Assembly: GCF_039536205.1 (NCBI RefSeq)
Contig: NZ_BAAAYL010000001.1
Location: 5,890,001-5,954,000, forward strand
Length of the DNA: 64,000 nucleotides
Reading direction: 5' to 3'
From: Streptomyces sannanensis
GTDB lineage: Bacteria; Actinomycetota; Actinomycetes; Streptomycetales; Streptomycetaceae
The notes beneath the pieces were generated by a model. It ran no database searches. It saw only the letters and a list, made by a program, of their open reading frames with translations, and was not told the origin of the DNA. This document shows, piece after piece, positions 1 through 64,000 of the stretch (positions within the stretch are counted from its first letter, which is position 1; each line of letters opens with the position of its first letter). Both the position numbers and the translations under genes were made by a program.

Positions 1-995
1 GCCGCCGTGTCGTCTGGCTCACGCCCGTGCTGCGGCCACAGGCCCTGGGGGCGGAGCAGCATGACGACGATGAGCAGCACGCCGAACACGAAGAACCGGT
101 AGTCGGCCAGGTCCCGCAGCAGCTCGGGGAGCAGGCTGATGAAGACGGCGCCGACCACGACACCGCGGGTGGAGCCCATGCCGCCGAGCACGACCGCCAT
201 CAGGACGAGGGCGGACTGCAGGAACGTGAAGCTGGCCGGGGAGACCGCCGAGAGCTGGGCGGCGAACAGCACCCCCGAGAGCCCTCCCCAGACCGCGCCC
301 GCGACATAGGCGGCCAGCTTGACCCGGTACGTATTGATTCCGCTGGCTTCGGCCGCGTCCTCGTCCTCCCTGACGAACCGCCAGGCGCGCCCGATACGGG
401 AGCGGCCGAGCCGGGCGGCGAACAGCACCGCGACCGAGACGATCACCACGGTGGTGTAGTAGAAGGTGACCGGATCCGAGAGCGTGTCGCCGAGCAGCCC
501 CGGTATGCCGTAGATCCCCGAAGGGCCGCCGGTGATGTCCAGGTTGTTGGCGACGATCCGGATGATCTCCCCGAAGCCGAGGGTGACGATCGCCAGATAG
601 TCGCTGCGCAGCCGTAGCGTCGGGCCTCCGATCACCACTCCGGCCACCACCGTCACCAGAACGACGACCGGCACGGTGGCCAGGAGCGGAACCTCCATCC
701 GCGTGGCGAGTATCCCGCCGGTGTACGCGCCGACGGCGAGGAAGGCGGCGAAGCCCAGGTCGAGCAGGCCGCAGTAGCCGACGACGATGTTCAGACCGAC
801 GGCGAGCATCACGAAGACGGCCGCGCTGGTCATCACGTTCAGGGCGTACGGGGTGGCAGTCACGAACGGGGCCAGCAGGCCGATCGCGAGCCCGCCCCAG
901 CCGAGCCTCCGGTTCTCCAGCAGCCGTGTGACGACCGAGGGTCCGCGCCCCCTGACCGGCTTGACCGGTGGGTTCTGGTTCTGGACGGCCGTCAT
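1..995 (-). CDS. livM: Branched-chain amino acid ABC transporter permease LivM (partial)
   Basis: Inner-membrane permease of a LivHM-type importer, cut at its 3' end by the window edge. Translation from an ATG at 995 gives a hydrophobic multi-span protein. It carries the LivM-typical stretch around GLNIVVGYCGLLDLGFAAF, followed by TLRLRSDYLAIVTLGFGEI and the GRAWRFVREDEDAAEASGI loop that contacts the ATPase. The stop of the upstream permease and this start overlap as TGATG, so the two are translationally coupled. The two ATPase genes (livG, livF) that normally follow would lie off the left edge. Family assignment is firm; the exact substrate (branched-chain amino acids, amides or urea) cannot be read from sequence. 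Confidence 0.9.
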   Translation of the reverse strand, partial: MTAVQNQNPPVKPVRGRGPSVVTRLLENRRLGWGGLAIGLLAPFVTATPYALNVMTSAAVFVMLAVGLNIVVGYCGLLDLGFAAFLAVGAYTGGILATRMEVPLLATVPVVVLVTVVAGVVIGGPTLRLRSDYLAIVTLGFGEIIRIVANNLDITGGPSGIYGIPGLLGDTLSDPVTFYYTTVVIVSVAVLFAARLGRSRIGRAWRFVREDEDAAEASGINTYRVKLAAYVAGAVWGGLSGVLFAAQLSAVSPASFTFLQSALVLMAVVLGGMGSTRGVVVGAVFISLLPELLRDLADYRFFVFGVLLIVVMLLRPQGLWPQHGREPDDTA

Positions 996-1885
996 CACAC
1001 GCGCTCCGTCACACGCTCGCCGAGCAGGCCGGTGGGCCGCACGGTCAGGAAGAGGATGAGGAAACCGAAGGCGAACACGTCGCGCCATTCGCCGCCGAAC
1101 CAATCGGTGCTGAAGGACTCCAGCAGACCGAGGACGATGCCGCCGAGCATGGTGCCCTTCATGTTGCCGATGCCGCCGATGACCGCAGCGGTGAACGCCT
1201 TGAGCCCGATGATGAAGCCCATCAGGAAGTCGATCTTCCCGTAGTACGCGCCCGCCATGACTCCGGCCGCTCCGGCCAGGGCCGAACCGATGAAGAACGT
1301 ACGGGAGATGACCGCGTCGACGTCGATGCCCATCATCAGACAGGCCTTCGGGTCCAGCGCGATGGCGCGCATCGCCCGGCCCTGGCGGCTGCGCATGACG
1401 AGGGCGTTGAGCGCCACCATCAGACCGACGGCGACCACCATGAGCACGAGCTGCTGAACGGTGATCTTGGCGCCGAGCACCGACAGGCCAGTACCGTCGA
1501 GGCGTACCGGATAGACCTGCGGGTTGGGTCCCGCGAAGATGCGGACCCCGTACTCCAGCGCGAACGACGCGCCCACCGCGGTGATGAGCAGCGACAGCCG
1601 CGGCGCACTGCGCAGCGGCCGGTAGGCGACCCGCTCCAGAGCGACGCCGCTCAGGCCGGTCACCAGCATCGTCAGCACGAGCACCACGAACAGGGCGATC
1701 AGCGAACCGCCAGGGATCTCGCCGAACGTGCCGAGCAGCGCGAATCCCGAGAACGCTCCGAGCATGTAGAGGTCGCCGTGGGCGAAGTTGAGCAGCTTGA
1801 TGACCCCGTAGACCATGCTGTAGCCGAGGGCGACCAGTGCGTAGAACGAGCCGACGAACAGCCCGTTCCAGATGAGCTGTGCCAT
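995..1885 (-). CDS. livH: Branched-chain amino acid ABC transporter permease LivH
   Basis: Second permease of the importer, 296 residues, the usual size of LivH. It has about eight hydrophobic segments and the family signature GVIKLLNFAHGDLYMLGAF near the N-terminus. The conserved cytoplasmic loop includes SRQGRAMRAIALDPKACLMM and the GIGNMKGTMLGG segment. An AGGGG ribosome site lies just before the ATG at 1885, 15 bases downstream of the substrate-binding protein gene, and the gene overlaps livM by one base. It is the middle gene of a binding protein-permease-permease operon. Confidence 0.93.
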   Translation of the reverse strand: MAQLIWNGLFVGSFYALVALGYSMVYGVIKLLNFAHGDLYMLGAFSGFALLGTFGEIPGGSLIALFVVLVLTMLVTGLSGVALERVAYRPLRSAPRLSLLITAVGASFALEYGVRIFAGPNPQVYPVRLDGTGLSVLGAKITVQQLVLMVVAVGLMVALNALVMRSRQGRAMRAIALDPKACLMMGIDVDAVISRTFFIGSALAGAAGVMAGAYYGKIDFLMGFIIGLKAFTAAVIGGIGNMKGTMLGGIVLGLLESFSTDWFGGEWRDVFAFGFLILFLTVRPTGLLGERVTERV

Positions 1886-1900
1886 GCGAACCCCTCCGGG

Positions 1901-3097
1901 TTACTTGAGGGAGTCCTGCAAGGCGAACTTGCCGTTCTTGACGGTGAGGATCACGAATCCGCCGTTGCTCAGCGTGTGGTCGGCGGTGAACTTGAGCGGA
2001 CCGGAGAAGATCTGGAAGCCGTTCAGGCCCTCGAGGGCCTTGGTGATCTTGTCACCGTCGGTGCTGCCGGCCTTCTTGATGGCCTCGGCGGCGACCCGTA
2101 CGGCGTCGTAGGACTGGGTGGAGTACGGGCCGGGTTCGGAGCCGAACTTCGCCTTGTAGGCGGCGATCCAGCTCTCGGCGCCCGGAGTGGTGTCGGGGGT
2201 CTGGGTCATGGTCGCGTGGACGCCCTCGCCGTTCGCGTCGCCCGCGATCTGGACGAGCTTCGCATCGACCGAGCCGTCACCGACGAGGAACTTGCCCTTG
2301 TAGCCCGCCTGGCGGAACTGACGGATCAGCAGACCGCCCTCCTGGTAGTACCCGGTCCAGTAGACGTAGTCGGGATTCGACTTCAGCACGCTGGTGACGT
2401 TCGGGCTGTAGTCGCTCTCACCGGGGTTGACCGAGTCCTGGGCGGCCTTGGCCGGAGCACCTCCGCTGCCCAGCTTGGCGGCGGTGAGATCGGCGATGTC
2501 CTTGGAGTAACTGGTGTTGTCGTCCATGACGGCGACCTTCTTGGCCCCGTCCTTGGTCAGCCACTGGACCGCCGCGGCCGCCTGCTGGCTGCCCGTGCCG
2601 TTGATGAGGAAGACATGGTCGAGGCGCTGCTCGACCAGCTCGTTGGAGTTGGCCGCCGGAATGATCATGGGGATCTTCTGCCTGCCGAAGACCGGCAGGG
2701 TGGGCAGCGTGGCGCCGGAACAGTAGCCGCCGACCGAGACGGCCGCACCTGCCGCGACCAGCTTGTTGGCCGCCGCGACCGCGGTCTTCGGATCGCAGGC
2801 GTCGTCCTCGACCTGCAGCTTCAGCTTCCTGCCGAGCACGCCGCCCTTGGCGTTGATCTCGTCGATCGCAAGCTGCGCCCCGTTCTTCATGTACGGACCG
2901 ATGTCCGCGCTGCTGCCGGACAGCGGGATGTCCATCCCGAGCACGATCGGGCCATTGTCCTTGCCCGCTGAGCCGCTGCCCAGTCCGTTGCAGCCGGTGG
3001 CGGCCAGAGCAGTGACTGCGAGCACCGAGGTCAGCGCCATGGCCCTGGATCTCGTGCGGGTGGTGGAGAGCGGAACGGGGATGGCGGATCTCGTCAT
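1901..3097 (-). CDS. Branched-chain amino acid ABC transporter substrate-binding lipoprotein
   Basis: Extracytoplasmic receptor of the importer, 398 residues, Periplasmic_binding_6/LivJ type. Residues 1-36 are a lipoprotein signal: Arg-rich n-region, hydrophobic MALTSVLAVTALAATGC, lipidated Cys about residue 36. The mature part starts with GPIVLGMDIPLSGSSADIGP and includes the typical VEDDACDPKTAVAAANKLV and QSYDAVRVAAEAI segments. It is the first gene of the liv operon, and about 590 bases of non-genic DNA lie upstream. A shorter product could begin at the internal Met about residue 20, but the longer n-region is reasonable for a signal peptide. Confidence 0.92.
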   Translation of the reverse strand: MTRSAIPVPLSTTRTRSRAMALTSVLAVTALAATGCNGLGSGSAGKDNGPIVLGMDIPLSGSSADIGPYMKNGAQLAIDEINAKGGVLGRKLKLQVEDDACDPKTAVAAANKLVAAGAAVSVGGYCSGATLPTLPVFGRQKIPMIIPAANSNELVEQRLDHVFLINGTGSQQAAAAVQWLTKDGAKKVAVMDDNTSYSKDIADLTAAKLGSGGAPAKAAQDSVNPGESDYSPNVTSVLKSNPDYVYWTGYYQEGGLLIRQFRQAGYKGKFLVGDGSVDAKLVQIAGDANGEGVHATMTQTPDTTPGAESWIAAYKAKFGSEPGPYSTQSYDAVRVAAEAIKKAGSTDGDKITKALEGLNGFQIFSGPLKFTADHTLSNGGFVILTVKNGKFALQDSLK

Positions 3098-3162
3098 GGG
3101 GCGCTCCTGCTGGGCCTTGTGAAGGGTGGGCGGAGTACGTGATCACGGGGCACTTGTGCTGT

Positions 3163-3689
<527 letters not shown>

Positions 3690-6600
3690 ATGTCCAGCAT
3701 GCGCAGACCCGTGAGTGGCTGTCGGCAGCCGGGGCGTCGGCAGTCACGGTCTTTGGCTTCGTTGCTGACGGGCTGTCTGCTGTTCTGGGCGGGCGGTACG
3801 TTGCCGCTGCTCGGTGCCGCGCCTGCCCACGCCGACGAGACGACGATCTCGGTCGATACTCTCCGTACCGGCTGGGATGCGAACGAGCCCGGTCTGGCGC
3901 CCGGTCAGGTGTCCAGCTCCGACTTCGGGCAGCAGTTCTCCACCACCGTGGACGGCCAGGTCTACGCCCAGCCGCTGGTGGCCGGGAAGACGGTCGTCGC
4001 GGCCACCGAGAACGCGAAGGTCTACGGGCTGGACTCGGCCACCGGGAAGATCAACTGGTCGGTGGACCTCGGTGCGCCGTGGCCGGCCTCGGCGATCGGC
4101 TGCGGGGACCTGACACCGAACATCGGGGTGACCGCGACTCCCGTGTACGACCCGGCCACCAAGACCGTCTACCTCACCTCGAAGATCAACGACGGTCCCG
4201 ACACCAAGCACCCCAACTGGTACGTCCACGCGCTGGACGTGACCACTGGTGCCGAGCGCAGCGGCTGGCCGGTGAAGGTGCAGGGCGCGCCGGTGAACGA
4301 CCCCGGCCACCCGTTCAACGCGTTCACCGCCGGCCAGCGCCCGGGCCTGCTGCTGATGGGCGGATCGGTCTACGCGGCCTTCGCCTCGCACTGCGACATC
4401 GGCCCCTACGTCGGCTATGTGCTGGGCGTCAACACCACGACCCGCAGCACCACCCTGTGGGCCACCGAGGACTCCTCCGCCAACGGCAAGGCCGGCATCT
4501 GGATGAGCGGCGGCGGCCTGGTCTCCGACGGACCGGGCCGGATCCTGCTCTCCACAGGGAACGGCACCACCCCCGCACCCGGCCCCGGCTCGCAACCGCC
4601 GGGCCAGCTGTCCGAGTCGGTGGTCCGACTGGGCGTCAACAGCGACGGCACCATGTCCGCCCAGGACTTCTTCAGCCCCAGCAACGCCTCGACCCTCGAC
4701 CAGAACGACACCGACTTCGGCTCGGGAGCCCCGGTGGCCCTGCCCGGCCCGGTCTTCGGCACGGCCCAGCACCCCCACCTTCTGGTACAGGCCGGCAAGG
4801 ACGGCCGGCTCTTCCTCCTCGACCGGGACAACCTCGGCGGCCGCAGCCAGGGGCCCGGTGGTACCGATGCGGTGCTCGGCACCTTCGGTCCGTACGAGGG
4901 TCTCTGGGGACACCCGGCCGCGTACGGCGGCGAGGGCGGCTATGTGTACCTGATCGGCAGCGGCGGTCCGCTGCGGGCCTTCGCCTACGGCGTCACCGGC
5001 ACGGGCCTGCCCTCGCTGACCAGTACCGGCGCGAGCGCCGGCAGATTCGGCTACACCTCGGGTTCGCCCGTGGTGACCTCCACCGGCACCACACCGGGCT
5101 CCGCCCTCGTCTGGGCGGTCTACTCCGACGGCTCCAACGGCGCCAACGGCCAGCTGCGCGCATACGACGCCGTACCGGTGAACGGAACGCTGAAACTGCG
5201 CTGGTCCGCCCCGATCGGCACCGCGTCCAAGTTCTCCGTGCCCGCCACCGACGGCGGACGTGTCTACGTCGGCACCCGGGACGGCCATGTGCTCGCCTTC
5301 GGCCGCCCGTCCAACGCCGCGCTGATCGGCAACCCGGTGGACTTCGGCAAGGTACCCGTGGGCAGCACCGGCACGGCCACGGCCAAGGTCACCGCAACCC
5401 GTGATGTGACGATCACGGCGGTGCGTACGCCGGCCGGCAGCAAGTTCTCCGCCGCGCCCACCGGTCTGCCGGTCACCCTGCACACAGGAGACACCTATTC
5501 GGTGCCGGTCTCGTTCTCACCGACCACGAGCGGGGCGGACAGCTCCGTGCTGACCCTCACCACCGATCTCGGCGCGATCGGCCTCGGCCTGACCGGCTAC
5601 GGCACCCAGGCAGGCCTCACCCCCGTCCCGTCCACGCTGGCCTTCGGCACGGTGGCCACCGGAACGACCAAGACCCTGGGAGTGGGCTTCACGAACACCG
5701 GCACCACGGCCGAGACCATCTCGGCCGTCAGCCCCCCGAACGCCCCCTTCAGCGCCACCGGCCTGCCTGCCAACGGCACCGTCGTCCAGCCCCAGCAGTC
5801 CGTCACCGTCCAGGTGACGTACACCCCCACGGCCGCCGGTGACAACTCCGGGACGCTCTCGGTCACCGGGCAGCACGGCACCGCGACCGTGAGCCTGACC
5901 GGTACGGCGGTGGCCGGCAAGGCACATCTGACGGTCACTCCCACCTCCACCGACTTCGGGGAAGTGCCGGTCGGGCAGTCGGTCACCAAGACCTTCGACA
6001 TCAGCAACACGGGCAACATCCCACTCACCATCACCAAGGCGGCACCGCCCGCCGCCCCGTTCCAGGTGAGCAATCCGCTGAGCGAAGGGCAGGTCATCGG
6101 CCCGGACGACGTGGTGCACCAGGCGGTCACCTTCTCCCCGACCTCCATCGGTACGGCCTCCGGCACGTACCAGCTCACCTCCGACGACGGCCGGGGGCCG
6201 CAGAACGAAACACTCACCGGCACCGGGACCGGATCCGGGCCCGCCGGAGTCAGCATCCCGGCGCCCGGGGCGGGCGGCTGGAAGCTCAACGGATCCGCGC
6301 GGCTCTCCGGCAACGACCTCCAGCTCACCCAGACCGGCGCATGGCAGGCGGGCTCCGCCGTCTTCCCCGTCCCCGTGCTCACCGACGGCCTTGAGGCGAA
6401 GTTCAGTACCGTCATCGGCGGCGGCACCGGCGCCGACGGCCTCACTTTCAGCCTGCTCGACCCGGCCAGGGCCACCCCGAGCGCGTTGGGCGCCAACGGC
6501 GGGGGCCTCGGCTGGTCGGGACAGGCGGGCGTGGCGATCACCTTCGACACCTACCGCAACGCCAACGACCCGTCGTCGAACTTCGTCGGCATCGCCACCG

Positions 6601-7439
6601 CGGGAAGCGGTTCCGCCCTCACCTACGCGGCGACCACCACCGCCGTGCCCAATCTGCGCTCGGGCGTCCATGCCGTCTCCGTTTCCGTCTCCGGGACCAC
6701 CCTCACGGTCTCCATGGACGGCACCCGGCTGCTGCGGACCACGGTGCCCTCGCTGAGCCCGACAGCCCTGCTGGCCTTCACCGGCGCCAACGGCCAGGTG
6801 ACCGACATCCACACGGCTCGGGATGTGGCGATCACCGCGACGTCGTACGCCGTACCGCCGCCCGGGCCCAACGGCTGGACGCTCAACGGCTCCGCCGTAC
6901 TGTCCGGCACCGACCTGGTCCTCACCAAGACCGTCCCGTACACCGCCGGCTCCGCCATCCAGGGCACCGCCGTACCGTCGGCGCACCTGCGGGCGAGCTT
7001 CACCGCAGCGATCGGCGGCGGCAGTGGCGCCGACGGCATGGCCCTGCTGCTGCTCGACCCGTCCAAGGCGACCCCCACCGCGCTGGGCGCGAACGGCGGA
7101 GGCCTCGGCTACTCGGGGCTGCCGGGCATCGCCGTCACTCTGGACACCGTCCGCAACGGCAAGGACCCCTCGTCCAACTTCGTCGGAGTGGCCACCAGCG
7201 GCAGCGGCTCCACACTGCAGTACGTGGCCACCTCGACCGCCGTTCCCCCCTTGCGGACCGGCACCCATACGGTCGACGTGACGGTGACGACCGCCGGGCA
7301 CCTGCTGGTCCGCATCGACGGCACGCCGGTCATCGACGCCGCGGTCACCCTGCCGCAGAACGTACTGGTCGGGTTCAGCGGCGCCACCGGCGGATGGACG
7401 GACAACCACACGGTCAGCGGCGTCAAGATCGCTTACTGA
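3690..7439 (+). CDS. Secreted PQQ-type beta-propeller / Hydin-like / double L-type lectin-domain protein
   Basis: A 1249-residue exported protein. An ATG at 3690 with GGTGGAGAG before it gives an Arg-rich n-region, a hydrophobic core and AAPAHA-DE cleavage about residue 48. Residues about 50-540 contain propeller-blade repeats (GQVYAQPLVAGKTVVAATEN, AKVYGLDSATGKINW, GRVYVGTRDGHVLAF). Residues about 540-850 hold three Ig-like ASPM/SPD-2/Hydin (choice-of-anchor D) domains, each starting like VDFGKVPVGSTGTA. Residues about 853-1050 and 1053-1249 are two closely similar legume-lectin-like domains with GADGLTFSLLDP and ALGANGGGLG motifs. The protein probably binds carbohydrate or matrix outside the cell. 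No LPXTG or C-terminal anchor is visible. A strong terminator follows. Domain calls are by pattern; the biological role is unknown. Confidence 0.85.
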   Translation: MSSMRRPVSGCRQPGRRQSRSLASLLTGCLLFWAGGTLPLLGAAPAHADETTISVDTLRTGWDANEPGLAPGQVSSSDFGQQFSTTVDGQVYAQPLVAGKTVVAATENAKVYGLDSATGKINWSVDLGAPWPASAIGCGDLTPNIGVTATPVYDPATKTVYLTSKINDGPDTKHPNWYVHALDVTTGAERSGWPVKVQGAPVNDPGHPFNAFTAGQRPGLLLMGGSVYAAFASHCDIGPYVGYVLGVNTTTRSTTLWATEDSSANGKAGIWMSGGGLVSDGPGRILLSTGNGTTPAPGPGSQPPGQLSESVVRLGVNSDGTMSAQDFFSPSNASTLDQNDTDFGSGAPVALPGPVFGTAQHPHLLVQAGKDGRLFLLDRDNLGGRSQGPGGTDAVLGTFGPYEGLWGHPAAYGGEGGYVYLIGSGGPLRAFAYGVTGTGLPSLTSTGASAGRFGYTSGSPVVTSTGTTPGSALVWAVYSDGSNGANGQLRAYDAVPVNGTLKLRWSAPIGTASKFSVPATDGGRVYVGTRDGHVLAFGRPSNAALIGNPVDFGKVPVGSTGTATAKVTATRDVTITAVRTPAGSKFSAAPTGLPVTLHTGDTYSVPVSFSPTTSGADSSVLTLTTDLGAIGLGLTGYGTQAGLTPVPSTLAFGTVATGTTKTLGVGFTNTGTTAETISAVSPPNAPFSATGLPANGTVVQPQQSVTVQVTYTPTAAGDNSGTLSVTGQHGTATVSLTGTAVAGKAHLTVTPTSTDFGEVPVGQSVTKTFDISNTGNIPLTITKAAPPAAPFQVSNPLSEGQVIGPDDVVHQAVTFSPTSIGTASGTYQLTSDDGRGPQNETLTGTGTGSGPAGVSIPAPGAGGWKLNGSARLSGNDLQLTQTGAWQAGSAVFPVPVLTDGLEAKFSTVIGGGTGADGLTFSLLDPARATPSALGANGGGLGWSGQAGVAITFDTYRNANDPSSNFVGIATAGSGSALTYAATTTAVPNLRSGVHAVSVSVSGTTLTVSMDGTRLLRTTVPSLSPTALLAFTGANGQVTDIHTARDVAITATSYAVPPPGPNGWTLNGSAVLSGTDLVLTKTVPYTAGSAIQGTAVPSAHLRASFTAAIGGGSGADGMALLLLDPSKATPTALGANGGGLGYSGLPGIAVTLDTVRNGKDPSSNFVGVATSGSGSTLQYVATSTAVPPLRTGTHTVDVTVTTAGHLLVRIDGTPVIDAAVTLPQNVLVGFSGATGGWTDNHTVSGVKIAY

Positions 7440-7445
7440 GGGCTT

Positions 7446-7475
7446 GGCCGGGGTTGCTGCGCTCCAACCCCGGCC
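7446..7475 (+). terminator. Intrinsic-type terminator after the lectin gene
   Basis: Perfect 11-bp inverted repeat: GGCCGGGGTTG at 7446-7456, 8-base loop, CAACCCCGGCC at 7465-7475. It begins six bases after the TGA. There is no T-run, as is common in Streptomyces. Confidence 0.7.
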
Positions 7476-7707
7476 TCTGCGCCGTCGGCGCCGGCATCGG
7501 AGGCCTGTCCGACCACGGCTGCGCAGGCGGAATCGCCCTGGCTTCGTGACGGAGAGCTGGGCAGGGGCTTCCGCCGCTTGTGCGGCGTGCCACGGGGATT
7601 CCGCGGACATTGCGTTCGCCGTCCAGTCATGAGCACAAGGAGGCATCGGGCTTACCGCATGACTCAAGCAAGTTGACCAAGGAGGTGCGTGACAGGAGGC
7701 GTCGGAC

Positions 7708-7960
7708 GTGGAACCGACTGCGGAGATCGGCGCGATGCGGGAGGAGACGGGTGATCCGGCGCACTAGGTGGGGGAGTTCCGCCGGGCGACGCTGCCGGCG
7801 CCGGTCTCCGGTGGCGGATTGATGTCGGGGGAGCAGGGCGGTGTCCGGTGGATCTACGCGTTCACGGACGAAGAGGCGTCCTACGGCGAGCAGCTCAAGG
7901 ACGGGGTGGACGGTCTCCGGATCGATCCGCAGTGCGGCGAGCTCCCGCCGGCGCCGGAGG
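7708..7960 (+). pseudogene. SseB-like protein remnant with premature stop
   Basis: From a GTG at 7708, preceded by AGGAGG, the frame reads 19 codons (VEPTAEIGAMREETGDPAH) to a TAG at 7765. It continues in the same frame as VGEFRRATLPAPVSGGGLMS then EQGGVRWIYAFTDEEA. That pattern is the N-terminus of the SseB-like family common in Streptomyces. Similarity fades after about codon 80. One in-frame nonsense codon plus loss of the C-terminal part indicate a dead gene. Confidence 0.5.
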
Positions 7961-8232
7961 CCGGCCGTCGCACTCTGGTAGGGGCACTGTCACGATCCCC
8001 GTGTCGTGCTCGGGTACTGCCGTCGCGGCTGACAACGCGGCCTGGTCGATGCGCTGATGTGCCCGCTGCCCGAGATCACAGGCGGGGCCCTTCCTGACAC
8101 GGGCGCCGGAATGCTTCCCACCCGCCGGTTTCTCCGACCGCTGCCCGGACGAACCCCCATCCCCGCATCGTGCTGCAGCCATGTGATCGGAACCACACAC
8201 TTCGGATTTGCCAGGCATACGCAGGCTGCGCA

Positions 8233-8251
8233 TAAGGTAAGGCTCGCCTAA
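8233..8251. promoter_or_regulatory. Iron box (DmdR/DtxR-type operator)
   Basis: The 19-mer TAAGGTAAGGCTCGCCTAA is an imperfect palindrome centred at 8242. It closely matches the actinobacterial iron box consensus (TTAGGTTAGGCTCACCTAA). It lies 36 bases before the ATG of the siderophore-binding lipoprotein, where DmdR1-Fe2+ would block transcription of the importer operon when iron is plentiful. Confidence 0.8.
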
Positions 8252-8286
8252 TAATTGTTGAAGCTGCATCAACACGGAGCCTTGCC

Positions 8287-9333
8287 ATGTCTCTTCGGCG
8301 CCGCGGTATCACCGTTGTCGCTCTCACTGTTGCCGCCGCGCTCTCGCTCACAGCGTGCGGTGGCTCCTCCGACAGCGCGAAGGACGCCGCGAAACCCACC
8401 GCCGCGGCCGCGGACCAGCAGAAGTCCGTCTCCAAGGACGGCAAGGACTTCGCGAGCGCAGCCGAGAAGACCGCCGCGATGGGCACGGACGCCAAGCCGG
8501 GCGAGTGGCCGCGCACCATCACGCACGCCATGGGCAAGACCGAGATCAAGGCCGAGCCGAAGCGCGTGGTCGTCCTGGACGTCGGCGAGCTCGACAATGT
8601 GGTGTCGTTGGGCATCGATCCCGTCGGCCTCGCGCCCACCGAGGGTTCCCAGGGCCTGCCTTCGTACCTGAAGGACGCCGGCAACCCGAAGAACATCGGC
8701 ACCATCAACAACCTCAACCTCGAAGCGATCGCAGCGCTCAAGCCCGACCTGATCCTCGGCAGCCAACTGCGCGCCGCCGACAAGTACGACGAGCTGTCGC
8801 AGATCGCGCCGACCGTCTTCTCCATCCGCCCGGGCTTCACGTGGAAGGAGAACTACCTCCTCAACGCGGCCGCCCTCGACAAGACCGCCGAGGCGAAGGC
8901 GAATCTCGCCAGGTACGACAAGAAGGTCAAGGCTCTGGGCGAAAAGCTCGGCGATGACAAGCCGACGGTCTCGATGGTCCGTTACATGCCCGAGGGCAAG
9001 ATCCGCCTCTACGGCAACGCCTCGTTCATCGGCACCATCCTCAAGGACGCGGGTATCCCGCGCCCGAAGAACCAGGACATCGAGGACCTCGCCGCCGAGA
9101 TCAGCGCCGAGAACATCGACCAGGCCGACGCGGACTACATCTTCACCGGCGTCTACGGCGACCCGAAGGCCACCGACAAGGCCACGGCGCAGGACAACCC
9201 GCTGTGGAAGAACCTGAAGGCGGTCAAGGCCGGGCACGCGTACGACGTTCCGGACGAGACCTGGTACCTGGGCCTGGGTGTCACCGCCGCCGAGCAGGTC
9301 GTCGCCGACCTGGAGAAGTACCTCACCAAGTAG
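8287..9333 (+). CDS. Iron-siderophore ABC transporter substrate-binding lipoprotein
   Basis: Receptor of a ferric-siderophore importer, 348 residues, FepB/FhuD (PeripBP class III) family. The signal peptide MSLRRRGITVVALTVAAALS runs into LTAC, with the lipidated Cys at residue 24. The family motifs include PKRVVVLDVGELDNVVSLGI, IAALKPDLILGSQLRAADKYDEL and IAPTVFSIRPGFTWKEN. The C-terminal part has the usual long helix and second alpha/beta lobe. A GGAG ribosome site precedes the ATG and an iron box lies upstream. First gene of a four-gene operon with two permeases and an ATPase. The siderophore itself cannot be deduced. Confidence 0.93.
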   Translation: MSLRRRGITVVALTVAAALSLTACGGSSDSAKDAAKPTAAAADQQKSVSKDGKDFASAAEKTAAMGTDAKPGEWPRTITHAMGKTEIKAEPKRVVVLDVGELDNVVSLGIDPVGLAPTEGSQGLPSYLKDAGNPKNIGTINNLNLEAIAALKPDLILGSQLRAADKYDELSQIAPTVFSIRPGFTWKENYLLNAAALDKTAEAKANLARYDKKVKALGEKLGDDKPTVSMVRYMPEGKIRLYGNASFIGTILKDAGIPRPKNQDIEDLAAEISAENIDQADADYIFTGVYGDPKATDKATAQDNPLWKNLKAVKAGHAYDVPDETWYLGLGVTAAEQVVADLEKYLTK

Positions 9334-9355
9334 CGGACGCAGGGAGACCCCGAGA

Positions 9356-10360
9356 ATGTCCCGTGCGACGCAGCGCCGCATCGGCTGGACGGCCGCGAGC
9401 GTGCTGCTGCTGCTCCTCGCCGTGCTGCTCAGTCTCGCGCTGGGCAGCCGGCACATCGCCCCGGCCGAGGTCCTGGACGCCCTCCTGCACGGCGGAACGA
9501 GCGACAATGCCCAGGTCGTCCGGACCATGCGGGTGCCCCGCACGCTCGTCGGCGTGATGGCCGGCGTCGCCCTCGCCGTGGCCGGAACGGTCATGCAGGC
9601 CATCACCCGCAACCCGATCGCCGAGCCGGGCATCCTGGGTGTCAGCCAGGGGGCCTCCGTGGGCGTCGTGTGCGCGATCTCCTTCTTTGGGGTGCACACA
9701 CTGACCGGTTACGTCTGGTTCGCGTTCGCGGGTGCGGGGATCGCGGCGGTCGCCGTCTATGTGATCGCCAGCAGCGGGCGCGGCGGGGCCTCCCCGGTCA
9801 AACTCGGCCTGGCCGGTGCGGCGATGAACGCCTTCCTCGCCTCGCTGGTGTCCGGCATCGTCACGACCGACGCCCAGGCCCTCGACGAGTTCCGCTTCTG
9901 GAACGTCGGCTCGATCGGCGGCCGGGGCATGGACATCGTCGGCCAGACCTGGCCGTTCCTGGTGGCGGGGCTTGTGCTGATCGCCCTGATGGCCCGTGGA
10001 CTCGACGCGCTCGCGCTGGGCGAGGACGTCGCCAGGGGGCTCGGCCACAACGTGCCCCTGCTGCGGGTCCTCGGCGCCCTCGGTGCCACCGTCCTGACCG
10101 GCGTCGCGGTCGCCGCCGCCGGTCCCATCGCCTTCACCGGCCTCGCCGTTCCGCACATCGCGCGGGCGCTCGTCGGCACGGACCACCGCTGGGTGCTGCC
10201 CGTGGCGGCGCTGCTCGGGCCGGTGATGCTGCTGGTCGCGGACGTCGTCGGCCGTATCGTCTTCCCGCCCTCGGAGGTGCCGGTGGCCGTCATGACCGCC
10301 CTGCTCGGCGTGCCGTTCCTGATCCTGCTGGTGCGCAGGAAGGCGACGGTGGCGGCATGA
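9356..10360 (+). CDS. FecCD-family iron-siderophore ABC transporter permease (first)
   Basis: A 334-residue membrane permease with about ten hydrophobic spans. FecCD hallmarks: RTLVGVMAGVALAVAGTVMQ, ITRNPIAEPGILGVSQGASV, the FRFWNVGSIGGR loop, and AGPIAFTGLAVPHIAR near the C-terminus. The start at 9356 has AGGGAG upstream; an upstream in-frame ATG at 9278 lies inside the preceding gene and is unlikely. It overlaps the next permease by ATGA (10357-10360), so the pair is co-translated and forms the heterodimeric channel. Confidence 0.92.
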   Translation: MSRATQRRIGWTAASVLLLLLAVLLSLALGSRHIAPAEVLDALLHGGTSDNAQVVRTMRVPRTLVGVMAGVALAVAGTVMQAITRNPIAEPGILGVSQGASVGVVCAISFFGVHTLTGYVWFAFAGAGIAAVAVYVIASSGRGGASPVKLGLAGAAMNAFLASLVSGIVTTDAQALDEFRFWNVGSIGGRGMDIVGQTWPFLVAGLVLIALMARGLDALALGEDVARGLGHNVPLLRVLGALGATVLTGVAVAAAGPIAFTGLAVPHIARALVGTDHRWVLPVAALLGPVMLLVADVVGRIVFPPSEVPVAVMTALLGVPFLILLVRRKATVAA

Positions 10361-11418
10361 CGCAGTCAATCGTGCCGCGGCCCTCCGGGTACGCGGTCGT
10401 CGGAGTCCGGCCCGCGAGCTTTCTTCTGCATCGCAGGGCGGCCGTGGTCGCGGGCGCACTCAGCGCCCTGCTCGCGGCGGCCGTCGTCGCGTACCTGTGC
10501 GTCGGAGAATCCTTCGTCGCCCCCGCGGAGGTCGTCCGGGTACTGACCGGGCAGCCGAGCCCCGACACGCTCGTCGTCGGCACCTTGCGGTTGCCGCGCC
10601 TGGTGGCCGGCCTGCTGGTCGGTGCCGCGTTCGGCATGGCTGGTGCCTTGATCCAGACCGTCGCCCGTAACCCGCTGGCCAGCCCCGATGTCATCGGGGT
10701 GACGCACGGCGCGGGCGCGGCGACGGTCGCCGCCATGACCTTCGGCGTCACCTCGTACAGTGCCCTGCCCTACATTGCGGTCGGCGGCGGTCTCATCGCG
10801 GCGCTGCTGGTCTACGTCTTCGCCTGGCGCAAGGGCCTGCACGCCGGGCGCTTCGTCCTCATCGGGATCGGCATCTCGGTCGCCCTCGGCTCCGTGACCC
10901 AGCTGTTCCTCACCAAGGGCGACCACCTGGTCGCCCAGCAGGCCAAGGTCTGGCTCACCGGCTCGCTCAACGGCCGCGGCTACGACGAGGCCGAGCCGCT
11001 CGCCCTGATGCTCCTCGTGCTGCTGCCCGCCCTGCTGTGGGCGGCCCGCGTGCAGCGCTCGGTGTCGTTCGACGACGACACCGCTACCGCCCTGGGCATC
11101 CGGCTCGGCCGGGTCCGCCTCGGTCTGACCGCCCTCGGTGTCGTCCTGGCCTCCCTGGCGACCGGCGTCGCCGGGCCGGTCGACTTCGTCGCCCTGCTCG
11201 CCCCCCAGATCGCCCGCCGCCTCACCCGCACCGCCCAGATCCCGCTGCTGTGCTCCGCGCTCATGGGCGCGCTGATCGTGGTCGTCGCGGATCTGCTGGC
11301 CCGCAGGATGTTCTCGCCGGTCGAGCTGCCGGTCGGGGTGCTGACCGCGGCGGTCGGCGCCCCGTATCTGATGTGGCTGATCGTCCGTACCCGTAGCCGT
11401 TCCGGAGGCACCGCATGA
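10357..11418 (+). CDS. FecCD-family iron-siderophore ABC transporter permease (second)
   Basis: A 353-residue partner permease. It shows the same family signature in diverged form: RLPRLVAGLLVGAAFGMAGA, TVARNPLASPDVIGVTHGAG, the AKVWLTGSLNGRGYDEAEPL loop and AGPVDFVALLAPQIARRL. About 35 extra N-terminal residues precede the first span. Starts in the ATGA overlap with the first permease and ends in another ATGA overlap with the ATPase gene at 11415. Confidence 0.92.
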   Translation: MTQSIVPRPSGYAVVGVRPASFLLHRRAAVVAGALSALLAAAVVAYLCVGESFVAPAEVVRVLTGQPSPDTLVVGTLRLPRLVAGLLVGAAFGMAGALIQTVARNPLASPDVIGVTHGAGAATVAAMTFGVTSYSALPYIAVGGGLIAALLVYVFAWRKGLHAGRFVLIGIGISVALGSVTQLFLTKGDHLVAQQAKVWLTGSLNGRGYDEAEPLALMLLVLLPALLWAARVQRSVSFDDDTATALGIRLGRVRLGLTALGVVLASLATGVAGPVDFVALLAPQIARRLTRTAQIPLLCSALMGALIVVVADLLARRMFSPVELPVGVLTAAVGAPYLMWLIVRTRSRSGGTA

Positions 11419-12278
11419 GCCGTACGAGCCGACTCACGGCGAACCGACTCACTCTCGCCTACGAAGACCGCACCATCGTCGACCAGCTCGACCTGGAGAT
11501 CCCGGACGGCCGGGTCACGGTCATCATCGGCCCCAACGCGTGCGGCAAATCCACTCTGCTGCGCGCCCTCGGCCGGCTGCTCAGGCCGCAGGGCGGAGCG
11601 GTGCTGCTGGACGGCACCGAGCTCGCCCGCATCCCGTCCCGGCAGATCGCCCGCGCGATCGGTCTGCTGCCGCAGACCCCCGTACCGCCCGAGGGCATCA
11701 CCGTCGCCGATCTGGTTTCGCGCGGGCGGCATCCGCACCAGAAGTGGTGGCAGCAGTGGACGGAGGCGGACGAGAAGGCCATCGGCGAGGCGATGGAACG
11801 CACCGGGACCGCCGAACTCGCCGACCGGCCGGTCGACGAACTCTCCGGCGGCCAGCGCCAGCGGGCCTGGATCGCCATGGCCCTCGCTCAGGACACCGAG
11901 ATCCTCCTGCTGGACGAGCCGACCACCTACCTCGACATCGCCCACCAGGTGGAGGTGCTCGACCTGGTCCGGCAGCTCAACCGCGAACGCGGCCGGACCG
12001 TCGTCGCCGTCCTGCACGACCTCAACCAGGCGGCCCGCTACGCCGACCATCTGATCGCCATGAAGGCGGGCCGGATCGTCGCCCAGGGTCCCCCGGCCGA
12101 CATCGTCACCGCCGACCTGGTCCATGAGGTCTTCGGGCTCGCCTCGGTCGTCGTACCGGATCCGGTCACGGGCGATCCGCTGGTCGTGCCGAGCAGGCCC
12201 TGGCAGCCCCCGAGCGAGCCGGGCACGGCAACGCCGCGGGCCACGGAAAGGGATGCCGCGCCGGCCGGGCAGGCCTGA
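11415..12278 (+). CDS. Iron-siderophore ABC transporter ATP-binding protein
   Basis: A 287-residue FepC/FhuC-type ATPase that powers the importer. Walker A GPNACGKST about residues 39-47, Q-loop in IGLLPQTP, signature LSGGQRQRAW, Walker B ILLLDEPTTYLD, and switch His in VAVLHDLNQAARYAD. The last 30 residues are a low-complexity tail. Last gene of the operon, followed after about 35 bases by a T-tailed terminator. Confidence 0.94.
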   Translation: MSRTSRLTANRLTLAYEDRTIVDQLDLEIPDGRVTVIIGPNACGKSTLLRALGRLLRPQGGAVLLDGTELARIPSRQIARAIGLLPQTPVPPEGITVADLVSRGRHPHQKWWQQWTEADEKAIGEAMERTGTAELADRPVDELSGGQRQRAWIAMALAQDTEILLLDEPTTYLDIAHQVEVLDLVRQLNRERGRTVVAVLHDLNQAARYADHLIAMKAGRIVAQGPPADIVTADLVHEVFGLASVVVPDPVTGDPLVVPSRPWQPPSEPGTATPRATERDAAPAGQA

Positions 12279-12312
12279 TCTCGACCACGCCGCACGGCGG
12301 ATACCAGCAGAG

Positions 12313-12335
12313 ACCCCAGTTCATCTGGGGTTTTT
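12313..12335 (+). terminator. Rho-independent terminator of the siderophore importer operon
   Basis: Stem ACCCCAG (12313-12319), loop TTCAT, stem CTGGGGT (12325-12331), followed by a T-run. The only canonical T-tailed terminator I saw in the window. Confidence 0.85.
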
Positions 12336-12800
12336 CTGTTTGCCGGCCACGCACCGCTCCAGCCCGGGACGCCGACGCCATCACCCGCACGGTCGCGGTC
12401 GTCGCGCAGCTGCGAGACCTGCCGCGGCCAGGACGGCCAAGGACCGGCCCCGTCACCGAGGTCACCTTGCCGAACACGACGGCCGCGCAGCGGGTTCCCG
12501 CGCGCGAGGTCGACGGCAGCCCGCGGCGGTGCTGCGGTGATCAGCACGGATGCCGCGCCGTGAGGGGCCGGCCTGCCGTGCGGGGGGCAATGACCTGCAA
12601 GGGCGGCCCAGAGCGCCGCCACGGCGGCGAGTGCGGCCCAGGCGGGGCTCGCCCCCGCGAAGGAGGCCGCGGCACATCCGGCCAGGGTCGGCGCGAGGGC
12701 CATCAGGGTGAACGGGGGCACCTGCGCGGCAGGTAAGGTCACGCGAACGTGATCACACATGATCGTGCATATGTACGACCAAGGGAGGGGCGGGATCACC
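12336..12800. other. Gap with decayed coding sequence, no intact gene
   Basis: No credible gene. On the minus strand about 12730-12580 reads as an Ala/Leu-rich membrane-like stretch (PPFTLMALAPTLAGCAAASF). It breaks up into out-of-frame fragments further on, which suggests a decayed membrane-protein gene I cannot name. The last 40 bases carry the ribosome site of the next gene. Confidence 0.3.
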
Positions 12801-13322
12801 ATGAGTGACTTCGTGTCCGCCGGGGGCGGCCACCTGGAGCTCGACGAGGAGCGCGGCGGCGAACTGGCCGCGCGCTGGTGGCAGTGGGCGCTGTCGGCGC
12901 CCTGGGAGCGGAGCCCGGTACGCGACGAGACCGGCGAGTTCGCCGACTGGCAGCAGCCCGACGATGTGTGGTTCCTCGCCGGCACGTACGGCGGCCGTGT
13001 CGTACGGCGCTGCTCGATCCCCACCGGCCGGCCCGTCTTCTTCCCCGTCGTCAACACCCAGCGCCCGCAGAGCCTGCTCCAGCGCGAGCCGATGGTGCTG
13101 GAGGTCGCCGGGGCCAAGGTGTTCCTCAACGCTCTCCCGCTGCCGATCCGGGAGTTCACCTCACCGCCGTTCCGGGCAGAGGAGAAAAGGCGTGTGGCCT
13201 GGGGCTTGTGGTGCGCCTTCGAACCGCTGCCCGCCGGACAGTACGTCGTCGAGATCAAGGCCATGACGTCCGGCGGCTTCCGGGTGGACACGACGTATCA
13301 CCTGACGGTCACGGACGACTGA
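12801..13322 (+). CDS. Conserved hypothetical protein (WWxWAL / DVWFLAGTYGG family)
   Basis: A 173-residue soluble protein. The ATG at 12801 has GGGAGGGGCGGG upstream; an in-frame ATG at 12759 has no such site. Recognisable conserved blocks are RWWQWALSAPWERSPVRDET, QPDDVWFLAGTYGGRVVRRC and IPTGRPVFFPVVNTQ, then a beta-rich C-terminal half ending YVVEIKAMTSGGFRVDTTYH. These recur in bacterial hypothetical proteins, often secreted ones, but this copy has no signal peptide. I know no established function. Confidence 0.75.
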   Translation: MSDFVSAGGGHLELDEERGGELAARWWQWALSAPWERSPVRDETGEFADWQQPDDVWFLAGTYGGRVVRRCSIPTGRPVFFPVVNTQRPQSLLQREPMVLEVAGAKVFLNALPLPIREFTSPPFRAEEKRRVAWGLWCAFEPLPAGQYVVEIKAMTSGGFRVDTTYHLTVTDD

Positions 13323-13401
13323 GCGAGCCGACCGGATCGGTCCGCCCCCGGACCTGATGCGGCCTGTCCCCATCCCGGCCGCGCCGGACGGACTTCAGGA
13401 C

Positions 13402-13930
13402 ATGACGCGAGCACTGATCGTCGTCGATGTCCAGGAATCCTTCCGCGCCCGCTCCCTGTGGGAGACCATCTCCGACCCGAAGATCGCCCACCAGGTCAAC
13501 CGACCGGTCCGGCTCGCCCGCCGGGCCGGGGACCTGGTGGTGTGGGTGCTGCACAGTGAGCCCGGCAGCGGCGACGTCTTCGACCCTGCCCTCGGCCGCG
13601 TCCGGCTGATGGAGGAACTCGACCGTCAGGACAGCGAACCGATGCTCCACAAGACCTCGCACAACGCCTTCCACCACCAATCTGCAGCAGCTCCTCACCC
13701 CGCACGGCATCCTGGAACTCACCGTCTGCGGCGTCCGCACCGAACAGTGCGTGGAGACCACCACCCGCGTCGCGAGCGACCTGGGCTACCGGGTCACCTT
13801 CGTCACCGACGCCACCGCGACCAACCCCATCCCGCACCGCGACGCCCCTGCCGACCGAAGCATCGCCGACATGCTCGCCGACCCCCGCACCTTGAGCGCG
13901 GAGGAGATCATCAGGCGTACCGAGCTGTCA
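13402..13930 (+). pseudogene. Isochorismatase-family cysteine hydrolase, frameshifted
   Basis: Begins MTRALIVVDVQESFRARSLW (catalytic-type Asp in VDVQ) from an ATG at 13402 and runs to DSEPMLHKTSHNAF. The family sequence then continues in the next frame as TTNLQQLLTPHGILELTVCG VRTEQCVE, containing the nucleophile Cys motif (GV.TEQCVE). The shift lies near 13670, in a CCACCACC stretch, and fits one inserted base. After EEIIRRTEL (about 13925) similarity stops and the next gene begins, so the C-terminus is also lost. A non-functional nicotinamidase-like hydrolase. Confidence 0.75.
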
Positions 13931-13947
13931 CCTACTCTCAATGTGCT

Positions 13948-15321
13948 ATGCACCATCATCCTCACCACTCCCACCGTGAAGCGCTCCATGCTGAGCGGCG
14001 CAGCCTTCGTGAAGCCATACGTGCCCAGCGCACGCTCCTCACGGAGCGCCGCTCGCAGAGGCGGCAAGCCCGACTGGCAGACCAGGCCCGGGAGCGCGCT
14101 CATCGGACGTACCACGACACCCTCGCAGAGGCCGAGCGCACGCTGAGCCGCACACGGGATGCGATCACTGTGCGGCTCCAGGCACTCGATACGAACCGAA
14201 AGCACGCAGAGGCCGAGGCGCTGGGTCTCATACGGAGGCGCTACATCGATGCGGCCCTGCGCAAGCAGTACGTGAACGCGCGGGAACTCAACGGCCTGGG
14301 CGCCATCCTCATCGAAGACCTCAGTGACCGGGGTATCCGCACTGCCGCCGACTTCGTCGGCTTCAGCTGGGGTACGGCCCCGAACGGCCGCGGCAGCGAG
14401 GTCATCTGGATCCGCAAGGCGGGCGGTGGCAGAGTTCACGTGAACGGCATCGGGCCGCACCGGGCCCAGGACCTGGTCCGGTGGCGGGAGTCCTGCGTGG
14501 CCCGTGCGGAGGCCCGCGCCCCGAAGAGGTTGTCCCACGAGGATCGACGCAGGGTCGACGAGATCGTCGAGCAGCAGCGGGCGGATTTGCAGCGCCGCTA
14601 TGTGGCGGCTGGTCTGACAGCCGCGCTCACACGCTTGGCGGCTCGACGGGCTCTGGCGGAGACTCTGGAACAGGCCGAAACAGTCGACCGCGAGTCGGAG
14701 GCCCGGCCGGCGTGGCAGCGAGCGGAGTACGACGCCGCGGTTCTGGCACAGCAAGACGCGCGCCGGGCGGAGCCGGACGCGGAGTACCTGCGTCTCACGG
14801 GGAAGGCAGGGATCCCGGCCGAAGCGAAGGGGGCGTCTGTATCCGGACGTCCTATGGAGCGTGCGGCCGTCAGCAGTTCGGGCGCGGAATATCCACGTCT
14901 CGCAGGGAGGGCCGCTAGTACGACCGAGCCGAGCATCGTGTCCGAACCCGGACGTGCGGCCGAGGACGAGGCCGCCGGCCGCCTCGGCACGGAACACCTG
15001 CGCCTGTCCGGAGAGGCCGGAGAGCCGACCGAGGTGAAGACCGACCCCGGACGTCCGGGCATGGTGTGGTGGGTGCCCGTCCTGCTCTTCGGAAACTGGG
15101 CACGGCTCGACAACGGCGGAGCCATGGGGGCTCCCCCGTCCGTTCAGCAGACCCTGGCCGCGATGAACCTCATCGTGGCGTTGGTCCTGTTGACCATGTG
15201 GGGACGCCGGAAATGGGCCTGGAGGCGCAGTCGGACGGCGCTGCCCATGCCTCGCGCCGCCCGACGGGCCGCGTGGGTGTGGTTCTTCTGCGTCATGGCC
15301 GTGGGGACCTACTACGCATAG
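13948..15321 (+). CDS. Coiled-coil, helix-hairpin-helix and membrane-span protein of unknown function
   Basis: About 457 residues if it starts at the ATG at 13948; no clear ribosome site is visible, so the start is uncertain. Residues 1-90 are a long charged coiled coil rich in Arg/Glu/Ala. A compact domain then includes LGAILIEDLSDRGIRTAADF and, after WIRKAGGGRVHVNGIGPHRA, QDLVRWRESCV. The I-x-G-I-G-P-x-x-A pattern is a helix-hairpin-helix of the kind found in YegI-like proteins. A second coiled coil and a low-complexity acidic region follow, then two hydrophobic segments at the C-terminus (WWVPVLLFG; AWVWFFCVMAVGTYYA). Probably membrane-tethered; role unknown. Confidence 0.6.
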   Translation: MHHHPHHSHREALHAERRSLREAIRAQRTLLTERRSQRRQARLADQARERAHRTYHDTLAEAERTLSRTRDAITVRLQALDTNRKHAEAEALGLIRRRYIDAALRKQYVNARELNGLGAILIEDLSDRGIRTAADFVGFSWGTAPNGRGSEVIWIRKAGGGRVHVNGIGPHRAQDLVRWRESCVARAEARAPKRLSHEDRRRVDEIVEQQRADLQRRYVAAGLTAALTRLAARRALAETLEQAETVDRESEARPAWQRAEYDAAVLAQQDARRAEPDAEYLRLTGKAGIPAEAKGASVSGRPMERAAVSSSGAEYPRLAGRAASTTEPSIVSEPGRAAEDEAAGRLGTEHLRLSGEAGEPTEVKTDPGRPGMVWWVPVLLFGNWARLDNGGAMGAPPSVQQTLAAMNLIVALVLLTMWGRRKWAWRRSRTALPMPRAARRAAWVWFFCVMAVGTYYA

Positions 15322-15853
15322 GCAACACAACGATGCCCTGAGGCCGGGAGGAAGCGTGGGCGCGGCCCGTTCACCCCCGGGGCGAGCTCCGCCTTGCGGT
15401 GCAGGTGGCGGGCGCTGCCGTGATGAAGTGTGTCTCCACGTTGCCGACGACCAGGGCGAAGGTCCGCGCTGCGAAGGCCTCTGCGGAGCCCTGACCGTTG
15501 TACGAGCCCACCGTGTCGGCCCCGACTATCGCATCCAGAGCACAACGTCGGGCCTTCAGTTTCTCCTCGGGGAAGCGTCCGTCGGCACCGAGCGGGATAA
15601 CGGACACCGAACCCGCGCCAGAAGGCGCCGAGGCCGTCCCATCCTGACTGTCGTCCTACATGTCCGACCGGCTCGGAAGCGCCGCACTCGTCTCGGGCGG
15701 GGAGGTTTCAGAACCCCCGCGGGAGGCCGATGCGCAGGGTGAGCCGGCCCGGGAGGCCGCAGTCGACGAGGAACCGGAAGGTGGAATTCCTCAAGAGGGT
15801 CCGGTTGAGCAAGGCGAGTTCCCCGTCGAGAGGGTCACGGTCGAGTCCTTCAG
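15322..15853. other. Gap without a convincing gene
   Basis: Several short open frames exist on both strands, but none shows family features or a ribosome site. A plus-strand frame at 15660-15900 ends in QRELARIHDWLSG and may be the displaced N-terminal helical part of the GreA-like gene that follows. Confidence 0.3.
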
Positions 15854-16270
15854 GTGCGCACAGCGGGAGTTGGCGAGAATCCACGACTGGCTCAGCGGCC
15901 CGACGACCGTTTCGTGGCGCCGGATTTGGCTTCCTACCGCTCCATACGCGCCGAGTTGGCCCGACGGAGGCTTCGGTACGAGCACCGACGAGACTTCTTC
16001 CAGTCATACGTGGGCCACGTCCTGCCCGACCCTTCTGTGACCCAACTGGACAACGTCGTGCCCGGTTGCCTTGTCGTGGTCGTCAGGGATGACCAAGAGG
16101 GCAGGCAGACGTACGAGATCGCGGAGATCCCCAATTCCCGCGCGCAGCGACTCTCGCCCGGATCCAGCCTCGCCGAAACATTGATGTGGCGACGGGTTGC
16201 CGAGCCTCTGGAGTTCATCGGACCAACTGGCGACTCGGTATCGGTGCGGATCTCCCGCATCATCAGCTGA
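15854..16270 (+). CDS. GreA/GreB C-terminal-like protein, possibly frameshifted
   Basis: 138 codons from a GTG without a ribosome site. The C-terminal 80 residues (VVPGCLVVVVRDDQEGRQTY, EIAEI, LSPGSSLAETLMWRRV, PLEFIGPTGDSVSVRI) follow the GreA/GreB FKBP-like domain pattern (transcript cleavage factors that act in the RNA polymerase secondary channel). The expected N-terminal coiled coil is only partly present in this frame (SIRAELARRRLRYEHRRDFF). An upstream helical piece (RCAQRELARIHDWL) lies in another frame, so a frameshift near 15890 is likely. It may be a decayed Gre-like paralogue. Confidence 0.4.
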   Translation: MRTAGVGENPRLAQRPDDRFVAPDLASYRSIRAELARRRLRYEHRRDFFQSYVGHVLPDPSVTQLDNVVPGCLVVVVRDDQEGRQTYEIAEIPNSRAQRLSPGSSLAETLMWRRVAEPLEFIGPTGDSVSVRISRIIS

Positions 16271-16493
16271 AGTAGAGGCGCGAGTCGTTGAGGCGGCGTG
16301 TCGGCGCACCGTGGGCGGCGCCCACGAAGGCTACCGGCCGGATGCCATCGAACCCCCCTGGCGTTCAACGACCCACAGGTATCATTGATCACATCGTCAT
16401 CGCGGCCCGACGGGCTTCCGCTCCGCGTCAGTGGAGTTTCGAAGGACATGCCCCCACCCGCACGAGTCTCTTCGTGCTGCCTGGGGGCTTTCC

Positions 16494-18383
16494 TTGTTGT
16501 TCCGCGAGTCGGCGAAGTCCGTCGCCGCCAAGGCACTTGACACCTCTCTCTTCCTCCACCTGACCGAGCAGTTCGTCCACATGCACGGCTATCGCCCCGG
16601 GCCCTCGGAGGTCCGTTCCTGGGAACGGAGCATCCCCGTCCTGACCTCCGCTCTCAACGAAGCGGGGCTCGGTGAGGTCGAGGTCCTCCTTGAGTACTCC
16701 CTGCCGCTGAACAGCAAGCGCGCCGACGCCGTACTTGCCGGAGTTCACCCCGTCACCGGGGAACCCTCCTACGTCGTGGTCGAACTGAAGCAGTGGAGCC
16801 AGGCCGCCCCGGACGAGGACGACCCGGCCCTCTGCCACGTCGACGCCTATACGCACCCCGTCCTCAACCCCATTGAGCAGGTACGCCGCTACCGCCAGTA
16901 CCTCGTCAACTTCAACGGCGCAGTGGCCAACCACCCCGAGCGGGTCAGCGGGGTTGCCTTCCTGCACAATGCCACCGATTTCGGCGCGAGCGGACTGCGC
17001 GCGATCGAGGTCGACGACCAGGGCCAGCTGTTCACCGGCGGGCGGCGCGGGCAGTTCATCGACTACCTCCGCTCCAAGCTGAGCGACAAACACCCCGGCG
17101 CGCGAGCAGCCGACGAACTTCTCGACGGGAAGACTGCTCCCTCCAAGCAGCTGATGTCCGTCGCTGCCAAGGAGGTGCGCGAACGCCGGCAGTTCGTGCT
17201 CCTCGACGAGCAGCAGGTCGCCTACCGCATGGTCCTCAACGCCGTCGAGAAGGCGAAGCACTCCGACCACAAGGAGGTCGTGGTCGTCACGGGCGGCCCC
17301 GGCACGGGCAAGAGCGTCATCGCACTCCAGCTCCTGGGTGACCTCTACCGGCGGGGAGTGCCGGCGTTGCACGCCACCGGCTCGCAGTCGTTCACCAAGA
17401 CCATGCGCAAGGTCGCAGGTGAGCGCAAGCGCGAAGTGCAGGATCTCTTCAAGTACTTCAACAGCTTCATGACGGCCGAGAAGAACAGCCTCGGCGCCCT
17501 GATCTGCGACGAGGCGCACCGCATCCGCGAAACCTCCGCCAACCGCTACACCCGTGCCGAGCACCGCACCGGCAAGGCCCAGATCGACGAGCTCATCGAT
17601 GTCGCGCACGTCCCGGTGTTCCTTCTCGACGAACACCAGGTGGTGCGCCCCGGCGAGATGGGAACGGTGGCCGAGATCAAGGCGGCAGCCGCGAGACGAG
17701 GCCTGCGCTGCACCGTCGTACCGCTGGACAGCCAGTTCCGCTGCGGCGGCAGCGACGCCTACCTGCGCTGGGTGGTACGCCTCCTCGGCCTGGAGGCGGG
17801 CGGGCCGGTGGCCTGGGACCCCGACGACCGCATGCAGCTGCTGCTTGCCGACAGCCCCGAGGAGATGGAGGCCTTCCTCGAAGCCCGCCGTGCCCAGGAC
17901 TACGGCGCCCGTATGTCCGCCGGCTATTGCTGGCCCTGGTCGCTGGAGCCCAAGCCGGGCGCCCCGCTCCCAGCAGACGTCGTCATCGGCACCTGGGCCC
18001 GCCCCTGGAACCTGCGCGGCGAGCGCGCCATCTCTGGCGCGCCCCCGTCCGCTCTGTGGGCCACCGACCCGGCCGGCTTCGGCCAGATCGGCTGCGTCTA
18101 CACCGCGCAGGGCTTCGAGTACGACTGGTCCGGCGTCATCATCGGCCCCGATATGGTCTGGCGCGGCGACCGCTGGGTCACGGACCGTACTGCGTCGAAA
18201 GACCCGGTGTTCAAGAAGTCCACACCGGACGCGGACGTGGACCGCCTGATCCGCAACACCTACAAGGTGCTGCTGACCCGGGGAATGGTCGGAACGATCG
18301 TGTACTCGACGGACCCGGAGACCCGCGAGAAGCTGCGCGAGCTGGTGGGGGCGGAGCGGGCGGTGGTTCCTGCGGTCCTCTGA
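16494..18383 (+). CDS. DUF2075-family nuclease/helicase-like NTPase
   Basis: About 629 residues from TTG 16494. A TTG at 16497 or a GTG at 16431 are alternatives; the family N-terminus LLFRESA fits the TTGs. The N-terminal about 200 residues hold a PD-(D/E)XK-like pair: Asp in KRADAVLAG (about 77) and YVVVELKQW (about 97-105). Then a superfamily 1-like ATPase: Walker A VVTGGPGTGKSV (about 267), Walker B ALICDEAHRIRET, QFRCGGSDAYLRW, and the C-terminal VYTAQGFEYDWSGVIIGPDM and LLTRGMVGTIVYS. DUF2075 proteins are known as putative nucleic-acid helicases. The nuclease-like start is my reading. Stands alone at the left edge of the defence cluster. Confidence 0.85.
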   Translation: MLFRESAKSVAAKALDTSLFLHLTEQFVHMHGYRPGPSEVRSWERSIPVLTSALNEAGLGEVEVLLEYSLPLNSKRADAVLAGVHPVTGEPSYVVVELKQWSQAAPDEDDPALCHVDAYTHPVLNPIEQVRRYRQYLVNFNGAVANHPERVSGVAFLHNATDFGASGLRAIEVDDQGQLFTGGRRGQFIDYLRSKLSDKHPGARAADELLDGKTAPSKQLMSVAAKEVRERRQFVLLDEQQVAYRMVLNAVEKAKHSDHKEVVVVTGGPGTGKSVIALQLLGDLYRRGVPALHATGSQSFTKTMRKVAGERKREVQDLFKYFNSFMTAEKNSLGALICDEAHRIRETSANRYTRAEHRTGKAQIDELIDVAHVPVFLLDEHQVVRPGEMGTVAEIKAAAARRGLRCTVVPLDSQFRCGGSDAYLRWVVRLLGLEAGGPVAWDPDDRMQLLLADSPEEMEAFLEARRAQDYGARMSAGYCWPWSLEPKPGAPLPADVVIGTWARPWNLRGERAISGAPPSALWATDPAGFGQIGCVYTAQGFEYDWSGVIIGPDMVWRGDRWVTDRTASKDPVFKKSTPDADVDRLIRNTYKVLLTRGMVGTIVYSTDPETREKLRELVGAERAVVPAVL

Positions 18384-18570
18384 CCAGCCGTGCAGGCAGA
18401 GCCGACGACGGCGTTGGACACGGTGGATTTCTTTGCCCCGGGCTGATTTGCGACGTTGGACATCGTGCCGTAGTTGGTGATGCCGGAATTCTCGGGGCGA
18501 CGAAGCGTCAGTCGTTCAGCACCTTGTATGTGTTCCGGATCAACCTGTCCACGTCCGCATCAAGGGGCAG

Positions 18571-18802
18571 TGCTTCAACTCAACGCGCCGGGGCGCCTGC
18601 CTCGGCCGTGTCCTCGCAGTCCAGCAGATCGACGCTTGGGGCTTCCCCTATGGCAGCGAACCGCCCCATGCCATCGCCGCCATAGAGGCCAACGCTGTTA
18701 CGCACGGTTGGAGTCAGGAGCGATACCTTCGAGCTGCGCCTCACGCTCGACGAATGGGCCATTCAAATCGAGGTTACCGACACACGCGGAGAGACCTCCT
18801 GA
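18571..18802 (+). pseudogene. RsbW-like anti-sigma/ATP-binding protein remnant
   Basis: The frame at 18571 reads STRRGACLGRVLAVQQIDAW, then GFPYGSEPPHAIAAIEANAV THG, matching the N-box region of Streptomyces HATPase_c anti-sigma proteins. The continuation is in another frame (FELRLTLDEWAIQIEVTDTR GETS) to the TGA at 18800. The G-boxes are missing. This is a frameshifted, 3'-truncated relative of the intact gene at 36927-37541. Confidence 0.6.
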
Positions 18803-18943
18803 GGAGTCTCCTGCGTGCCTTGAAGTTGATCGGGCGTGGCCTGCTCTTCGTCGCGGCATTGTGGGAAAGTGGGGCGTCGCCGAGCGGTCGGGCCTAGGAA
18901 GACGATCTGGGCGGAGGCGGCGCGGACGGGGCCCACTGGCTCA

Positions 18944-21900
18944 TCAGTGCGGCAGTGTCCAGGCCGTTCCGTCGAGCAGCACAGATGGTCGGTCACCGTG
19001 GTGCGGCTTGAGGCGGGTCAACCGAACGCTTACGTATTCACCGCGCTCTGGGGCGGGAATCCGCAGCGCACGCGCCCGATCGGAATCCGTCGTCATGTGA
19101 CCCAAAATCAGGAAGCCTTCTTGCTCAAGCTCTCGCCGGGCAGTGCGCACCCGCCTGGCGACGTCATCCTGCTTGGCCACCGTACGCAGAGCCGACAGTG
19201 GGATCCGCCTGATTTGCACCCGACGGAAGAGCTCGTTGATACGGGCCTGAGCCGACGAAGGTGCCAAGATCGCGGCACGTGTGTCGGCGTCGAGGTGCAG
19301 CAGCAGATTCTCCGGCAATTCGGCCCCATGGAACAGCCAGAGCACTGATCCACGCTTCTCGGTTTTGAGGGTTCTCTTCATATCCCGGTTCACACCCCTG
19401 TTGAGTAGCCCCGGGCGTATCCGGATGAGGCCGGCCGACCACCGGGAGGTGTAATCGTCCACATGGACCACCAGACAGATGCGGTCCATGGCTTCGGGCG
19501 GGAACATCCAGTGCCCTTCGAAGAGGGAGAAATTGATCTCGAATTCGATGCCGTCGAGTCGCGTATCGGAAGATCCCCGGAGGTCAAGGTCAGGCTCCAG
19601 GCCGAACTCCTGAATAAGTTCCTCCTCCACCCGTCGGCCGATCAGGCTCTTCTCCTCTGGATGCAGATCCCTGACAGCGAACCGCCCGGTCCTTGCGCCA
19701 TCGAGGAGCGCGTCCAGGCATCCTCGGAGCAACCTCGCAAACCGGCGTCCTTCTGGGTCGCGGCTGATCAACGCCGAGTACAGTCGGGCGAGTTCTTCGT
19801 CAGCCGAGTGTGACCGTTCGGCGATCGGGGTCCAGACGTCCAGAGCGCCATAGCCATCGACGCCACGGTGGCAGACGAAACGGTCAGCGAGAGCGGCCCC
19901 GGACGGGCTGCGCAGCGCGTTCCCGAACGCGCTTGGCGATACGTACAGAATGCGAGGGTCCGTGATCTGAGGCACGTCGATAGCGAAAAGTATCCGGTAC
20001 GTGGTCTCGATGGCGGCCTGGCTCAACAGGTCCGCTGATCCGGTGTCCACCGCCCCCTTGTGGACGGCCATGCGCGCAGGGAGTCCTCCGGGGAACCGGT
20101 CCAGCAGCTCGATCAGCAGCGCGGCAAGCGAGACTGCTGTATCTACGAGTACCAGACACACGCCCTCGGTGACGTATGACCGAACCTGATGCGGCTGGAC
20201 TCCCGCGTGCGCCAAAATCAAATCGTGAACCACAATCCATGCATCGGGTTCGGTCAGGGCGCTCTCTGGCGGGATAGGTACACAGATGACCCACTGAGAG
20301 GTCGTGCCGGAGTTCTTATGCTTCGGTGACGGAAGTCCGTAGAACTGGATCGCTGCATGGCCACGAGTGGGATGCAGCAGGTCCAAGGCTTGCCGCCAGG
20401 GCATCCGCGCCATGTCCGCGCCACCTGAGACCAGCAGTACTTGGCCAAGGACGATGAGCGCCTGGCCCTGGCCCTCGACGTCACCGACGTCGACGGCTAC
20501 TTGGAGTGCCATCTCAGCCGTCTGCCTCGCCTCTCCAGTTCGTCCGCGTACGAGCAGATTTTGCGCAAGGCGGCTGAGAACCTGGCTCTCCGACTCGCGC
20601 ATGCCGTGTGTCCGGTAGAGTTCAGAGACCTCCCGCTGGGCCTCCAGGAGGTCCTCCGCCGGGCCGTCTTCAGAACGCTGCGAGGCTTCGAGTACGCGCA
20701 GCGCGTTCCCCACCTCCCGAGTTGCCTTCAGCTCCCGGAAAACATCAAGGGCGAATTTGGCCGCCTGCCCCGCCAGGTCGTTCTTTCCTTGCTCCAGATA
20801 CAGCTCGGAGAGCGTCAATTGGGCCGTTGCCCTGCCATGCTGGTCGTTCGCAGCCCGGTATTCCGCGCTCGCCCTCCGGAGCCAGGCGTACGCATCTTCG
20901 TACGCACCGCAGCGCAGGGCGACCGTTCCGTGAAGATACGGCATGAGCCCTGCGAATGCGGCGTCACTAGCGTTGGCTTGCTCCGCACGGGTCAGCGCAG
21001 CCTGGGCTTCGGTCAGCCGCCCGGCGGTGAGATGGATGTGCCCGAGCATGAGGTAACCGGCCGCCAGGCTGTAACGCTGGCTGTCCGAGTCGGCAGCCTT
21101 GTCGATCAAAGCCTGTACCGCTACGTGGTAGAGGGAGGCGTGCCGCCGGGAGCCGACCAGGTCCTGCATAAGGAGGAGCAGTGCTGCCCGCTGGCGCAGC
21201 GACGCTTTGTCCATGTACATGACGATGCCGAGCATGTTTGGCACGAGCGAGTCGATCTGCGTCGGCATTCCATGGGGAACCGCTTTGGCTGCGAATCCCA
21301 GTCGCTCGGGGAGTCGGTCGCCTGGACGGCCGACTGTGTAGAGGCCGGCAGCAGTGACACAGTAGTGATCGAGGAGACGTGCAATGGCGTCTCGTCGCTC
21401 GAGCCGCCATTCGTTGCCGGCGGCCAGTCGGCGCGCGAAGTGGCGGAACGAGGCCTGGTACTCGTACTGGCGCGGCCGGTTCTCCACCAGAAGCCCGTAG
21501 CTGACAAGGGCCCGTGCCAGGCCTCCTGAGGCGCTCTGGCCAACAATGGCCATGGCCTCTTCTGCGGACAGCTGCTCATACTCGGGTAGGGCGAGCAGCA
21601 GGCACGCACGGGCTTCCTCCGCGCTCAACGCGTCGAAACGTCGGTGGAAAGCAGCTTCAACGGCTGTGCTGGAATTGGTCATGGGGCCGAGAGTCCGGCG
21701 TTTGGCGTCTACGTCTGATGCCAGCTGGTCCATAGCTGGTGCCTGCCCGGATGCGATCCACCGGCCGAGCAGTTCGATGGCCAGCGGCCACCCACAACAC
21801 GCGTCGAGCAGTTTCTTCGCGGCCTGAGGGGCACGGTGGACCGCCCCGCGCCCGATGATGCGGATGAGCAGGGTGAGCCGCTCCTCCTCATTCAGCGGCC

Positions 21901-23992
21901 CCAGTTCGATCCGATGGGCCCCAGCCACCCTGGACAGGGCATGCACACTGGTCACGATGACCGCACAGCCGGCGCTCCGCGGCAGCAGGCCCCTGATCTG
22001 TGCTGCGTCGGCCGCGTTGTCCAGGACGAAGAGCACACGCCGTGCGGCCACCGCCTCGCGATACGCCCGCAGGCGGGCCTGCCGCTCCGCTGGGACGGAC
22101 TCTGGCGGAACACCCAGGGCCGTGAGGAAGGCAGGCAGGACCGTGTCGGGGTCCACCGGGTGCTCTGTCGACCCACGCAGATCCACGAAGAACTGCCCAT
22201 GAGGGAACGACTCCCGCACAAGGTGGGCCACCTGAAGGGCGAGCGCCGTCTTTCCGGCGCCCCGCGTTGCATCGCGGGCAGACACGCACACCACAGGGGA
22301 CGCGGCGGTCGTGAGGTGTCGGACCATGTCCGACACGGCGATCCACCGACCAGTAAAGTTTCTCGGCTGGCCAGGAAGGGGGGTTATCGAGGAGTACAGG
22401 GATGGCCGGGGCGTGAAGGCCCCTGGTACGGAGAGCCCGAGCAACTCCAGCGTCCGTTGTGAGGCATGCCCGAAGGCCTGCAGCTCGGCCGGGAGCTGCG
22501 TCGAGCTTTCGGAGTCGTACGCCACGGACGGCAGCTGTGCCCGCCCGTCGCCCCGTGAACCGATGTGGCGGCTCACCGCGCGGTGCATCCGCCGCACCTC
22601 GTGCTCCGCCAAGTGCTCTCGCAGTGTGTCCCGTACCGCGCCGGGCACACCCAGGACGATGATCCCGTCGGCATCCGTCTCGAGAGAGAACAGGCCGCTG
22701 GTGATCATCTCCGCGAGATCGGCCGTCGTGGCCTCGGGGACTAGCTCCTGCCTGATCACGTTCAGCAGGCGCAGGCTCAGCTGGTCGAACGCCGAGCAGA
22801 GAACAGCCAGACGTACGGCGCGTGGGGATGCCGTACGGAGGTATCCCTGTGCGCGGACCTCAAGGGGCAACGGGCGAGGACTGCCTGGCCGATGGGTGCG
22901 GACCGGCTGCCGGCCGCCCGCTGGTACCAGGGCTGCGCTGCACCCTGCCGGGTCGTTCCGCATTACCGCACGCGACCACCGTGCCAAGGAGTAAGGCGAC
23001 AGCGAGAGAACGGGGACCGGAAGAGGGTGACCGTCCTCGGGCCCTGTGGGAGCGGGCGGCAGCGGTGCCTCGTAGCGCAGCCGGGTGTTACCAGCTCCTG
23101 GGGCGTCCAGTGTGACGGTGACGATGGGCAGGTTGAGGCCAGTTCGGCGCCAGAGTTTGGTGGGCAGCGGATTGAGCAGGGCTGTGGGGGTCGATTCCGC
23201 CCACTCCCGGAGCAGCTTCCAGACCTTCGGTTCGCGCCATGTCGGCATCGTGCAGTCGGAGACCACGACGATCAGTTGCCGTCCGTCCGGTGCCCGCAAG
23301 CGGCCGGGGGCCACGAGGCGGTCCTGCTGGTCACGGAGTTCCGGGCTACCGTCCGAGCCGAACAGAAGGCGGATGGTCCGAAGGGTGCGAAAGGCGCCGA
23401 GCCCGCCCAGCGCGGTGGTGAAGTCGTCGACTGTGTCCTGCCAGACCTGCATGGAAGGGGACGTCTCCACGATCAGCACAAGATCGAACCAGCGCTCGGG
23501 TTCGGCTGCGAACGCGGGGATCAGCTCGCCGCTCTGGGCGTACGCGTCGACGGTCGCATCGATGTCCAGGACGTGGTGGCGTCCCTGGGGCCATCGCCTT
23601 TTCCAGGGACGCAGGGCCCGGGGAAGGTCGAGGGAGCGGGCCGGGCTGGGGGCCCGGGGCGCGCTCATCGGATTCCCAGGTAGCTGGGTGTTGCTGCCGG
23701 GCAGGCGCTCATGCAGGGCGCGCTCGCCGGTTGCAGGTCCGGGAGCAGGGGCATGGGGCGTGTCCGCCTTGGTGTCACGGCTTTCGTTGTCCGGCTCGCT
23801 GGTGGCCTCCTCTCCAGGCGCGTTGGCCGGGCCGTCCCCGGTCCCCGATCGCACATCGGTGTCCTGTGGTTCCGCCTCCTCGCCCAGGCGTGCCGCCAGC
23901 CACAGCGCCTCGGCAAGCCCAGTGCCGTCCAATTGCGGCACAGCGCTGCGTAGGGCATGGAGCGCCGGCGCCAAATGGTCAAGGTCAGGCAC
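18944..23992 (-). CDS. SAV_2336-type vWA-like / STAND NTPase / TPR / NaeI-like nuclease fusion
   Basis: A 1682-residue cytoplasmic protein, start GTG 23992. Residues 1-60 match the SAV_2336 N-terminus (LAPALHALRSAVPQLDGTGL AEALWLAARLG). About 165-350 is vWA-like (RWFDLVLIVETSPSMQVWQD). About 570-790 is an NB-ARC-type STAND module (P-loop RDATRGAGKTALA, with a degenerate first Gly; Walker B RRVLFVLDNA; GWPLAIELLGRW). About 960-1170 are TPR-like helices. About 1230-1390 is an alpha/beta segment resembling a cyclase-homology domain (weak). About 1400-1681 matches NaeI: GRRVEEELIQEFG, MFPPEAMDRICLVVHVDD, SRWSAGL, GVNRDMKRTL, INELFRRVQIRRI, EGFLILGH. Last gene of the operon, overlapping the AAA+ gene by 8 bases. 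Likely the regulated effector of a vWA-MoxR-VMAP conflict system. Confidence 0.85.
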   Translation of the reverse strand: MPDLDHLAPALHALRSAVPQLDGTGLAEALWLAARLGEEAEPQDTDVRSGTGDGPANAPGEEATSEPDNESRDTKADTPHAPAPGPATGERALHERLPGSNTQLPGNPMSAPRAPSPARSLDLPRALRPWKRRWPQGRHHVLDIDATVDAYAQSGELIPAFAAEPERWFDLVLIVETSPSMQVWQDTVDDFTTALGGLGAFRTLRTIRLLFGSDGSPELRDQQDRLVAPGRLRAPDGRQLIVVVSDCTMPTWREPKVWKLLREWAESTPTALLNPLPTKLWRRTGLNLPIVTVTLDAPGAGNTRLRYEAPLPPAPTGPEDGHPLPVPVLSLSPYSLARWSRAVMRNDPAGCSAALVPAGGRQPVRTHRPGSPRPLPLEVRAQGYLRTASPRAVRLAVLCSAFDQLSLRLLNVIRQELVPEATTADLAEMITSGLFSLETDADGIIVLGVPGAVRDTLREHLAEHEVRRMHRAVSRHIGSRGDGRAQLPSVAYDSESSTQLPAELQAFGHASQRTLELLGLSVPGAFTPRPSLYSSITPLPGQPRNFTGRWIAVSDMVRHLTTAASPVVCVSARDATRGAGKTALALQVAHLVRESFPHGQFFVDLRGSTEHPVDPDTVLPAFLTALGVPPESVPAERQARLRAYREAVAARRVLFVLDNAADAAQIRGLLPRSAGCAVIVTSVHALSRVAGAHRIELGPLNEEERLTLLIRIIGRGAVHRAPQAAKKLLDACCGWPLAIELLGRWIASGQAPAMDQLASDVDAKRRTLGPMTNSSTAVEAAFHRRFDALSAEEARACLLLALPEYEQLSAEEAMAIVGQSASGGLARALVSYGLLVENRPRQYEYQASFRHFARRLAAGNEWRLERRDAIARLLDHYCVTAAGLYTVGRPGDRLPERLGFAAKAVPHGMPTQIDSLVPNMLGIVMYMDKASLRQRAALLLLMQDLVGSRRHASLYHVAVQALIDKAADSDSQRYSLAAGYLMLGHIHLTAGRLTEAQAALTRAEQANASDAAFAGLMPYLHGTVALRCGAYEDAYAWLRRASAEYRAANDQHGRATAQLTLSELYLEQGKNDLAGQAAKFALDVFRELKATREVGNALRVLEASQRSEDGPAEDLLEAQREVSELYRTHGMRESESQVLSRLAQNLLVRGRTGEARQTAEMALQVAVDVGDVEGQGQALIVLGQVLLVSGGADMARMPWRQALDLLHPTRGHAAIQFYGLPSPKHKNSGTTSQWVICVPIPPESALTEPDAWIVVHDLILAHAGVQPHQVRSYVTEGVCLVLVDTAVSLAALLIELLDRFPGGLPARMAVHKGAVDTGSADLLSQAAIETTYRILFAIDVPQITDPRILYVSPSAFGNALRSPSGAALADRFVCHRGVDGYGALDVWTPIAERSHSADEELARLYSALISRDPEGRRFARLLRGCLDALLDGARTGRFAVRDLHPEEKSLIGRRVEEELIQEFGLEPDLDLRGSSDTRLDGIEFEINFSLFEGHWMFPPEAMDRICLVVHVDDYTSRWSAGLIRIRPGLLNRGVNRDMKRTLKTEKRGSVLWLFHGAELPENLLLHLDADTRAAILAPSSAQARINELFRRVQIRRIPLSALRTVAKQDDVARRVRTARRELEQEGFLILGHMTTDSDRARALRIPAPERGEYVSVRLTRLKPHHGDRPSVLLDGTAWTLPH

Positions 23993-24911
23993 GGGACAGC
24001 TCGCGCAGAATCAGTTCCATGACCTCCTGGCGGTCCCCGCCCTCGGGAGCGGCGATGCCGCCCAGCAGGTGGACGGCGTTGAGGAGCTGGTCGATCGCCA
24101 GGCTCTCGCCCGCGTTGAGTCGGTCGACAAAGATGGCGATCAGCGTGTCGACCGGGCCGTTGTGTGCAGGGTCGGGAGTCAGATGGGCTTCGACGATCTG
24201 GCGCAGCGTCTCCACTGTGGGCATGGGCATGGTGAACCGTACGCACCGCCGCAGGAAGGCTGCAGGGAAGTCGCGTTCGCCGTTGCTGGTCATGACAATG
24301 AAGGGAAAGGTTGTGCACTGTACTCGCCCGCGGGTGACGCCGCTGCGCCGATCGCTGCCCGATTCGCGGATCTGTACGACGTTGTGCTTGTACCGGGCGA
24401 GCTCCGGAATCTCGAACTCACCGCGCTCCAGCACATCAAGAAGATCACTCGGCAGGTCGAGATCGCTCTTGTCGATCTCATCAATCAACAGTGCGCGAGG
24501 ATGGTCGGACGGGAGCAGTGCCGTTCCCAGAGGCCCCATGTGCAGGAAGGGCTCGATGTCGTCGCCCCCGGATGGGTCCAGGCGCTGGGCGTGGATGCGC
24601 CCCAGCGCGTCGTAGCGGTACAGGGCCTCCTGCAGGCTGCTCCGGGAAGTGATGTGCCAACGCAGTACGGTGCCGAGCTTGAGCTCCGACGCCACCTGTT
24701 CGATCACCGTGGACTTACCGGACCCGGCGGGCCCGGTGACAAGCAGCGGACGCCGGAGCACAAGCGCCGCGTTGACGGCGTCGACGAGGCCCTTGGGCGG
24801 GCGGAACTCCTTGTGCAGCGTCCGGCGGGGGAAGCTGCGCCACGGTGGAGGATCGCCCAGGTCGACATCGCGCGGCGTGCCGTCCCCGACGTAGAAGGGC
24901 TGCCAGGTCAT
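23985..24911 (-). CDS. MoxR-family AAA+ ATPase
   Basis: A 308-residue AAA+ protein. The start ATG 24911 lies in an ATGA overlap with the preceding gene (stop 24908). Walker A VTGPAGSGKST about residues 58-68; Walker B ALLIDEIDKSDLDLP about 140-154; sensor-1 region FIVMTSNGERDFPAAF; arginine finger FLRRCVRF. MoxR ATPases work with vWA partners as chaperone-like remodelers, and here the vWA-like partner is encoded immediately downstream. Within the operon it is the motor of a predicted MoxR-vWA-VMAP ternary system. Confidence 0.9.
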   Translation of the reverse strand: MTWQPFYVGDGTPRDVDLGDPPPWRSFPRRTLHKEFRPPKGLVDAVNAALVLRRPLLVTGPAGSGKSTVIEQVASELKLGTVLRWHITSRSSLQEALYRYDALGRIHAQRLDPSGGDDIEPFLHMGPLGTALLPSDHPRALLIDEIDKSDLDLPSDLLDVLERGEFEIPELARYKHNVVQIRESGSDRRSGVTRGRVQCTTFPFIVMTSNGERDFPAAFLRRCVRFTMPMPTVETLRQIVEAHLTPDPAHNGPVDTLIAIFVDRLNAGESLAIDQLLNAVHLLGGIAAPEGGDRQEVMELILRELSRA

Positions 24912-26974
24912 GCGGGAATCTCCCCCTCTGTCGTGAACTGCTCGAACCAGCTGCAGAATTCGAGCCATTCAAGGTCGTGCCAGATCGTGCGCAGCTGGGC
25001 GAGCTGGGCGCCCGGCCTCTCCGGGCAGTTCTGCTTCCAACTGTCGCGGTAGGCCCTGCAGAACTCGGCCGGCAAGGATTGCCAGTATGTGTCGAGGCTG
25101 TGACGGGTCTCCGCAGGGAGCTGGCTCTGGCCGCCAGGCCACATCACGATCGGGGAATAGGGCAGCAGCGACGTGATCAGCTCTTTGAGCCGGGCAGGCC
25201 GGTGGCTGACCGCGACTGCCCGGTCGAACTCTCCGTTCTCGAGTCGCTCGCCGAGGCCGGGGACATGGCGGGTGTCCTCTTCGCTCAGCCAGTCCACGGG
25301 GGCGCCGCTCGCGCAGGGCGTGTCCATGGCTATGAGTCGCTCTCTGGCCACATCATTGATCCACCAGAGATCTGGGGGCGGATGGATCCGGTCACTCCAG
25401 CGCAGCACGACGTCGTACCGTGCCCCCATACGCAGTCCCACATTCGTCTCCTCCGGGCGCCACTCGACCAACAGCGCTGCGGAGGCTGCAACCTCGACCT
25501 GATGCAGAGGAGTGCCCAGCTCCTGTGCCTGCTGGGTGGCCCACTTCAGCACGGCGCCCAGCTTCCGCTCCACCCCCTTCCTGCTGGGTTCGCACGGGAA
25601 CGCCTCGTGGGGACAGCGTCGTCCGTCGCCCGCCAACAGCCACGCTTCGAGCGACTCGGGCCACTCGTCACCGACGGCTGAGTGCAGACTGACAACCAGC
25701 CGTGCGCGCCTTTTGGGGTCTCGCTTACGTAGCTCCTCGAAGGCGTCATTGAGCTCGATCGCCGCCCCGATTTCCTGGGCCCATCGCGTGAGTACCGGTG
25801 TGCTCTGGTCGATGTCGGTGTCGAGAGCGAGAGCTGCCACGAAGGCTGCCAGACATGCCGTGCGACTCTGTCCTATGCCAGGGGCGCGCAGCAGAAGAAA
25901 CTCGACCGCATCGCGGACAAGTTCACTACCGGATGTGATCGGGAGACTCTCGCCGGAGCGGAAGAACCCAGCGGACAGTGCCCGCCGCAGCCGTCCCGAC
26001 GTCAGTGCCGTGCCAGGCCAGGAATTGAGCAGGGCGATCGTACGGGGAGCTTCCTGCAGCACATCGAGAACGCGTAAGGCCAGGGCTCGATCCGCCGACA
26101 GCGGATCGGCGCGGTCAGCGATCTCACGCCGCAGGGCTTCCATGTCGCCAACACAGGTGATCGCCGTGCCGGCGCGCCCCAAGGGTTCCAATGCTCGGTC
26201 CAGTTCCTCGATGGCCACCGGACCGAGGAGTGAACCGGCACTGCTGACGCATCCTTGATTCCTGCGATTACGGGCGAGCCACAGGCGCCTTTCGGCGAAG
26301 GGATCTCCGTCGAGCTCCACCCTGACCGGAGTCTGGCCAGCGATCTCGGCGTCGGTCCTCACCACATCGGCGACTGCTGACGGTTCCAGATACTCACCGG
26401 CCCCGGAGATGCCCTCGGTCAGCACTTTGACGATGCCCCGGGTGAATCTCAGCTCATAGGAGTCCTCGCGTATGGCGGAGGACATCAGGATCGAGAGGCG
26501 TGTCCTGCCGCCCTGGTCGCCGAGGCTCAGCGAGTTCAGATCGGGGATCGCACCGGCGGCATGGCAGGTGTCGACGATGGCGATCACGCCGTTTAGGCCT
26601 GGCGCCTCCAGCGTCTGCAGCAGGAGCGCACCGACGTCCACCCCGGTGTGGATGTCTCCAGCGGTGGAGCTGCCGGCCATGAAGTAGAGCCGTCCGCCCG
26701 AAACGGTGCCGTGGCCAATCAAGGCGAGAACCAGCGTCGCCCCCGCCTTGCCGGCCCGATCGGCGGCTTCCCGAATCGCTTGTTCGACCCCCGCCTGGGT
26801 GACGGAGCCACCACTCAAGAGCGAAGGCGAGGTCAGCGGCCCCTTCTCGCACCCGCCCAGCCAAGGGTTCGTCACTGCCTCGTAGAGGGACTCGGCGACG
26901 GTCTCAAGGCCTTTGAGAGCTCCGAGCGCCGGGCACTGGGGAGCGATTACCAGGACATGTCGGATCTCGGTCAT
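24908..26974 (-). CDS. Caspase-like peptidase with VMAP C-terminal domain
   Basis: 688 residues. Residues 1-240 form a caspase/metacaspase-like domain: catalytic-type His88 in LVLALIGHGTVSGGRLYF and Cys137 in GVIAIVDTCHAAGA. The remaining part matches vWA-MoxR-associated protein (VMAP) regions: VVSLHSAVGDEWPESLEAWL in the middle, and a C-terminal helical segment with SYWQS-like and YRDSWKQNCPERPG blocks. Overlaps the hydrolase gene (ATGA 26971-26974) and the MoxR gene (ATGA 24908-24911). In described VMAP systems the caspase is an effector that cleaves proteins on activation; that role here is inference from context. Confidence 0.85.
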   Translation of the reverse strand: MTEIRHVLVIAPQCPALGALKGLETVAESLYEAVTNPWLGGCEKGPLTSPSLLSGGSVTQAGVEQAIREAADRAGKAGATLVLALIGHGTVSGGRLYFMAGSSTAGDIHTGVDVGALLLQTLEAPGLNGVIAIVDTCHAAGAIPDLNSLSLGDQGGRTRLSILMSSAIREDSYELRFTRGIVKVLTEGISGAGEYLEPSAVADVVRTDAEIAGQTPVRVELDGDPFAERRLWLARNRRNQGCVSSAGSLLGPVAIEELDRALEPLGRAGTAITCVGDMEALRREIADRADPLSADRALALRVLDVLQEAPRTIALLNSWPGTALTSGRLRRALSAGFFRSGESLPITSGSELVRDAVEFLLLRAPGIGQSRTACLAAFVAALALDTDIDQSTPVLTRWAQEIGAAIELNDAFEELRKRDPKRRARLVVSLHSAVGDEWPESLEAWLLAGDGRRCPHEAFPCEPSRKGVERKLGAVLKWATQQAQELGTPLHQVEVAASAALLVEWRPEETNVGLRMGARYDVVLRWSDRIHPPPDLWWINDVARERLIAMDTPCASGAPVDWLSEEDTRHVPGLGERLENGEFDRAVAVSHRPARLKELITSLLPYSPIVMWPGGQSQLPAETRHSLDTYWQSLPAEFCRAYRDSWKQNCPERPGAQLAQLRTIWHDLEWLEFCSWFEQFTTEGEIPA

Positions 26975-27936
26975 GCGCGCGCGATCGACTCCAGAGCCTC
27001 CACGACCGGACCCGCCACCGCTGGCTGCGCAAGATACTTGGCAGCGGGATGCACCCAGACGCCATCGGAGTCGACCCGGGAAGTCACCGGTAGCACGGTG
27101 GCGGCGTTCGGACGGACGAACGCCTCCAGCCGCGGACGGGCGGCGATGATGTCGTCACGGTCCCAGAAGTTGAGCCACTTGCCGACCTGAGCCGGCACCT
27201 GGAGCGGTTGCGGACGCAGATGCGGAAGCACCACCGTCCGCATGCCGATCGGTGAACCGAGGGTGACCAGCAGCGGCACGGAGAAACCCTGATGGGCGTG
27301 AAGTGTCTCCAGCGCGACGACGGTGCCCAGGGAGTGGGACACCACGATCGTCGGCCCTTCAGGGTCGAGCGTGTCGGCGACCCGCTGCCGGATTCTGGTG
27401 TCGAGAGTCAGGCCATCGCTGTCCGGCTCGCCCCGGCCGAGGTAGCGGGCCACCTGCCCGAGTGCGGTGACGGTCAGCCGCGAGGCGCCCCAGCCGCCGA
27501 TCCTTCGCAGCCCCGGCACCGACATCAGTGTAGTGAGCGCATTGAGCGCCCGCCGTCCGGCGCTCCCGGCTCCCTGCGGGACACCCGTGGGAGCGAGCTG
27601 AGCCCGGGCATGCCGCAGCGTCCGCTCCTCGGTGCCGCCGAGACCGGGGTCCGCGAGCCTCTCATCGACGGCTTCCAGCAGCAGCCCGACGACCAGGTCG
27701 TTGTCCGCGTCCTTGCCGGCTCCGGACTCCGCACCCTGGGCTTCCGGAGGCCGAAACAGGTCTCCGTAGTAGGCGAACCTGGCATCGGCGGCCCATCCCT
27801 GCATCAGATCCAGCACCCGGTGGGAGTGGCCCGCTGCCCGGGCTCCGGCGGCCAGCTCCTGCAGCCATTCCTTGCATTCAGCTGCGACGTCCCTCGGTCC
27901 TCCGATGCCGTGCACGAACACCAGGCGCGGCTTCAT
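26971..27936 (-). CDS. Alpha/beta-hydrolase (lipase/esterase-like)
   Basis: 321 residues from ATG 27936, preceded by a GGGGGG ribosome site. It starts MKPRLVFVHGIGG (oxyanion HG motif). The nucleophile elbow is IVVSHSLGTVVALE with Ser about residue 202. A downstream Asp (NFWDRDDIIAARP) and His (WVHPAAKYL) could complete the triad. No signal peptide, so cytoplasmic. First gene of the four-gene operon with the caspase-VMAP, MoxR and vWA-STAND-NaeI genes. It may be a second effector or a recruiter. The long in-frame extension upstream of 27936 lacks conserved features and was excluded. Confidence 0.8.
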   Translation of the reverse strand: MKPRLVFVHGIGGPRDVAAECKEWLQELAAGARAAGHSHRVLDLMQGWAADARFAYYGDLFRPPEAQGAESGAGKDADNDLVVGLLLEAVDERLADPGLGGTEERTLRHARAQLAPTGVPQGAGSAGRRALNALTTLMSVPGLRRIGGWGASRLTVTALGQVARYLGRGEPDSDGLTLDTRIRQRVADTLDPEGPTIVVSHSLGTVVALETLHAHQGFSVPLLVTLGSPIGMRTVVLPHLRPQPLQVPAQVGKWLNFWDRDDIIAARPRLEAFVRPNAATVLPVTSRVDSDGVWVHPAAKYLAQPAVAGPVVEALESIARA

Positions 27937-28299
27937 TGATCCCCCCAACAGTGATGCTCGACACAGGACTTGAACCAGTCCCGAGATTACCAATCGGTCC
28001 GCCGAGACCAACGCCGCACCACAGTGCCCACCCTGTGCGCCGGGACTGATCCCGTGCGCCCCGTCATCGCCGGGGCTGTCCGAAATCCGGAGTGGTGATC
28101 CCTGAACTCCGGGTGAACGCTGAGCTGACCGTTGGCCGGGGCACATTGAGCGGAACAGAGGGCGTGCTCGAGAGACGCCTGCTACTGCGGAACCACGTGG
28201 GACCACCCCGTGAGCCCCGATCCCCGGCGCAAGCGAGCTCGCCTTCCGGGACCTTGACTCGCAGCAGAAGGATCGGACAGCCCTCGTAAAGACGTCAGC
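27937..28299. other. Gap upstream of the VMAP operon
   Basis: No intact gene. It must contain the promoter for the operon reading left. The right end passes into the XRE-regulator remnant. No clear repeat or operator recognised. Confidence 0.35.
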
Positions 28300-28392
28300 C
28301 TGATGCAGATGCGCTATGCCAAGATGCGCTCACAGGCCCTGTCCCCCGCGGACTCGGCGGACCTGTTGAAGCGGATGCGAGGAGCGCTATGA
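28300..28392 (+). pseudogene. XRE/DUF5753 regulator, C-terminal remnant
   Basis: About 30 codons reading LMQMRYAKMRSQALSPADSA DLLKRMRGAL, then TGA. This is the usual C-terminal tail of Streptomyces XRE regulators paired with DUF397 proteins. The stop overlaps the DUF397 start (ATGA at 28389), as in intact pairs. The HTH domain and most of the regulator are gone. Confidence 0.65.
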
Positions 28393-28574
28393 GCACCAGC
28401 GACGAGCTGAACTGGTTCAAGAGCAGCTACAGCGGTTCCCAGGGCGACGACTGTGTAGAGGTCGCGTACCGGCCCGGTGCCGTGTACGTCCGGGACTCCA
28501 AGGAGACGGAGGGGCCGCGCTTCGCCGTGCGCCCGACGGCTTGGGTGTATTTTGTCGGATACATCACCCTTTGA
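28389..28574 (+). CDS. DUF397 domain-containing protein
   Basis: A 61-residue protein with the full DUF397 pattern: LNWFKSSYSGSQGDDCVEVA, then VYVRDSKETEGPRFAVRPTAW. DUF397 proteins are small partners of XRE/DUF5753 regulators in Streptomyces, acting as antitoxin-like or regulatory partners. Here the partner regulator is only a fragment, so this copy may be an orphan. Confidence 0.85.
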   Translation: MSTSDELNWFKSSYSGSQGDDCVEVAYRPGAVYVRDSKETEGPRFAVRPTAWVYFVGYITL

Positions 28575-28580
28575 ATCGTC

Positions 28581-28623
28581 CGGCCTGCGCGACACGGGTT
28601 CGAAGCTCTTGTCGCGCAGGCCG
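28581..28623 (+). terminator. Strong hairpin terminator after the DUF397 gene
   Basis: Perfect 14-bp stem CGGCCTGCGCGACA (28581-28594) / TGTCGCGCAGGCCG (28610-28623) with a 15-base loop, followed by TTTGTCTT. It separates the orphan DUF397 gene from the BREX operon. Confidence 0.8.
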
Positions 28624-28772
28624 TTTGTCTTGGCTGTCCGTCCTTCACTGTGTCTCCTCATGTCACACCCAGCCACTAATATCTGAGCTGGGGGTTTTGT
28701 CATCCGTCCGGGACGGACGACTCCCGGCGGACTGTGACGCGCGGATCGAAGAGCAAAGGGCGGGGACGGGGC

Positions 28773-31700
28773 ATGCGGGAAGGCCGGTGGACCACGGTCA
28801 CCGAGTCCGAGTTCGACCATGAGCGTCGCGGCCTCGATGCCATCCGCGAGAAGCTGCCGGACTCCGACCCGTGGCGGGCCTGGTCGAACTTCACCTTCAC
28901 CGCGAACACCGGGCACGTCCGTGAGGTCGACCTGCTCGTGGTCGCCCCCGGCGGCATGTGCATGATCGAGCTGAAGGACTGGCACGGCTCGGTCACCTCC
29001 GAGAACGGCACCTGGGTGCAGACCACACCCGGTGGTCACCGGCGCACGCACGGCAACCCGCTGCACCTCGTCAACAAGAAGGCCAAGGAGCTGGCCGGGC
29101 TGCTCGGGCAGAACGGCAAGCGCGTGTGGGTCGGCGAGGCGGTCTGCTTCACCGACAACTCCCTGCGCGTCCGGCTTCCTGCCCATGACCAGAACGGCGT
29201 CTACACGATCGCCGAACTGATCAAGATGCTGGAGCAGCCGCCGCGGGACGAGCGCCGCCGGATCAGCGCGATCGACTCCCGCGAGATCAAGACCGCGCTG
29301 GAGCGGATCGGCATCCGCCGCAGCGACGCCGAGTACAAGGTCGGGCCCTACGAGCTGGATCGGAAGTCTTTCGACTCCGGACCGACCTGGGCCGACTACC
29401 AGGCCCGCCATGTCGAGCTGCCCGAGCTGGCCCGTATCCGTATTTATCTACGGGAACGCGGCTCGGACGCCACGATTCGGCAGTCCGTGGAGAACGCCGC
29501 CAGGCGCGAGGCGGCGGTCCTGAAGCGCTTCCGCCACCCCGGCGCCGTCCAGCTCAAGGACTACTACCCCTCCGGGCACTCGGCCGGCCCCGCGCTGCTC
29601 TTCGACTACCACCCGCAGACGATGAAGCTGGACGAGTACCTGGTCCAGTACGGCGAGAAGCTCGACGTCCTCGGCCGGATGGCCCTCGTACGGCAGCTCG
29701 CCGAGACCATGAGGTCCGCGCACTCCAGCCGTATCCACCACCGGGCGCTCGCCGCGCGCTCGGTGCACGTCCTGCCCCGCAACCGGGGCAGGAAGGGCCA
29801 GGCCGTGGGCGAGGAGGCAGCCTGGCTCAGCCCGCGCCTGCAGATCTCCGACTGGCAGATCGCCACACAGCGGAGCCTGGGCTCGTCCCAGGGCGGGGGC
29901 GCGACCCGTTTCGCGCCGACCGCGCTCTCCGCGATGCACATCGCCGAGGGCTCCGACCCGTACCTCGCGCCCGAGCTGACCGCGCTCAACGCCGACCCGG
30001 TGTACCTGGACGTGTACGGCCTCGGCGTCCTCACGTACCTGCTGGTCACGGGCAAGGCCCCGGCCGCCAGCCAGGCCGAGCTGCTGGCCCGGCTGGAGGC
30101 AGGGGAGGGGCTGCGTCCCAGCTCCCTGGTGGACGGCCTCTCGGAGGACATCGACTTCCTGGTGCAGGCCGCCACGGCGTACCGGCCGCAGCAGCGCCTG
30201 TCCACGGTCGACGAATTTCTGGAGATGCTGGAGATCGTCGAGGAGACCCTCACCGCTCCGGCATCCGCCGCGGCCACCCCCGAAGCCCCGGAGAAGGACC
30301 CGCTCGAAGCCGTCGCGGGCGATGTCCTCGCCGGCCGCTGGGAGGTCCGCCGCCGTCTCGGCACCGGCTCGACCAGCCGCGCCTTCCTCGTCCGCGACCT
30401 CGAGGCCGAGGCGAAGAAGACCCGCCCGCTGGCCGTGCTCAAGGTCGCCCTGTCCGACAGCCGAGGCGAGATCCTCGCCCACGAGGCCGAGGTCATGGGC
30501 CGGCTGCGCCCCGACTCGCGCATCATCCGCCTCGTCGAGCCGGAGCCGCTGCACATCGGTGGCCGTACGGTCCTCGCGCTGGAGTACGTCGGCGACGAGC
30601 GGGACGATGCGGGCAACGGCGAGGCGGGCGAAGGGACATCGCGTTCCCGCCGCCGCGAGGAGACGGTGGCCCGCCAGCTCCGCGAGGGCGGCCGGCTCCC
30701 GATCGACCAGCTGGAGGCGTACGGCGACTACCTCTTCGGCGCCGTCGACTTCCTCGAGGGCGAGGGCGTCTGGCACCGCGACATCAAGCCGGACAACATC
30801 GCGATCCGTATCCGCCCGAACCGCACCCGCGAGCTGGTGCTGATCGACTTCTCGCTCGCCGGATACCCGGCGAAGAACGTCGACGCGGGTACGGAGGGCT
30901 ATCTCGACCCGTTCGTCGAGATCATTACGCGCGGGTCGTACGACTCCCACGCCGAGCGGTACGCCGTCGCCGTCACCCTGCACCAGATGGCGTCGGGCGA
31001 GCTGCCCAAGTGGGGCGACGGGGCTGTGCTGCCGCGGATGACGGACGCGAAGGAGTGGCCGTACCCGAAGATCGAGTTTGATGCTTTCGACCCGGCCGTC
31101 CGCGACGGGCTCGTCGCGTTCTTCCAGAAGGCCCTGCACCGGGATGCCAGCAAGCGCTTCCCCGAGCTGAAGCCGATGCGGGACGCGTGGAAGAAGATCT
31201 TCCTTGACGCCTCGCAGGCCGTGCCGTCCAGCCACCGCACCCGGCATCCCGCGCCCGGCGAGAGCACGCCTGCCGCCATCGCGGAGGCAGAGCCGGAGAC
31301 CGCCGAGCAGCAGCGGGACCGGCTCGCCGCTGAAGTGACCCGCGATACCCCGTTGTCGGTTGCCGGTCTCACGGGTGCCGCGGAGTCGTTCCTGTACGGG
31401 CTTGGCATCACGAAGGTCGGCGAGCTGCTCGACTACAGCCGCCGCAAGCTCGTCAACGCCCCTGGCCTCGGCGCCAAGACCCGCAACGAGGTCCAGCGAC
31501 GTCAGCGCGAGTGGGGCGAGAAGCTGCGCGAGGTCCCTGTTTCGCCGCTCACCCCGCAGGGGCGGGCGGAGGCGAAGGAGGAGCTGGAGCAGCTGACCGC
31601 CGCGGAGTCGGCCGTCGTCGACGTGCTTGCATCGGCCCGCAGCCTGCGCTCCATCAGCCTCGACACCCTCGCCACGATCTTCGTACCGGCGATCAACAAC

Positions 31701-33380
31701 AACGGCTCGAACCGCAACAAGGCGGAGATGGTGCGGCTGCTGCTGCGCCTGCCCGACGAGCAGGGCGTACTGCCGCACGGCATCGGCGTCTGGCCCAAGC
31801 AGAAGGATGTCGCGGAGGCGCTGGGCCTGACGGCCGGCCGCATCCCGCAGATGCTCAAGGAGGAGCGCAAGCGCTGGAAGGACCACGAGGCGGTCCAGGC
31901 GCTGCGCGCGGAGATCCTGGAACTGCTCGCCGGAATGGGGCGGGTCGCCTCGGCAGCCGAGATCGCGGACGCACTGGCGGTGCGCCGCGGCACCCAGCTC
32001 ACCGAGCGCGAGCAGCGGCGTGCGCTCGCTCTCGCGGCGGTGCGAGCGGTGGTGGAGGTCGAGCAGCTCGTACCGGAGGAGGCCGAGTTCCAGCACCAGC
32101 CCAACCGCAAGGCGACGGATGAGTCGCTGGGCGCGGGCCTGCTGGCATTGGACGTACGCGAGGACGACGCCCCGGACACCCCGACCGCGCCCGGCCTGCT
32201 CCACTATGCGACGCGGCTGGGCAAGACGGCGGACCGGCTGGCCGAGCTGGACACGCTGCCGACGGCGGCGACGGTGCTGGTCGAGCTGGGCGCGCTGACC
32301 GTGCCGCCGGGCACGATCGACTGGGACGAGCGCCGCATGGTGGAGCTGGCGGCGGCGGCCTCGACGAACGCGGCCGCCACGCCGCGTCTTGAGGTGTACC
32401 CGCGTGACCTGCCGCTGGTGCGAGCACTGCGTCTCACACAGGCGGGCCTGCCGCGGCTGATCCCGGGTGTACCGGAGCAGCGGCAGCCCGGTCTGACTGG
32501 TGAGGACGTGCACGAGCGGGTACGGGCGCGTTTCCCGGAGCTGGTCATGCCGGACGGCCGGGGCGGTACGACGCACGAGCTGCCGACGGGCGGCCCGCTG
32601 ACGAAGGCGCTGCGTGACGCAGGCTTCGACCTGTCCCTGTCCATGCGCGAGGACACGAAGACGCTGCGGTACCTGCCGACCCGCATGGACCATGTCACCA
32701 GCTACCTCACGGGTGGGGCCTGGGGAACGTCCACCCGCGGTGGTTCGGTGACGCGATACGCGGACGACCCGCAGCTCGCGGGCGCGGTCCGGGCCGAGGA
32801 GCGCCTGCTTGCGTCGGCGCGGCGAGACGGTTACCGGGTGTTGACGGTACGTCAGCAGCTGACGCGGGACGCGGTGGTGGAGCTGGCGGGTGAGCGCTTC
32901 GCTGCCGGCGCCGTCTCGGTGACCGAGCTGTTCCTGGAGGCCATGCACGGGCTCGTCCCACCGGGGACGAAGCCGACGTGGGAGACGCTGCTCAAGGCGG
33001 ACGTGGCCGAGACCGGGTCGCGGGGCGCGATGAAGTTCGCGGAGTACGCGCGTACGGCGTGGGGTTCCGTCGAGCCGCGGGTACGGGAACTGCTCGGCGC
33101 TGGGAGTGGTCCTGTGCTGATGACGGAGGCCGCGGTGTTCGCCCGGTACGACGCGATGGGCGTCCTGGACCGCCTCGCGGACGCGGCCCGGCAGGGCGGA
33201 CGCGGCCTGTGGCTGCTCGTACCGCAGGGCGACCCTTCGCGAGAGCCGCGGCTCGGGCAGGTGGCCGTGCCGTACCAGGCCGGCCTGGGGGAATGGATTC
33301 AGCTTCCGGACACGTGGGTGCGCAAGGCGCACCTCGGGTCCGGCGAGGGTTCTGTGAGTGTCGAGGGAGACGCGAAGTGA
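28773..33380 (+). CDS. pglW: BREX-2 serine/threonine kinase PglW
   Basis: 1535 residues from ATG 28773 (GGGGACGGGG upstream); an in-frame GTG at 28734 would add 13 residues. N-terminal NERD nuclease-related domain (VREVDLLVVAPGGMCMIELK, Asp...Glu-x-Lys). A first, degenerate kinase-like region (about 190-490) lacks a proper HRD motif. A second kinase domain starts at LAGRWEVRRRLGTGSTSRAF (about 519), with catalytic VWHRDIKPDNIAIR about 667 and DFS in place of DFG about 691. A helix-hairpin-helix (LVNAPGLGAKTRNEV, about 885) and a long C-terminal half follow. In S. coelicolor PglW is a kinase needed for phage growth limitation. Its stop overlaps the pglX GTG (GTGA). Confidence 0.95.
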   Translation: MREGRWTTVTESEFDHERRGLDAIREKLPDSDPWRAWSNFTFTANTGHVREVDLLVVAPGGMCMIELKDWHGSVTSENGTWVQTTPGGHRRTHGNPLHLVNKKAKELAGLLGQNGKRVWVGEAVCFTDNSLRVRLPAHDQNGVYTIAELIKMLEQPPRDERRRISAIDSREIKTALERIGIRRSDAEYKVGPYELDRKSFDSGPTWADYQARHVELPELARIRIYLRERGSDATIRQSVENAARREAAVLKRFRHPGAVQLKDYYPSGHSAGPALLFDYHPQTMKLDEYLVQYGEKLDVLGRMALVRQLAETMRSAHSSRIHHRALAARSVHVLPRNRGRKGQAVGEEAAWLSPRLQISDWQIATQRSLGSSQGGGATRFAPTALSAMHIAEGSDPYLAPELTALNADPVYLDVYGLGVLTYLLVTGKAPAASQAELLARLEAGEGLRPSSLVDGLSEDIDFLVQAATAYRPQQRLSTVDEFLEMLEIVEETLTAPASAAATPEAPEKDPLEAVAGDVLAGRWEVRRRLGTGSTSRAFLVRDLEAEAKKTRPLAVLKVALSDSRGEILAHEAEVMGRLRPDSRIIRLVEPEPLHIGGRTVLALEYVGDERDDAGNGEAGEGTSRSRRREETVARQLREGGRLPIDQLEAYGDYLFGAVDFLEGEGVWHRDIKPDNIAIRIRPNRTRELVLIDFSLAGYPAKNVDAGTEGYLDPFVEIITRGSYDSHAERYAVAVTLHQMASGELPKWGDGAVLPRMTDAKEWPYPKIEFDAFDPAVRDGLVAFFQKALHRDASKRFPELKPMRDAWKKIFLDASQAVPSSHRTRHPAPGESTPAAIAEAEPETAEQQRDRLAAEVTRDTPLSVAGLTGAAESFLYGLGITKVGELLDYSRRKLVNAPGLGAKTRNEVQRRQREWGEKLREVPVSPLTPQGRAEAKEELEQLTAAESAVVDVLASARSLRSISLDTLATIFVPAINNNGSNRNKAEMVRLLLRLPDEQGVLPHGIGVWPKQKDVAEALGLTAGRIPQMLKEERKRWKDHEAVQALRAEILELLAGMGRVASAAEIADALAVRRGTQLTEREQRRALALAAVRAVVEVEQLVPEEAEFQHQPNRKATDESLGAGLLALDVREDDAPDTPTAPGLLHYATRLGKTADRLAELDTLPTAATVLVELGALTVPPGTIDWDERRMVELAAAASTNAAATPRLEVYPRDLPLVRALRLTQAGLPRLIPGVPEQRQPGLTGEDVHERVRARFPELVMPDGRGGTTHELPTGGPLTKALRDAGFDLSLSMREDTKTLRYLPTRMDHVTSYLTGGAWGTSTRGGSVTRYADDPQLAGAVRAEERLLASARRDGYRVLTVRQQLTRDAVVELAGERFAAGAVSVTELFLEAMHGLVPPGTKPTWETLLKADVAETGSRGAMKFAEYARTAWGSVEPRVRELLGAGSGPVLMTEAAVFARYDAMGVLDRLADAARQGGRGLWLLVPQGDPSREPRLGQVAVPYQAGLGEWIQLPDTWVRKAHLGSGEGSVSVEGDAK

Positions 33381-36300
33381 TCGACCGCAAGGCTCTGTTG
33401 GACAACCTGAAGCAGCAGGTCAAGGCGGTCGAGACCGACCTCGCACGGCAGGTGAAGGTCGTGGAGGAGGTCGGGACGCGGCTGCGCGGCGAGTACGACC
33501 AGGCGCGCAAGCTGGGGCGTACGGCGGCGACGTGGAACTCGTGGCTCGACGACCGCGTCACGCAGGTCGCGGTGGCGTGGGTCCTGGGGTCGGTCTTCGT
33601 CCGCTTCTGTGAGGACAACCGGCTGATCCCCGAGCCGTACCTGACGGGCCCGGACGGCGACCGTCGCGAACTGGCCGAGGCGCGTTACGACGCGTATGTG
33701 GAGGCGGAGGACGACCCGACGTACCGGGGCTGGCTGGAGCGCGCCTTCGAGGAACTGGGCGCGGGCCAGGCCGGCCGACTGCTCTTCGATCGCAAGCACA
33801 ACCCCCTGTACCAGATCCCGCTGTCGCACGACGGTGCGCGGGAGCTGGTCGAGTTCTGGCGCGAGCGCGACGAGTCGGGTGCGCTGGTCCATGACTTCAC
33901 GGACCCGCTGAACGAGGACGGCACGGAGGGCTGGGACACGCGGTTCCTGGGTGACCTGTACCAGGACCTGAGCGAGGCCGCGCGTAAGACATACGCGTTG
34001 CTCCAGACCCCGGAGTTCGTGGAGGAGTTTATCCTCGACCGCACGATGGACCCGGCGGTCCGGGAGTTCGGCTATGAGGACCTGAAGATGATCGACCCCA
34101 CGTGCGGGTCGGGTCACTTCGTCCTGGGCGCCTTCCGGCGGCTGGTTCGGCTGTGGGGGGAGGGTCAGCCGGGGCGTGACGTGCACGAGCGGGTGCGGGC
34201 TGCGCTGGATTCTGTGCATGGAGTGGACCTGAACCCGTTCGCGGTGGCTATCGCGAGGTTCCGGTTGTTGGTTGCGGCTATGGCTGCGAGCGGTGTACGG
34301 ACGCTGGCAGAGGCCGCCAGGTACGAGTGGCCCATCCACCTGGCTGTCGGCGACTCGCTCATCAAGGCCCGCCAGCTGGAACTGACGCTGCTGGGCGAGG
34401 ACGAGGACGGGGCCGACGACCCGCTGGCCTCGTTCGCCTACGCCACCGAGGACGTGCACGAGCACTCAGGGATCTTGCAGCAGGGGCGCTATCACGTGGT
34501 GGTCGGAAACCCGCCGTACATCACAGTGAAGGACAAGAAGCTCAACGCGCTGTACCGGGAGCTTTACGACGCCTGCGGGGGTACGTACGCGCTGTCGGTG
34601 CCGTTTGCGCAGAGATTCTTTGATCTTGCCAAGCGGGGGGACGCCGAGGGGCGTGGCTACGGCATGGTCGGGCAGATCACTGCCAACTCGTTCATGAAGC
34701 GCGAGTTCGGTACGAAGCTGATCGAGAGCTACTTCCGCGACCGTGTTGAGTTGACGGAGGTCATCGACACCTCCGGCGCCTACATCCCCGGGCATGGGAC
34801 GCCTACTGTCATCCTGGTAGGTAAGCGCCGTGATGGCAGCGGACGCTCGCATACCATTCGCACGGTGCGAAGCGTCCAGGGCGAGCCCGCAGCGCCGGAG
34901 AACGCCGAGGACGGTCTGGTGTGGAACGCGATCGTGGACCAGATCGACAAACCGGGCTCGGTGAGCCAGTGGGTGTCGGCGGACGACCTTGAGCGGGCGC
35001 GGTATTTCGCTAGGAAGCCGTGGATCTTGACCGACGGCGGGCTTGAGATGGTCGAGGCCTTGTCGGTGGCTGGCGTGGCACCGCTCAAGTCGCAGATTGT
35101 CCGGATTGGCTTCTACGGCGACACCCATGCTGATGACGCACTCACGATGCCGGCCCGGGTACTCAAGATGCGCGGCGCAGAACCGGAGTTTGTCAAGCGC
35201 ATCGGCGTAGGTGACGAGGTGCGGGACTTTGCCATTGCTGATGGCAGCTCTGTGATTCACCCGTACGACTCTTCGCGGTCGATTGCTCCCGTTGGCGTCA
35301 TGCCGAATATCGGGCGAATTCTGTGGCCTAACCGGACCGAGCTCGGAAATCGTTCGACGTTTTCGGGCCGTACCTACTTTGCCGACAGCCGTGCCTGGTG
35401 GGAATGGCACCAGCTCCCGAAAGACGACAGTGCCCACGAGTGGTCCCTGAACTTTGCTTTCGTAGCCACGCATAACCATGTTGCCTTGGACCGCAGTGGA
35501 CGTGCTTTCACTCGAACCACTCCGGTGATCAAGTTGCCAGAGAGGGCCAATAGGGAGGAGCACCTGCGGCTGCTTGGGCTGCTCAACAGCTCTACTGCTG
35601 GTCTGTGGCTCAAGATGGTGAGTCACAGCAAGGGGACAGAAGGGCATCAGTCTGGCATCAAGACCGAACTCTGGGAGCAGTTCTACGAGTTCACGGGAAC
35701 CAAGGTTCAGGAGCTCCCGCTCCCCGCCGAGTACCCCACAGCCCTTGCAACTGTGCTCGATACCCTTGCTCAGCAGCTCTCCACTACCAGCCCCTCCGCC
35801 CTAGCGACTGAGTCCACCCCCACTGCCCCCGCCCTCCGCGAAGCCAAGGCCCGCTGGGAATCCACTCGCGCTCGCATGATCGCCCTTCAGGAGGAGCTGG
35901 ACTGGCAGGTCTACTCCCTCTACAAGTTGTACCCCGAAGACCTCCGCGTCTCCGAGGACCCCAACGAGCCCAAAACCCCCCAACTCGCCCTCGGTGAGCG
36001 CGCCTTCGAGATCGTCCTTGCGCGTCGCGTCGCCGCAGGCGAGGCGTCCGACGAGTGGTTCAAGCGGCACAACTCCACCCCCATCACGGAGATCCCCGCG
36101 CACTGGCCAGCCCCCTACCGGGAGATCGTCCAGAAGCGGATCGACGCCATCGAGTCGTCCCGCGCCATCGGCATGATTGAGCGCCCCGAGTACAAGCGCC
36201 GCTGGGCCACCGAGGGCTGGGACGCCCTCCAGGAGAAGGCCCTGCGCTCCTGGCTGCTCGACCGGATCGAGAACCGGGACCACTGGTACGACGAGAACGG

Positions 36301-37000
36301 CCTGCCTACGCTCGTCACCCTCTCCCGGCTCACCGACGCCCTCTCCCGTGACGTGGACTTCGTCTCCGTTGCCAAGCTCTACGCGCCCCGCAAGGACCTG
36401 CCGAAGGTCGTCGCGGAGCTGCTCGCTGACGAGCATGTGCCGTTCCTCGCAGCCCTGCGCTACAAGCCTGCCGCCCTGAAGAAGCGCGCGGACTGGGAGC
36501 ACGTGTGGGACCTTCAGCGTCAGGAGGATGCCGCGCCCGACGAGTCGGCCAAGCGCAAGATCCGGGACTCCATCCCCGTACCGCCGAAGTACACCTCCGC
36601 CGACTTCCTGCGCCCCTCCTACTGGCGGGCGCGTGGCAAGCTCGACGTACCCAAGGAACGCTTCATCTCCTACGCCCAGACCAACACCCCTACCCCCGAG
36701 CTGTACGGGTGGGCCGGCTGGGATCAGCGGGAGCAGGCGCAGGCCCTCGCCACGTACTTCACCAACACCGCACTGTCCACCGAGGAAATCACGCCGTTCC
36801 TCGCCGGGCTGCTGGAGCTCCAGCCGTGGCTGTTCCAGTGGCACAACGAGTTCGACATGCTCTACAGCGTCTCCCCTGCGGACTTCTTCGCCAGCTACCG
36901 CCAGCAGAAGCAGGGCGAGCACGGACTCACCGATGACGACCTTCGCAACTGGCGTCCCCCGGCCGCAGCCCGAGGCCGTCGCGCCGCCGTGAAGAAGTAG
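33377..37000 (+). CDS. pglX: BREX-2 adenine-specific DNA methyltransferase PglX
   Basis: 1207 residues from GTG 33377, in a 4-base overlap with pglW. N-terminal coiled coil (LKQQVKAVETDLARQVKVVE). N6-adenine methylase motif I DPTCGSGHFVLGAF about residue 240 and motif IV VGNPPYI about 376. A target-recognition region follows (about 570-810), then a long C-terminal part. BREX methylases mark self DNA; in S. coelicolor PglX modifies progeny phage and is toxic without PglZ. The codons between about 34.8 and 35.8 kb are noticeably less GC-rich than the rest of the gene. Two G6 tracts (34155-34160, 34635-34640) are candidate slippage sites. The ORF is intact. Confidence 0.96.
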   Translation: MIDRKALLDNLKQQVKAVETDLARQVKVVEEVGTRLRGEYDQARKLGRTAATWNSWLDDRVTQVAVAWVLGSVFVRFCEDNRLIPEPYLTGPDGDRRELAEARYDAYVEAEDDPTYRGWLERAFEELGAGQAGRLLFDRKHNPLYQIPLSHDGARELVEFWRERDESGALVHDFTDPLNEDGTEGWDTRFLGDLYQDLSEAARKTYALLQTPEFVEEFILDRTMDPAVREFGYEDLKMIDPTCGSGHFVLGAFRRLVRLWGEGQPGRDVHERVRAALDSVHGVDLNPFAVAIARFRLLVAAMAASGVRTLAEAARYEWPIHLAVGDSLIKARQLELTLLGEDEDGADDPLASFAYATEDVHEHSGILQQGRYHVVVGNPPYITVKDKKLNALYRELYDACGGTYALSVPFAQRFFDLAKRGDAEGRGYGMVGQITANSFMKREFGTKLIESYFRDRVELTEVIDTSGAYIPGHGTPTVILVGKRRDGSGRSHTIRTVRSVQGEPAAPENAEDGLVWNAIVDQIDKPGSVSQWVSADDLERARYFARKPWILTDGGLEMVEALSVAGVAPLKSQIVRIGFYGDTHADDALTMPARVLKMRGAEPEFVKRIGVGDEVRDFAIADGSSVIHPYDSSRSIAPVGVMPNIGRILWPNRTELGNRSTFSGRTYFADSRAWWEWHQLPKDDSAHEWSLNFAFVATHNHVALDRSGRAFTRTTPVIKLPERANREEHLRLLGLLNSSTAGLWLKMVSHSKGTEGHQSGIKTELWEQFYEFTGTKVQELPLPAEYPTALATVLDTLAQQLSTTSPSALATESTPTAPALREAKARWESTRARMIALQEELDWQVYSLYKLYPEDLRVSEDPNEPKTPQLALGERAFEIVLARRVAAGEASDEWFKRHNSTPITEIPAHWPAPYREIVQKRIDAIESSRAIGMIERPEYKRRWATEGWDALQEKALRSWLLDRIENRDHWYDENGLPTLVTLSRLTDALSRDVDFVSVAKLYAPRKDLPKVVAELLADEHVPFLAALRYKPAALKKRADWEHVWDLQRQEDAAPDESAKRKIRDSIPVPPKYTSADFLRPSYWRARGKLDVPKERFISYAQTNTPTPELYGWAGWDQREQAQALATYFTNTALSTEEITPFLAGLLELQPWLFQWHNEFDMLYSVSPADFFASYRQQKQGEHGLTDDDLRNWRPPAAARGRRAAVKK

Positions 37001-37541
37001 CCGAAAATGACTCGGTGTTGTGCCCGTACGCCGACACCGAGTCTGCCGGACGAGGGGCCGCCGGGTGCGTGTGCCCGTGGCCTCCGGTCGGTACGCGCAG
37101 CACAGCCCAAACGGTCTTGCCGGGGGCGGCCGGGCGAGGGGTGACGCCCCAGTCGTCCGCGAGGGTGGCGACGAGGTGGAGGCCGCGGCCGGACTCGGAC
37201 AGGGAGTCGAGGGTCGGGGGAATGGACGGGGGCTGTTTCTCGGCACGTGTGTCGGTCACCTCGATGCGGAAGGTGTCCTCGGCCAGGGTGAGTTGAAGGT
37301 GGAAGTCCCGGCCGGGGATGTGGCCGTGGCGTACGGCGTTGGCGCTGAGTTCGGCCGTGATGAGGGTGAGCGTCTCGTTGGCCGGGGTCGTGTAGGGGTG
37401 GCCCCAGTCGTTCAGGCGGTGCGAGACCAGTCGGCGGGCGAGGCGGGCTCCGCGTGGGGTTGAGGTGAAGCGCATGGTGAACCCGTGTTCGGGTGTGGGG
37501 TGATGTGGCATACGCCCGTTCGGGGGAGTTGCTGAATTCAT
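36927..37541 (-). CDS. RsbW-like anti-sigma factor / ATP-binding protein
   Basis: 204 residues with a GHKL HATPase_c fold. N-box region LITAELSANAVRHGHIPGRD, then FHLQLTLAEDTFRIEVTDTR, and G-box ESGRGLHLVATLADDWGVTP. The start is either ATG 37541 or ATG 37511. The last 74 bases run convergently into the 3' end of pglX, giving a basic, low-complexity tail. Such stand-alone ATPases usually sit next to XRE/DUF397 pairs in Streptomyces, and here the XRE gene is divergent from it. It is inferred to bind a regulator or sigma factor. Confidence 0.88.
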   Translation of the reverse strand: MNSATPPNGRMPHHPTPEHGFTMRFTSTPRGARLARRLVSHRLNDWGHPYTTPANETLTLITAELSANAVRHGHIPGRDFHLQLTLAEDTFRIEVTDTRAEKQPPSIPPTLDSLSESGRGLHLVATLADDWGVTPRPAAPGKTVWAVLRVPTGGHGHTHPAAPRPADSVSAYGHNTESFSATSSRRRDGLGLRPGDASCEGRHR

Positions 37542-37716
37542 GCGGTCAACGGTCGCGGACTCTGCGTAGCGTTGAACAGGAGCGCTGCGCTGACGGGTGC
37601 GGGCTGTACACGTGGGCGGTGCGCTTGTATGTGGTGTCGGGCGTGACCGGTTCCTGGGCCGTGCGTTGGGCGGGTGGGTCCGGTGACTGCGATGGTCGTA
37701 CGGGAGGAGCCGCGGC

Positions 37717-38547
37717 GTGGACGACGAGGTTCAGCAGTCGGAGTACGAGGTCGGAACGGGCATGCTGTGCGTGTTCGGGCGGCACTTGAAGCTGTTCCGG
37801 GAGCGGTCGGAGATGGACCGCGCGAGGTTCGGGTCACTGACCGGGTACTCGGCTTCGACGATCGCCTCGTTCGAGCAGGGGAGACGTATTCCGCCGCCGA
37901 AGTTCATCGACCAGGCCGATGAAGTGCTGGGCGCAGGTGGGGTGTTGTGCGCGAGCAAGGAGGAGGTGGCGCGGGCTCAGTATCCGGCGTTCTTTCGGGA
38001 TGCGGCCAAGTTGGAGGCCGAGGCGGTTGAGCTTCACGTGTATGCCAACCAAGCGGTGCCTGGGCTGTTGCAGACGGAAGAGTATGCGCGGGCGGTGTTC
38101 ATCAACTGGCGGCCTCTGCTGCACGAGGACGTGGTCGAGCAGAGGGTGACAGCGCGCCTGGCCCGGCAGGAGATTTTCTGCCGCACGCAGTTGCCCACCA
38201 TCAGCTTCGTCATCGAGGAGTCGGTTCTGCGTAGACCGCTGGGCGGGTGGGGCATCATGCGAGGGCAGTTGGAGCAGATCCTGCTCCATGGACAGCGGCG
38301 TAACGTGGAGATTCAGGTGATGCCGATCGAGCGGGACGAGCACGCCGGACTGGCTGGTCCGTTCACCTTGATCGAGGCGAAGGAAGGGCGGAGGATCGCG
38401 TACGTGGAGGCTCAGCAGGACAGTTGCCTCTACACGGCGCGGAAGCCAGTCCGGGAGATCGAGGAGCAGTACGGACTCCTTCGGGCCCAAGCGCTCACTC
38501 CGCGCGAGTCGCTGGCCCTCGTCGAGAAGTTGCTTGGAGAGAGATGA
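37717..38547 (+). CDS. XRE-family regulator with DUF5753 (Scr1-type) domain
   Basis: 276 residues from GTG 37717 with GGAGGAG just upstream. N-terminal XRE helix-turn-helix (LFRERSEMDRARFGSLTGYS, ASTIASFEQGRRIPPP). Then the DUF5753 domain: YANQAVPGLLQTEEYARAVF, ARQEIFCRTQLPTISFVIEE, VMPIERDEHAGLAGPFTLIE. Stop overlaps the DUF397 start (ATGA). The regulator and its small partner sit in the pglX-pglY gap. A role in controlling nearby genes is plausible but not shown. Confidence 0.92.
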   Translation: MDDEVQQSEYEVGTGMLCVFGRHLKLFRERSEMDRARFGSLTGYSASTIASFEQGRRIPPPKFIDQADEVLGAGGVLCASKEEVARAQYPAFFRDAAKLEAEAVELHVYANQAVPGLLQTEEYARAVFINWRPLLHEDVVEQRVTARLARQEIFCRTQLPTISFVIEESVLRRPLGGWGIMRGQLEQILLHGQRRNVEIQVMPIERDEHAGLAGPFTLIEAKEGRRIAYVEAQQDSCLYTARKPVREIEEQYGLLRAQALTPRESLALVEKLLGER

Positions 38548-38738
38548 ACGTCGAACAGCCTGTACCTGAGTCGACCTGGTTCAAGAGCAGTTACAGCAGT
38601 GGGGCAGGCGGCGAATGCCTTGAGGTCGCCGCCTGCCCCGGCAGGGTTCACGTCCGCGACTCAAAGGACACGACCCGTGCCGCACTGGCCGTGGAACCCA
38701 CGGCGTGGACCGCGTTCGTACACTTCGCGGCACTCTGA
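38544..38738 (+). CDS. DUF397 domain-containing protein
   Basis: 64 residues: STWFKSSYSSGAGGECLEVA followed by VHVRDSKDTTRAALAVEPTA W. Classical DUF397 partner of the XRE regulator that it overlaps by 4 bases. Followed within 6 bases by a strong terminator, so the pair is an independent transcription unit. Confidence 0.92.
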   Translation: MNVEQPVPESTWFKSSYSSGAGGECLEVAACPGRVHVRDSKDTTRAALAVEPTAWTAFVHFAAL

Positions 38739-38743
38739 CAGAG

Positions 38744-38783
38744 GCAGGGCCCTCGGCAGCCGGGTGCTTGCCGAGGGCCCTGC
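38744..38783 (+). terminator. Perfect 15-bp hairpin terminator
   Basis: GCAGGGCCCTCGGCA (38744-38758), 10-base loop, TGCCGAGGGCCCTGC (38769-38783). No T-run. Ends the XRE/DUF397 unit. Confidence 0.8.
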
Positions 38784-38799
38784 ATGTGTCCCGGCAGGA

Positions 38800-38991
38800 T
38801 CAGAGCCTCACCTGGAAACCGGCGGCCAACGGAGCGAGGGTGTCGTGCCGGCGCAGTTGCGCCAGAGCGGTCAACGCCCGCCTGGAAAAGCTCAGTTCGC
38901 AGCGACGGGCTCCCTCCCAGGTGATGATCGGCATCGTGACCCACCCAACCGGCGCATGTGGGAGGTCGAGTGCGGCAGGGTAAGGGACCAA
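38800..38991 (-). pseudogene. IS5/DDE-type transposase N-terminal remnant
   Basis: 63 codons ending FSRRALTALAQLRRHDTLAP LAAGFQV. This matches the helix-turn-helix N-terminus of Streptomyces DDE transposases (RALLALAHLR..DT...LAAGFGI). The catalytic part is missing and no inverted repeats are evident. A scrap of an insertion sequence inside the pglX-pglY gap; 38992-39145 holds nothing further. Confidence 0.4.
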
Positions 38992-39145
38992 CAGGTTCCG
39001 GTGTCCGTCGAGTTGAGACGTTCGAACGCCTGACTCGACTGCACAGGCAGTGCGTTGTGGCAGGCCCGCCCGTCACCCACATGGGACCCAGACTGAGTTG
39101 GCGCAGCTTGGTCGCTGGAGGGTAGAGCTCCTGTAGGTTCCTGCT

Positions 39146-40009
39146 ATGGCCACGAGTAGAGTTATCGAAGACCCCGAGTCGCGCTTCTCCGCAGTGCTGG
39201 TGGGCGCAGCAAAGCTTCCGGGCGTGCGCATCAACAGGGAGGTATACCTCCGAAAGGCGCTGGCTCGCTACTGCTCCGAGGACGAAATCCGCAGAGCAAT
39301 CGAAGAGACCCCTGCGGCGGCGGGTATACCTATCGAGGTTCTGGACAGAGCGGCCAACGACTCCATCAGCTACGAAACCACCAAGGCCAGCGCTCTCTCC
39401 GCGGCTGCTGGGATACCTGGCTTCATCGCCCTTCCCGCCACTGTGCCCGCTGATGCGGCCCAATACTTCGGCCACATGCTGCGTATCGCGCAGAAGCTCG
39501 CCTACCTCTACAGCTGGCCCGATCTGTTCTCCGGCGACAGCGATGACATCGACGACGCGACCAAGGGGGTGCTCACGCTGTTCTTTGGTGTGATGTTCGG
39601 TGCCCAATCGGCGAACGCTGCTGTGGGGAAGGTCGCCGGGATGATGTCGAAGCAGGTCGCCAAGAAGCTACCCCAGAAGGCACTCACCAAGGGCGTCATC
39701 TACCCAATAGTGAAAAAAGTCGCGGGCTACCTCGGCGTTCAGATGACAAAGCAAACCTTCGCAAAGACCGTCTCCAAGGCTATCCCTGTCGTCGGGGCCG
39801 TTGTTTCTGGCGGGCTCACTCTTGCAACCTACCGTCCTATGGCTAAAAGGCTGAAGAAGCACCTCTCCAGCTTGGAGCTTACGCAGCCAACCCACCGAGT
39901 TGTCGATGCGGAAGTCGTAGACGTTCACGACTCCTTCGCTACAGAACACGCTGAGCAGCATGACGCAGACGACACTGCCATCGAGCTGGAGAATCCTCAC
40001 TCCTCTTAG
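39146..40009 (+). CDS. EcsC-like protein
   Basis: 287 residues. The centre resembles the EcsC family: AGIPGFIALPATVPADAAQY, FGHMLRIAQKLAYLYSWPDL F, then DIDDATKGVLTLFFGVMFGAQS. There are hydrophobic or amphipathic helices at about 95-115, 145-170 and 205-235, so membrane association is likely. The tail is acidic. Codon use is less GC-biased than in the neighbours, which suggests separate acquisition. The cellular role of EcsC-like proteins is poorly known. Its position inside a BREX locus makes an accessory defence role possible. Confidence 0.65.
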   Translation: MATSRVIEDPESRFSAVLVGAAKLPGVRINREVYLRKALARYCSEDEIRRAIEETPAAAGIPIEVLDRAANDSISYETTKASALSAAAGIPGFIALPATVPADAAQYFGHMLRIAQKLAYLYSWPDLFSGDSDDIDDATKGVLTLFFGVMFGAQSANAAVGKVAGMMSKQVAKKLPQKALTKGVIYPIVKKVAGYLGVQMTKQTFAKTVSKAIPVVGAVVSGGLTLATYRPMAKRLKKHLSSLELTQPTHRVVDAEVVDVHDSFATEHAEQHDADDTAIELENPHSS

Positions 40010-40101
40010 CTCACCTATGACGATGAGTATGGTGACCCGCCGTCCGGGTCGGCAGGGGGGCCTACCGCGCGGAGCTGGGGTGAAGCGCAGTGCCCTGCCG
40101 A

Positions 40102-40704
40102 TCAATGCGAACCGGGAAAACCCGTCTGAGCGCCGAGGCCCTGAGGCGGGGCAAGCGGAACGATCTCCCGGTCGAAGAAAGCGTAGAAACCCTCACCGCG
40201 CTCGTAGAGCGTGTCGAATCCGAGAGACGTTTCCCGGATTAGGGCTCGTTCGGTGAAGCGGTTGGCGCCGGCCGCGTTCCCATCATCGTCGTAAACCACC
40301 TCATACATGGCCACGTCCCCGAGAATCACCACCTCCGGAACCGGGCGGTCCTTCTCGATGTCCGAGATCTTGCGGGCATCGAGCACTTTGATGTCGTCGC
40401 CCAGGTCCACACGCACCCGCAGCACGAAAAACTCCCACTGCACGTACGGTGTGATCGGGAACTCCACAACACGAAGGCGGCGGTGCGGGACGCCCAGTTG
40501 CGCCGCCTTCTGGAGTTCCTGCGCGTAGTCGTCGCGCCTCTCTTCGGCAAGGGACAGCGCCCTCGTCCAGTCACCGGTGGCGAAAGCCTCCCAGCTGGCG
40601 AAGCCCCGCTCCTTGAAATGCTGCCCGCGTTCGAGCTTGTTCAGGAAGCCGATGCCGCTGGTGTAGACCTGTCCGAAGTCCGCGTGATACGTGGGGCGAT
40701 CCAT
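40102..40704 (-). CDS. DUF6879 family protein
   Basis: 200 residues from ATG 40704; longer in-frame starts lie inside the upstream gene. Blocks YVQWEFFVLRVRVDLGDDIK, VLDARKISDI, PEVVILGDVAMYEVVYDDDG and FTERALIRETSLGFDTLYER are typical of the small DUF6879 family of Streptomyces. Downstream partner of the 91-residue protein at 40733-41008. Function unknown. Confidence 0.75.
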   Translation of the reverse strand: MDRPTYHADFGQVYTSGIGFLNKLERGQHFKERGFASWEAFATGDWTRALSLAEERRDDYAQELQKAAQLGVPHRRLRVVEFPITPYVQWEFFVLRVRVDLGDDIKVLDARKISDIEKDRPVPEVVILGDVAMYEVVYDDDGNAAGANRFTERALIRETSLGFDTLYERGEGFYAFFDREIVPLAPPQGLGAQTGFPGSH

Positions 40705-40732
40705 GCGCTCGGAGACCCCGTTGGGGAACGAA

Positions 40733-41008
40733 TCAAACACTGGGGATATCCGGTTTCGCCGCGACAAGCATGTTCCTCGGGATGACCACGAGTCGTTCAT
40801 CCGCCCCGATCGAGACCCCGTCGGGCAGGTTCTTGCCGAGCGACTGGGTGAGGTCCCGGCCGATGACGGCGATGTCCCCGTTGGCGAGTTCCCAGATGTC
40901 GGGGCAGTCAGGAGTACCGGTTGTGTTCCCCAGCTCTTGGGGCGATTTTCCCAGACGCCGTTTGAAGGTTGTGGCCGGATCCGCTTCCCATGGCCTGGTC
41001 ACTGCCAT
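40733..41008 (-). CDS. Small hypothetical protein paired with DUF6879
   Basis: 91 residues. The C-terminal two thirds (DIWELANGDIAVIGRDLTQS, then GADERLVVIPRNMLVAAKPD I) is a compact conserved-looking block seen next to DUF6879 genes in Streptomyces. It precedes the DUF6879 gene by 28 bases on the same strand, forming a two-gene unit. Function unknown. Confidence 0.6.
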   Translation of the reverse strand: MAVTRPWEADPATTFKRRLGKSPQELGNTTGTPDCPDIWELANGDIAVIGRDLTQSLGKNLPDGVSIGADERLVVIPRNMLVAAKPDIPSV

Positions 41009-41232
41009 CGCCCCCTCGATCGGTCGGGTGGCGCCACTGTAGCGCCCGACATGCCCGCCTGACCATGTGGGTAAGTCCGGAACTGTGATCGAAATGGCGT
41101 CGAGCGACGCCTCCTTGTCTCGTATCGCTCAAGAGTGGAACGATATTGACCGGGAGAGGGAATCACGCCAGCACCTGACAGGCGCCACTTTTCCGCCGCG
41201 CTGTCGGAAAAACGAGTGAACGGAGGGGCGCT

Positions 41233-41643
41233 GTGGACCCGGAGGTGACCTTGCTCGTACAGAGCGCTGGAACCACCTTGGTCGCGCTGATGGCAACCGA
41301 TGCCTGGCATCGCACCCGCGAGGGGCTCACACAGCTCTGGCGCCGGATGCAGCCCGAGCGGGCCGAGACCGTGGCCGCCGAGCTGGAGGCCGGCCGCGAG
41401 GATGTTCTGGCTGCCATGGCGGCGAACGACCAGGAGACGTTGAGCGAACTGCGTCTGCAGTGGCAGGGGCTGGTACGGCGCCTGATCGTCGCCCGACCCG
41501 CCGCCGCCGAGGAACTGCGCAGGCTGCTGGACGAACTCGATCCCGACGGCACGGCTGCCCGGCCGGTCACGCAGCACGCCACAGCGTCCGGTCACGCCCG
41601 GGTCTACCAAGCGGGGCGAGACCAGCACATCGCCGAGCGATGA
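41233..41643 (+). CDS. Small helical protein with C-terminal YQAGRDQ motif
   Basis: 136 residues from GTG 41233. Helical throughout (ETVAAELEAGREDVLAAMAA), with a short hydrophobic start. The C-terminus ends SGHARVYQAGRDQHIAER, a motif found at the ends of Streptomyces proteins encoded beside STAND NTPases. Overlaps the NB-ARC gene by ATGA at 41640, and the NB-ARC protein begins with nearly the same motif (GRVYQASGDQHINEHHHY). The shared tag suggests the two proteins share a partner or assembly surface (inference). Confidence 0.75.
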   Translation: MDPEVTLLVQSAGTTLVALMATDAWHRTREGLTQLWRRMQPERAETVAAELEAGREDVLAAMAANDQETLSELRLQWQGLVRRLIVARPAAAEELRRLLDELDPDGTAARPVTQHATASGHARVYQAGRDQHIAER

Positions 41644-43793
41644 CGGGTGGGATGGACGGTCATGCCGAGGACCGGGGGCGTGTCTACCAGGCGTCGGGCG
41701 ACCAGCACATCAACGAACACCACCACTACGGCGGCGACACCTCCGGGCCGAGCGGCCCGGACTCGGTCCGCCGTCCGGCGGTGGGGCGGCCTCCGGTGGT
41801 GCTGCGCGACCGCACCGAGGTGATGGAACGCCTGCGGGCAAGCATCGAGGTTGGGCGCGGTGGCGGAGTCTACGTGCTGTACGGCATGGGTGGCTGCGGC
41901 AAGACGGCGGTCGCCTGTGCCTTCTTCCAGGTGGCCACCGGCGAAGGCGGCCGGGTAGGCCTGTGGGTCAACGCCTCCGACCGTGCGAGCCTGCGCGCCG
42001 GCATGCTGGCCGTCGCAGCGGACCGGGGGGCGGGCGACGGCGAACTGCTGGCCGCCCGCAACGGCCTCCGTCCCGCGGCGGATCTCGTCTGGCAGTATCT
42101 CGACCGCTCCGCCGAGCCCTGGCTGCTGGTCCTCGACAACGCCGACGAGCCGGAGATCCTGCGGGACGGCAGTTGGCTGCGCACCAGCCCACGCGGCACT
42201 GTCGTGGTGACCACCCGGCGGGCCGCCGCTCGCTGGTGGCCAGGGGCCGAACTGCAGCACATCGGCGTACTGCCGCGGGAGGACGCCGCACTCGTGCTGT
42301 GCGACCTCGCCCCGCACAGCGGTACGGCGGAGCAGGCCGCGCGGATCGCGGACCGGCTCGGGCGGCTGCCACTCGCCCTCACCCTGGCGGGCGGCTTCCT
42401 GTCCCATCAGGTACTCGACCCCTGGACGTTGGATGCCTACGGGCATCATCTCGACGAGGACGAACGTGTCCAGCTCATCGACCGAGGAGCTGACGCGTTG
42501 TCCGAGGCGGACCCGCGGCATCTGGTCGGCATGACCTGGCAGTTGACACTCGACACGTTCGAGGCGCGCGGGCTGCCCGAAGCGGCGGCACTGCTCAGGC
42601 TGCTGGCCCGGTTCGCTTCGGAGCCACTGCCGCTGTCCCTGCTCGACCGCGCCGACATCGGCGGCGTCCTCCCCCGTGCCCGTACCGAAACAGCGTTGAG
42701 AGCCCTGCTCGACCAGTCGCTGACCGAACTGGTCGACGTCGGCGTGCGCTGCGTACAGAGCCATGGAGTGCTGCTCGACAGCGTCTCGGCGGCGACACCT
42801 GCGAAGCGGATGCCCGCTCTCGACACGACGGCCGTCCGGCTGCTCGACGCGGCCGTGCCCGGCGTACCCGACGCGGGCCCCTACGATCCACAGCTACGAC
42901 TGCTGGTACCCCATGCGCTCGCCTTGTTGCGACGTATCGGCGAACCATCGGCTCTGGCCGATGCCCTGTCCGTCGCGACGCGGCTGTCGGTCGCCCTGCA
43001 CCGCACCGGCGACTACCTCTCGGCCTGGGAGACCTCCCGTACCGCGGCGGACCTCGCACAGCAGCCGCTCGGCGCGGATCACCGTCTGGTACTGGCTGCC
43101 CGTTCCAGGGCCGGCCGAGCGCTGTTCCGACTGGGCAGGTACGCCGAAGCCGAGTCGTCGCTCCGCGGTGTCCGTGCCACCCAGGAGAGACTGTTCGGGG
43201 CCGACGACCCCGACACCCTGGACAGCGGCTACGGCCTTCAGCTCGTGCTGGGAAACCTCGGCAGACGAGAGGAATCGCTCGCACTCCTCCGGGCGACCGT
43301 CACCGGTCGGCGCACGGCACTGGGCCCCGCGCACCCACTGACTCTGCGGTCCCGCGCCAGTCTGCTGGAGATGCTGCCCGCCTCCGAGGTGGTCACCGAG
43401 GAAGACGGCGCGCTGCTCTCCCTGCCGTCGGAATGCGCCCGGCTCCTCGGCCCCGATCACACGGTGACGCTGGGCGCCGGACACAACCACGCCTGGGCGC
43501 TCTACCTCCTGGGCCGTTTCGACGAGGCCGATGAGGAGATCCGGCTCGTCGCCGAAGCGTATGTGCGCCGCTTCGGACCCGAGAACCCGATCGTGCTCGC
43601 GGCCCGGCAGCTCTTCTCCCGAACCCGGTCCGCCCTCGGCCACGTGGATGTGGGGATCGAGCTGATGACGGATGTCGTCGCACGGCGGGAACGCAGCCTG
43701 GGCCCCGGGCACCCCTTCACGGTCGCGAGCCGTCGGCTGCTGGACGAGTACCGATCGGGTCGACGGCGCCCGCCGCAACCGGCCGGCGGATGA
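41640..43793 (+). CDS. NB-ARC/TPR STAND NTPase
   Basis: 717 residues. Residues 12-33 carry the VYQASGDQHINEHHHYGGD motif. NB-ARC ATPase: Walker A LYGMGGCGKTA about residues 80-90, Walker B PWLLVLDNADEPE, TTRRA sensor, GLPL-like GRLPLALTLAGGF. The C-terminal third has kinesin-light-chain-like TPRs (LGADHRLVLAARSRAGRALF, RLGRYAEAESSLRG and repeats). The architecture is that of a signal-transducing STAND switch. No enzymatic effector domain is fused, so the effector is presumably a partner such as the adjacent small protein. Confidence 0.9.
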   Translation: MTGGMDGHAEDRGRVYQASGDQHINEHHHYGGDTSGPSGPDSVRRPAVGRPPVVLRDRTEVMERLRASIEVGRGGGVYVLYGMGGCGKTAVACAFFQVATGEGGRVGLWVNASDRASLRAGMLAVAADRGAGDGELLAARNGLRPAADLVWQYLDRSAEPWLLVLDNADEPEILRDGSWLRTSPRGTVVVTTRRAAARWWPGAELQHIGVLPREDAALVLCDLAPHSGTAEQAARIADRLGRLPLALTLAGGFLSHQVLDPWTLDAYGHHLDEDERVQLIDRGADALSEADPRHLVGMTWQLTLDTFEARGLPEAAALLRLLARFASEPLPLSLLDRADIGGVLPRARTETALRALLDQSLTELVDVGVRCVQSHGVLLDSVSAATPAKRMPALDTTAVRLLDAAVPGVPDAGPYDPQLRLLVPHALALLRRIGEPSALADALSVATRLSVALHRTGDYLSAWETSRTAADLAQQPLGADHRLVLAARSRAGRALFRLGRYAEAESSLRGVRATQERLFGADDPDTLDSGYGLQLVLGNLGRREESLALLRATVTGRRTALGPAHPLTLRSRASLLEMLPASEVVTEEDGALLSLPSECARLLGPDHTVTLGAGHNHAWALYLLGRFDEADEEIRLVAEAYVRRFGPENPIVLAARQLFSRTRSALGHVDVGIELMTDVVARRERSLGPGHPFTVASRRLLDEYRSGRRRPPQPAGG

Positions 43794-43963
43794 CAGCGCG
43801 ATACGCGAGGGCGCGTTCCGGATCGCGCTGCCATGGGCGGTGTTCCTGCGCGGTGGCGGCGACGTCGGTGGTGCGCGAGGCTGTACGGCGCGGGGGTGGT
43901 CGGAGTACCGATGTAGGGTGCTATGCGCAGGCCGTACGGGTGACCGTTCAGTACGAGGGGGAC

Positions 43964-44140
43964 ATGAGGTGCAACCGCCGCAAGCCCGCCTCCCTTGACC
44001 TGACCGATGCCGGGAACGTCGTTCCCGCCCGGCGGCACATGACCGATCCCCTCCCCGCCACCGACCGGGACCATCGGCACGTCGCACCGCCCACAGACCA
44101 CCCGTACTTCCGGGTCCGCCCCCACGACCCGGACCGGTAA
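43964..44140 (+). CDS. Small ORF upstream of pglY
   Basis: 58 codons from ATG 43964 with AGGGGG upstream; product MRCNRRKPASLDLTDAGNVV plus a charged, His-rich tail. No recognisable family. It is the only candidate gene between the NB-ARC gene and pglY. Could be a leader of the pglYZ unit or chance. Confidence 0.25.
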   Translation: MRCNRRKPASLDLTDAGNVVPARRHMTDPLPATDRDHRHVAPPTDHPYFRVRPHDPDR

Positions 44141-44231
44141 CCGGCTAACCGGCTTCGGGCCGGGGGCAGACCCGCACCACATCGAGTACGAGCAGCAGCG
44201 CCGAACACTGTCAGGGAGAGCGAGACCGACA

Positions 44232-47200
44232 ATGGCCCAGCAGCCCCTTCTTCGCGATGTCATCAACATCAAGGAGTCCATCTCGACCTCGGACTTCGTG
44301 CTGTCCCTCGCCGAGGCGACCACGCGCGAGGGTGCCGAGCACGCGCTCAAGGACTACGTGGTCACGGAGCGGCTGCTGGAGAACTTCGATGAGGCCCTCG
44401 GCCTCATCAAGTCCGCCCTCGACGGTCACACCTCCAAGGCGGCTTACCTGCACGGCTCGTTCGGTTCCGGTAAGTCGCACTTCATGGCCGTCCTGCACGC
44501 GCTCCTCAGCGGCAGCCCGGCCGCCCGTGCGCGCAGCGAGTTCGACCCCGTACTGACCAAGCACGAGTGGCTCGGCACGGACGGCAAGAAGTTCCTGCTC
44601 GTGCCCTACCACATGCTCGGCGCCAAAGCCCTGGAGCAGCGCGTGCTCGGCGGGTACGTCCACCATGTAAAGAAGCTGCACTCGGACGCCCCGACCCCGC
44701 AGGTGTACCGGACCGACTCCCTCTTCGCCGATATCCGCGCCATGCGGGCCAACATCGGCGACGAAGGCGTCATCCGGGGCCTCGGCAGCGCGGACAGCGC
44801 CGACGAAGAGGACGAGTGGGGCGAGGGCTTCGCCTGGACCCCGCAGCTCCTCGACACCGCACTCGCCGCCGAGGAGGTCCACGAGGCCGGCGAGGCCCTG
44901 AACCTGGTCTCCCCCTCCACGCCCCCGGAACTGCGCGCCCGCCTTGTCCAGGACGCCAGCACCAACCTCCTCCCCGGCTTCGCCAAGAATGCCGTAGAGG
45001 ACGAGCACGGCTTCATCTCGCTCGACGCCGGTTTGTCCGTCATCGCCGAGCACGCCAAGGCGCTCGGCTACGACGGGCTGATCCTCTTCATGGACGAGCT
45101 GATCCTGTGGCTCGCCACCCTCATTCACGACCAGAAGTTCGTGGCCCGCGAGGCCAGCAAGATCACGAACTTCGTGGAGGGCGGCGACGCCCGCCGGGCC
45201 ATCCCGGTCGTGTCGTTCATCGCCCGCCAGCGTGACCTGCGTGAGCTGGTCGGCGAGGAGGTGTCCGGGGCCGCCGAATCGTCCATCCAGGACACCCTCA
45301 ACCTCGCCTCCGGACGCTTCGACAAGATCACCCTCGAGGACCGCAACCTCCCCCAGATCGCCAACGCCCGCCTGCTCAAGCCGAAGGACGACGCAGCAGC
45401 CCAGCTGGTCGACGCGGCCTTCGAGCAGACGAAGCGGGTCGGCACCCAGATTTGGGATACCCTCCTCGGCTCCGACAAGGGGACGACGGGCGCGGACGCC
45501 GACTCGTTCCGGCTGACGTACCCCTTCTCGCCGGCCTTCATGGACACCCTCGTCCACATCTCGTCCGCGCTGCAGCGCTCCCGTACCGGTCTGAAGCTGA
45601 TGGGCCAGCTGCTTGCCGACCACCGCGACGACCTCCGCCTTGGCCAGCTCATCCCCGTCGGCGATCTCTACCCCGTCATCGCGGAGGGCGGCGACAAGCC
45701 CTTCACCGACAGCCTGAAGGTCGTCTTCGAGGCCGCTGACAAGTTGTACAAGAACAAGCTGCGGCCGTACCTGCTCACCTCGTACGACATCACCGAGGAC
45801 GACGTCGAGCAGTACCTGCACAGGCCCGACACCATCACCGACCCCAAGCTGGCCAACAGCTGCCGTCTGTTCGTCGGCGACAACCGGCTCGCCTGCACCC
45901 TCCTCCTGTCCGCCCTCGCACCCAGCGTGCCCGCCCTCTCCGAGCTGACCATCCGCCGCCTCGGCGCGCTCAACCACGGCTCGGTGATGGCGCCCATCCC
46001 GGGCAGCGAGGTCGGCATCATCAAGAACAAGGTCGCCGAGTGGGCGGCCCGGTTCCCCGAGATCAAGGAGACCGGCACCGACGCCAACCCGGGCGTCCGC
46101 CTCGAACTCTCCGGCGTCGACGTGGACTCCGTCATCGCCAACGCCCAGGTCAACGACAACCCGGGCAACCGGCTGGCGCTCGCCAAGCGGCTGCTGTCCG
46201 AGGAACTCGGTGTCGAGCACGGAGCGTTCAGCGACGAACTCAACTTCGTCTGGCGCGGTACCGGCCGCACCGCCGAGGTCGTCTTCGGGAACGTCGCCGA
46301 CGAGGACGAGCTGCCCGACCACGACCTGATGCCGCAGGAGGAAGGGCGCTGGCGGATCGCCGTCGACCTGCCCTTCGACGAGGGTGAGTGGGGGCCCGTC
46401 GAGGACGCCAACCGGATGCGGCGACTGCGCGAGAAGCAGCAGGGCGAGCGGTCCCGTAGCGTCGCCTGGCTGCCCGCGCACCTCTCCGCCCAGCGGTTCG
46501 CGGACTTCCGCCGCCTCGTCGTCATCGACAAGGCCCTGGCCGACGAGCAGCGCTTCGACACCCAGTACGCCGGCCACCTCAACGCCGACAACCGCAGCCG
46601 CGCCAAGGGCCTGCTGGAGACCCAGCGCGAATCCCTGCTCAAGCAGGTCAAGGGCGCCTTCAAGCAGGCATACGGGCTGGCGCAGAAGCAGGACGCGGAC
46701 GTCTCCCTCGACTTCGACGACCACCTCCAGGCGCTGCCGGACGTCAGCGACCTCACGCTGTCCTTCGGTCAGTCCCTGCACGACGGCATCCGGCACGTGG
46801 CCGGCAAGCTGCTCGTCCACCAGTACCCGGCGCACCCGAACCTCGACCCCGACGCGACGGAGACGGCCGTCAAGCCCGCCGACGCGCGGAAGGTCTTCAC
46901 ACACGTCCGGGCCGCGGCCGAGGCGCGCGACGGGCGGATCGAGGTTCCGGCCGCCGACCGCAAGCTGATGCAGCGGATCGCGACTCCCCTCCGGCTGGGT
47001 CAGCAGAAGGAGGCGTACTTCGAGCTGTCCCGCTACTGGGCCGACCACTTCCGTCAGCTCGCCAGCGGGCAGGGCACGACCGGCGACCTCAGCCTGATCA
47101 CGCTCACCGACTGGACAGACAAGCCCGAGCCGCGCGGTCTGCCGGACTTCCTCGCCAAGCTGGTCGTGGCCTCCTTCGCGGAGATGGACGACCGGGTGTG

Positions 47201-48119
47201 GGTGCGCGGCAGCACCGTTCTCGACCCCGCCCCCGAGCTGGCGCAGATCAAGGACCACGACGCCCTGCGCAGCCAGCCCCTGCCCGGCGAAGCCGACTGG
47301 GAGGCCGCGCGGCAGCGCTTCGAGACCGTCTTCGGACAGAAGGCGCCCACGCTGCGGCGCGGACGCATGGTCAATCAGTTCGCCCGTCAGATCATCGACT
47401 CCGTCCGCGTGCAGCAGGAGCACGCCGCCGAACTCGTACGGCAGCTGGAGGCGCACTCCTCCTTCCTCGGCCTGGACGAGACCGACGACACCGGGCGGCT
47501 CGCGCTCGCCCGTCGCGCGCTCGAGCTCCTCAAGGCAGTCACGGCGGCTGCCGGGCAGGGCGCGGCCGGGGCGAAGAAGACGGTGGAGACGCTCGCCTCC
47601 TTCGACCTCGGCGCCGTCAGCGCCGACCGGTACGGGACCTCGATCAAGCAGGCCCGCGCCGTCGCCGAAGCCCTCGCGCGAGCCTCCTGGTCCACCCTCG
47701 ACCTCGCCTCGTCCGAAGGCCCCGAGGGTGCCGCGCTGCTCGACTCCCTGCGCAACGTGGCGCGAGGCGACCAGCGCACCGGTGACCTGCGCGACGCCCT
47801 GGCCCGTACGCAGCGCGAGGTGCTGGCGCTGGTGAAGCGGAACCGGGCGGCGGCCACCCCGCAGCCTGTTCCCGTCGTGCCCACCCCGCCCGCGCCGACC
47901 GCGGGGGACATCTCTCTGAGCACGGACACCAGCCACCCGCCGGTGCCGGAGATCCCGCAGCAGACGGGCGCCGCCGGCAGCCCGGGCACCGTGCGGCGCT
48001 CGGGCGGGGGCCGGACCACGGCAGGCCGAGCCGTGGCCGAACTCCAGGCGGAACTGGCCGAGCTGGCGTCCCGTGAGCCGGGTGCCACCATCGAGATCAC
48101 CTGGCGGGTCGTCGACTGA
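44232..48119 (+). CDS. pglY: BREX-2 ATPase PglY
   Basis: 1295 residues from ATG 44232 (AGGGAG upstream). N-terminal [20 protein letters not shown] and Walker [21 protein letters not shown] about residue 75, the BrxC/PglY arrangement. Probable Walker [14 protein letters not shown] about 280. The rest is a long alpha-helical body typical of the family, ending in a low-complexity linker and [11 protein letters not shown]. PglY is an ATPase required for BREX-2 immunity. TGATG overlap with pglZ shows tight coupling. Confidence 0.95.
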
Positions 48120-51025
48120 TGAGCACCTCCACCGTCGCCGTACCGGGCGCGGTCCGGCTGAACACCGCGACCGTCACCCAGTACCTGTCGTCCCAGTCGT
48201 CGCTGGCCGCCTCCCTGGTGGAGGCGGTTGGCGGCAAGCGGCGAGTCGTTCTGCTGCGGTCCGCGCCGCAGTGGGACGGCCCCGCCGAGCCCGCCTGGGG
48301 CGAGGGGAACACCGCCCGCGTCGCTGCCGCGCCCTCCCCACTCGCCGTTCACGAGCTGGTTCTCGACCACCTGGCGGAACGGTCCGCCGGTCCCGCCGTC
48401 CTGGTCGTCCTGACCGACCGTGAGCAGACCGAGCTCGACCCGGCGATTCTCGCGCGCGTCCACAAGAAGCGTGTCGAGACCGTCGACAGCTGGGACGTGG
48501 TGCGCGAGGCGTTCGGCGCGGAGCAGATCGACACCCGGCTCAAGGACGCCAACTGGGCGGCCGAGGCGCTGCTCGACGCCACTCCGCCCGGCGGCTGGCC
48601 GCCGCTGGCCGGCGGCGTGCTGTCCCGGCGGGACGCGCTCACCGCGCTCGCACTCCGCCGCCTGCGTCTCGGACGTTACGCCACCGACCAGGACGTGCGC
48701 CGTCCGGGCGATGACCGGCTCGACGCCCACGCCCTGCTGCGTTGGTCGCTGAGCGGCGGCGGACCCGAGCGTCTGCTGGGACTGCGCGGCCCCGAGCGCG
48801 CCGGGCTGACCGCGTTCCTCGGCGAGGAGGACCAGGCGAGCCTCGCCGGGCGCGCGCTGCTCGCCCTCGTCGACGCCGAGCACGGGGCCGACGCGGTGGC
48901 GTTCGGGCTGGTGTGCGGGGCACTGTGGCTGCACGCGGAGCCGGACGCGGAGACCTACCGGGCGCGGGGGCGCGCCGAGCGCTGGTTCGGCGAGCAGCCG
49001 CCCGCGGCCGGGGAGCAGCTCGACGCCCTGGTGTCGGTCTTCGGCCGAGCCGCCGAGGAGTTCGTGGCCGCACTGCTCGTGACGGGAAACCGTACCGGGA
49101 GCGGCGACGCGGACGAGGCCCGAGAGGCCCGCCGGGTCACCGGCACCGTCCTGGACAAGGCGGCGACGCTGGCGCGGCAGTTCGGCGCCGAGGCGGCCGT
49201 CCGGTCGAGTTCCGTCCTGGCGGGCGGACTTGAGGCGAGGTTCACCGCGGTGGGGCAGGCGCTCGTGGCCGCGGAGCCGGCTGCCGCCGCGGCGGCGGTC
49301 CGGAATCTGGAAAAGCACTCGCTCGCCTCCGCCCCCGACATGCCTGCCCGCATCGAGCGGGCCGCCATGGGGCAGCGGCTCGCCCAGTGGCTGGCCACCG
49401 ACCCGGCCCTCGAGTCGGACTCGGTTGCCGCCGCCATACAGCGCCACATCGCCGAAACCGGCTGGGTCGACCTGGCGCTGGAACACATCGAAGCCGGCGG
49501 CGATCCCGACCCCGTGCTGAAGTCCGCGTACGACACCCTCGGCGCACGGGTCCGCGAGCGGCGCCGTGAGATCGACCGTGCCTTCGCGCGCTCCCTGGCG
49601 GTCTGGACCGAGGCGGGTACGCCGCTCGGCGCGACGCCGACCGTGGAGACCTTCCTCGACAAGGTCGTGAAGCCCGTCGTGACGCACGGGGAGGGGCGGC
49701 GCGTCCTGCTGCTCCTCCTGGACGGCATGAGCGCACCCATCGCGAGCGAGCTCGCCGAGGAACTCCGCCAGTCCTGGGCCGAGTTCGACCCGTTGGACGA
49801 GGGCGCTCCGCGCCGACGAGCCGTGGCAGCCGCCCTGCCCACCCTGACCGCCGTGTCCCGCACCTCCCTGTTCGCGGGCACGCTGATGAAGGGCACGCAG
49901 GCCGACGAGAAGCGTCTGTTCCCCGCACACAAGCTGTGGGGCGGTGCCCCGGCCGTCGTCTTCCACAAGGACGACCTGCGCACCGAAACAGCAGGAGACA
50001 CCTTCGGCCCGGCACTCACCGAAGCCCTCAACGACGGCAGGACGCATGTCGCGGTCGTCCTGAACACCATCGACGACCGGCTCGCCAAGGAGCAGAAGCT
50101 CGGCGACGCAGCCTGGCACGTCGACCACGTCAGTGCGCTGCGCGAGCTGCTGAGGGCCGCCGCTGAGCAAGGCATGGCGGTGATCCTCACGAGCGACCAC
50201 GGGCACGTAGTCGACCGGCACGGAGTGAAGGCCGAGGCCGCCGAGCCGGCCTCGGCCCGGCACCGCCTCCCGGGCGGCCCCCTGGGCGACCGTGAGATCG
50301 CACTGTCCGGCCCCCGTGTGGTCTGGCCGGAGCCCGGTGCCTCGATCGTCGCCCTGTGGGACGCCGACTCCCGCTACACCGCACTCAAGGCCGGCTACCA
50401 CGGCGGCGCCTCCCTCGCCGAGTTCACCATCCCGGTCCTGGCGTTCCTGCCCTTCGGGGCGGAGCCGCCCAGGGGCTGGCGCGAGCTGGGCGACCAGCGC
50501 CCCGAGTGGTGGTCGCCGGAAGCGAAGACGCCACGTGCCCATGTCCCGGCCCAGTCCCAGGCACCTGCGCAGGCCGCGAAGAAGGCAGCTGCCAAGCCCA
50601 AGAAGGCTCAGGTCGAACTCGCCCAGACCCACGACTCGCTCTTCGACGTGGAGCTGGCCGCCGGTGGCGACGACGTCCTTGTCACCCCCCACCCTGGTGT
50701 CCCCGGACGAGGCCCTGATCGCCGGGCTGCTCGCCTCGGACATGTACCAGGCGCAGATCGGAGTTCTGGCCCGCAAGCCCAAGCCCGCAGAGGTCGAGAA
50801 GGCACTCACCGCCCTGCTCGACGCGGGCCGTACCCTCCCCGTGACGGCCCTGGCCCAGCGCATCGGCATGCCGCCCGCCCGAGGCGCCGGTTTCGCCGCC
50901 GTACTGCGCCAGCTCCTCAACTACGACGGCGTGCAGGTCCTGGAGACCCTGCCGGACGGGCGCACTCTGCGGCTGGACGTCGAGCTGCTGCGGCTGCAGT
51001 TCGGGCTCGCCTGAGGGCTACATGA
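48119..51025 (+). CDS. pglZ: BREX-2 phosphatase PglZ, C-terminus frameshifted
   Basis: The ORF as sequenced is 968 codons. Alkaline-phosphatase-like core: [40 protein letters not shown] and [15 protein letters not shown]. From codon about 857 the product becomes Arg/Pro-rich nonsense ([20 protein letters not shown]...). The overlapping next frame continues a coherent protein, [30 protein letters not shown]..., to a TGA at 51014. The switch point is the C6 tract 50685-50690; deleting one C gives an intact protein of about 964 residues. In S. coelicolor PglZ counteracts PglX toxicity. Either phase variation, mutation or sequencing error. Confidence 0.93.
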
Positions 51026-51027
51026 TG

Positions 51028-51063
51028 GGGGTGCCCCAGGCTTCACCGGGCCTGGGGCACCCC
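51028..51063 (+). terminator. Perfect 14-bp hairpin after pglZ
   Basis: GGGGTGCCCCAGGC (51028-51041), loop TTCACCGG, GCCTGGGGCACCCC (51050-51063). Sits just after the restored pglZ stop (51014), also after the frameshifted stop (51025), and closes the pglYZ unit. Confidence 0.8.
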
Positions 51064-51169
51064 GGCTGGTTCTCGTGTAAGGGACTGCTCATCGTCCCCA
51101 CAGGGCTAGGGTGGCCCCATACAGGGGATCAAAGCCGACGAGGAGTCGACCCACCACGGAGGACCCACC

Positions 51170-51523
51170 ATGAGCACTGCCGCATGGCATGAACCGTCCG
51201 CCGGGGCGCCTCCGAGGCCCAGGGATCTTCGTGATCTTCGTGCTGCTGTTGAAGAGCTGCTGCCTGACAGCGTCGAGGCCTACGCGGAATCCCTCGATGA
51301 TGCGACGACACGTGCCCTGCAGTCCGGGTCGCTCGCCCCTTTGCAGTCCCACCGCAACCGGTGGACGTTCGTCATTGCCAACCGGTCCGACGCGGAGCGC
51401 GCAGCACGATTCGCCGAGCTCGGCCGGAAGGTGCAGGGCCAGGGCGAAGAGGAAGATCTCACGGCGGCGTACGGCGACCTGATCGAGGTCACGAGGGAGA
51501 TCCGCCGGGAGTCGCGCGGGTGA
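51170..51523 (+). CDS. Small protein, first of an overlapping pair (antitoxin-like?)
   Basis: 117 residues, ATG 51170, GAGGA upstream. Mostly helical: LRDLRAAVEELLPDSVEAYA, then HRNRWTFVIANRSDAERAAR F and a Glu-rich tail. The next gene starts within its stop (GTGA at 51520). The size, order and overlap are those of a type II toxin-antitoxin or similar small regulatory pair. No family recognised with certainty. Confidence 0.65.
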   Translation: MSTAAWHEPSAGAPPRPRDLRDLRAAVEELLPDSVEAYAESLDDATTRALQSGSLAPLQSHRNRWTFVIANRSDAERAARFAELGRKVQGQGEEEDLTAAYGDLIEVTREIRRESRG

Positions 51524-51846
51524 GCGATGACCAGGACGTTCCCGGGGAATGGCTGAAGTTCCCGTGGGATCACGACTACGAACCACATGCGCGCGCTGTC
51601 TTCCGCGAGGATGAGCCGGGAGAACTCCCAGAGGAAGCCAAACGCCTTGCCGACTATGCCGCCGCCGACCTGGCTGCGCTGGGGGCAGGAGCGTTGAAAG
51701 CCGGTGTCCCGGTGGATCCCGAGCAGATGGACGGGCCGCGGATACTGATGTTCCCGAGCGCCGACGATCACGGCGGGGACCTGTACTTCTACGTGAACAT
51801 CTGGCGCCGCCGTATCTATGTGACCGAGGTGTTCTGGTACCGGTAG
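51520..51846 (+). CDS. Small protein, second of an overlapping pair (toxin-like?)
   Basis: 108 residues from GTG 51520. The N-terminal part includes WLKFPWDHDYEPHARAVFRE; the C-terminal part is beta-rich (DLYFYVNIWRRRIYVTEVFW YR), reminiscent of compact toxin-like or RelE-fold proteins but without diagnostic residues. Lies 42 bases before brxD. Confidence 0.65.
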   Translation: MSDDQDVPGEWLKFPWDHDYEPHARAVFREDEPGELPEEAKRLADYAAADLAALGAGALKAGVPVDPEQMDGPRILMFPSADDHGGDLYFYVNIWRRRIYVTEVFWYR

Positions 51847-51888
51847 CCGTGGGGCAACCGGGGGAACGCCGGATGGGAAAATGGGCGG

Positions 51889-53223
51889 GTGATCGACAAC
51901 CGTGCCACATCCGTCTCCGCCGCACGCCGTCGCACCGTGATCGACGCCCTTCGACGCGGAGCCGTGCCCGAAAGCGGGCTCGACCTGCTGGCCACCGGGC
52001 TCGGCCGGTTCGAGGCGGCGCTCGACGCGGAGCTGGACGCGGTCGCGTCCGGGGCGTCCGTCTTCAAGGCCGTACGCGGCGAGTACGGCTCCGGCAAGAC
52101 CTTCTTCACCCGCTGGCTGGGTGAGCGGGCCAAGCGGCGCAACTTCGCTGTCTCCGAGATCCAGATCTCGGAGACCGAGACACCGCTGCACAAGCTGGAG
52201 ACCGTCTACCGCCGGCTCACCGAACGCCTCACCACGGCGAGTTTCCCGCCCAGCGCGCTGCGGCCCGTCGTCGACGCCTGGTTCTACGCCCTGGAAGAGG
52301 ATGCGCTCGCTGCCGGGGCGAGCGAGGAGGAGCTGCCGCAGGAAGTCGAGAAGCTGCTTGTGGCACGGCTCGCCGAGGTGTCCCGGCAAGCGCCGTCCTT
52401 CGCCACCGCGCTGCGCGGCTACCGCAACGCCCTGGCCGAGGGCGACGAGGCGACCGCGGCCGCCGTGCTGGCGTGGCTGGGCGGGCAGCCGCACGTTGCC
52501 GCCGCCGCGCGCCGGTCCGCCGGAGTACGCGGCGACCTCGACCACTTCGGGGCCTTCGGTTTCCAGCAGGGCCTGCTGACCGTGCTGCGCGACTCCGGGC
52601 ACGCGGGCCTCTTCGTCGTACTGGACGAGGTGGAAACCCTGCAGCGGGTACGGTCGGACGCACGCGACAAGGCGCTCAACGCACTGCGGCAGCTCATCGA
52701 CGAGGTGCACTCCGGGCGCTTCCCCGGCCTGTACCTGGTGATCACCGGAACCCCGGCGTTCTACGACGGGCAGCAGGGCGTGCAGCGACTCGCACCGCTT
52801 GCCCAGCGCCTGGCCACCGACTTCACCACCGACCCGCGCTTCGACAACCCGCGTGCCGTACAGCTCAGGCTGCCCGGATTCACCCAGGAGTCACTGGTGG
52901 GGCTCGGAGTGACCATCCGCGATCTCTACGCCGAGGGAGCCGAGGCGCCGGAGCGGATCAGGAACGTTGCCGACGACGCCTACATCGCCGACCTGGCGGG
53001 GGCCGTCGGTGGGGCGCTCGGCGGGAAGGTCGGGGTCGCGCCGCGGCTGTTCCTGAAGAAGCTCGTCGGAGACGTGCTCGACCGAGTCGACCAGTTCGAG
53101 GACTTCGACCCCCGGCAGCACTACAAGCTGACCGTCGCGAGCACCGAACTCACCGATGTGGAGCGGAACCTGGCGGCCGTGGCCGTCGGAGCCTCCGCCG
53201 ACGATATCGAGTTGGACCTTTGA
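51889..53223 (+). CDS. brxD: BREX-2 ATP-binding protein BrxD
   Basis: 444 residues from GTG 51889. Walker A VRGEYGSGKTFFTRWLGERA about residue 64 and Walker B GLFVVLDEVETLQR about 240, then FPGLYLVITGTPAFYDGQQG (sensor region). DUF2791-type AAA ATPase characteristic of BREX type 2. Its stop and the brxHI start share TGATG. Present in BREX-2 loci with brxHI as partner helicase. Confidence 0.92.
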   Translation: MIDNRATSVSAARRRTVIDALRRGAVPESGLDLLATGLGRFEAALDAELDAVASGASVFKAVRGEYGSGKTFFTRWLGERAKRRNFAVSEIQISETETPLHKLETVYRRLTERLTTASFPPSALRPVVDAWFYALEEDALAAGASEEELPQEVEKLLVARLAEVSRQAPSFATALRGYRNALAEGDEATAAAVLAWLGGQPHVAAAARRSAGVRGDLDHFGAFGFQQGLLTVLRDSGHAGLFVVLDEVETLQRVRSDARDKALNALRQLIDEVHSGRFPGLYLVITGTPAFYDGQQGVQRLAPLAQRLATDFTTDPRFDNPRAVQLRLPGFTQESLVGLGVTIRDLYAEGAEAPERIRNVADDAYIADLAGAVGGALGGKVGVAPRLFLKKLVGDVLDRVDQFEDFDPRQHYKLTVASTELTDVERNLAAVAVGASADDIELDL

Positions 53224-55376
53224 TGGCGGCGGACACCGACGGGCCCGACGTCCTTGAACGGCTCGACCCCGTCGTGCTGCACCACATCGTCAACACCCTC
53301 GGCTGGCCCGACCTGCGCCCGCTGCAACGGGCGGCGATCGCACCGCTCATGGACGGCGAGGACGCCGTGCTGCTCGCGCCGACGGCCGGGGGCAAGACCG
53401 AGGCGGCCTGCTTTCCGATCCTTTCCGCGATGGCCGGGCACAAATGGACCGGCACTTCGGTGCTGTACCTGTGTCCCCTCAAGGCGCTGCTCAACAACCT
53501 CGTCACACGCGTCGATGCGTACGCCCAGTGGCTGGGACGGCGGGCCGCGCTCTGGCACGGCGACACCAAGGAATCGCAACGGCGGCGTATCCGCACCGAT
53601 CCGCCGGACATCCTGCTGACCACACCCGAATCGCTGGAAGCCATGCTGATCGGGGTCAAGACCGACCATGCACACGTGCTCGGCGGAGTGCGGGCCGTCG
53701 TCGTCGACGAGGTGCACGCCTTCGCGGGCGACGACCGGGGCTGGCACCTGCTCGCCGTACTGGAACGGCTGGAGCGGGTCACGGGACGGCCCATCCAGCG
53801 GATCGGGTTGTCGGCCACGGTGGGCAATCCTCAGCAGCTGCTGGGATGGCTGCAGGGAGCGGGGGAGGGGAAGCGGCCGGGGCGGGTCGTCGCTCCCGGC
53901 GTGGTGCTCCCCGCCGCCGGCGCTGCTGACGGCCCCCGGCCCGCAGGCGAGGTCGAGCTGGATTACGTAGGGTCGCTGGACAACGCCGCCAAACTGATCG
54001 CCGCCCTGCACCGAGGCGAGAAGCGGCTCGTCTTTTGCGACTCGCGGCGGCAGGTCGAACAGCTTGGCGCGGCCCTGCGGGCACGGGACGTGACGGTCTT
54101 CCTGTCCCACGCCTCCCTCTCCGCCGACGAACGGGCCCGCTCCGAGCAGGCGTTCGCCGAGGCGCGGGACTGCGTCATCGTCTCCACCTCGACCCTGGAA
54201 CTCGGCATCGACGTCGGTGACCTGGACCGCGTCATCCAGATCGACTCACCGGCCACCGTCGCCTCGTTCCTGCAGCGCATCGGGCGCACCGGGCGGCGCG
54301 CCGGAACCGTACGCAACTGCCTCTTCCTCGCCACCCGCAAGGACACCCTGCTGCAGGCCGCCGGATTGCTCCTGCTGTGGGGCCGGGGCTGGGTGGAGCC
54401 GGTCACCGCACCGCCCGAGCCGCGCCACCTCGTCGCCCAGCAGCTACTGGCGGCCACACTGCAACAGCACAAGCTAGGCGATCAGTTGTGGTCCGAGGAG
54501 TGGAACGGGCTCGCGCCGTTCGACCGTTCGGCGGCCCCTGTCCTGCGGCATCTGCTCGACGAGGGCTTTCTTGACGAGGACGGCGGGCTGCTGTTCATTG
54601 GCCCCGAGGCAGAACGACGCTTCGGCCAGCGGCATTTCATCGAACTCACCGCTTCCTTCACCGCCCCGCCCCAGTTCACTGTGCTGTCCGGGCGTACGGA
54701 AATCGGTCAGACCGATCCGTCCGTACTGACCGAGGAACGGCCGGGCCCGAGGCGGCTGCTGCTGGGCGGGCGCAGCTGGCAGGTCACCTTCGTCGACTGG
54801 GTACGCAAACGGGTCTTCGTCGAGCCCGTGGACAGGGGCGGAGTCGCCAAGTGGATGAACGGTGGCATCGGAGGCCTGTCGTACGCGCTGACACGGGCCA
54901 TGCGCGAGGTGCTCCTCGGAGCCGACCCGCCGGTGACGCTGACACGGCGTGCAGAGGCATGTCTTGTCGAGGCACGCGAGGACGACGCCCCGGACACTGT
55001 GCACCCGGGTGGGACGCTGGTGACCAGGGTCGGTGACGATGTCCGCTGGTGGACCTGGGCCGGCTACCGGGCCAATGCCACGCTCTCCGCAACCTTCCCG
55101 TCCATCTCCGACCCCGTCCAGCGGCCCAGCGACTGCTGGGTGCGGTTGCGGGAGGACCTCACCCCCGAGCTGTGGCGCGCGGCCCGCGAAGGCGCCGACG
55201 AAGGACTCGCCCTGCCCGACGTGGACCGGCGGGCCGTGCGCGGGCTCAAGTTCTCGGCCGCGCTCCCGGAACGGCTCGCCATTGCCACGGTCGCTGCCCG
55301 ACTGGCGGACTTCGACGGGGCACGAGCGGCGCTGGCGGAGCCGGTGCGCTTTCACCACGACGGTGCGTCTCGATAA
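53223..55376 (+). CDS. brxHI: BREX-2 DEAD/DEAH-box helicase BrxHI
   Basis: 717 residues from ATG 53223. Q-motif region LRPLQRAAIAPLMDGEDAVL, Walker A LAPTAGGKT about 54, DEVH in AVVVDEVHAFAGDDRGWHLL, SAT in RIGLSATVGN, helicase C-terminal ERARSEQAF-like and VSTSTLELGIDVGDLDRVIQ, motif VI FLQRIGRTGRRAGTV. Superfamily 2, Lhr-like helicase. Completes the BREX-2 set (W, X, Y, Z, D, HI). Confidence 0.92.
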   Translation: MAADTDGPDVLERLDPVVLHHIVNTLGWPDLRPLQRAAIAPLMDGEDAVLLAPTAGGKTEAACFPILSAMAGHKWTGTSVLYLCPLKALLNNLVTRVDAYAQWLGRRAALWHGDTKESQRRRIRTDPPDILLTTPESLEAMLIGVKTDHAHVLGGVRAVVVDEVHAFAGDDRGWHLLAVLERLERVTGRPIQRIGLSATVGNPQQLLGWLQGAGEGKRPGRVVAPGVVLPAAGAADGPRPAGEVELDYVGSLDNAAKLIAALHRGEKRLVFCDSRRQVEQLGAALRARDVTVFLSHASLSADERARSEQAFAEARDCVIVSTSTLELGIDVGDLDRVIQIDSPATVASFLQRIGRTGRRAGTVRNCLFLATRKDTLLQAAGLLLLWGRGWVEPVTAPPEPRHLVAQQLLAATLQQHKLGDQLWSEEWNGLAPFDRSAAPVLRHLLDEGFLDEDGGLLFIGPEAERRFGQRHFIELTASFTAPPQFTVLSGRTEIGQTDPSVLTEERPGPRRLLLGGRSWQVTFVDWVRKRVFVEPVDRGGVAKWMNGGIGGLSYALTRAMREVLLGADPPVTLTRRAEACLVEAREDDAPDTVHPGGTLVTRVGDDVRWWTWAGYRANATLSATFPSISDPVQRPSDCWVRLREDLTPELWRAAREGADEGLALPDVDRRAVRGLKFSAALPERLAIATVAARLADFDGARAALAEPVRFHHDGASR

Positions 55377-55531
55377 AAGACGTGCACAGGGCAGGGCGCT
55401 TACCGCTCTCGCCCGTCCACGGCCCGGACGAGCGAGGGTGGAGGCGTCTACACACCCTCGATGGACTTCTCCACCGCTGCTTGAGCTGCCCCGTCGGCAT
55501 TCAACGTGCACGGCCCACTAGAGTTCGAAAC

Positions 55532-55690
55532 GTGCAGCGTCTCAACGACGTCGAAGGTACTCGGTCCGCCGGTCTGCGCACCATCTGGATCAGTCGGCGG
55601 GCCGGGTGGCCATACGAGCTGCCCGAGCCGGACCGTACGGTTCCGGACGCACTCGCCGCCATCCGGCTGCTCCTGCACGACACCCCCTGA
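55532..55690 (+). pseudogene. HAD-family hydrolase C-terminal remnant
   Basis: 52 codons from a GTG reading GTRSAGLRTIWISRRAGWPY ELPEPDRTVPDALAAIRLLL. This is the tail of HAD hydrolases (GA..AGLRTIWV.R). The catalytic N-terminal DxD part is absent, so it is a truncated gene at the right end of the BREX cluster. 55377-55531 holds nothing else. Confidence 0.5.
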
Positions 55691-55700
55691 GGATGACCGC

Positions 55701-56540
55701 ATGACGAAGACGACGGTTGGTCTGCTGCACCCCGGGAGCATGGGTGCGGCGTTCGGTGCACAGCTGCGCGCCCGCGAGATCCCGGTGCTGTGGTGCCCCG
55801 AGGGCCGCAGCGCCGCCACCCGTCGACGTGCCGAGCACGCCGGCCTTGAGGCCGATACGTTGCCCTCCCTCCTCGCACGCTCCGGCATCGTCATCTCCCT
55901 GTGCCCACCGGCTGCGGCAGAGGCCGTCGCCGCCGAGGTAGCTGCATGCGGCGTGGCCGGAACGGTGTATGTCGAGGCCAACGCCATCGCCCCGCAGCGG
56001 ATGCGCCGTATCGCCGGTCTTCTCCGTAACGCGTGCGTCGTCGATGGTGCCGTCGTCGGATCCCCTCCTGTGGGAGGCAAGAAGCCGACGCTTTATCTGT
56101 CCGGGCCGGCCGAACAGACCAGCCGGGTCGAAACGCTCTTCACCGGCACCGATGTGCTCACTCGCCGGCTGGGACATGACACCGGCAAGGCATCCGCGCT
56201 CAAGCTCGCCTACTCCAGCTACCAGAAGGCGTCGCGCGTCCTCGCCGCCATCGCCTACGGCGCCGCCGATGCCCACGGCGTCGGCGACGAACTCCTCGCC
56301 ATCGCGGCCAAAAGGCCCGGAAGTTACCTCTCGGAGACCGACTACATCCCGAAGACCGCCGCCCGCGCCTGGCGCTGGGGACCGGAGCTCACGGATGCCG
56401 CCGCGCTCCTCGCCGACGCCGGCATCCCCGCCGAGATCATCGACGGTGCCGTCCACACCCTCGCGCACTGGGACGAGGAGAGAGACAGGTCCATGAGCCT
56501 CGAAGAGGCCCTGGACGTCCTCCGAGCCCGTCCCGAATGA
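55701..56540 (+). CDS. NAD(P)-dependent oxidoreductase, 6-phosphogluconate dehydrogenase-like (DUF1932)
   Basis: 279 residues from ATG 55701, GAGGAT upstream. N-terminal Rossmann: TVGLLHPGSMGAAFGAQLRA (GxxxMG). Substrate-side VYVEANAIAPQRMRRIAGLL, GAVVGSPPVGGKKPTLYLSG, and the catalytic-helix-type GKASALKLAYSSYQKASRVL with Lys. The C-terminal part matches DUF1932. A beta-hydroxyacid dehydrogenase-type enzyme of unknown substrate. Convergent with the next gene 12 bases away. Confidence 0.88.
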   Translation: MTKTTVGLLHPGSMGAAFGAQLRAREIPVLWCPEGRSAATRRRAEHAGLEADTLPSLLARSGIVISLCPPAAAEAVAAEVAACGVAGTVYVEANAIAPQRMRRIAGLLRNACVVDGAVVGSPPVGGKKPTLYLSGPAEQTSRVETLFTGTDVLTRRLGHDTGKASALKLAYSSYQKASRVLAAIAYGAADAHGVGDELLAIAAKRPGSYLSETDYIPKTAARAWRWGPELTDAAALLADAGIPAEIIDGAVHTLAHWDEERDRSMSLEEALDVLRARPE

Positions 56541-56552
56541 AGCCGTGGCCTC

Positions 56553-58106
56553 TCAGCGGACGAGTTTCCGGATCATGATGCCCACCGTCAGTGTGACGAA
56601 CACCATGCCTCCCACCGCGAAGCAGACCGCGAGCGCTGTCCAACCATGAGTCTTGAGTTCGGACGGGGCCCCTGTGCCGACGTTCAGCCATAACGCGCAC
56701 GCGAGGACGAGAGCCTTGGAGGCCGCGGAGAAGTCGCCCAGCCCTTCCGCTCCCGGGCTCCGCACCGCTCCGGTGACGTGCAGCACGGCTGCCGTGGAGA
56801 GCATCGCGGCGGCCAAGGCGCGCGCCGGATTCCGCGCCCGTACGCCCCATCCCAGCACGCCCCCGAGCAGGCCGTTCGCCACGAGCCGCTGTACCAGCGG
56901 CCGTTCCCGTGCCTCTCGCTGACGGGTGAGGTAGTAGATCTGGTCTTCCTCGGTGGTACGCCGTCGCCGGGACAGGGTCGCCCGTACCGCTTCGAGGGCA
57001 CCTGGGCTCACGCGTGTGAAGACGCGATCCAGGAAACCGATCACCTGAGTTCCGTTGCGGAAGACGGCGTCGCCCAGGTCCACTTCGTTGATGGTGCTGC
57101 TGCCCGCCAGGCGGTAGCGCGCGGGCCCGCTGGGCACTGCGAGGGCGTCAGTGACCGTGGTGTTCTCCAGCTCCACCACGACCGGGGAGCCGTCCTCGGC
57201 CGCCGCCGTGAGCCGGCAGATCGTCGACGACCGGAAGGCCAGCTCGGCGGTACGGGCCGATGGCGGCGTGCCAGTGGTGTCTGGTGCCGGGCGCTGTGTG
57301 GGCAGGGTGGCCGAGTGCCGAAGTCCCCGCACGTCCACTGCCCCTCGCACGTCACTGTCTTCCAGGGTGTTCGCCTCGCCGGGCACCACCAGGCCGTTGA
57401 TCCGCAGCCCCTCGCGGCACCGCACGCCGGTACCCCGGAACGGGGTATCCACCCGCACCCGGCGCAGCACGAGCACCGACGCGTCGATATCGTCCAGGGT
57501 GAGGGAGGCGAGCCACAGGTCGTCGAGCGTGACCGCTTCGGTGACGTGCAGGTTCTCCAGATGTACCTCCGGCCGTCGTTGTCGGCCGCCCGCCACCTGA
57601 CTGCGGACGGTGAGCGCGGCCGCCCGGAGACGCTTGAGGTGCAGGTGACCGCGCATCCCGGAGATCTGTACCGTGTCTGCGATGCGTACGCCCTCGAAGC
57701 GCATCGAGCCGCAGGAGTGGACATCGAGGGTCTCGACGGTCGATTCGTTGACTGTCACTTCGCAGTTGACCGGGGTGTTGCGGATGATCAGACGCCCGAT
57801 CCGCGAGTTGGTGATGAGCAGGGCGTCCGCGGTGCAGTGGTCGATGACGAGTTCCTCGATCACACACGAGCGCACGGCAATGATCCCGTCCGCGTTGACA
57901 TGCAACAGGGCGAGACGCTCCGCGGAGAGAGAATCCAGCTGCAGCGGTTCGTCGATGTCCCGCTGACGGATGGTCAGGTCACGTCCATGGCCGGCCGATG
58001 CGCTGAGTCCGAATGTGCGCGCCAGCGACTCGATCGTGCTGATCGTCCCCAACTTGGCTCCCCACCTTGGCGTACGACATCGAAATGAACGAAGGGCTCG
58101 CGGCAT
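56553..58106 (-). CDS. Membrane protein with beta-helix-like repeat domain
   Basis: 517 residues from ATG 58106, coupled (TGATG) to the preceding gene. Residues about 30-380 have repeated short hydrophobic beta strands typical of a right-handed beta-helix or pentapeptide-like solenoid (VIEELVIDHCTADALLITNS; RIGRLIIRNTPVNCEVTVNE). The C-terminal 90 residues contain two or three membrane spans (GLLGGVLGWGVRARNPARAL; WTALAVCFAVGGMVFVTLTV). Last gene of a three-gene operon with two P-loop proteins. Function unknown; a membrane-anchored scaffold or channel is plausible. Confidence 0.7.
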   Translation of the reverse strand: MPRALRSFRCRTPRWGAKLGTISTIESLARTFGLSASAGHGRDLTIRQRDIDEPLQLDSLSAERLALLHVNADGIIAVRSCVIEELVIDHCTADALLITNSRIGRLIIRNTPVNCEVTVNESTVETLDVHSCGSMRFEGVRIADTVQISGMRGHLHLKRLRAAALTVRSQVAGGRQRRPEVHLENLHVTEAVTLDDLWLASLTLDDIDASVLVLRRVRVDTPFRGTGVRCREGLRINGLVVPGEANTLEDSDVRGAVDVRGLRHSATLPTQRPAPDTTGTPPSARTAELAFRSSTICRLTAAAEDGSPVVVELENTTVTDALAVPSGPARYRLAGSSTINEVDLGDAVFRNGTQVIGFLDRVFTRVSPGALEAVRATLSRRRRTTEEDQIYYLTRQREARERPLVQRLVANGLLGGVLGWGVRARNPARALAAAMLSTAAVLHVTGAVRSPGAEGLGDFSAASKALVLACALWLNVGTGAPSELKTHGWTALAVCFAVGGMVFVTLTVGIMIRKLVR

Positions 58107-58750
58107 CAACCGCCGGTGCGTGACCCGTCGCGGAGGAACGCGGACAGTTCCCCGGAGGGCGTGTGAGCCCATGGACTGTCCGCGTATGCCTGTGCCACGA
58201 TCTCGGCCGCCTTGTCCGCGTCGACTTGGTCGGTGCGGATCAGGAGGTGGAACATGTCCTCCGCCGCGTCTGCGGTGGCCACATCGGCGAGCGCCTCGTC
58301 CCAGGCGGCGAGCCGATCCCCTGTGTCCCTGTCGCCGCGCCCCAGGGAACGGTGGCGACAGACGTCCCGAGGCACCCACAGCAGCACACACAGCCACGGC
58401 TCACCGACCGCGGCGCGAAACGTGCGGAGATGACTGACGCTGCCCAGGTGGATCAACGGCACGCGGCCGTCCTCGCGCATGGCTTCCAGATCGGCCCGGT
58501 CGACCGCGTATGTGTTCCCGTACCGCTCGGTTTCCAGGACGAGCCGCCCTGCCCGGCGCAGCGCGGCAAGCTCCCCGCTGGTGGCCACGCGGTATCCCGC
58601 CGTACGACCCGACCCCACCTTCACCTTCGTCAACTGCCCGAACCGCTGGTCGAGTCCGGCGAGGGAAACACTGATCGTGTCCTTGCCCGCCGTCGGCGGT
58701 CCGAACAGGACCACACCGCCGAGTTCACCGCGAGAGGCTTCCCTGGTCAC
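58106..58750 (-). CDS. Guanylate kinase-like P-loop protein
   Basis: 214 residues from GTG 58750, which overlaps the upstream stop (GTGA). P-loop VVLFGPPTAGKDTISVSLAG about residues 12-30. The GMP-kinase-like Tyr/Arg region is GRTAGYRVATSGELAALRRA and YGNTYAVDRADLEAMREDG. A lid-like Arg-rich segment follows (VPRDVCRHRSLGRGDRDTGD RL). The fold looks like guanylate kinase, but the GPPTAGKD loop is atypical, so the substrate may differ. Confidence 0.75.
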   Translation of the reverse strand: MTREASRGELGGVVLFGPPTAGKDTISVSLAGLDQRFGQLTKVKVGSGRTAGYRVATSGELAALRRAGRLVLETERYGNTYAVDRADLEAMREDGRVPLIHLGSVSHLRTFRAAVGEPWLCVLLWVPRDVCRHRSLGRGDRDTGDRLAAWDEALADVATADAAEDMFHLLIRTDQVDADKAAEIVAQAYADSPWAHTPSGELSAFLRDGSRTGG

Positions 58751-59370
58751 ACCCGGCTCCCGTCGTACCGCGCGGACAGTGCGAGAGCCACCGACTCCAC
58801 CTGCTCGGCGAGCGGTCTCGTCGCGGTGACCCGGTTGTCGATCAGATGGAACTCGCCCGCAGGACGGCGGTCGATGACGATCGAGGAAATGTAGCGGCGC
58901 CAGTTGGCGAGCTTCCACGTATCACGCGAGGCGTTGCGAGAGGTGAGCCGCTCGCGCATCGAGGGCGCATCGCTGTCCACCCAGAGCACCTCGACGCCCG
59001 CGCCGAGCCGAGCGCAACGCCGGCGGGTGCGGGCGCTCCATTGCGCGTCGACAACCTCCTGGATGAACGGCGCCACGGCGACCACGGGCACCCCGCATTC
59101 GAGATTCTCCCAGCACGCCTTCATCAGGCAGTCGTACTCCAACGGCCGTACCCGCTCGGCGTACAAGTCGGTGTGCCGATCGTCCGGGTCCCCACCGAGT
59201 CCTATGAGCAGCGACTCGGTCAACGGCCGCGTCAGCGTGTCCTTGTCGAGCAGCGCCCACCCCGTGGCCTGGGAGAGCAGCTTTCCGGCCTCCGACTTGC
59301 CCGACCCCGCGTAGCCGGCGACCAGGATGAGCGCGACCGGATGTGCGGAGGATACGGAACCTGTGCTCAA
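58747..59370 (-). CDS. AAA-type P-loop kinase-like protein
   Basis: 207 residues if started at TTG 59370, which has GGGGAG eight bases upstream; the longer frame to 59562 has no ribosome site. P-loop LILVAGYAGSGKSEAGKLLS near the N-terminus; DKDTLTRP and YAERVRPLEYDCLMKACWEN follow. A lid-like VLWVDSDAPSMRERLTSRNA SRDTWKL contains several Arg. Resembles zeta-toxin/shikimate-kinase-type small-molecule kinases. First gene of the operon with the GMK-like protein and the beta-helix membrane protein. Confidence 0.75.
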   Translation of the reverse strand: MSTGSVSSAHPVALILVAGYAGSGKSEAGKLLSQATGWALLDKDTLTRPLTESLLIGLGGDPDDRHTDLYAERVRPLEYDCLMKACWENLECGVPVVAVAPFIQEVVDAQWSARTRRRCARLGAGVEVLWVDSDAPSMRERLTSRNASRDTWKLANWRRYISSIVIDRRPAGEFHLIDNRVTATRPLAEQVESVALALSARYDGSRV

Positions 59371-59538
59371 TGCTGCTCCCCGTGTGCGAGAATCCTCAAC
59401 CAACGTGCAGGGTACCGACAACTTCCCGTCAGGGCCTCTGTGTTCGACCGCTCGTAGCTGGCCCCGACCGCGCTCAGCGTCCTCACCGTCTGCGACATCC
59501 TCGCCCCCGACGACCTGACCGAGGCCGAGGCACACCTC

Positions 59539-59907
59539 ATGGTCGCGGAGAGCCTGCTCCAACTGCTCGAGACCGGTGGAGAGGACGCCTTCCTCGACGC
59601 CGTGCTGTCCGGCGGGCGGAGCCGGGCCGAGGACGCGATCCGGGCCGCCCTCACCTCAGGCCACCCGGACCACACGGGACTCGAGCAGCTCCGACGCTTC
59701 GCGCAGGGACCGCCGCGCGCCAAGTCCGCGCAATTGGGACGGCTCAACGCGGCCCGCGCCCGTGGCCGCACCAAGCCCAAAGGCAAGCGCCGCCGCGAGG
59801 CGAGCCGACTGATCACGGTCGGTGGCCGCGAGTCCCCCTGTCGGCCTGGGCACTCAAGAAGACCGTCCGCAGCCGCGAGGGACGGGGCCGTGAGGGGTGG
59901 GCGCTAG
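59539..59907 (+). CDS. Hypothetical protein
   Basis: 122 codons from ATG 59539; the coding-like sequence extends upstream to about 59459 (ALSVLTVCDILAPDDLTEAE) but without a standard start there. Contains a helical core (SLLQLLETGGEDAFLDAVLS) and a Lys/Arg-rich stretch ARARGRTKPKGKRRREASRL. The final 25 residues look like out-of-frame tail. No family known. Confidence 0.4.
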   Translation: MVAESLLQLLETGGEDAFLDAVLSGGRSRAEDAIRAALTSGHPDHTGLEQLRRFAQGPPRAKSAQLGRLNAARARGRTKPKGKRRREASRLITVGGRESPCRPGHSRRPSAAARDGAVRGGR

Positions 59908-59918
59908 CGTGTGCGGCT

Positions 59919-60395
59919 ATGTCTGACATCTTTGAGCTCATGCTCACGCTGGATCTGCGCGACGAGTTGTCTGAGGACGAGCTCGCCGAGCTCCGATGGC
60001 ACCTCGGGCTCGGCCCCAAGCCGGAGATCCTCCGAATCGTGACCGAGTTTCCGTTCTGGGACGAGGATGATGACGGCGAACTCGTCGTCGAGGACCATCC
60101 TCAGCCTCTTCTGGGACGTCACGGCGAGGCATTCAAGATGGATGGCGCGCTCATCTCGGTTCTCCTTCGCCGAGAGCGCACGTGGTTCGGAGCGTGGGCT
60201 CTCACCAGTCGGCAGGAGATTCACCCCGACCAGTTCGACCTCACAGGCAAGCTGCTCAGCTGGCTTGCGACCAAGGCCGGCGACTGTCACCGACGCTTCG
60301 ACGGCAGTGTGGACCTGGGGTGGACCCGGTTCTATGAATCACGCCAGGCGGAGCCGCTGGTTGTGCGTGACGGCGTCGTCATCTGGCCGTCGTAG
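59919..60395 (+). CDS. Hypothetical protein
   Basis: 158 residues from ATG 59919. Well-formed globular sequence: MSDIFELMLTLDLRDELSED, ELAELRWHLGLGPKPEILRI and TSRQEIHPDQFDLTGKLLSW LATKAGD, ending in LVVRDGVVIWPS. No signal peptide or membrane span. Streptomyces-type conserved protein; no function recognised. No gene in 60396-60607. Confidence 0.7.
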   Translation: MSDIFELMLTLDLRDELSEDELAELRWHLGLGPKPEILRIVTEFPFWDEDDDGELVVEDHPQPLLGRHGEAFKMDGALISVLLRRERTWFGAWALTSRQEIHPDQFDLTGKLLSWLATKAGDCHRRFDGSVDLGWTRFYESRQAEPLVVRDGVVIWPS

Positions 60396-60607
60396 TCAGC
60401 GCCATCGGTCGTATTCCGATGTCGGTACTGGTGGGCTCTCAGAGGGCGTTGAGCATGGGCGGATTGCCCTTTATCTCCTAGTAGGTTCCTCGCCAGGTGG
60501 AGTGCGAACGCTGTGGGACGGGGGCGGCGGCGGGGTCGGTGGTTGAGTCCGATGTCCCGGTCCGCAGGGAGCGCCACGAACCGGGACTCCGGCCGGAGCT
60601 GGCGGGA

Positions 60608-61654
60608 TCACTGGCATCCCTGTCCCGCGGGGTCCGCGGACGGCCCTGCGGGTGAGAGGTGGTGTCCGGGCCCGTACGAGGATTCGGCGCTGAGCAGGGC
60701 CGCCCCCAGCGGGGTGAGGACATGGGTCACCGTGTTCGCTGTCCGCAGGGATACGATCAGTCCGGCTTCCCGGAGGGCCGTCGCGTTACGGCTGGCCGTG
60801 GGCGCGGCGAGGCCGGTCCGCCGGGCCAGTTCACCCGTCGTGCAGCCCTCCTCGACCATGCGGAGGGTCAGCGCACGACCGGGGCCGAGCACGCGGGCCA
60901 GGGCGCGGTCCGCGGACTGGCCGGTGCGGGCGACCGTCCACCATTCCGCCCCTCGGGACACGGGATAGACGAGCGTCGGGGCGAGGGTCGGATCGATGAG
61001 GGCGACCGGAGTGCGCCAGCAGAAGACCGACGGGATCAGGAGCAAGCCCCGGCCGTCGAGGTGGACGTCACGCTCGACCGGGTAGTCGGCTTCCAGCACG
61101 GGCGGGTTCCAGCGGAGGGTCGGTCGCATGCCGTGCAGCAGGCCATCAGCTCCCCCGTCGAGCAGGGAGCGTGCGCGCACCGCCCGGTCCGCTTCGACGA
61201 GAGCCCGGATCCGGGACCAGTACGGGGCGATCGCCACGCGGTGGTAGCCGAGCAGCGCGTGGCCGAGGTTGGTGACGGCGGCCAGGTCGCCTTCGGCCAG
61301 GGGGCGTATCCATGCCGGCAGGGCGGGAAGGACCGCCAGCTCCGCGCGTAATCGCTGGGCCGGGGTGGCGAGGACGGCGTTGACTCCTGCCTCCGGGCCG
61401 TGCATCCCTTCCGGCGGGGTGAGGAAGTCCGGGAAGTCGCTGCGAGGCGGGGCGAGGCAGCGGATCAACTGAGCGTGTCCGGGGGCGAGGTGGCGGAGTC
61501 GAGCCCGGGTCCGCGCGCGCCAGGGGTCGAAAACCGCCTGCCCCTCGCGGTTGCCGAGCAGGTTGGCGCTGAGTACCGCCTCCCACAGGGGGTCCGGCCC
61601 CGGCGCCACCTTCGTACGGAGCAGGTCCTCAGTGGTGAAGTGGACTCTCAACAT
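60608..61654 (-). CDS. ArsR-type winged-helix transcriptional regulator
   Basis: 348 residues from ATG 61654. Begins MLRVHFTTEDLLRTKVAPGP DPLWEAVLS, the usual N-terminus of the large Streptomyces ArsR-like regulators. The DNA-binding wHTH is at the C-terminus: MVEEGCTTGELARRTGLAAP TASRNATALREAGLIVSLRT. Divergent from the secreted peptidoglycan-binding gene (61827), so the 170-base intergenic region may hold its operator. Confidence 0.9.
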   Translation of the reverse strand: MLRVHFTTEDLLRTKVAPGPDPLWEAVLSANLLGNREGQAVFDPWRARTRARLRHLAPGHAQLIRCLAPPRSDFPDFLTPPEGMHGPEAGVNAVLATPAQRLRAELAVLPALPAWIRPLAEGDLAAVTNLGHALLGYHRVAIAPYWSRIRALVEADRAVRARSLLDGGADGLLHGMRPTLRWNPPVLEADYPVERDVHLDGRGLLLIPSVFCWRTPVALIDPTLAPTLVYPVSRGAEWWTVARTGQSADRALARVLGPGRALTLRMVEEGCTTGELARRTGLAAPTASRNATALREAGLIVSLRTANTVTHVLTPLGAALLSAESSYGPGHHLSPAGPSADPAGQGCQ

Positions 61655-61826
61655 GCAACGTCCCGTTCCCTCGTCTCCTCTTGGCCCGGCAGAATTTTGC
61701 ATGCCGTGCGCCGCACTGACCATGGTTATTGCGGCCAGAGGGAAAGTCGTGGCCCAAGACTCCTCCTCCCGACACTCTGGGCGCACGGCAGGTCCCCGAA
61801 ACCCGACCCCTTTCGGAGGAGAGTTC

Positions 61827-62231
61827 ATGCGCAAGGTAAAGGCTGCGGTTGCCGCAGCCACGACGTTCGCGGCAGGCATGATCGCACTGGCGCCCGTGAG
61901 TCCCGCCGCGGCCGCGACCCCCACGTGCGACTGGGTGGCCTCGTACAGCGGAGCCTGGGTTCCCGTCTATCGGACGGGTACCAACGTCAACTGCAACCTG
62001 GTGCAGGGCACGTACGGCGAAGCCGTCCGGCAGCTGCAGACGACGCTCAACAAGTGCTACAACGCGGGTCTGACGGTGGACAAGTCGTTCGGCCCCGCCA
62101 CCCGGAACGCGCTCATCAAGGCCCAGCAAGCGGCCGGTACGCCAGCAGACGGGGAGTACGGCCCGAACACCCGTAAGGCGATCAAGCACGAGCCGCTCAA
62201 CGGCAGCACGAACTGCGTCCGCGTTCCCTGA
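61827..62231 (+). CDS. Secreted peptidoglycan-binding domain protein
   Basis: 134 residues from ATG 61827 with GGAGGA upstream. Signal peptide MRKVKAAVAAATTFAAGMIA with AAAATPTC cleavage region near residue 31. One PG_binding_1 domain: YGEAVRQLQTTLNKCYNAGL, VDKSFGPATRNALIKAQQAA and ADGEYGPNTRKAIKHEPL. Probably a small extracellular cell-wall-binding protein. Cys pairs suggest disulfides. Confidence 0.9.
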   Translation: MRKVKAAVAAATTFAAGMIALAPVSPAAAATPTCDWVASYSGAWVPVYRTGTNVNCNLVQGTYGEAVRQLQTTLNKCYNAGLTVDKSFGPATRNALIKAQQAAGTPADGEYGPNTRKAIKHEPLNGSTNCVRVP

Positions 62232-62269
62232 GGAACCTGACCGATCCCCGCCCCGGTTCTCCGTCGCCG

Positions 62270-62370
62270 CACGACAGCTTGGTCGGCGGGCCGCTGCTGT
62301 GGCCCGCCCATCAGCCGTGGCTGTACTGCGACAAGTGGCACGAGGGTCCGGTCGCCCCCCTGCTGCCGGG
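62270..62370 (+). pseudogene. DUF1963-like fragment
   Basis: About 33 codons reading HDSLVGGPLLWPAHQPWLYC DKWHEGPVAPLL, which follows the GGPLLWPADEPWP.C pattern of DUF1963-like Streptomyces proteins. There is no start and the sequence ends against the next gene. A decayed fragment. Confidence 0.4.
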
Positions 62371-62373
62371 GGC

Positions 62374-63321
62374 TCAGGAGAGCAGGTCGGTTAGCGTTCC
62401 GGCGCCGCGTTGTTCAGCGTGTTGGTAGGCGAGCCAGGCAAGGGCGAGGTCCTGCCAGGGAAGCCCGACGGGGGCGTAGACGGTTCGTGTCGTGGCGCTG
62501 GTGCGGCCCGGGTGGTCGTTGCGGAGGATCTCGCCCAGGGTGGCCTTGGCGGCTGTCGCGGGAAGTCCAGCGGCTGCGAGTGCTCCCATGGAGCCGGCCA
62601 GTTCACGGTCGTCGACCACGAGGAGCGCGGATGCGAGCAAGTCAGCAGAGAGCTCTTGCTTGCCGGGCTCATCGGCTCCCAGAGACGTCAAGTGCTGCCC
62701 GGGCCGAGTGTCGGCAAGATGCAGCAACGGTGTGCGTGACCAAGTGGCCAGCAGGATGACATCAGCGGCTGAGGCGACATCCGTGGGAGAACCGAGCGCT
62801 CGTCCGTCGTGCCGGGCGATAAAGGCCGCGGTGCGGGCTGGATCGGTGTCGTGCACCACGACATCGCGAAAGCTTCGCATGCTGCGCAGTCCGCGGACCA
62901 TGAGTTCGGCTTGTGCGCCCGCGCCGATCACGCCGAGTACCGTCTCCCCTCCCGAGTCGGGGGTCGCGAGGACATGGGTACCCAGGGCTGCTGCGAATCC
63001 CGTGCGCCAGGCGGTGATGGTGGCTGAGTCCATCAGTGCGAGGAGCTCACCGTCATGACCACTGTGGAGACAGATCACGCCGCGCAAAGCTGGTCGGGTG
63101 GCGGGGAACTTGGCGTTGACCTTCACCGTGTACGCATCGATGCCGGGCAGCAGCCCAGGGATCAAGGCTGTAGCCGTGCCGGGAAACGGCAGGTCTGTCC
63201 GTACTCGCTGTCCCGTTGCCGACCAGGAGTCGGTGCTGCAAAAGCCTTCTTCCAGGACAGCCATACAGGCTGCGGGTTCAAGCACGGCTTCCAGATCGCT
63301 GCGGGTCAGGATTCGGGTCAT
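62374..63321 (-). CDS. Ornithine cyclodeaminase / mu-crystallin family protein
   Basis: 315 residues from ATG 63321. Family blocks: TVKVNAKFPATRPALRGVIC, LLALMDSATITAWRTGFAAA (TAxRT motif region), Rossmann VLGVIGAGAQAELMVRGLRS, DVVVHDTDPARTAAFIARH, HLTSLGADEPGKQELSADLL. NAD-dependent ornithine cyclodeaminase, alanine dehydrogenase or ketimine reductase-type activity is possible; the substrate is not determinable. Starts in an ATGA overlap with the integrase remnant upstream. Confidence 0.9.
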   Translation of the reverse strand: MTRILTRSDLEAVLEPAACMAVLEEGFCSTDSWSATGQRVRTDLPFPGTATALIPGLLPGIDAYTVKVNAKFPATRPALRGVICLHSGHDGELLALMDSATITAWRTGFAAALGTHVLATPDSGGETVLGVIGAGAQAELMVRGLRSMRSFRDVVVHDTDPARTAAFIARHDGRALGSPTDVASAADVILLATWSRTPLLHLADTRPGQHLTSLGADEPGKQELSADLLASALLVVDDRELAGSMGALAAAGLPATAAKATLGEILRNDHPGRTSATTRTVYAPVGLPWQDLALAWLAYQHAEQRGAGTLTDLLS

Positions 63322-63950
63322 GTCCCCATGATCCCAATCCTCGTTCTCGCAGAGGGAGTCAAGGCGAGCAGAACAGGGAGAAGCCAGAGCAAGGCGGCGA
63401 GGATGCCGTAGGGCATCGGGTACTTGCCGTCCGGATTGCCGCTGACCTTCGGAAACAGCCACCGGCAGGCGTCGCCGAACCGTTCCCGGACCCGGCCGTG
63501 CTGCTCGCGGACCGCGTCCACCACGGCTCGCGAGGCGGGGATGGCCCGAAAGCTCTTGTCCTTGCTCTTGTAGGGGACCAGGGCCCAGTGGCCGGACGGC
63601 GTCTTCTTCAGGCAGTCGGTCTTCAGGATCAGCGCTTCGCTGATGCGCAGGCCCTCGTCCCGGCAGATCAGCACCAGGGCGCGCGTCTTGGGATCGAGCA
63701 GGGCCAGGTTCTCCTCGCGGACACGAGGGGCGTGCGCGGCGCCGGCGGGGCCCGTGTGCTGTCCTCCGCAGTGCGTCACGCCGACGCCCTGTGCTCCGCC
63801 CGCTCCAAGTGGTGCATCACCACCTGATGGGCGGGCCAGGACTGCGTCCTGCGGGGTGGACGTGCGCGCGGTGGTGCCGTATGACAGGACGCGGTCGGCG
63901 GTCTTCGTACCGGAGACGAAGGGGGAAAAGGGGTAGAACGCCTGCTCCAC
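63318..63950 (-). pseudogene. Tyrosine-type site-specific integrase remnant
   Basis: The open frame is 210 codons but only residues about 76-182 look like protein: VREENLALLDPKTRALVLIC RDEGLRISEALILKTDCLKK, WALVPYKSKDKSFRAIPASR and CRWLFPKVSGNPDGKYPMPY G. These match the first half of a tyrosine recombinase catalytic domain (catalytic Arg in GLRISEAL). The His-x-x-Arg and Tyr motifs are absent and both ends are unrelated sequence. Mobile-element remnant at the right edge. Confidence 0.55.
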
Positions 63951-64000
63951 GAACGGAGCCGCCGTCTCGGGGAGGCGCCAGGAGACCGGAGCTGGTGGCG

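Follow-up and report, generated by a model that had tools for sequence, protein, structure and literature searches.

A frame break at a six-cytosine run separates the PglZ core from a predicted C-terminal winged helix in a Streptomyces BREX type 2 cluster

The window, i.e. the whole stretch of 64,000 nucleotides that was analysed (C1:5890001-5954000), comes from a genome whose 5 contigs total 7.83 Mb and carries a BREX type 2 (Pgl) cluster at 28734-55376. PADLOC profiles identified pglW, pglX, pglY (brxC), pglZ, brxD and brxHI, so that the full type 2 gene set is found together, all on the plus strand. The cluster opens with pglW (28734..33380), which encodes NERD and kinase domains (PADLOC PglW profile PDLC02512, 1569.7 bits; Pfam NERD and Pkinase), followed by the methyltransferase gene pglX (33377..37000; PDLC02529, 1646.4 bits) with an inferred GTG start at 33377. 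About 7 kb of other genes separate pglX from pglY (44232..48119), coding for the BrxC-type ATPase (PDLC02488, 1477 bits). Beyond pglZ lie the genes for the BrxD ATPase (51889..53223; PDLC02494, 685.4 bits) and the BrxHI helicase (53169..55376; PDLC02503, 1082.1 bits), the frame of the latter being given as scanned, with its true start slightly inside. The five genes besides pglZ have open frames, and our coding-frame model called no filtered frame break in the cluster other than the one in pglZ. Within pglX, six G in a row (34155-34160) fall on the motif LVRLWGEGQP, where several of 30 pglX genes likewise carry a G6 run.

As it stands, the pglZ ORF (48119..51025, plus strand) comprises 968 codons, of which the first 857 encode PglZ and the remaining 111 (residues 858-968) a frame-shifted tail rich in Arg and Pro. 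The missing end of the protein is encoded in another frame of the same strand at 50691..51014 (107 codons and a stop), directly behind a run of six C at 50685..50690. The first-pass annotation had described a PglZ that is normal up to about codon 856 and Arg/Pro-rich thereafter, a coherent C-terminus in another frame reaching 51014, and a frame break at the C6 run, and these statements withstand scrutiny from several sides. Its remark that automated annotation would overlook the break, the two lengths (968 and about 964) being so similar, is plausible. Positions 23-803 of the PADLOC PglZ profile PDLC02565 (length 910) correspond to ORF residues 38-848, whereas 50691-51011, read in the other frame, matches profile positions 805-907 on its own (E 8e-29); a search of the whole genome with the same profile also split pglZ at this place. 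A frame-aware coding model, trained on this genome and blind to homologues, switches frame at 50690, where the C run ends. The GC content at the three codon positions is 0.78/0.53/0.90 before the site and 0.80/0.45/0.92 in the downstream piece when read in its coherent frame, but 0.90/0.80/0.45 for the tail in the frame of the ORF. We also considered whether the downstream piece is a separate gene with its own start; this was rejected, as the nearest start in that frame lies some 7 bases past the site and is preceded by a C-rich stretch in which no ribosome-binding site could be recognised by eye.

A comparison with the pglZ genes of other BREX-2 loci, in line with the alignment suggested in the first-pass annotation, agrees. 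We compared 81 pglZ loci, 29 from a sample of genomes and 52 from named records, which amount to 73 distinct sequences; in all 73 the N and C parts stand in one frame with no intervening stop. Three of them were followed over part of the gene only, since L029 is decayed further upstream and contig ends truncate both L030 and L099. One further locus, L103, was left out, having fragmentary matches to the N part and none to the C part. The 52 named loci (L051-L102), BREX type 2 pglZ genes from other actinobacteria, mostly Streptomyces, belong to the same family, with 54-79% identity over the matched N part, and, unlike the window gene, every one of them reads through the site in one frame. That the Arg/Pro-rich tail is a genuine PglZ ending was therefore rejected, a frame change at the site occurring in 0 of 73 relatives. 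In L091 (Streptomyces ruber) a short stretch of pglZ (query residues 276-312, locus positions 5741-5851) fits the relatives better in another frame, possibly due to a compensated frameshift, while the main frame stays open.

The break divides the protein into a part that is kept and a part that is lost. The alkaline-phosphatase-like core domain is intact (49697..50218, plus strand; Pfam PF08665, residues 527-700) and contains the conserved Asp residues expected of a type 2 PglZ, D535 and D693. In S. coelicolor PglZ their conserved counterparts are D535 and D694, as matched by numbering and by the SDHG motif rather than by aligning the two proteins. The PglZ of type 2 systems ends in a three-stranded wHTH, according to a 2026 survey (PMC12839542), and it is this end that is out of frame in the window, so that the PglZ is incomplete. 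An AlphaFold2 model of the lost piece, computed from 34 aligned sequences (33 of the 52 named loci plus the window), has a mean pLDDT of 94.1 and the order of helices and strands of a winged helix; winged-helix proteins make up most of the closest matches among solved structures, none of which is strong. We therefore predict a winged-helix fold for the lost C-terminal domain of 107 residues.

The Pgl system of S. coelicolor offers a close laboratory parallel. There, PglX is reported to be toxic without PglZ, and pglZ deletions arose at extremely low frequency: in two of the three that were obtained the pglX tract was shorter, and pglZ complemented none of them (PMC4365076). Strain J1934, which carries pglZ(1-834) and thus lacks the last 130 residues, is in turn Pgl-minus, i.e. 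phage-sensitive, yet viable with pglX and complemented by pglZ, and its authors hypothesised that the truncated PglZ still protects against intact pglX (PMC4365076). J1934 and the window have in common that the C-terminal part of PglZ is gone while the catalytic core is kept and pglX is present. They differ in that the former results from a laboratory insertion, whereas in the window the frame shifts by one base after codon 857, removing 107 residues and adding a tail of 111; by residue number, the break in the window lies 23 residues further on. The first-pass annotation had regarded a frameshifted pglZ beside an intact pglX as unexpected. The intact pglX is confirmed, its frame being open and its NPPY motif present, but the surprise is lessened by the viability of, and the protection hypothesised for, pglZ(1-834). 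Natural loss of pglZ is also seen elsewhere, there without pglX: in the genome of L029 (G057) pglZ lies in two fragments in different frames, and no pglX match was found at E 1e-100. The passages of the literature on pglZ and frameshifts that we consulted contain no description of a naturally frameshifted BREX-2 pglZ.

Based on these findings we tentatively favour, at a probability just short of even, a plain mutation over a programmed switch, i.e. a type 2 BREX pglZ with a recent one-base change at an ordinary C6 run that disables restriction and keeps the PglZ core. In the sequence as it stands, the frame is lost after codon 857, the catalytic core remains in frame and the predicted C-terminal winged helix is swapped for an unrelated tail. 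The resulting protein would lack a part needed for phage restriction, and this BREX copy would be off. The remaining core may still restrain PglX, which would explain why the cell tolerates the broken gene, and the allele might be regarded as a natural counterpart of pglZ(1-834) of S. coelicolor. By analogy with that allele, Pgl-minus and hypothesised to be protective, the expected state would be one in which restriction is off and protection on, although the frame-shifted tail of 111 residues could destabilise the protein. If the change is real, it would provide a natural allele in which the two functions of PglZ, restricting phage and protecting the cell from PglX, come apart, it would single out the C-terminal winged helix as necessary for restriction, and it would illustrate that a BREX cluster that is complete by profile counts can nevertheless be off.

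An error of sequencing or assembly is the strongest competitor and has a substantial probability. Homopolymer length is commonly miscalled, and if the length of the C run was read wrongly the living strain would have an ordinary in-frame pglZ, in which case the break matters for annotation only. From this genome we surveyed 1,656,001 bases, made up of the window and 80 further stretches, and from each of two other genomes 400,000 bases as controls. Of 92 spiked one-base changes, the break finder detected 80 before its filter was applied and 73 afterwards. The coding-frame model called 18 filtered breaks in the 1.66 Mb of this genome vs. 4 and 1 in the 0.4 Mb of each control. Judged by eye from the translations, the 18 include decayed mobile genes and likely false calls such as the pair 13672/14015, where, within the open ORF 13357-15321, some 340 bases score better in another frame under the coding model, which may reflect paired compensating shifts as well as a false call. 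A genome assembled poorly throughout is not supported, since the density of breaks resembles that of one control and is about four times that of the other, but a handful of homopolymer errors may nevertheless be present. Three of the 18 breaks (at the pglZ C6, a C7 in L046 and a G9 in L214) lie near C/G runs of at least six, as compared to none of five in the 800 kb of controls, numbers that are too small for a test. The break at L046:12965 (C1, ~5.313 Mb), near the C7, affects a gene that has DNA matches throughout the genus, and its two halves stand in one frame in all 11 relatives fetched from the 40 other genomes searched; thus, either homopolymer errors occur in the assembly or the strain really carries such broken genes. 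On the other hand, of the 453 C/G runs in the sample that are exactly six long, the pglZ run alone lies within 60 bases of a filtered break, and the other 452 do not. Searches of 60 other genomes returned no DNA relatives of the genes affected by the breaks in L137 and L214.

Selection on the C part bears on the same choice, and here the tests disagree. The comparison included 51 genes (53 rows, i.e. the 52 named relatives and the window gene, minus two with incomplete N parts), 43 of which had enough close partners. Among these 43, the window pglZ has the highest ratio of C-part to N-part pN/pS and the third lowest identity of the C part relative to the N part; as the genes are related, such ranks are not probabilities. 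The raised pN/pS of the C part points, weakly, to real relaxation and a change that has persisted, and thus away from an error. The conserved columns point the other way: the C part is changed at none of the 29 invariant columns and at 2 of the 60 conserved at 90%, the window gene ranking 14, 8 and 9 of 51, so that relaxed selection is not seen there, as would suit a gene that is in frame in the living strain.

Phase variation, the possibility raised in the first-pass annotation, would mean that slippage at the C run toggles between full-length and truncated PglZ and turns restriction off without releasing the toxicity of PglX. We regard it as improbable. It can draw on the precedent of S. coelicolor, whose Pgl system is phase-variable, a property ascribed to the G8 tract of pglX (Sumby and Smith 2003, as related in PMC4365076), and the off form would be akin to pglZ(1-834), which S. 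coelicolor tolerates. Both cases involve a homopolymer run in a Streptomyces pgl gene; in S. coelicolor, however, this is a G8 in pglX for which switching has been measured, whereas the window has a C6 in pglZ that is not conserved. Within the 21 nucleotides around the site, the longest C run is 1-4 in 65 of the 73 relatives, 5 in six and 6 in two, and an off-frame allele occurs in none of them. The run is also short and no longer than the background of its genome, as 14 of the 453 six-base C/G runs in the 1.66 Mb sample lie in the window alone, three of them in pglX. Moreover, C/G runs of at least six number 27 in 51 pglZ genes, counted over the N and C parts and leaving aside the linker with the C6 site, which suggests that a C/G run as such means little. 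A better candidate for slippage within this genome is the break at L214:18896 (C1, ~1.539 Mb), located in a long gene beside a G9 that is one of only two C/G nine-runs in the sample. With a run that is neither conserved nor unusual and no relative off-frame at the site, phase variation at the pglZ C6 is unsupported. It would be more doubtful still that slippage in pglZ instead of pglX serves as a safe off-switch for BREX-2, in which the winged helix is lost, the core continues to restrain PglX and the cell avoids poisoning itself. A real, recent mutation ranks slightly above an error, and both rank well above phase variation.

Ribosomal recoding, in which a +1 slip on CCC-C would yield some full-length PglZ, is highly improbable: slips on CCC-C have been described for bacteria and the downstream frame is free of stops with a coding-like GC content by codon position, but no relative needs a slip, all 73 being in one frame.

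The chromosome contains a second BREX-2 cluster about 150 kb upstream (C1, ~5.763-5.790 Mb), composed of an open pglW (L271:5084-9532), pglX, pglY and an unbroken pglZ (L031:3081-18808), and brxHI (L032:238-2367). The gap between its pglZ and brxHI would fit a brxD gene. Between the two clusters, the PglX proteins are 49% identical, and the PglZ proteins 37% identical over an alignment of 787 columns. Most likely, one of the two BREX-2 clusters has lost its function through an ordinary mutation, or else its sequence contains an assembly error. If the preferred reading of a plain mutation is correct, the second cluster, which is open, may keep the cell protected; cross-protection by its PglZ, i.e. 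complementation of the broken copy, is possible, and we do not argue for it here. Between pglX and pglY of the second cluster lies an ORF on the minus strand that matches MkoA/MkoC profiles.
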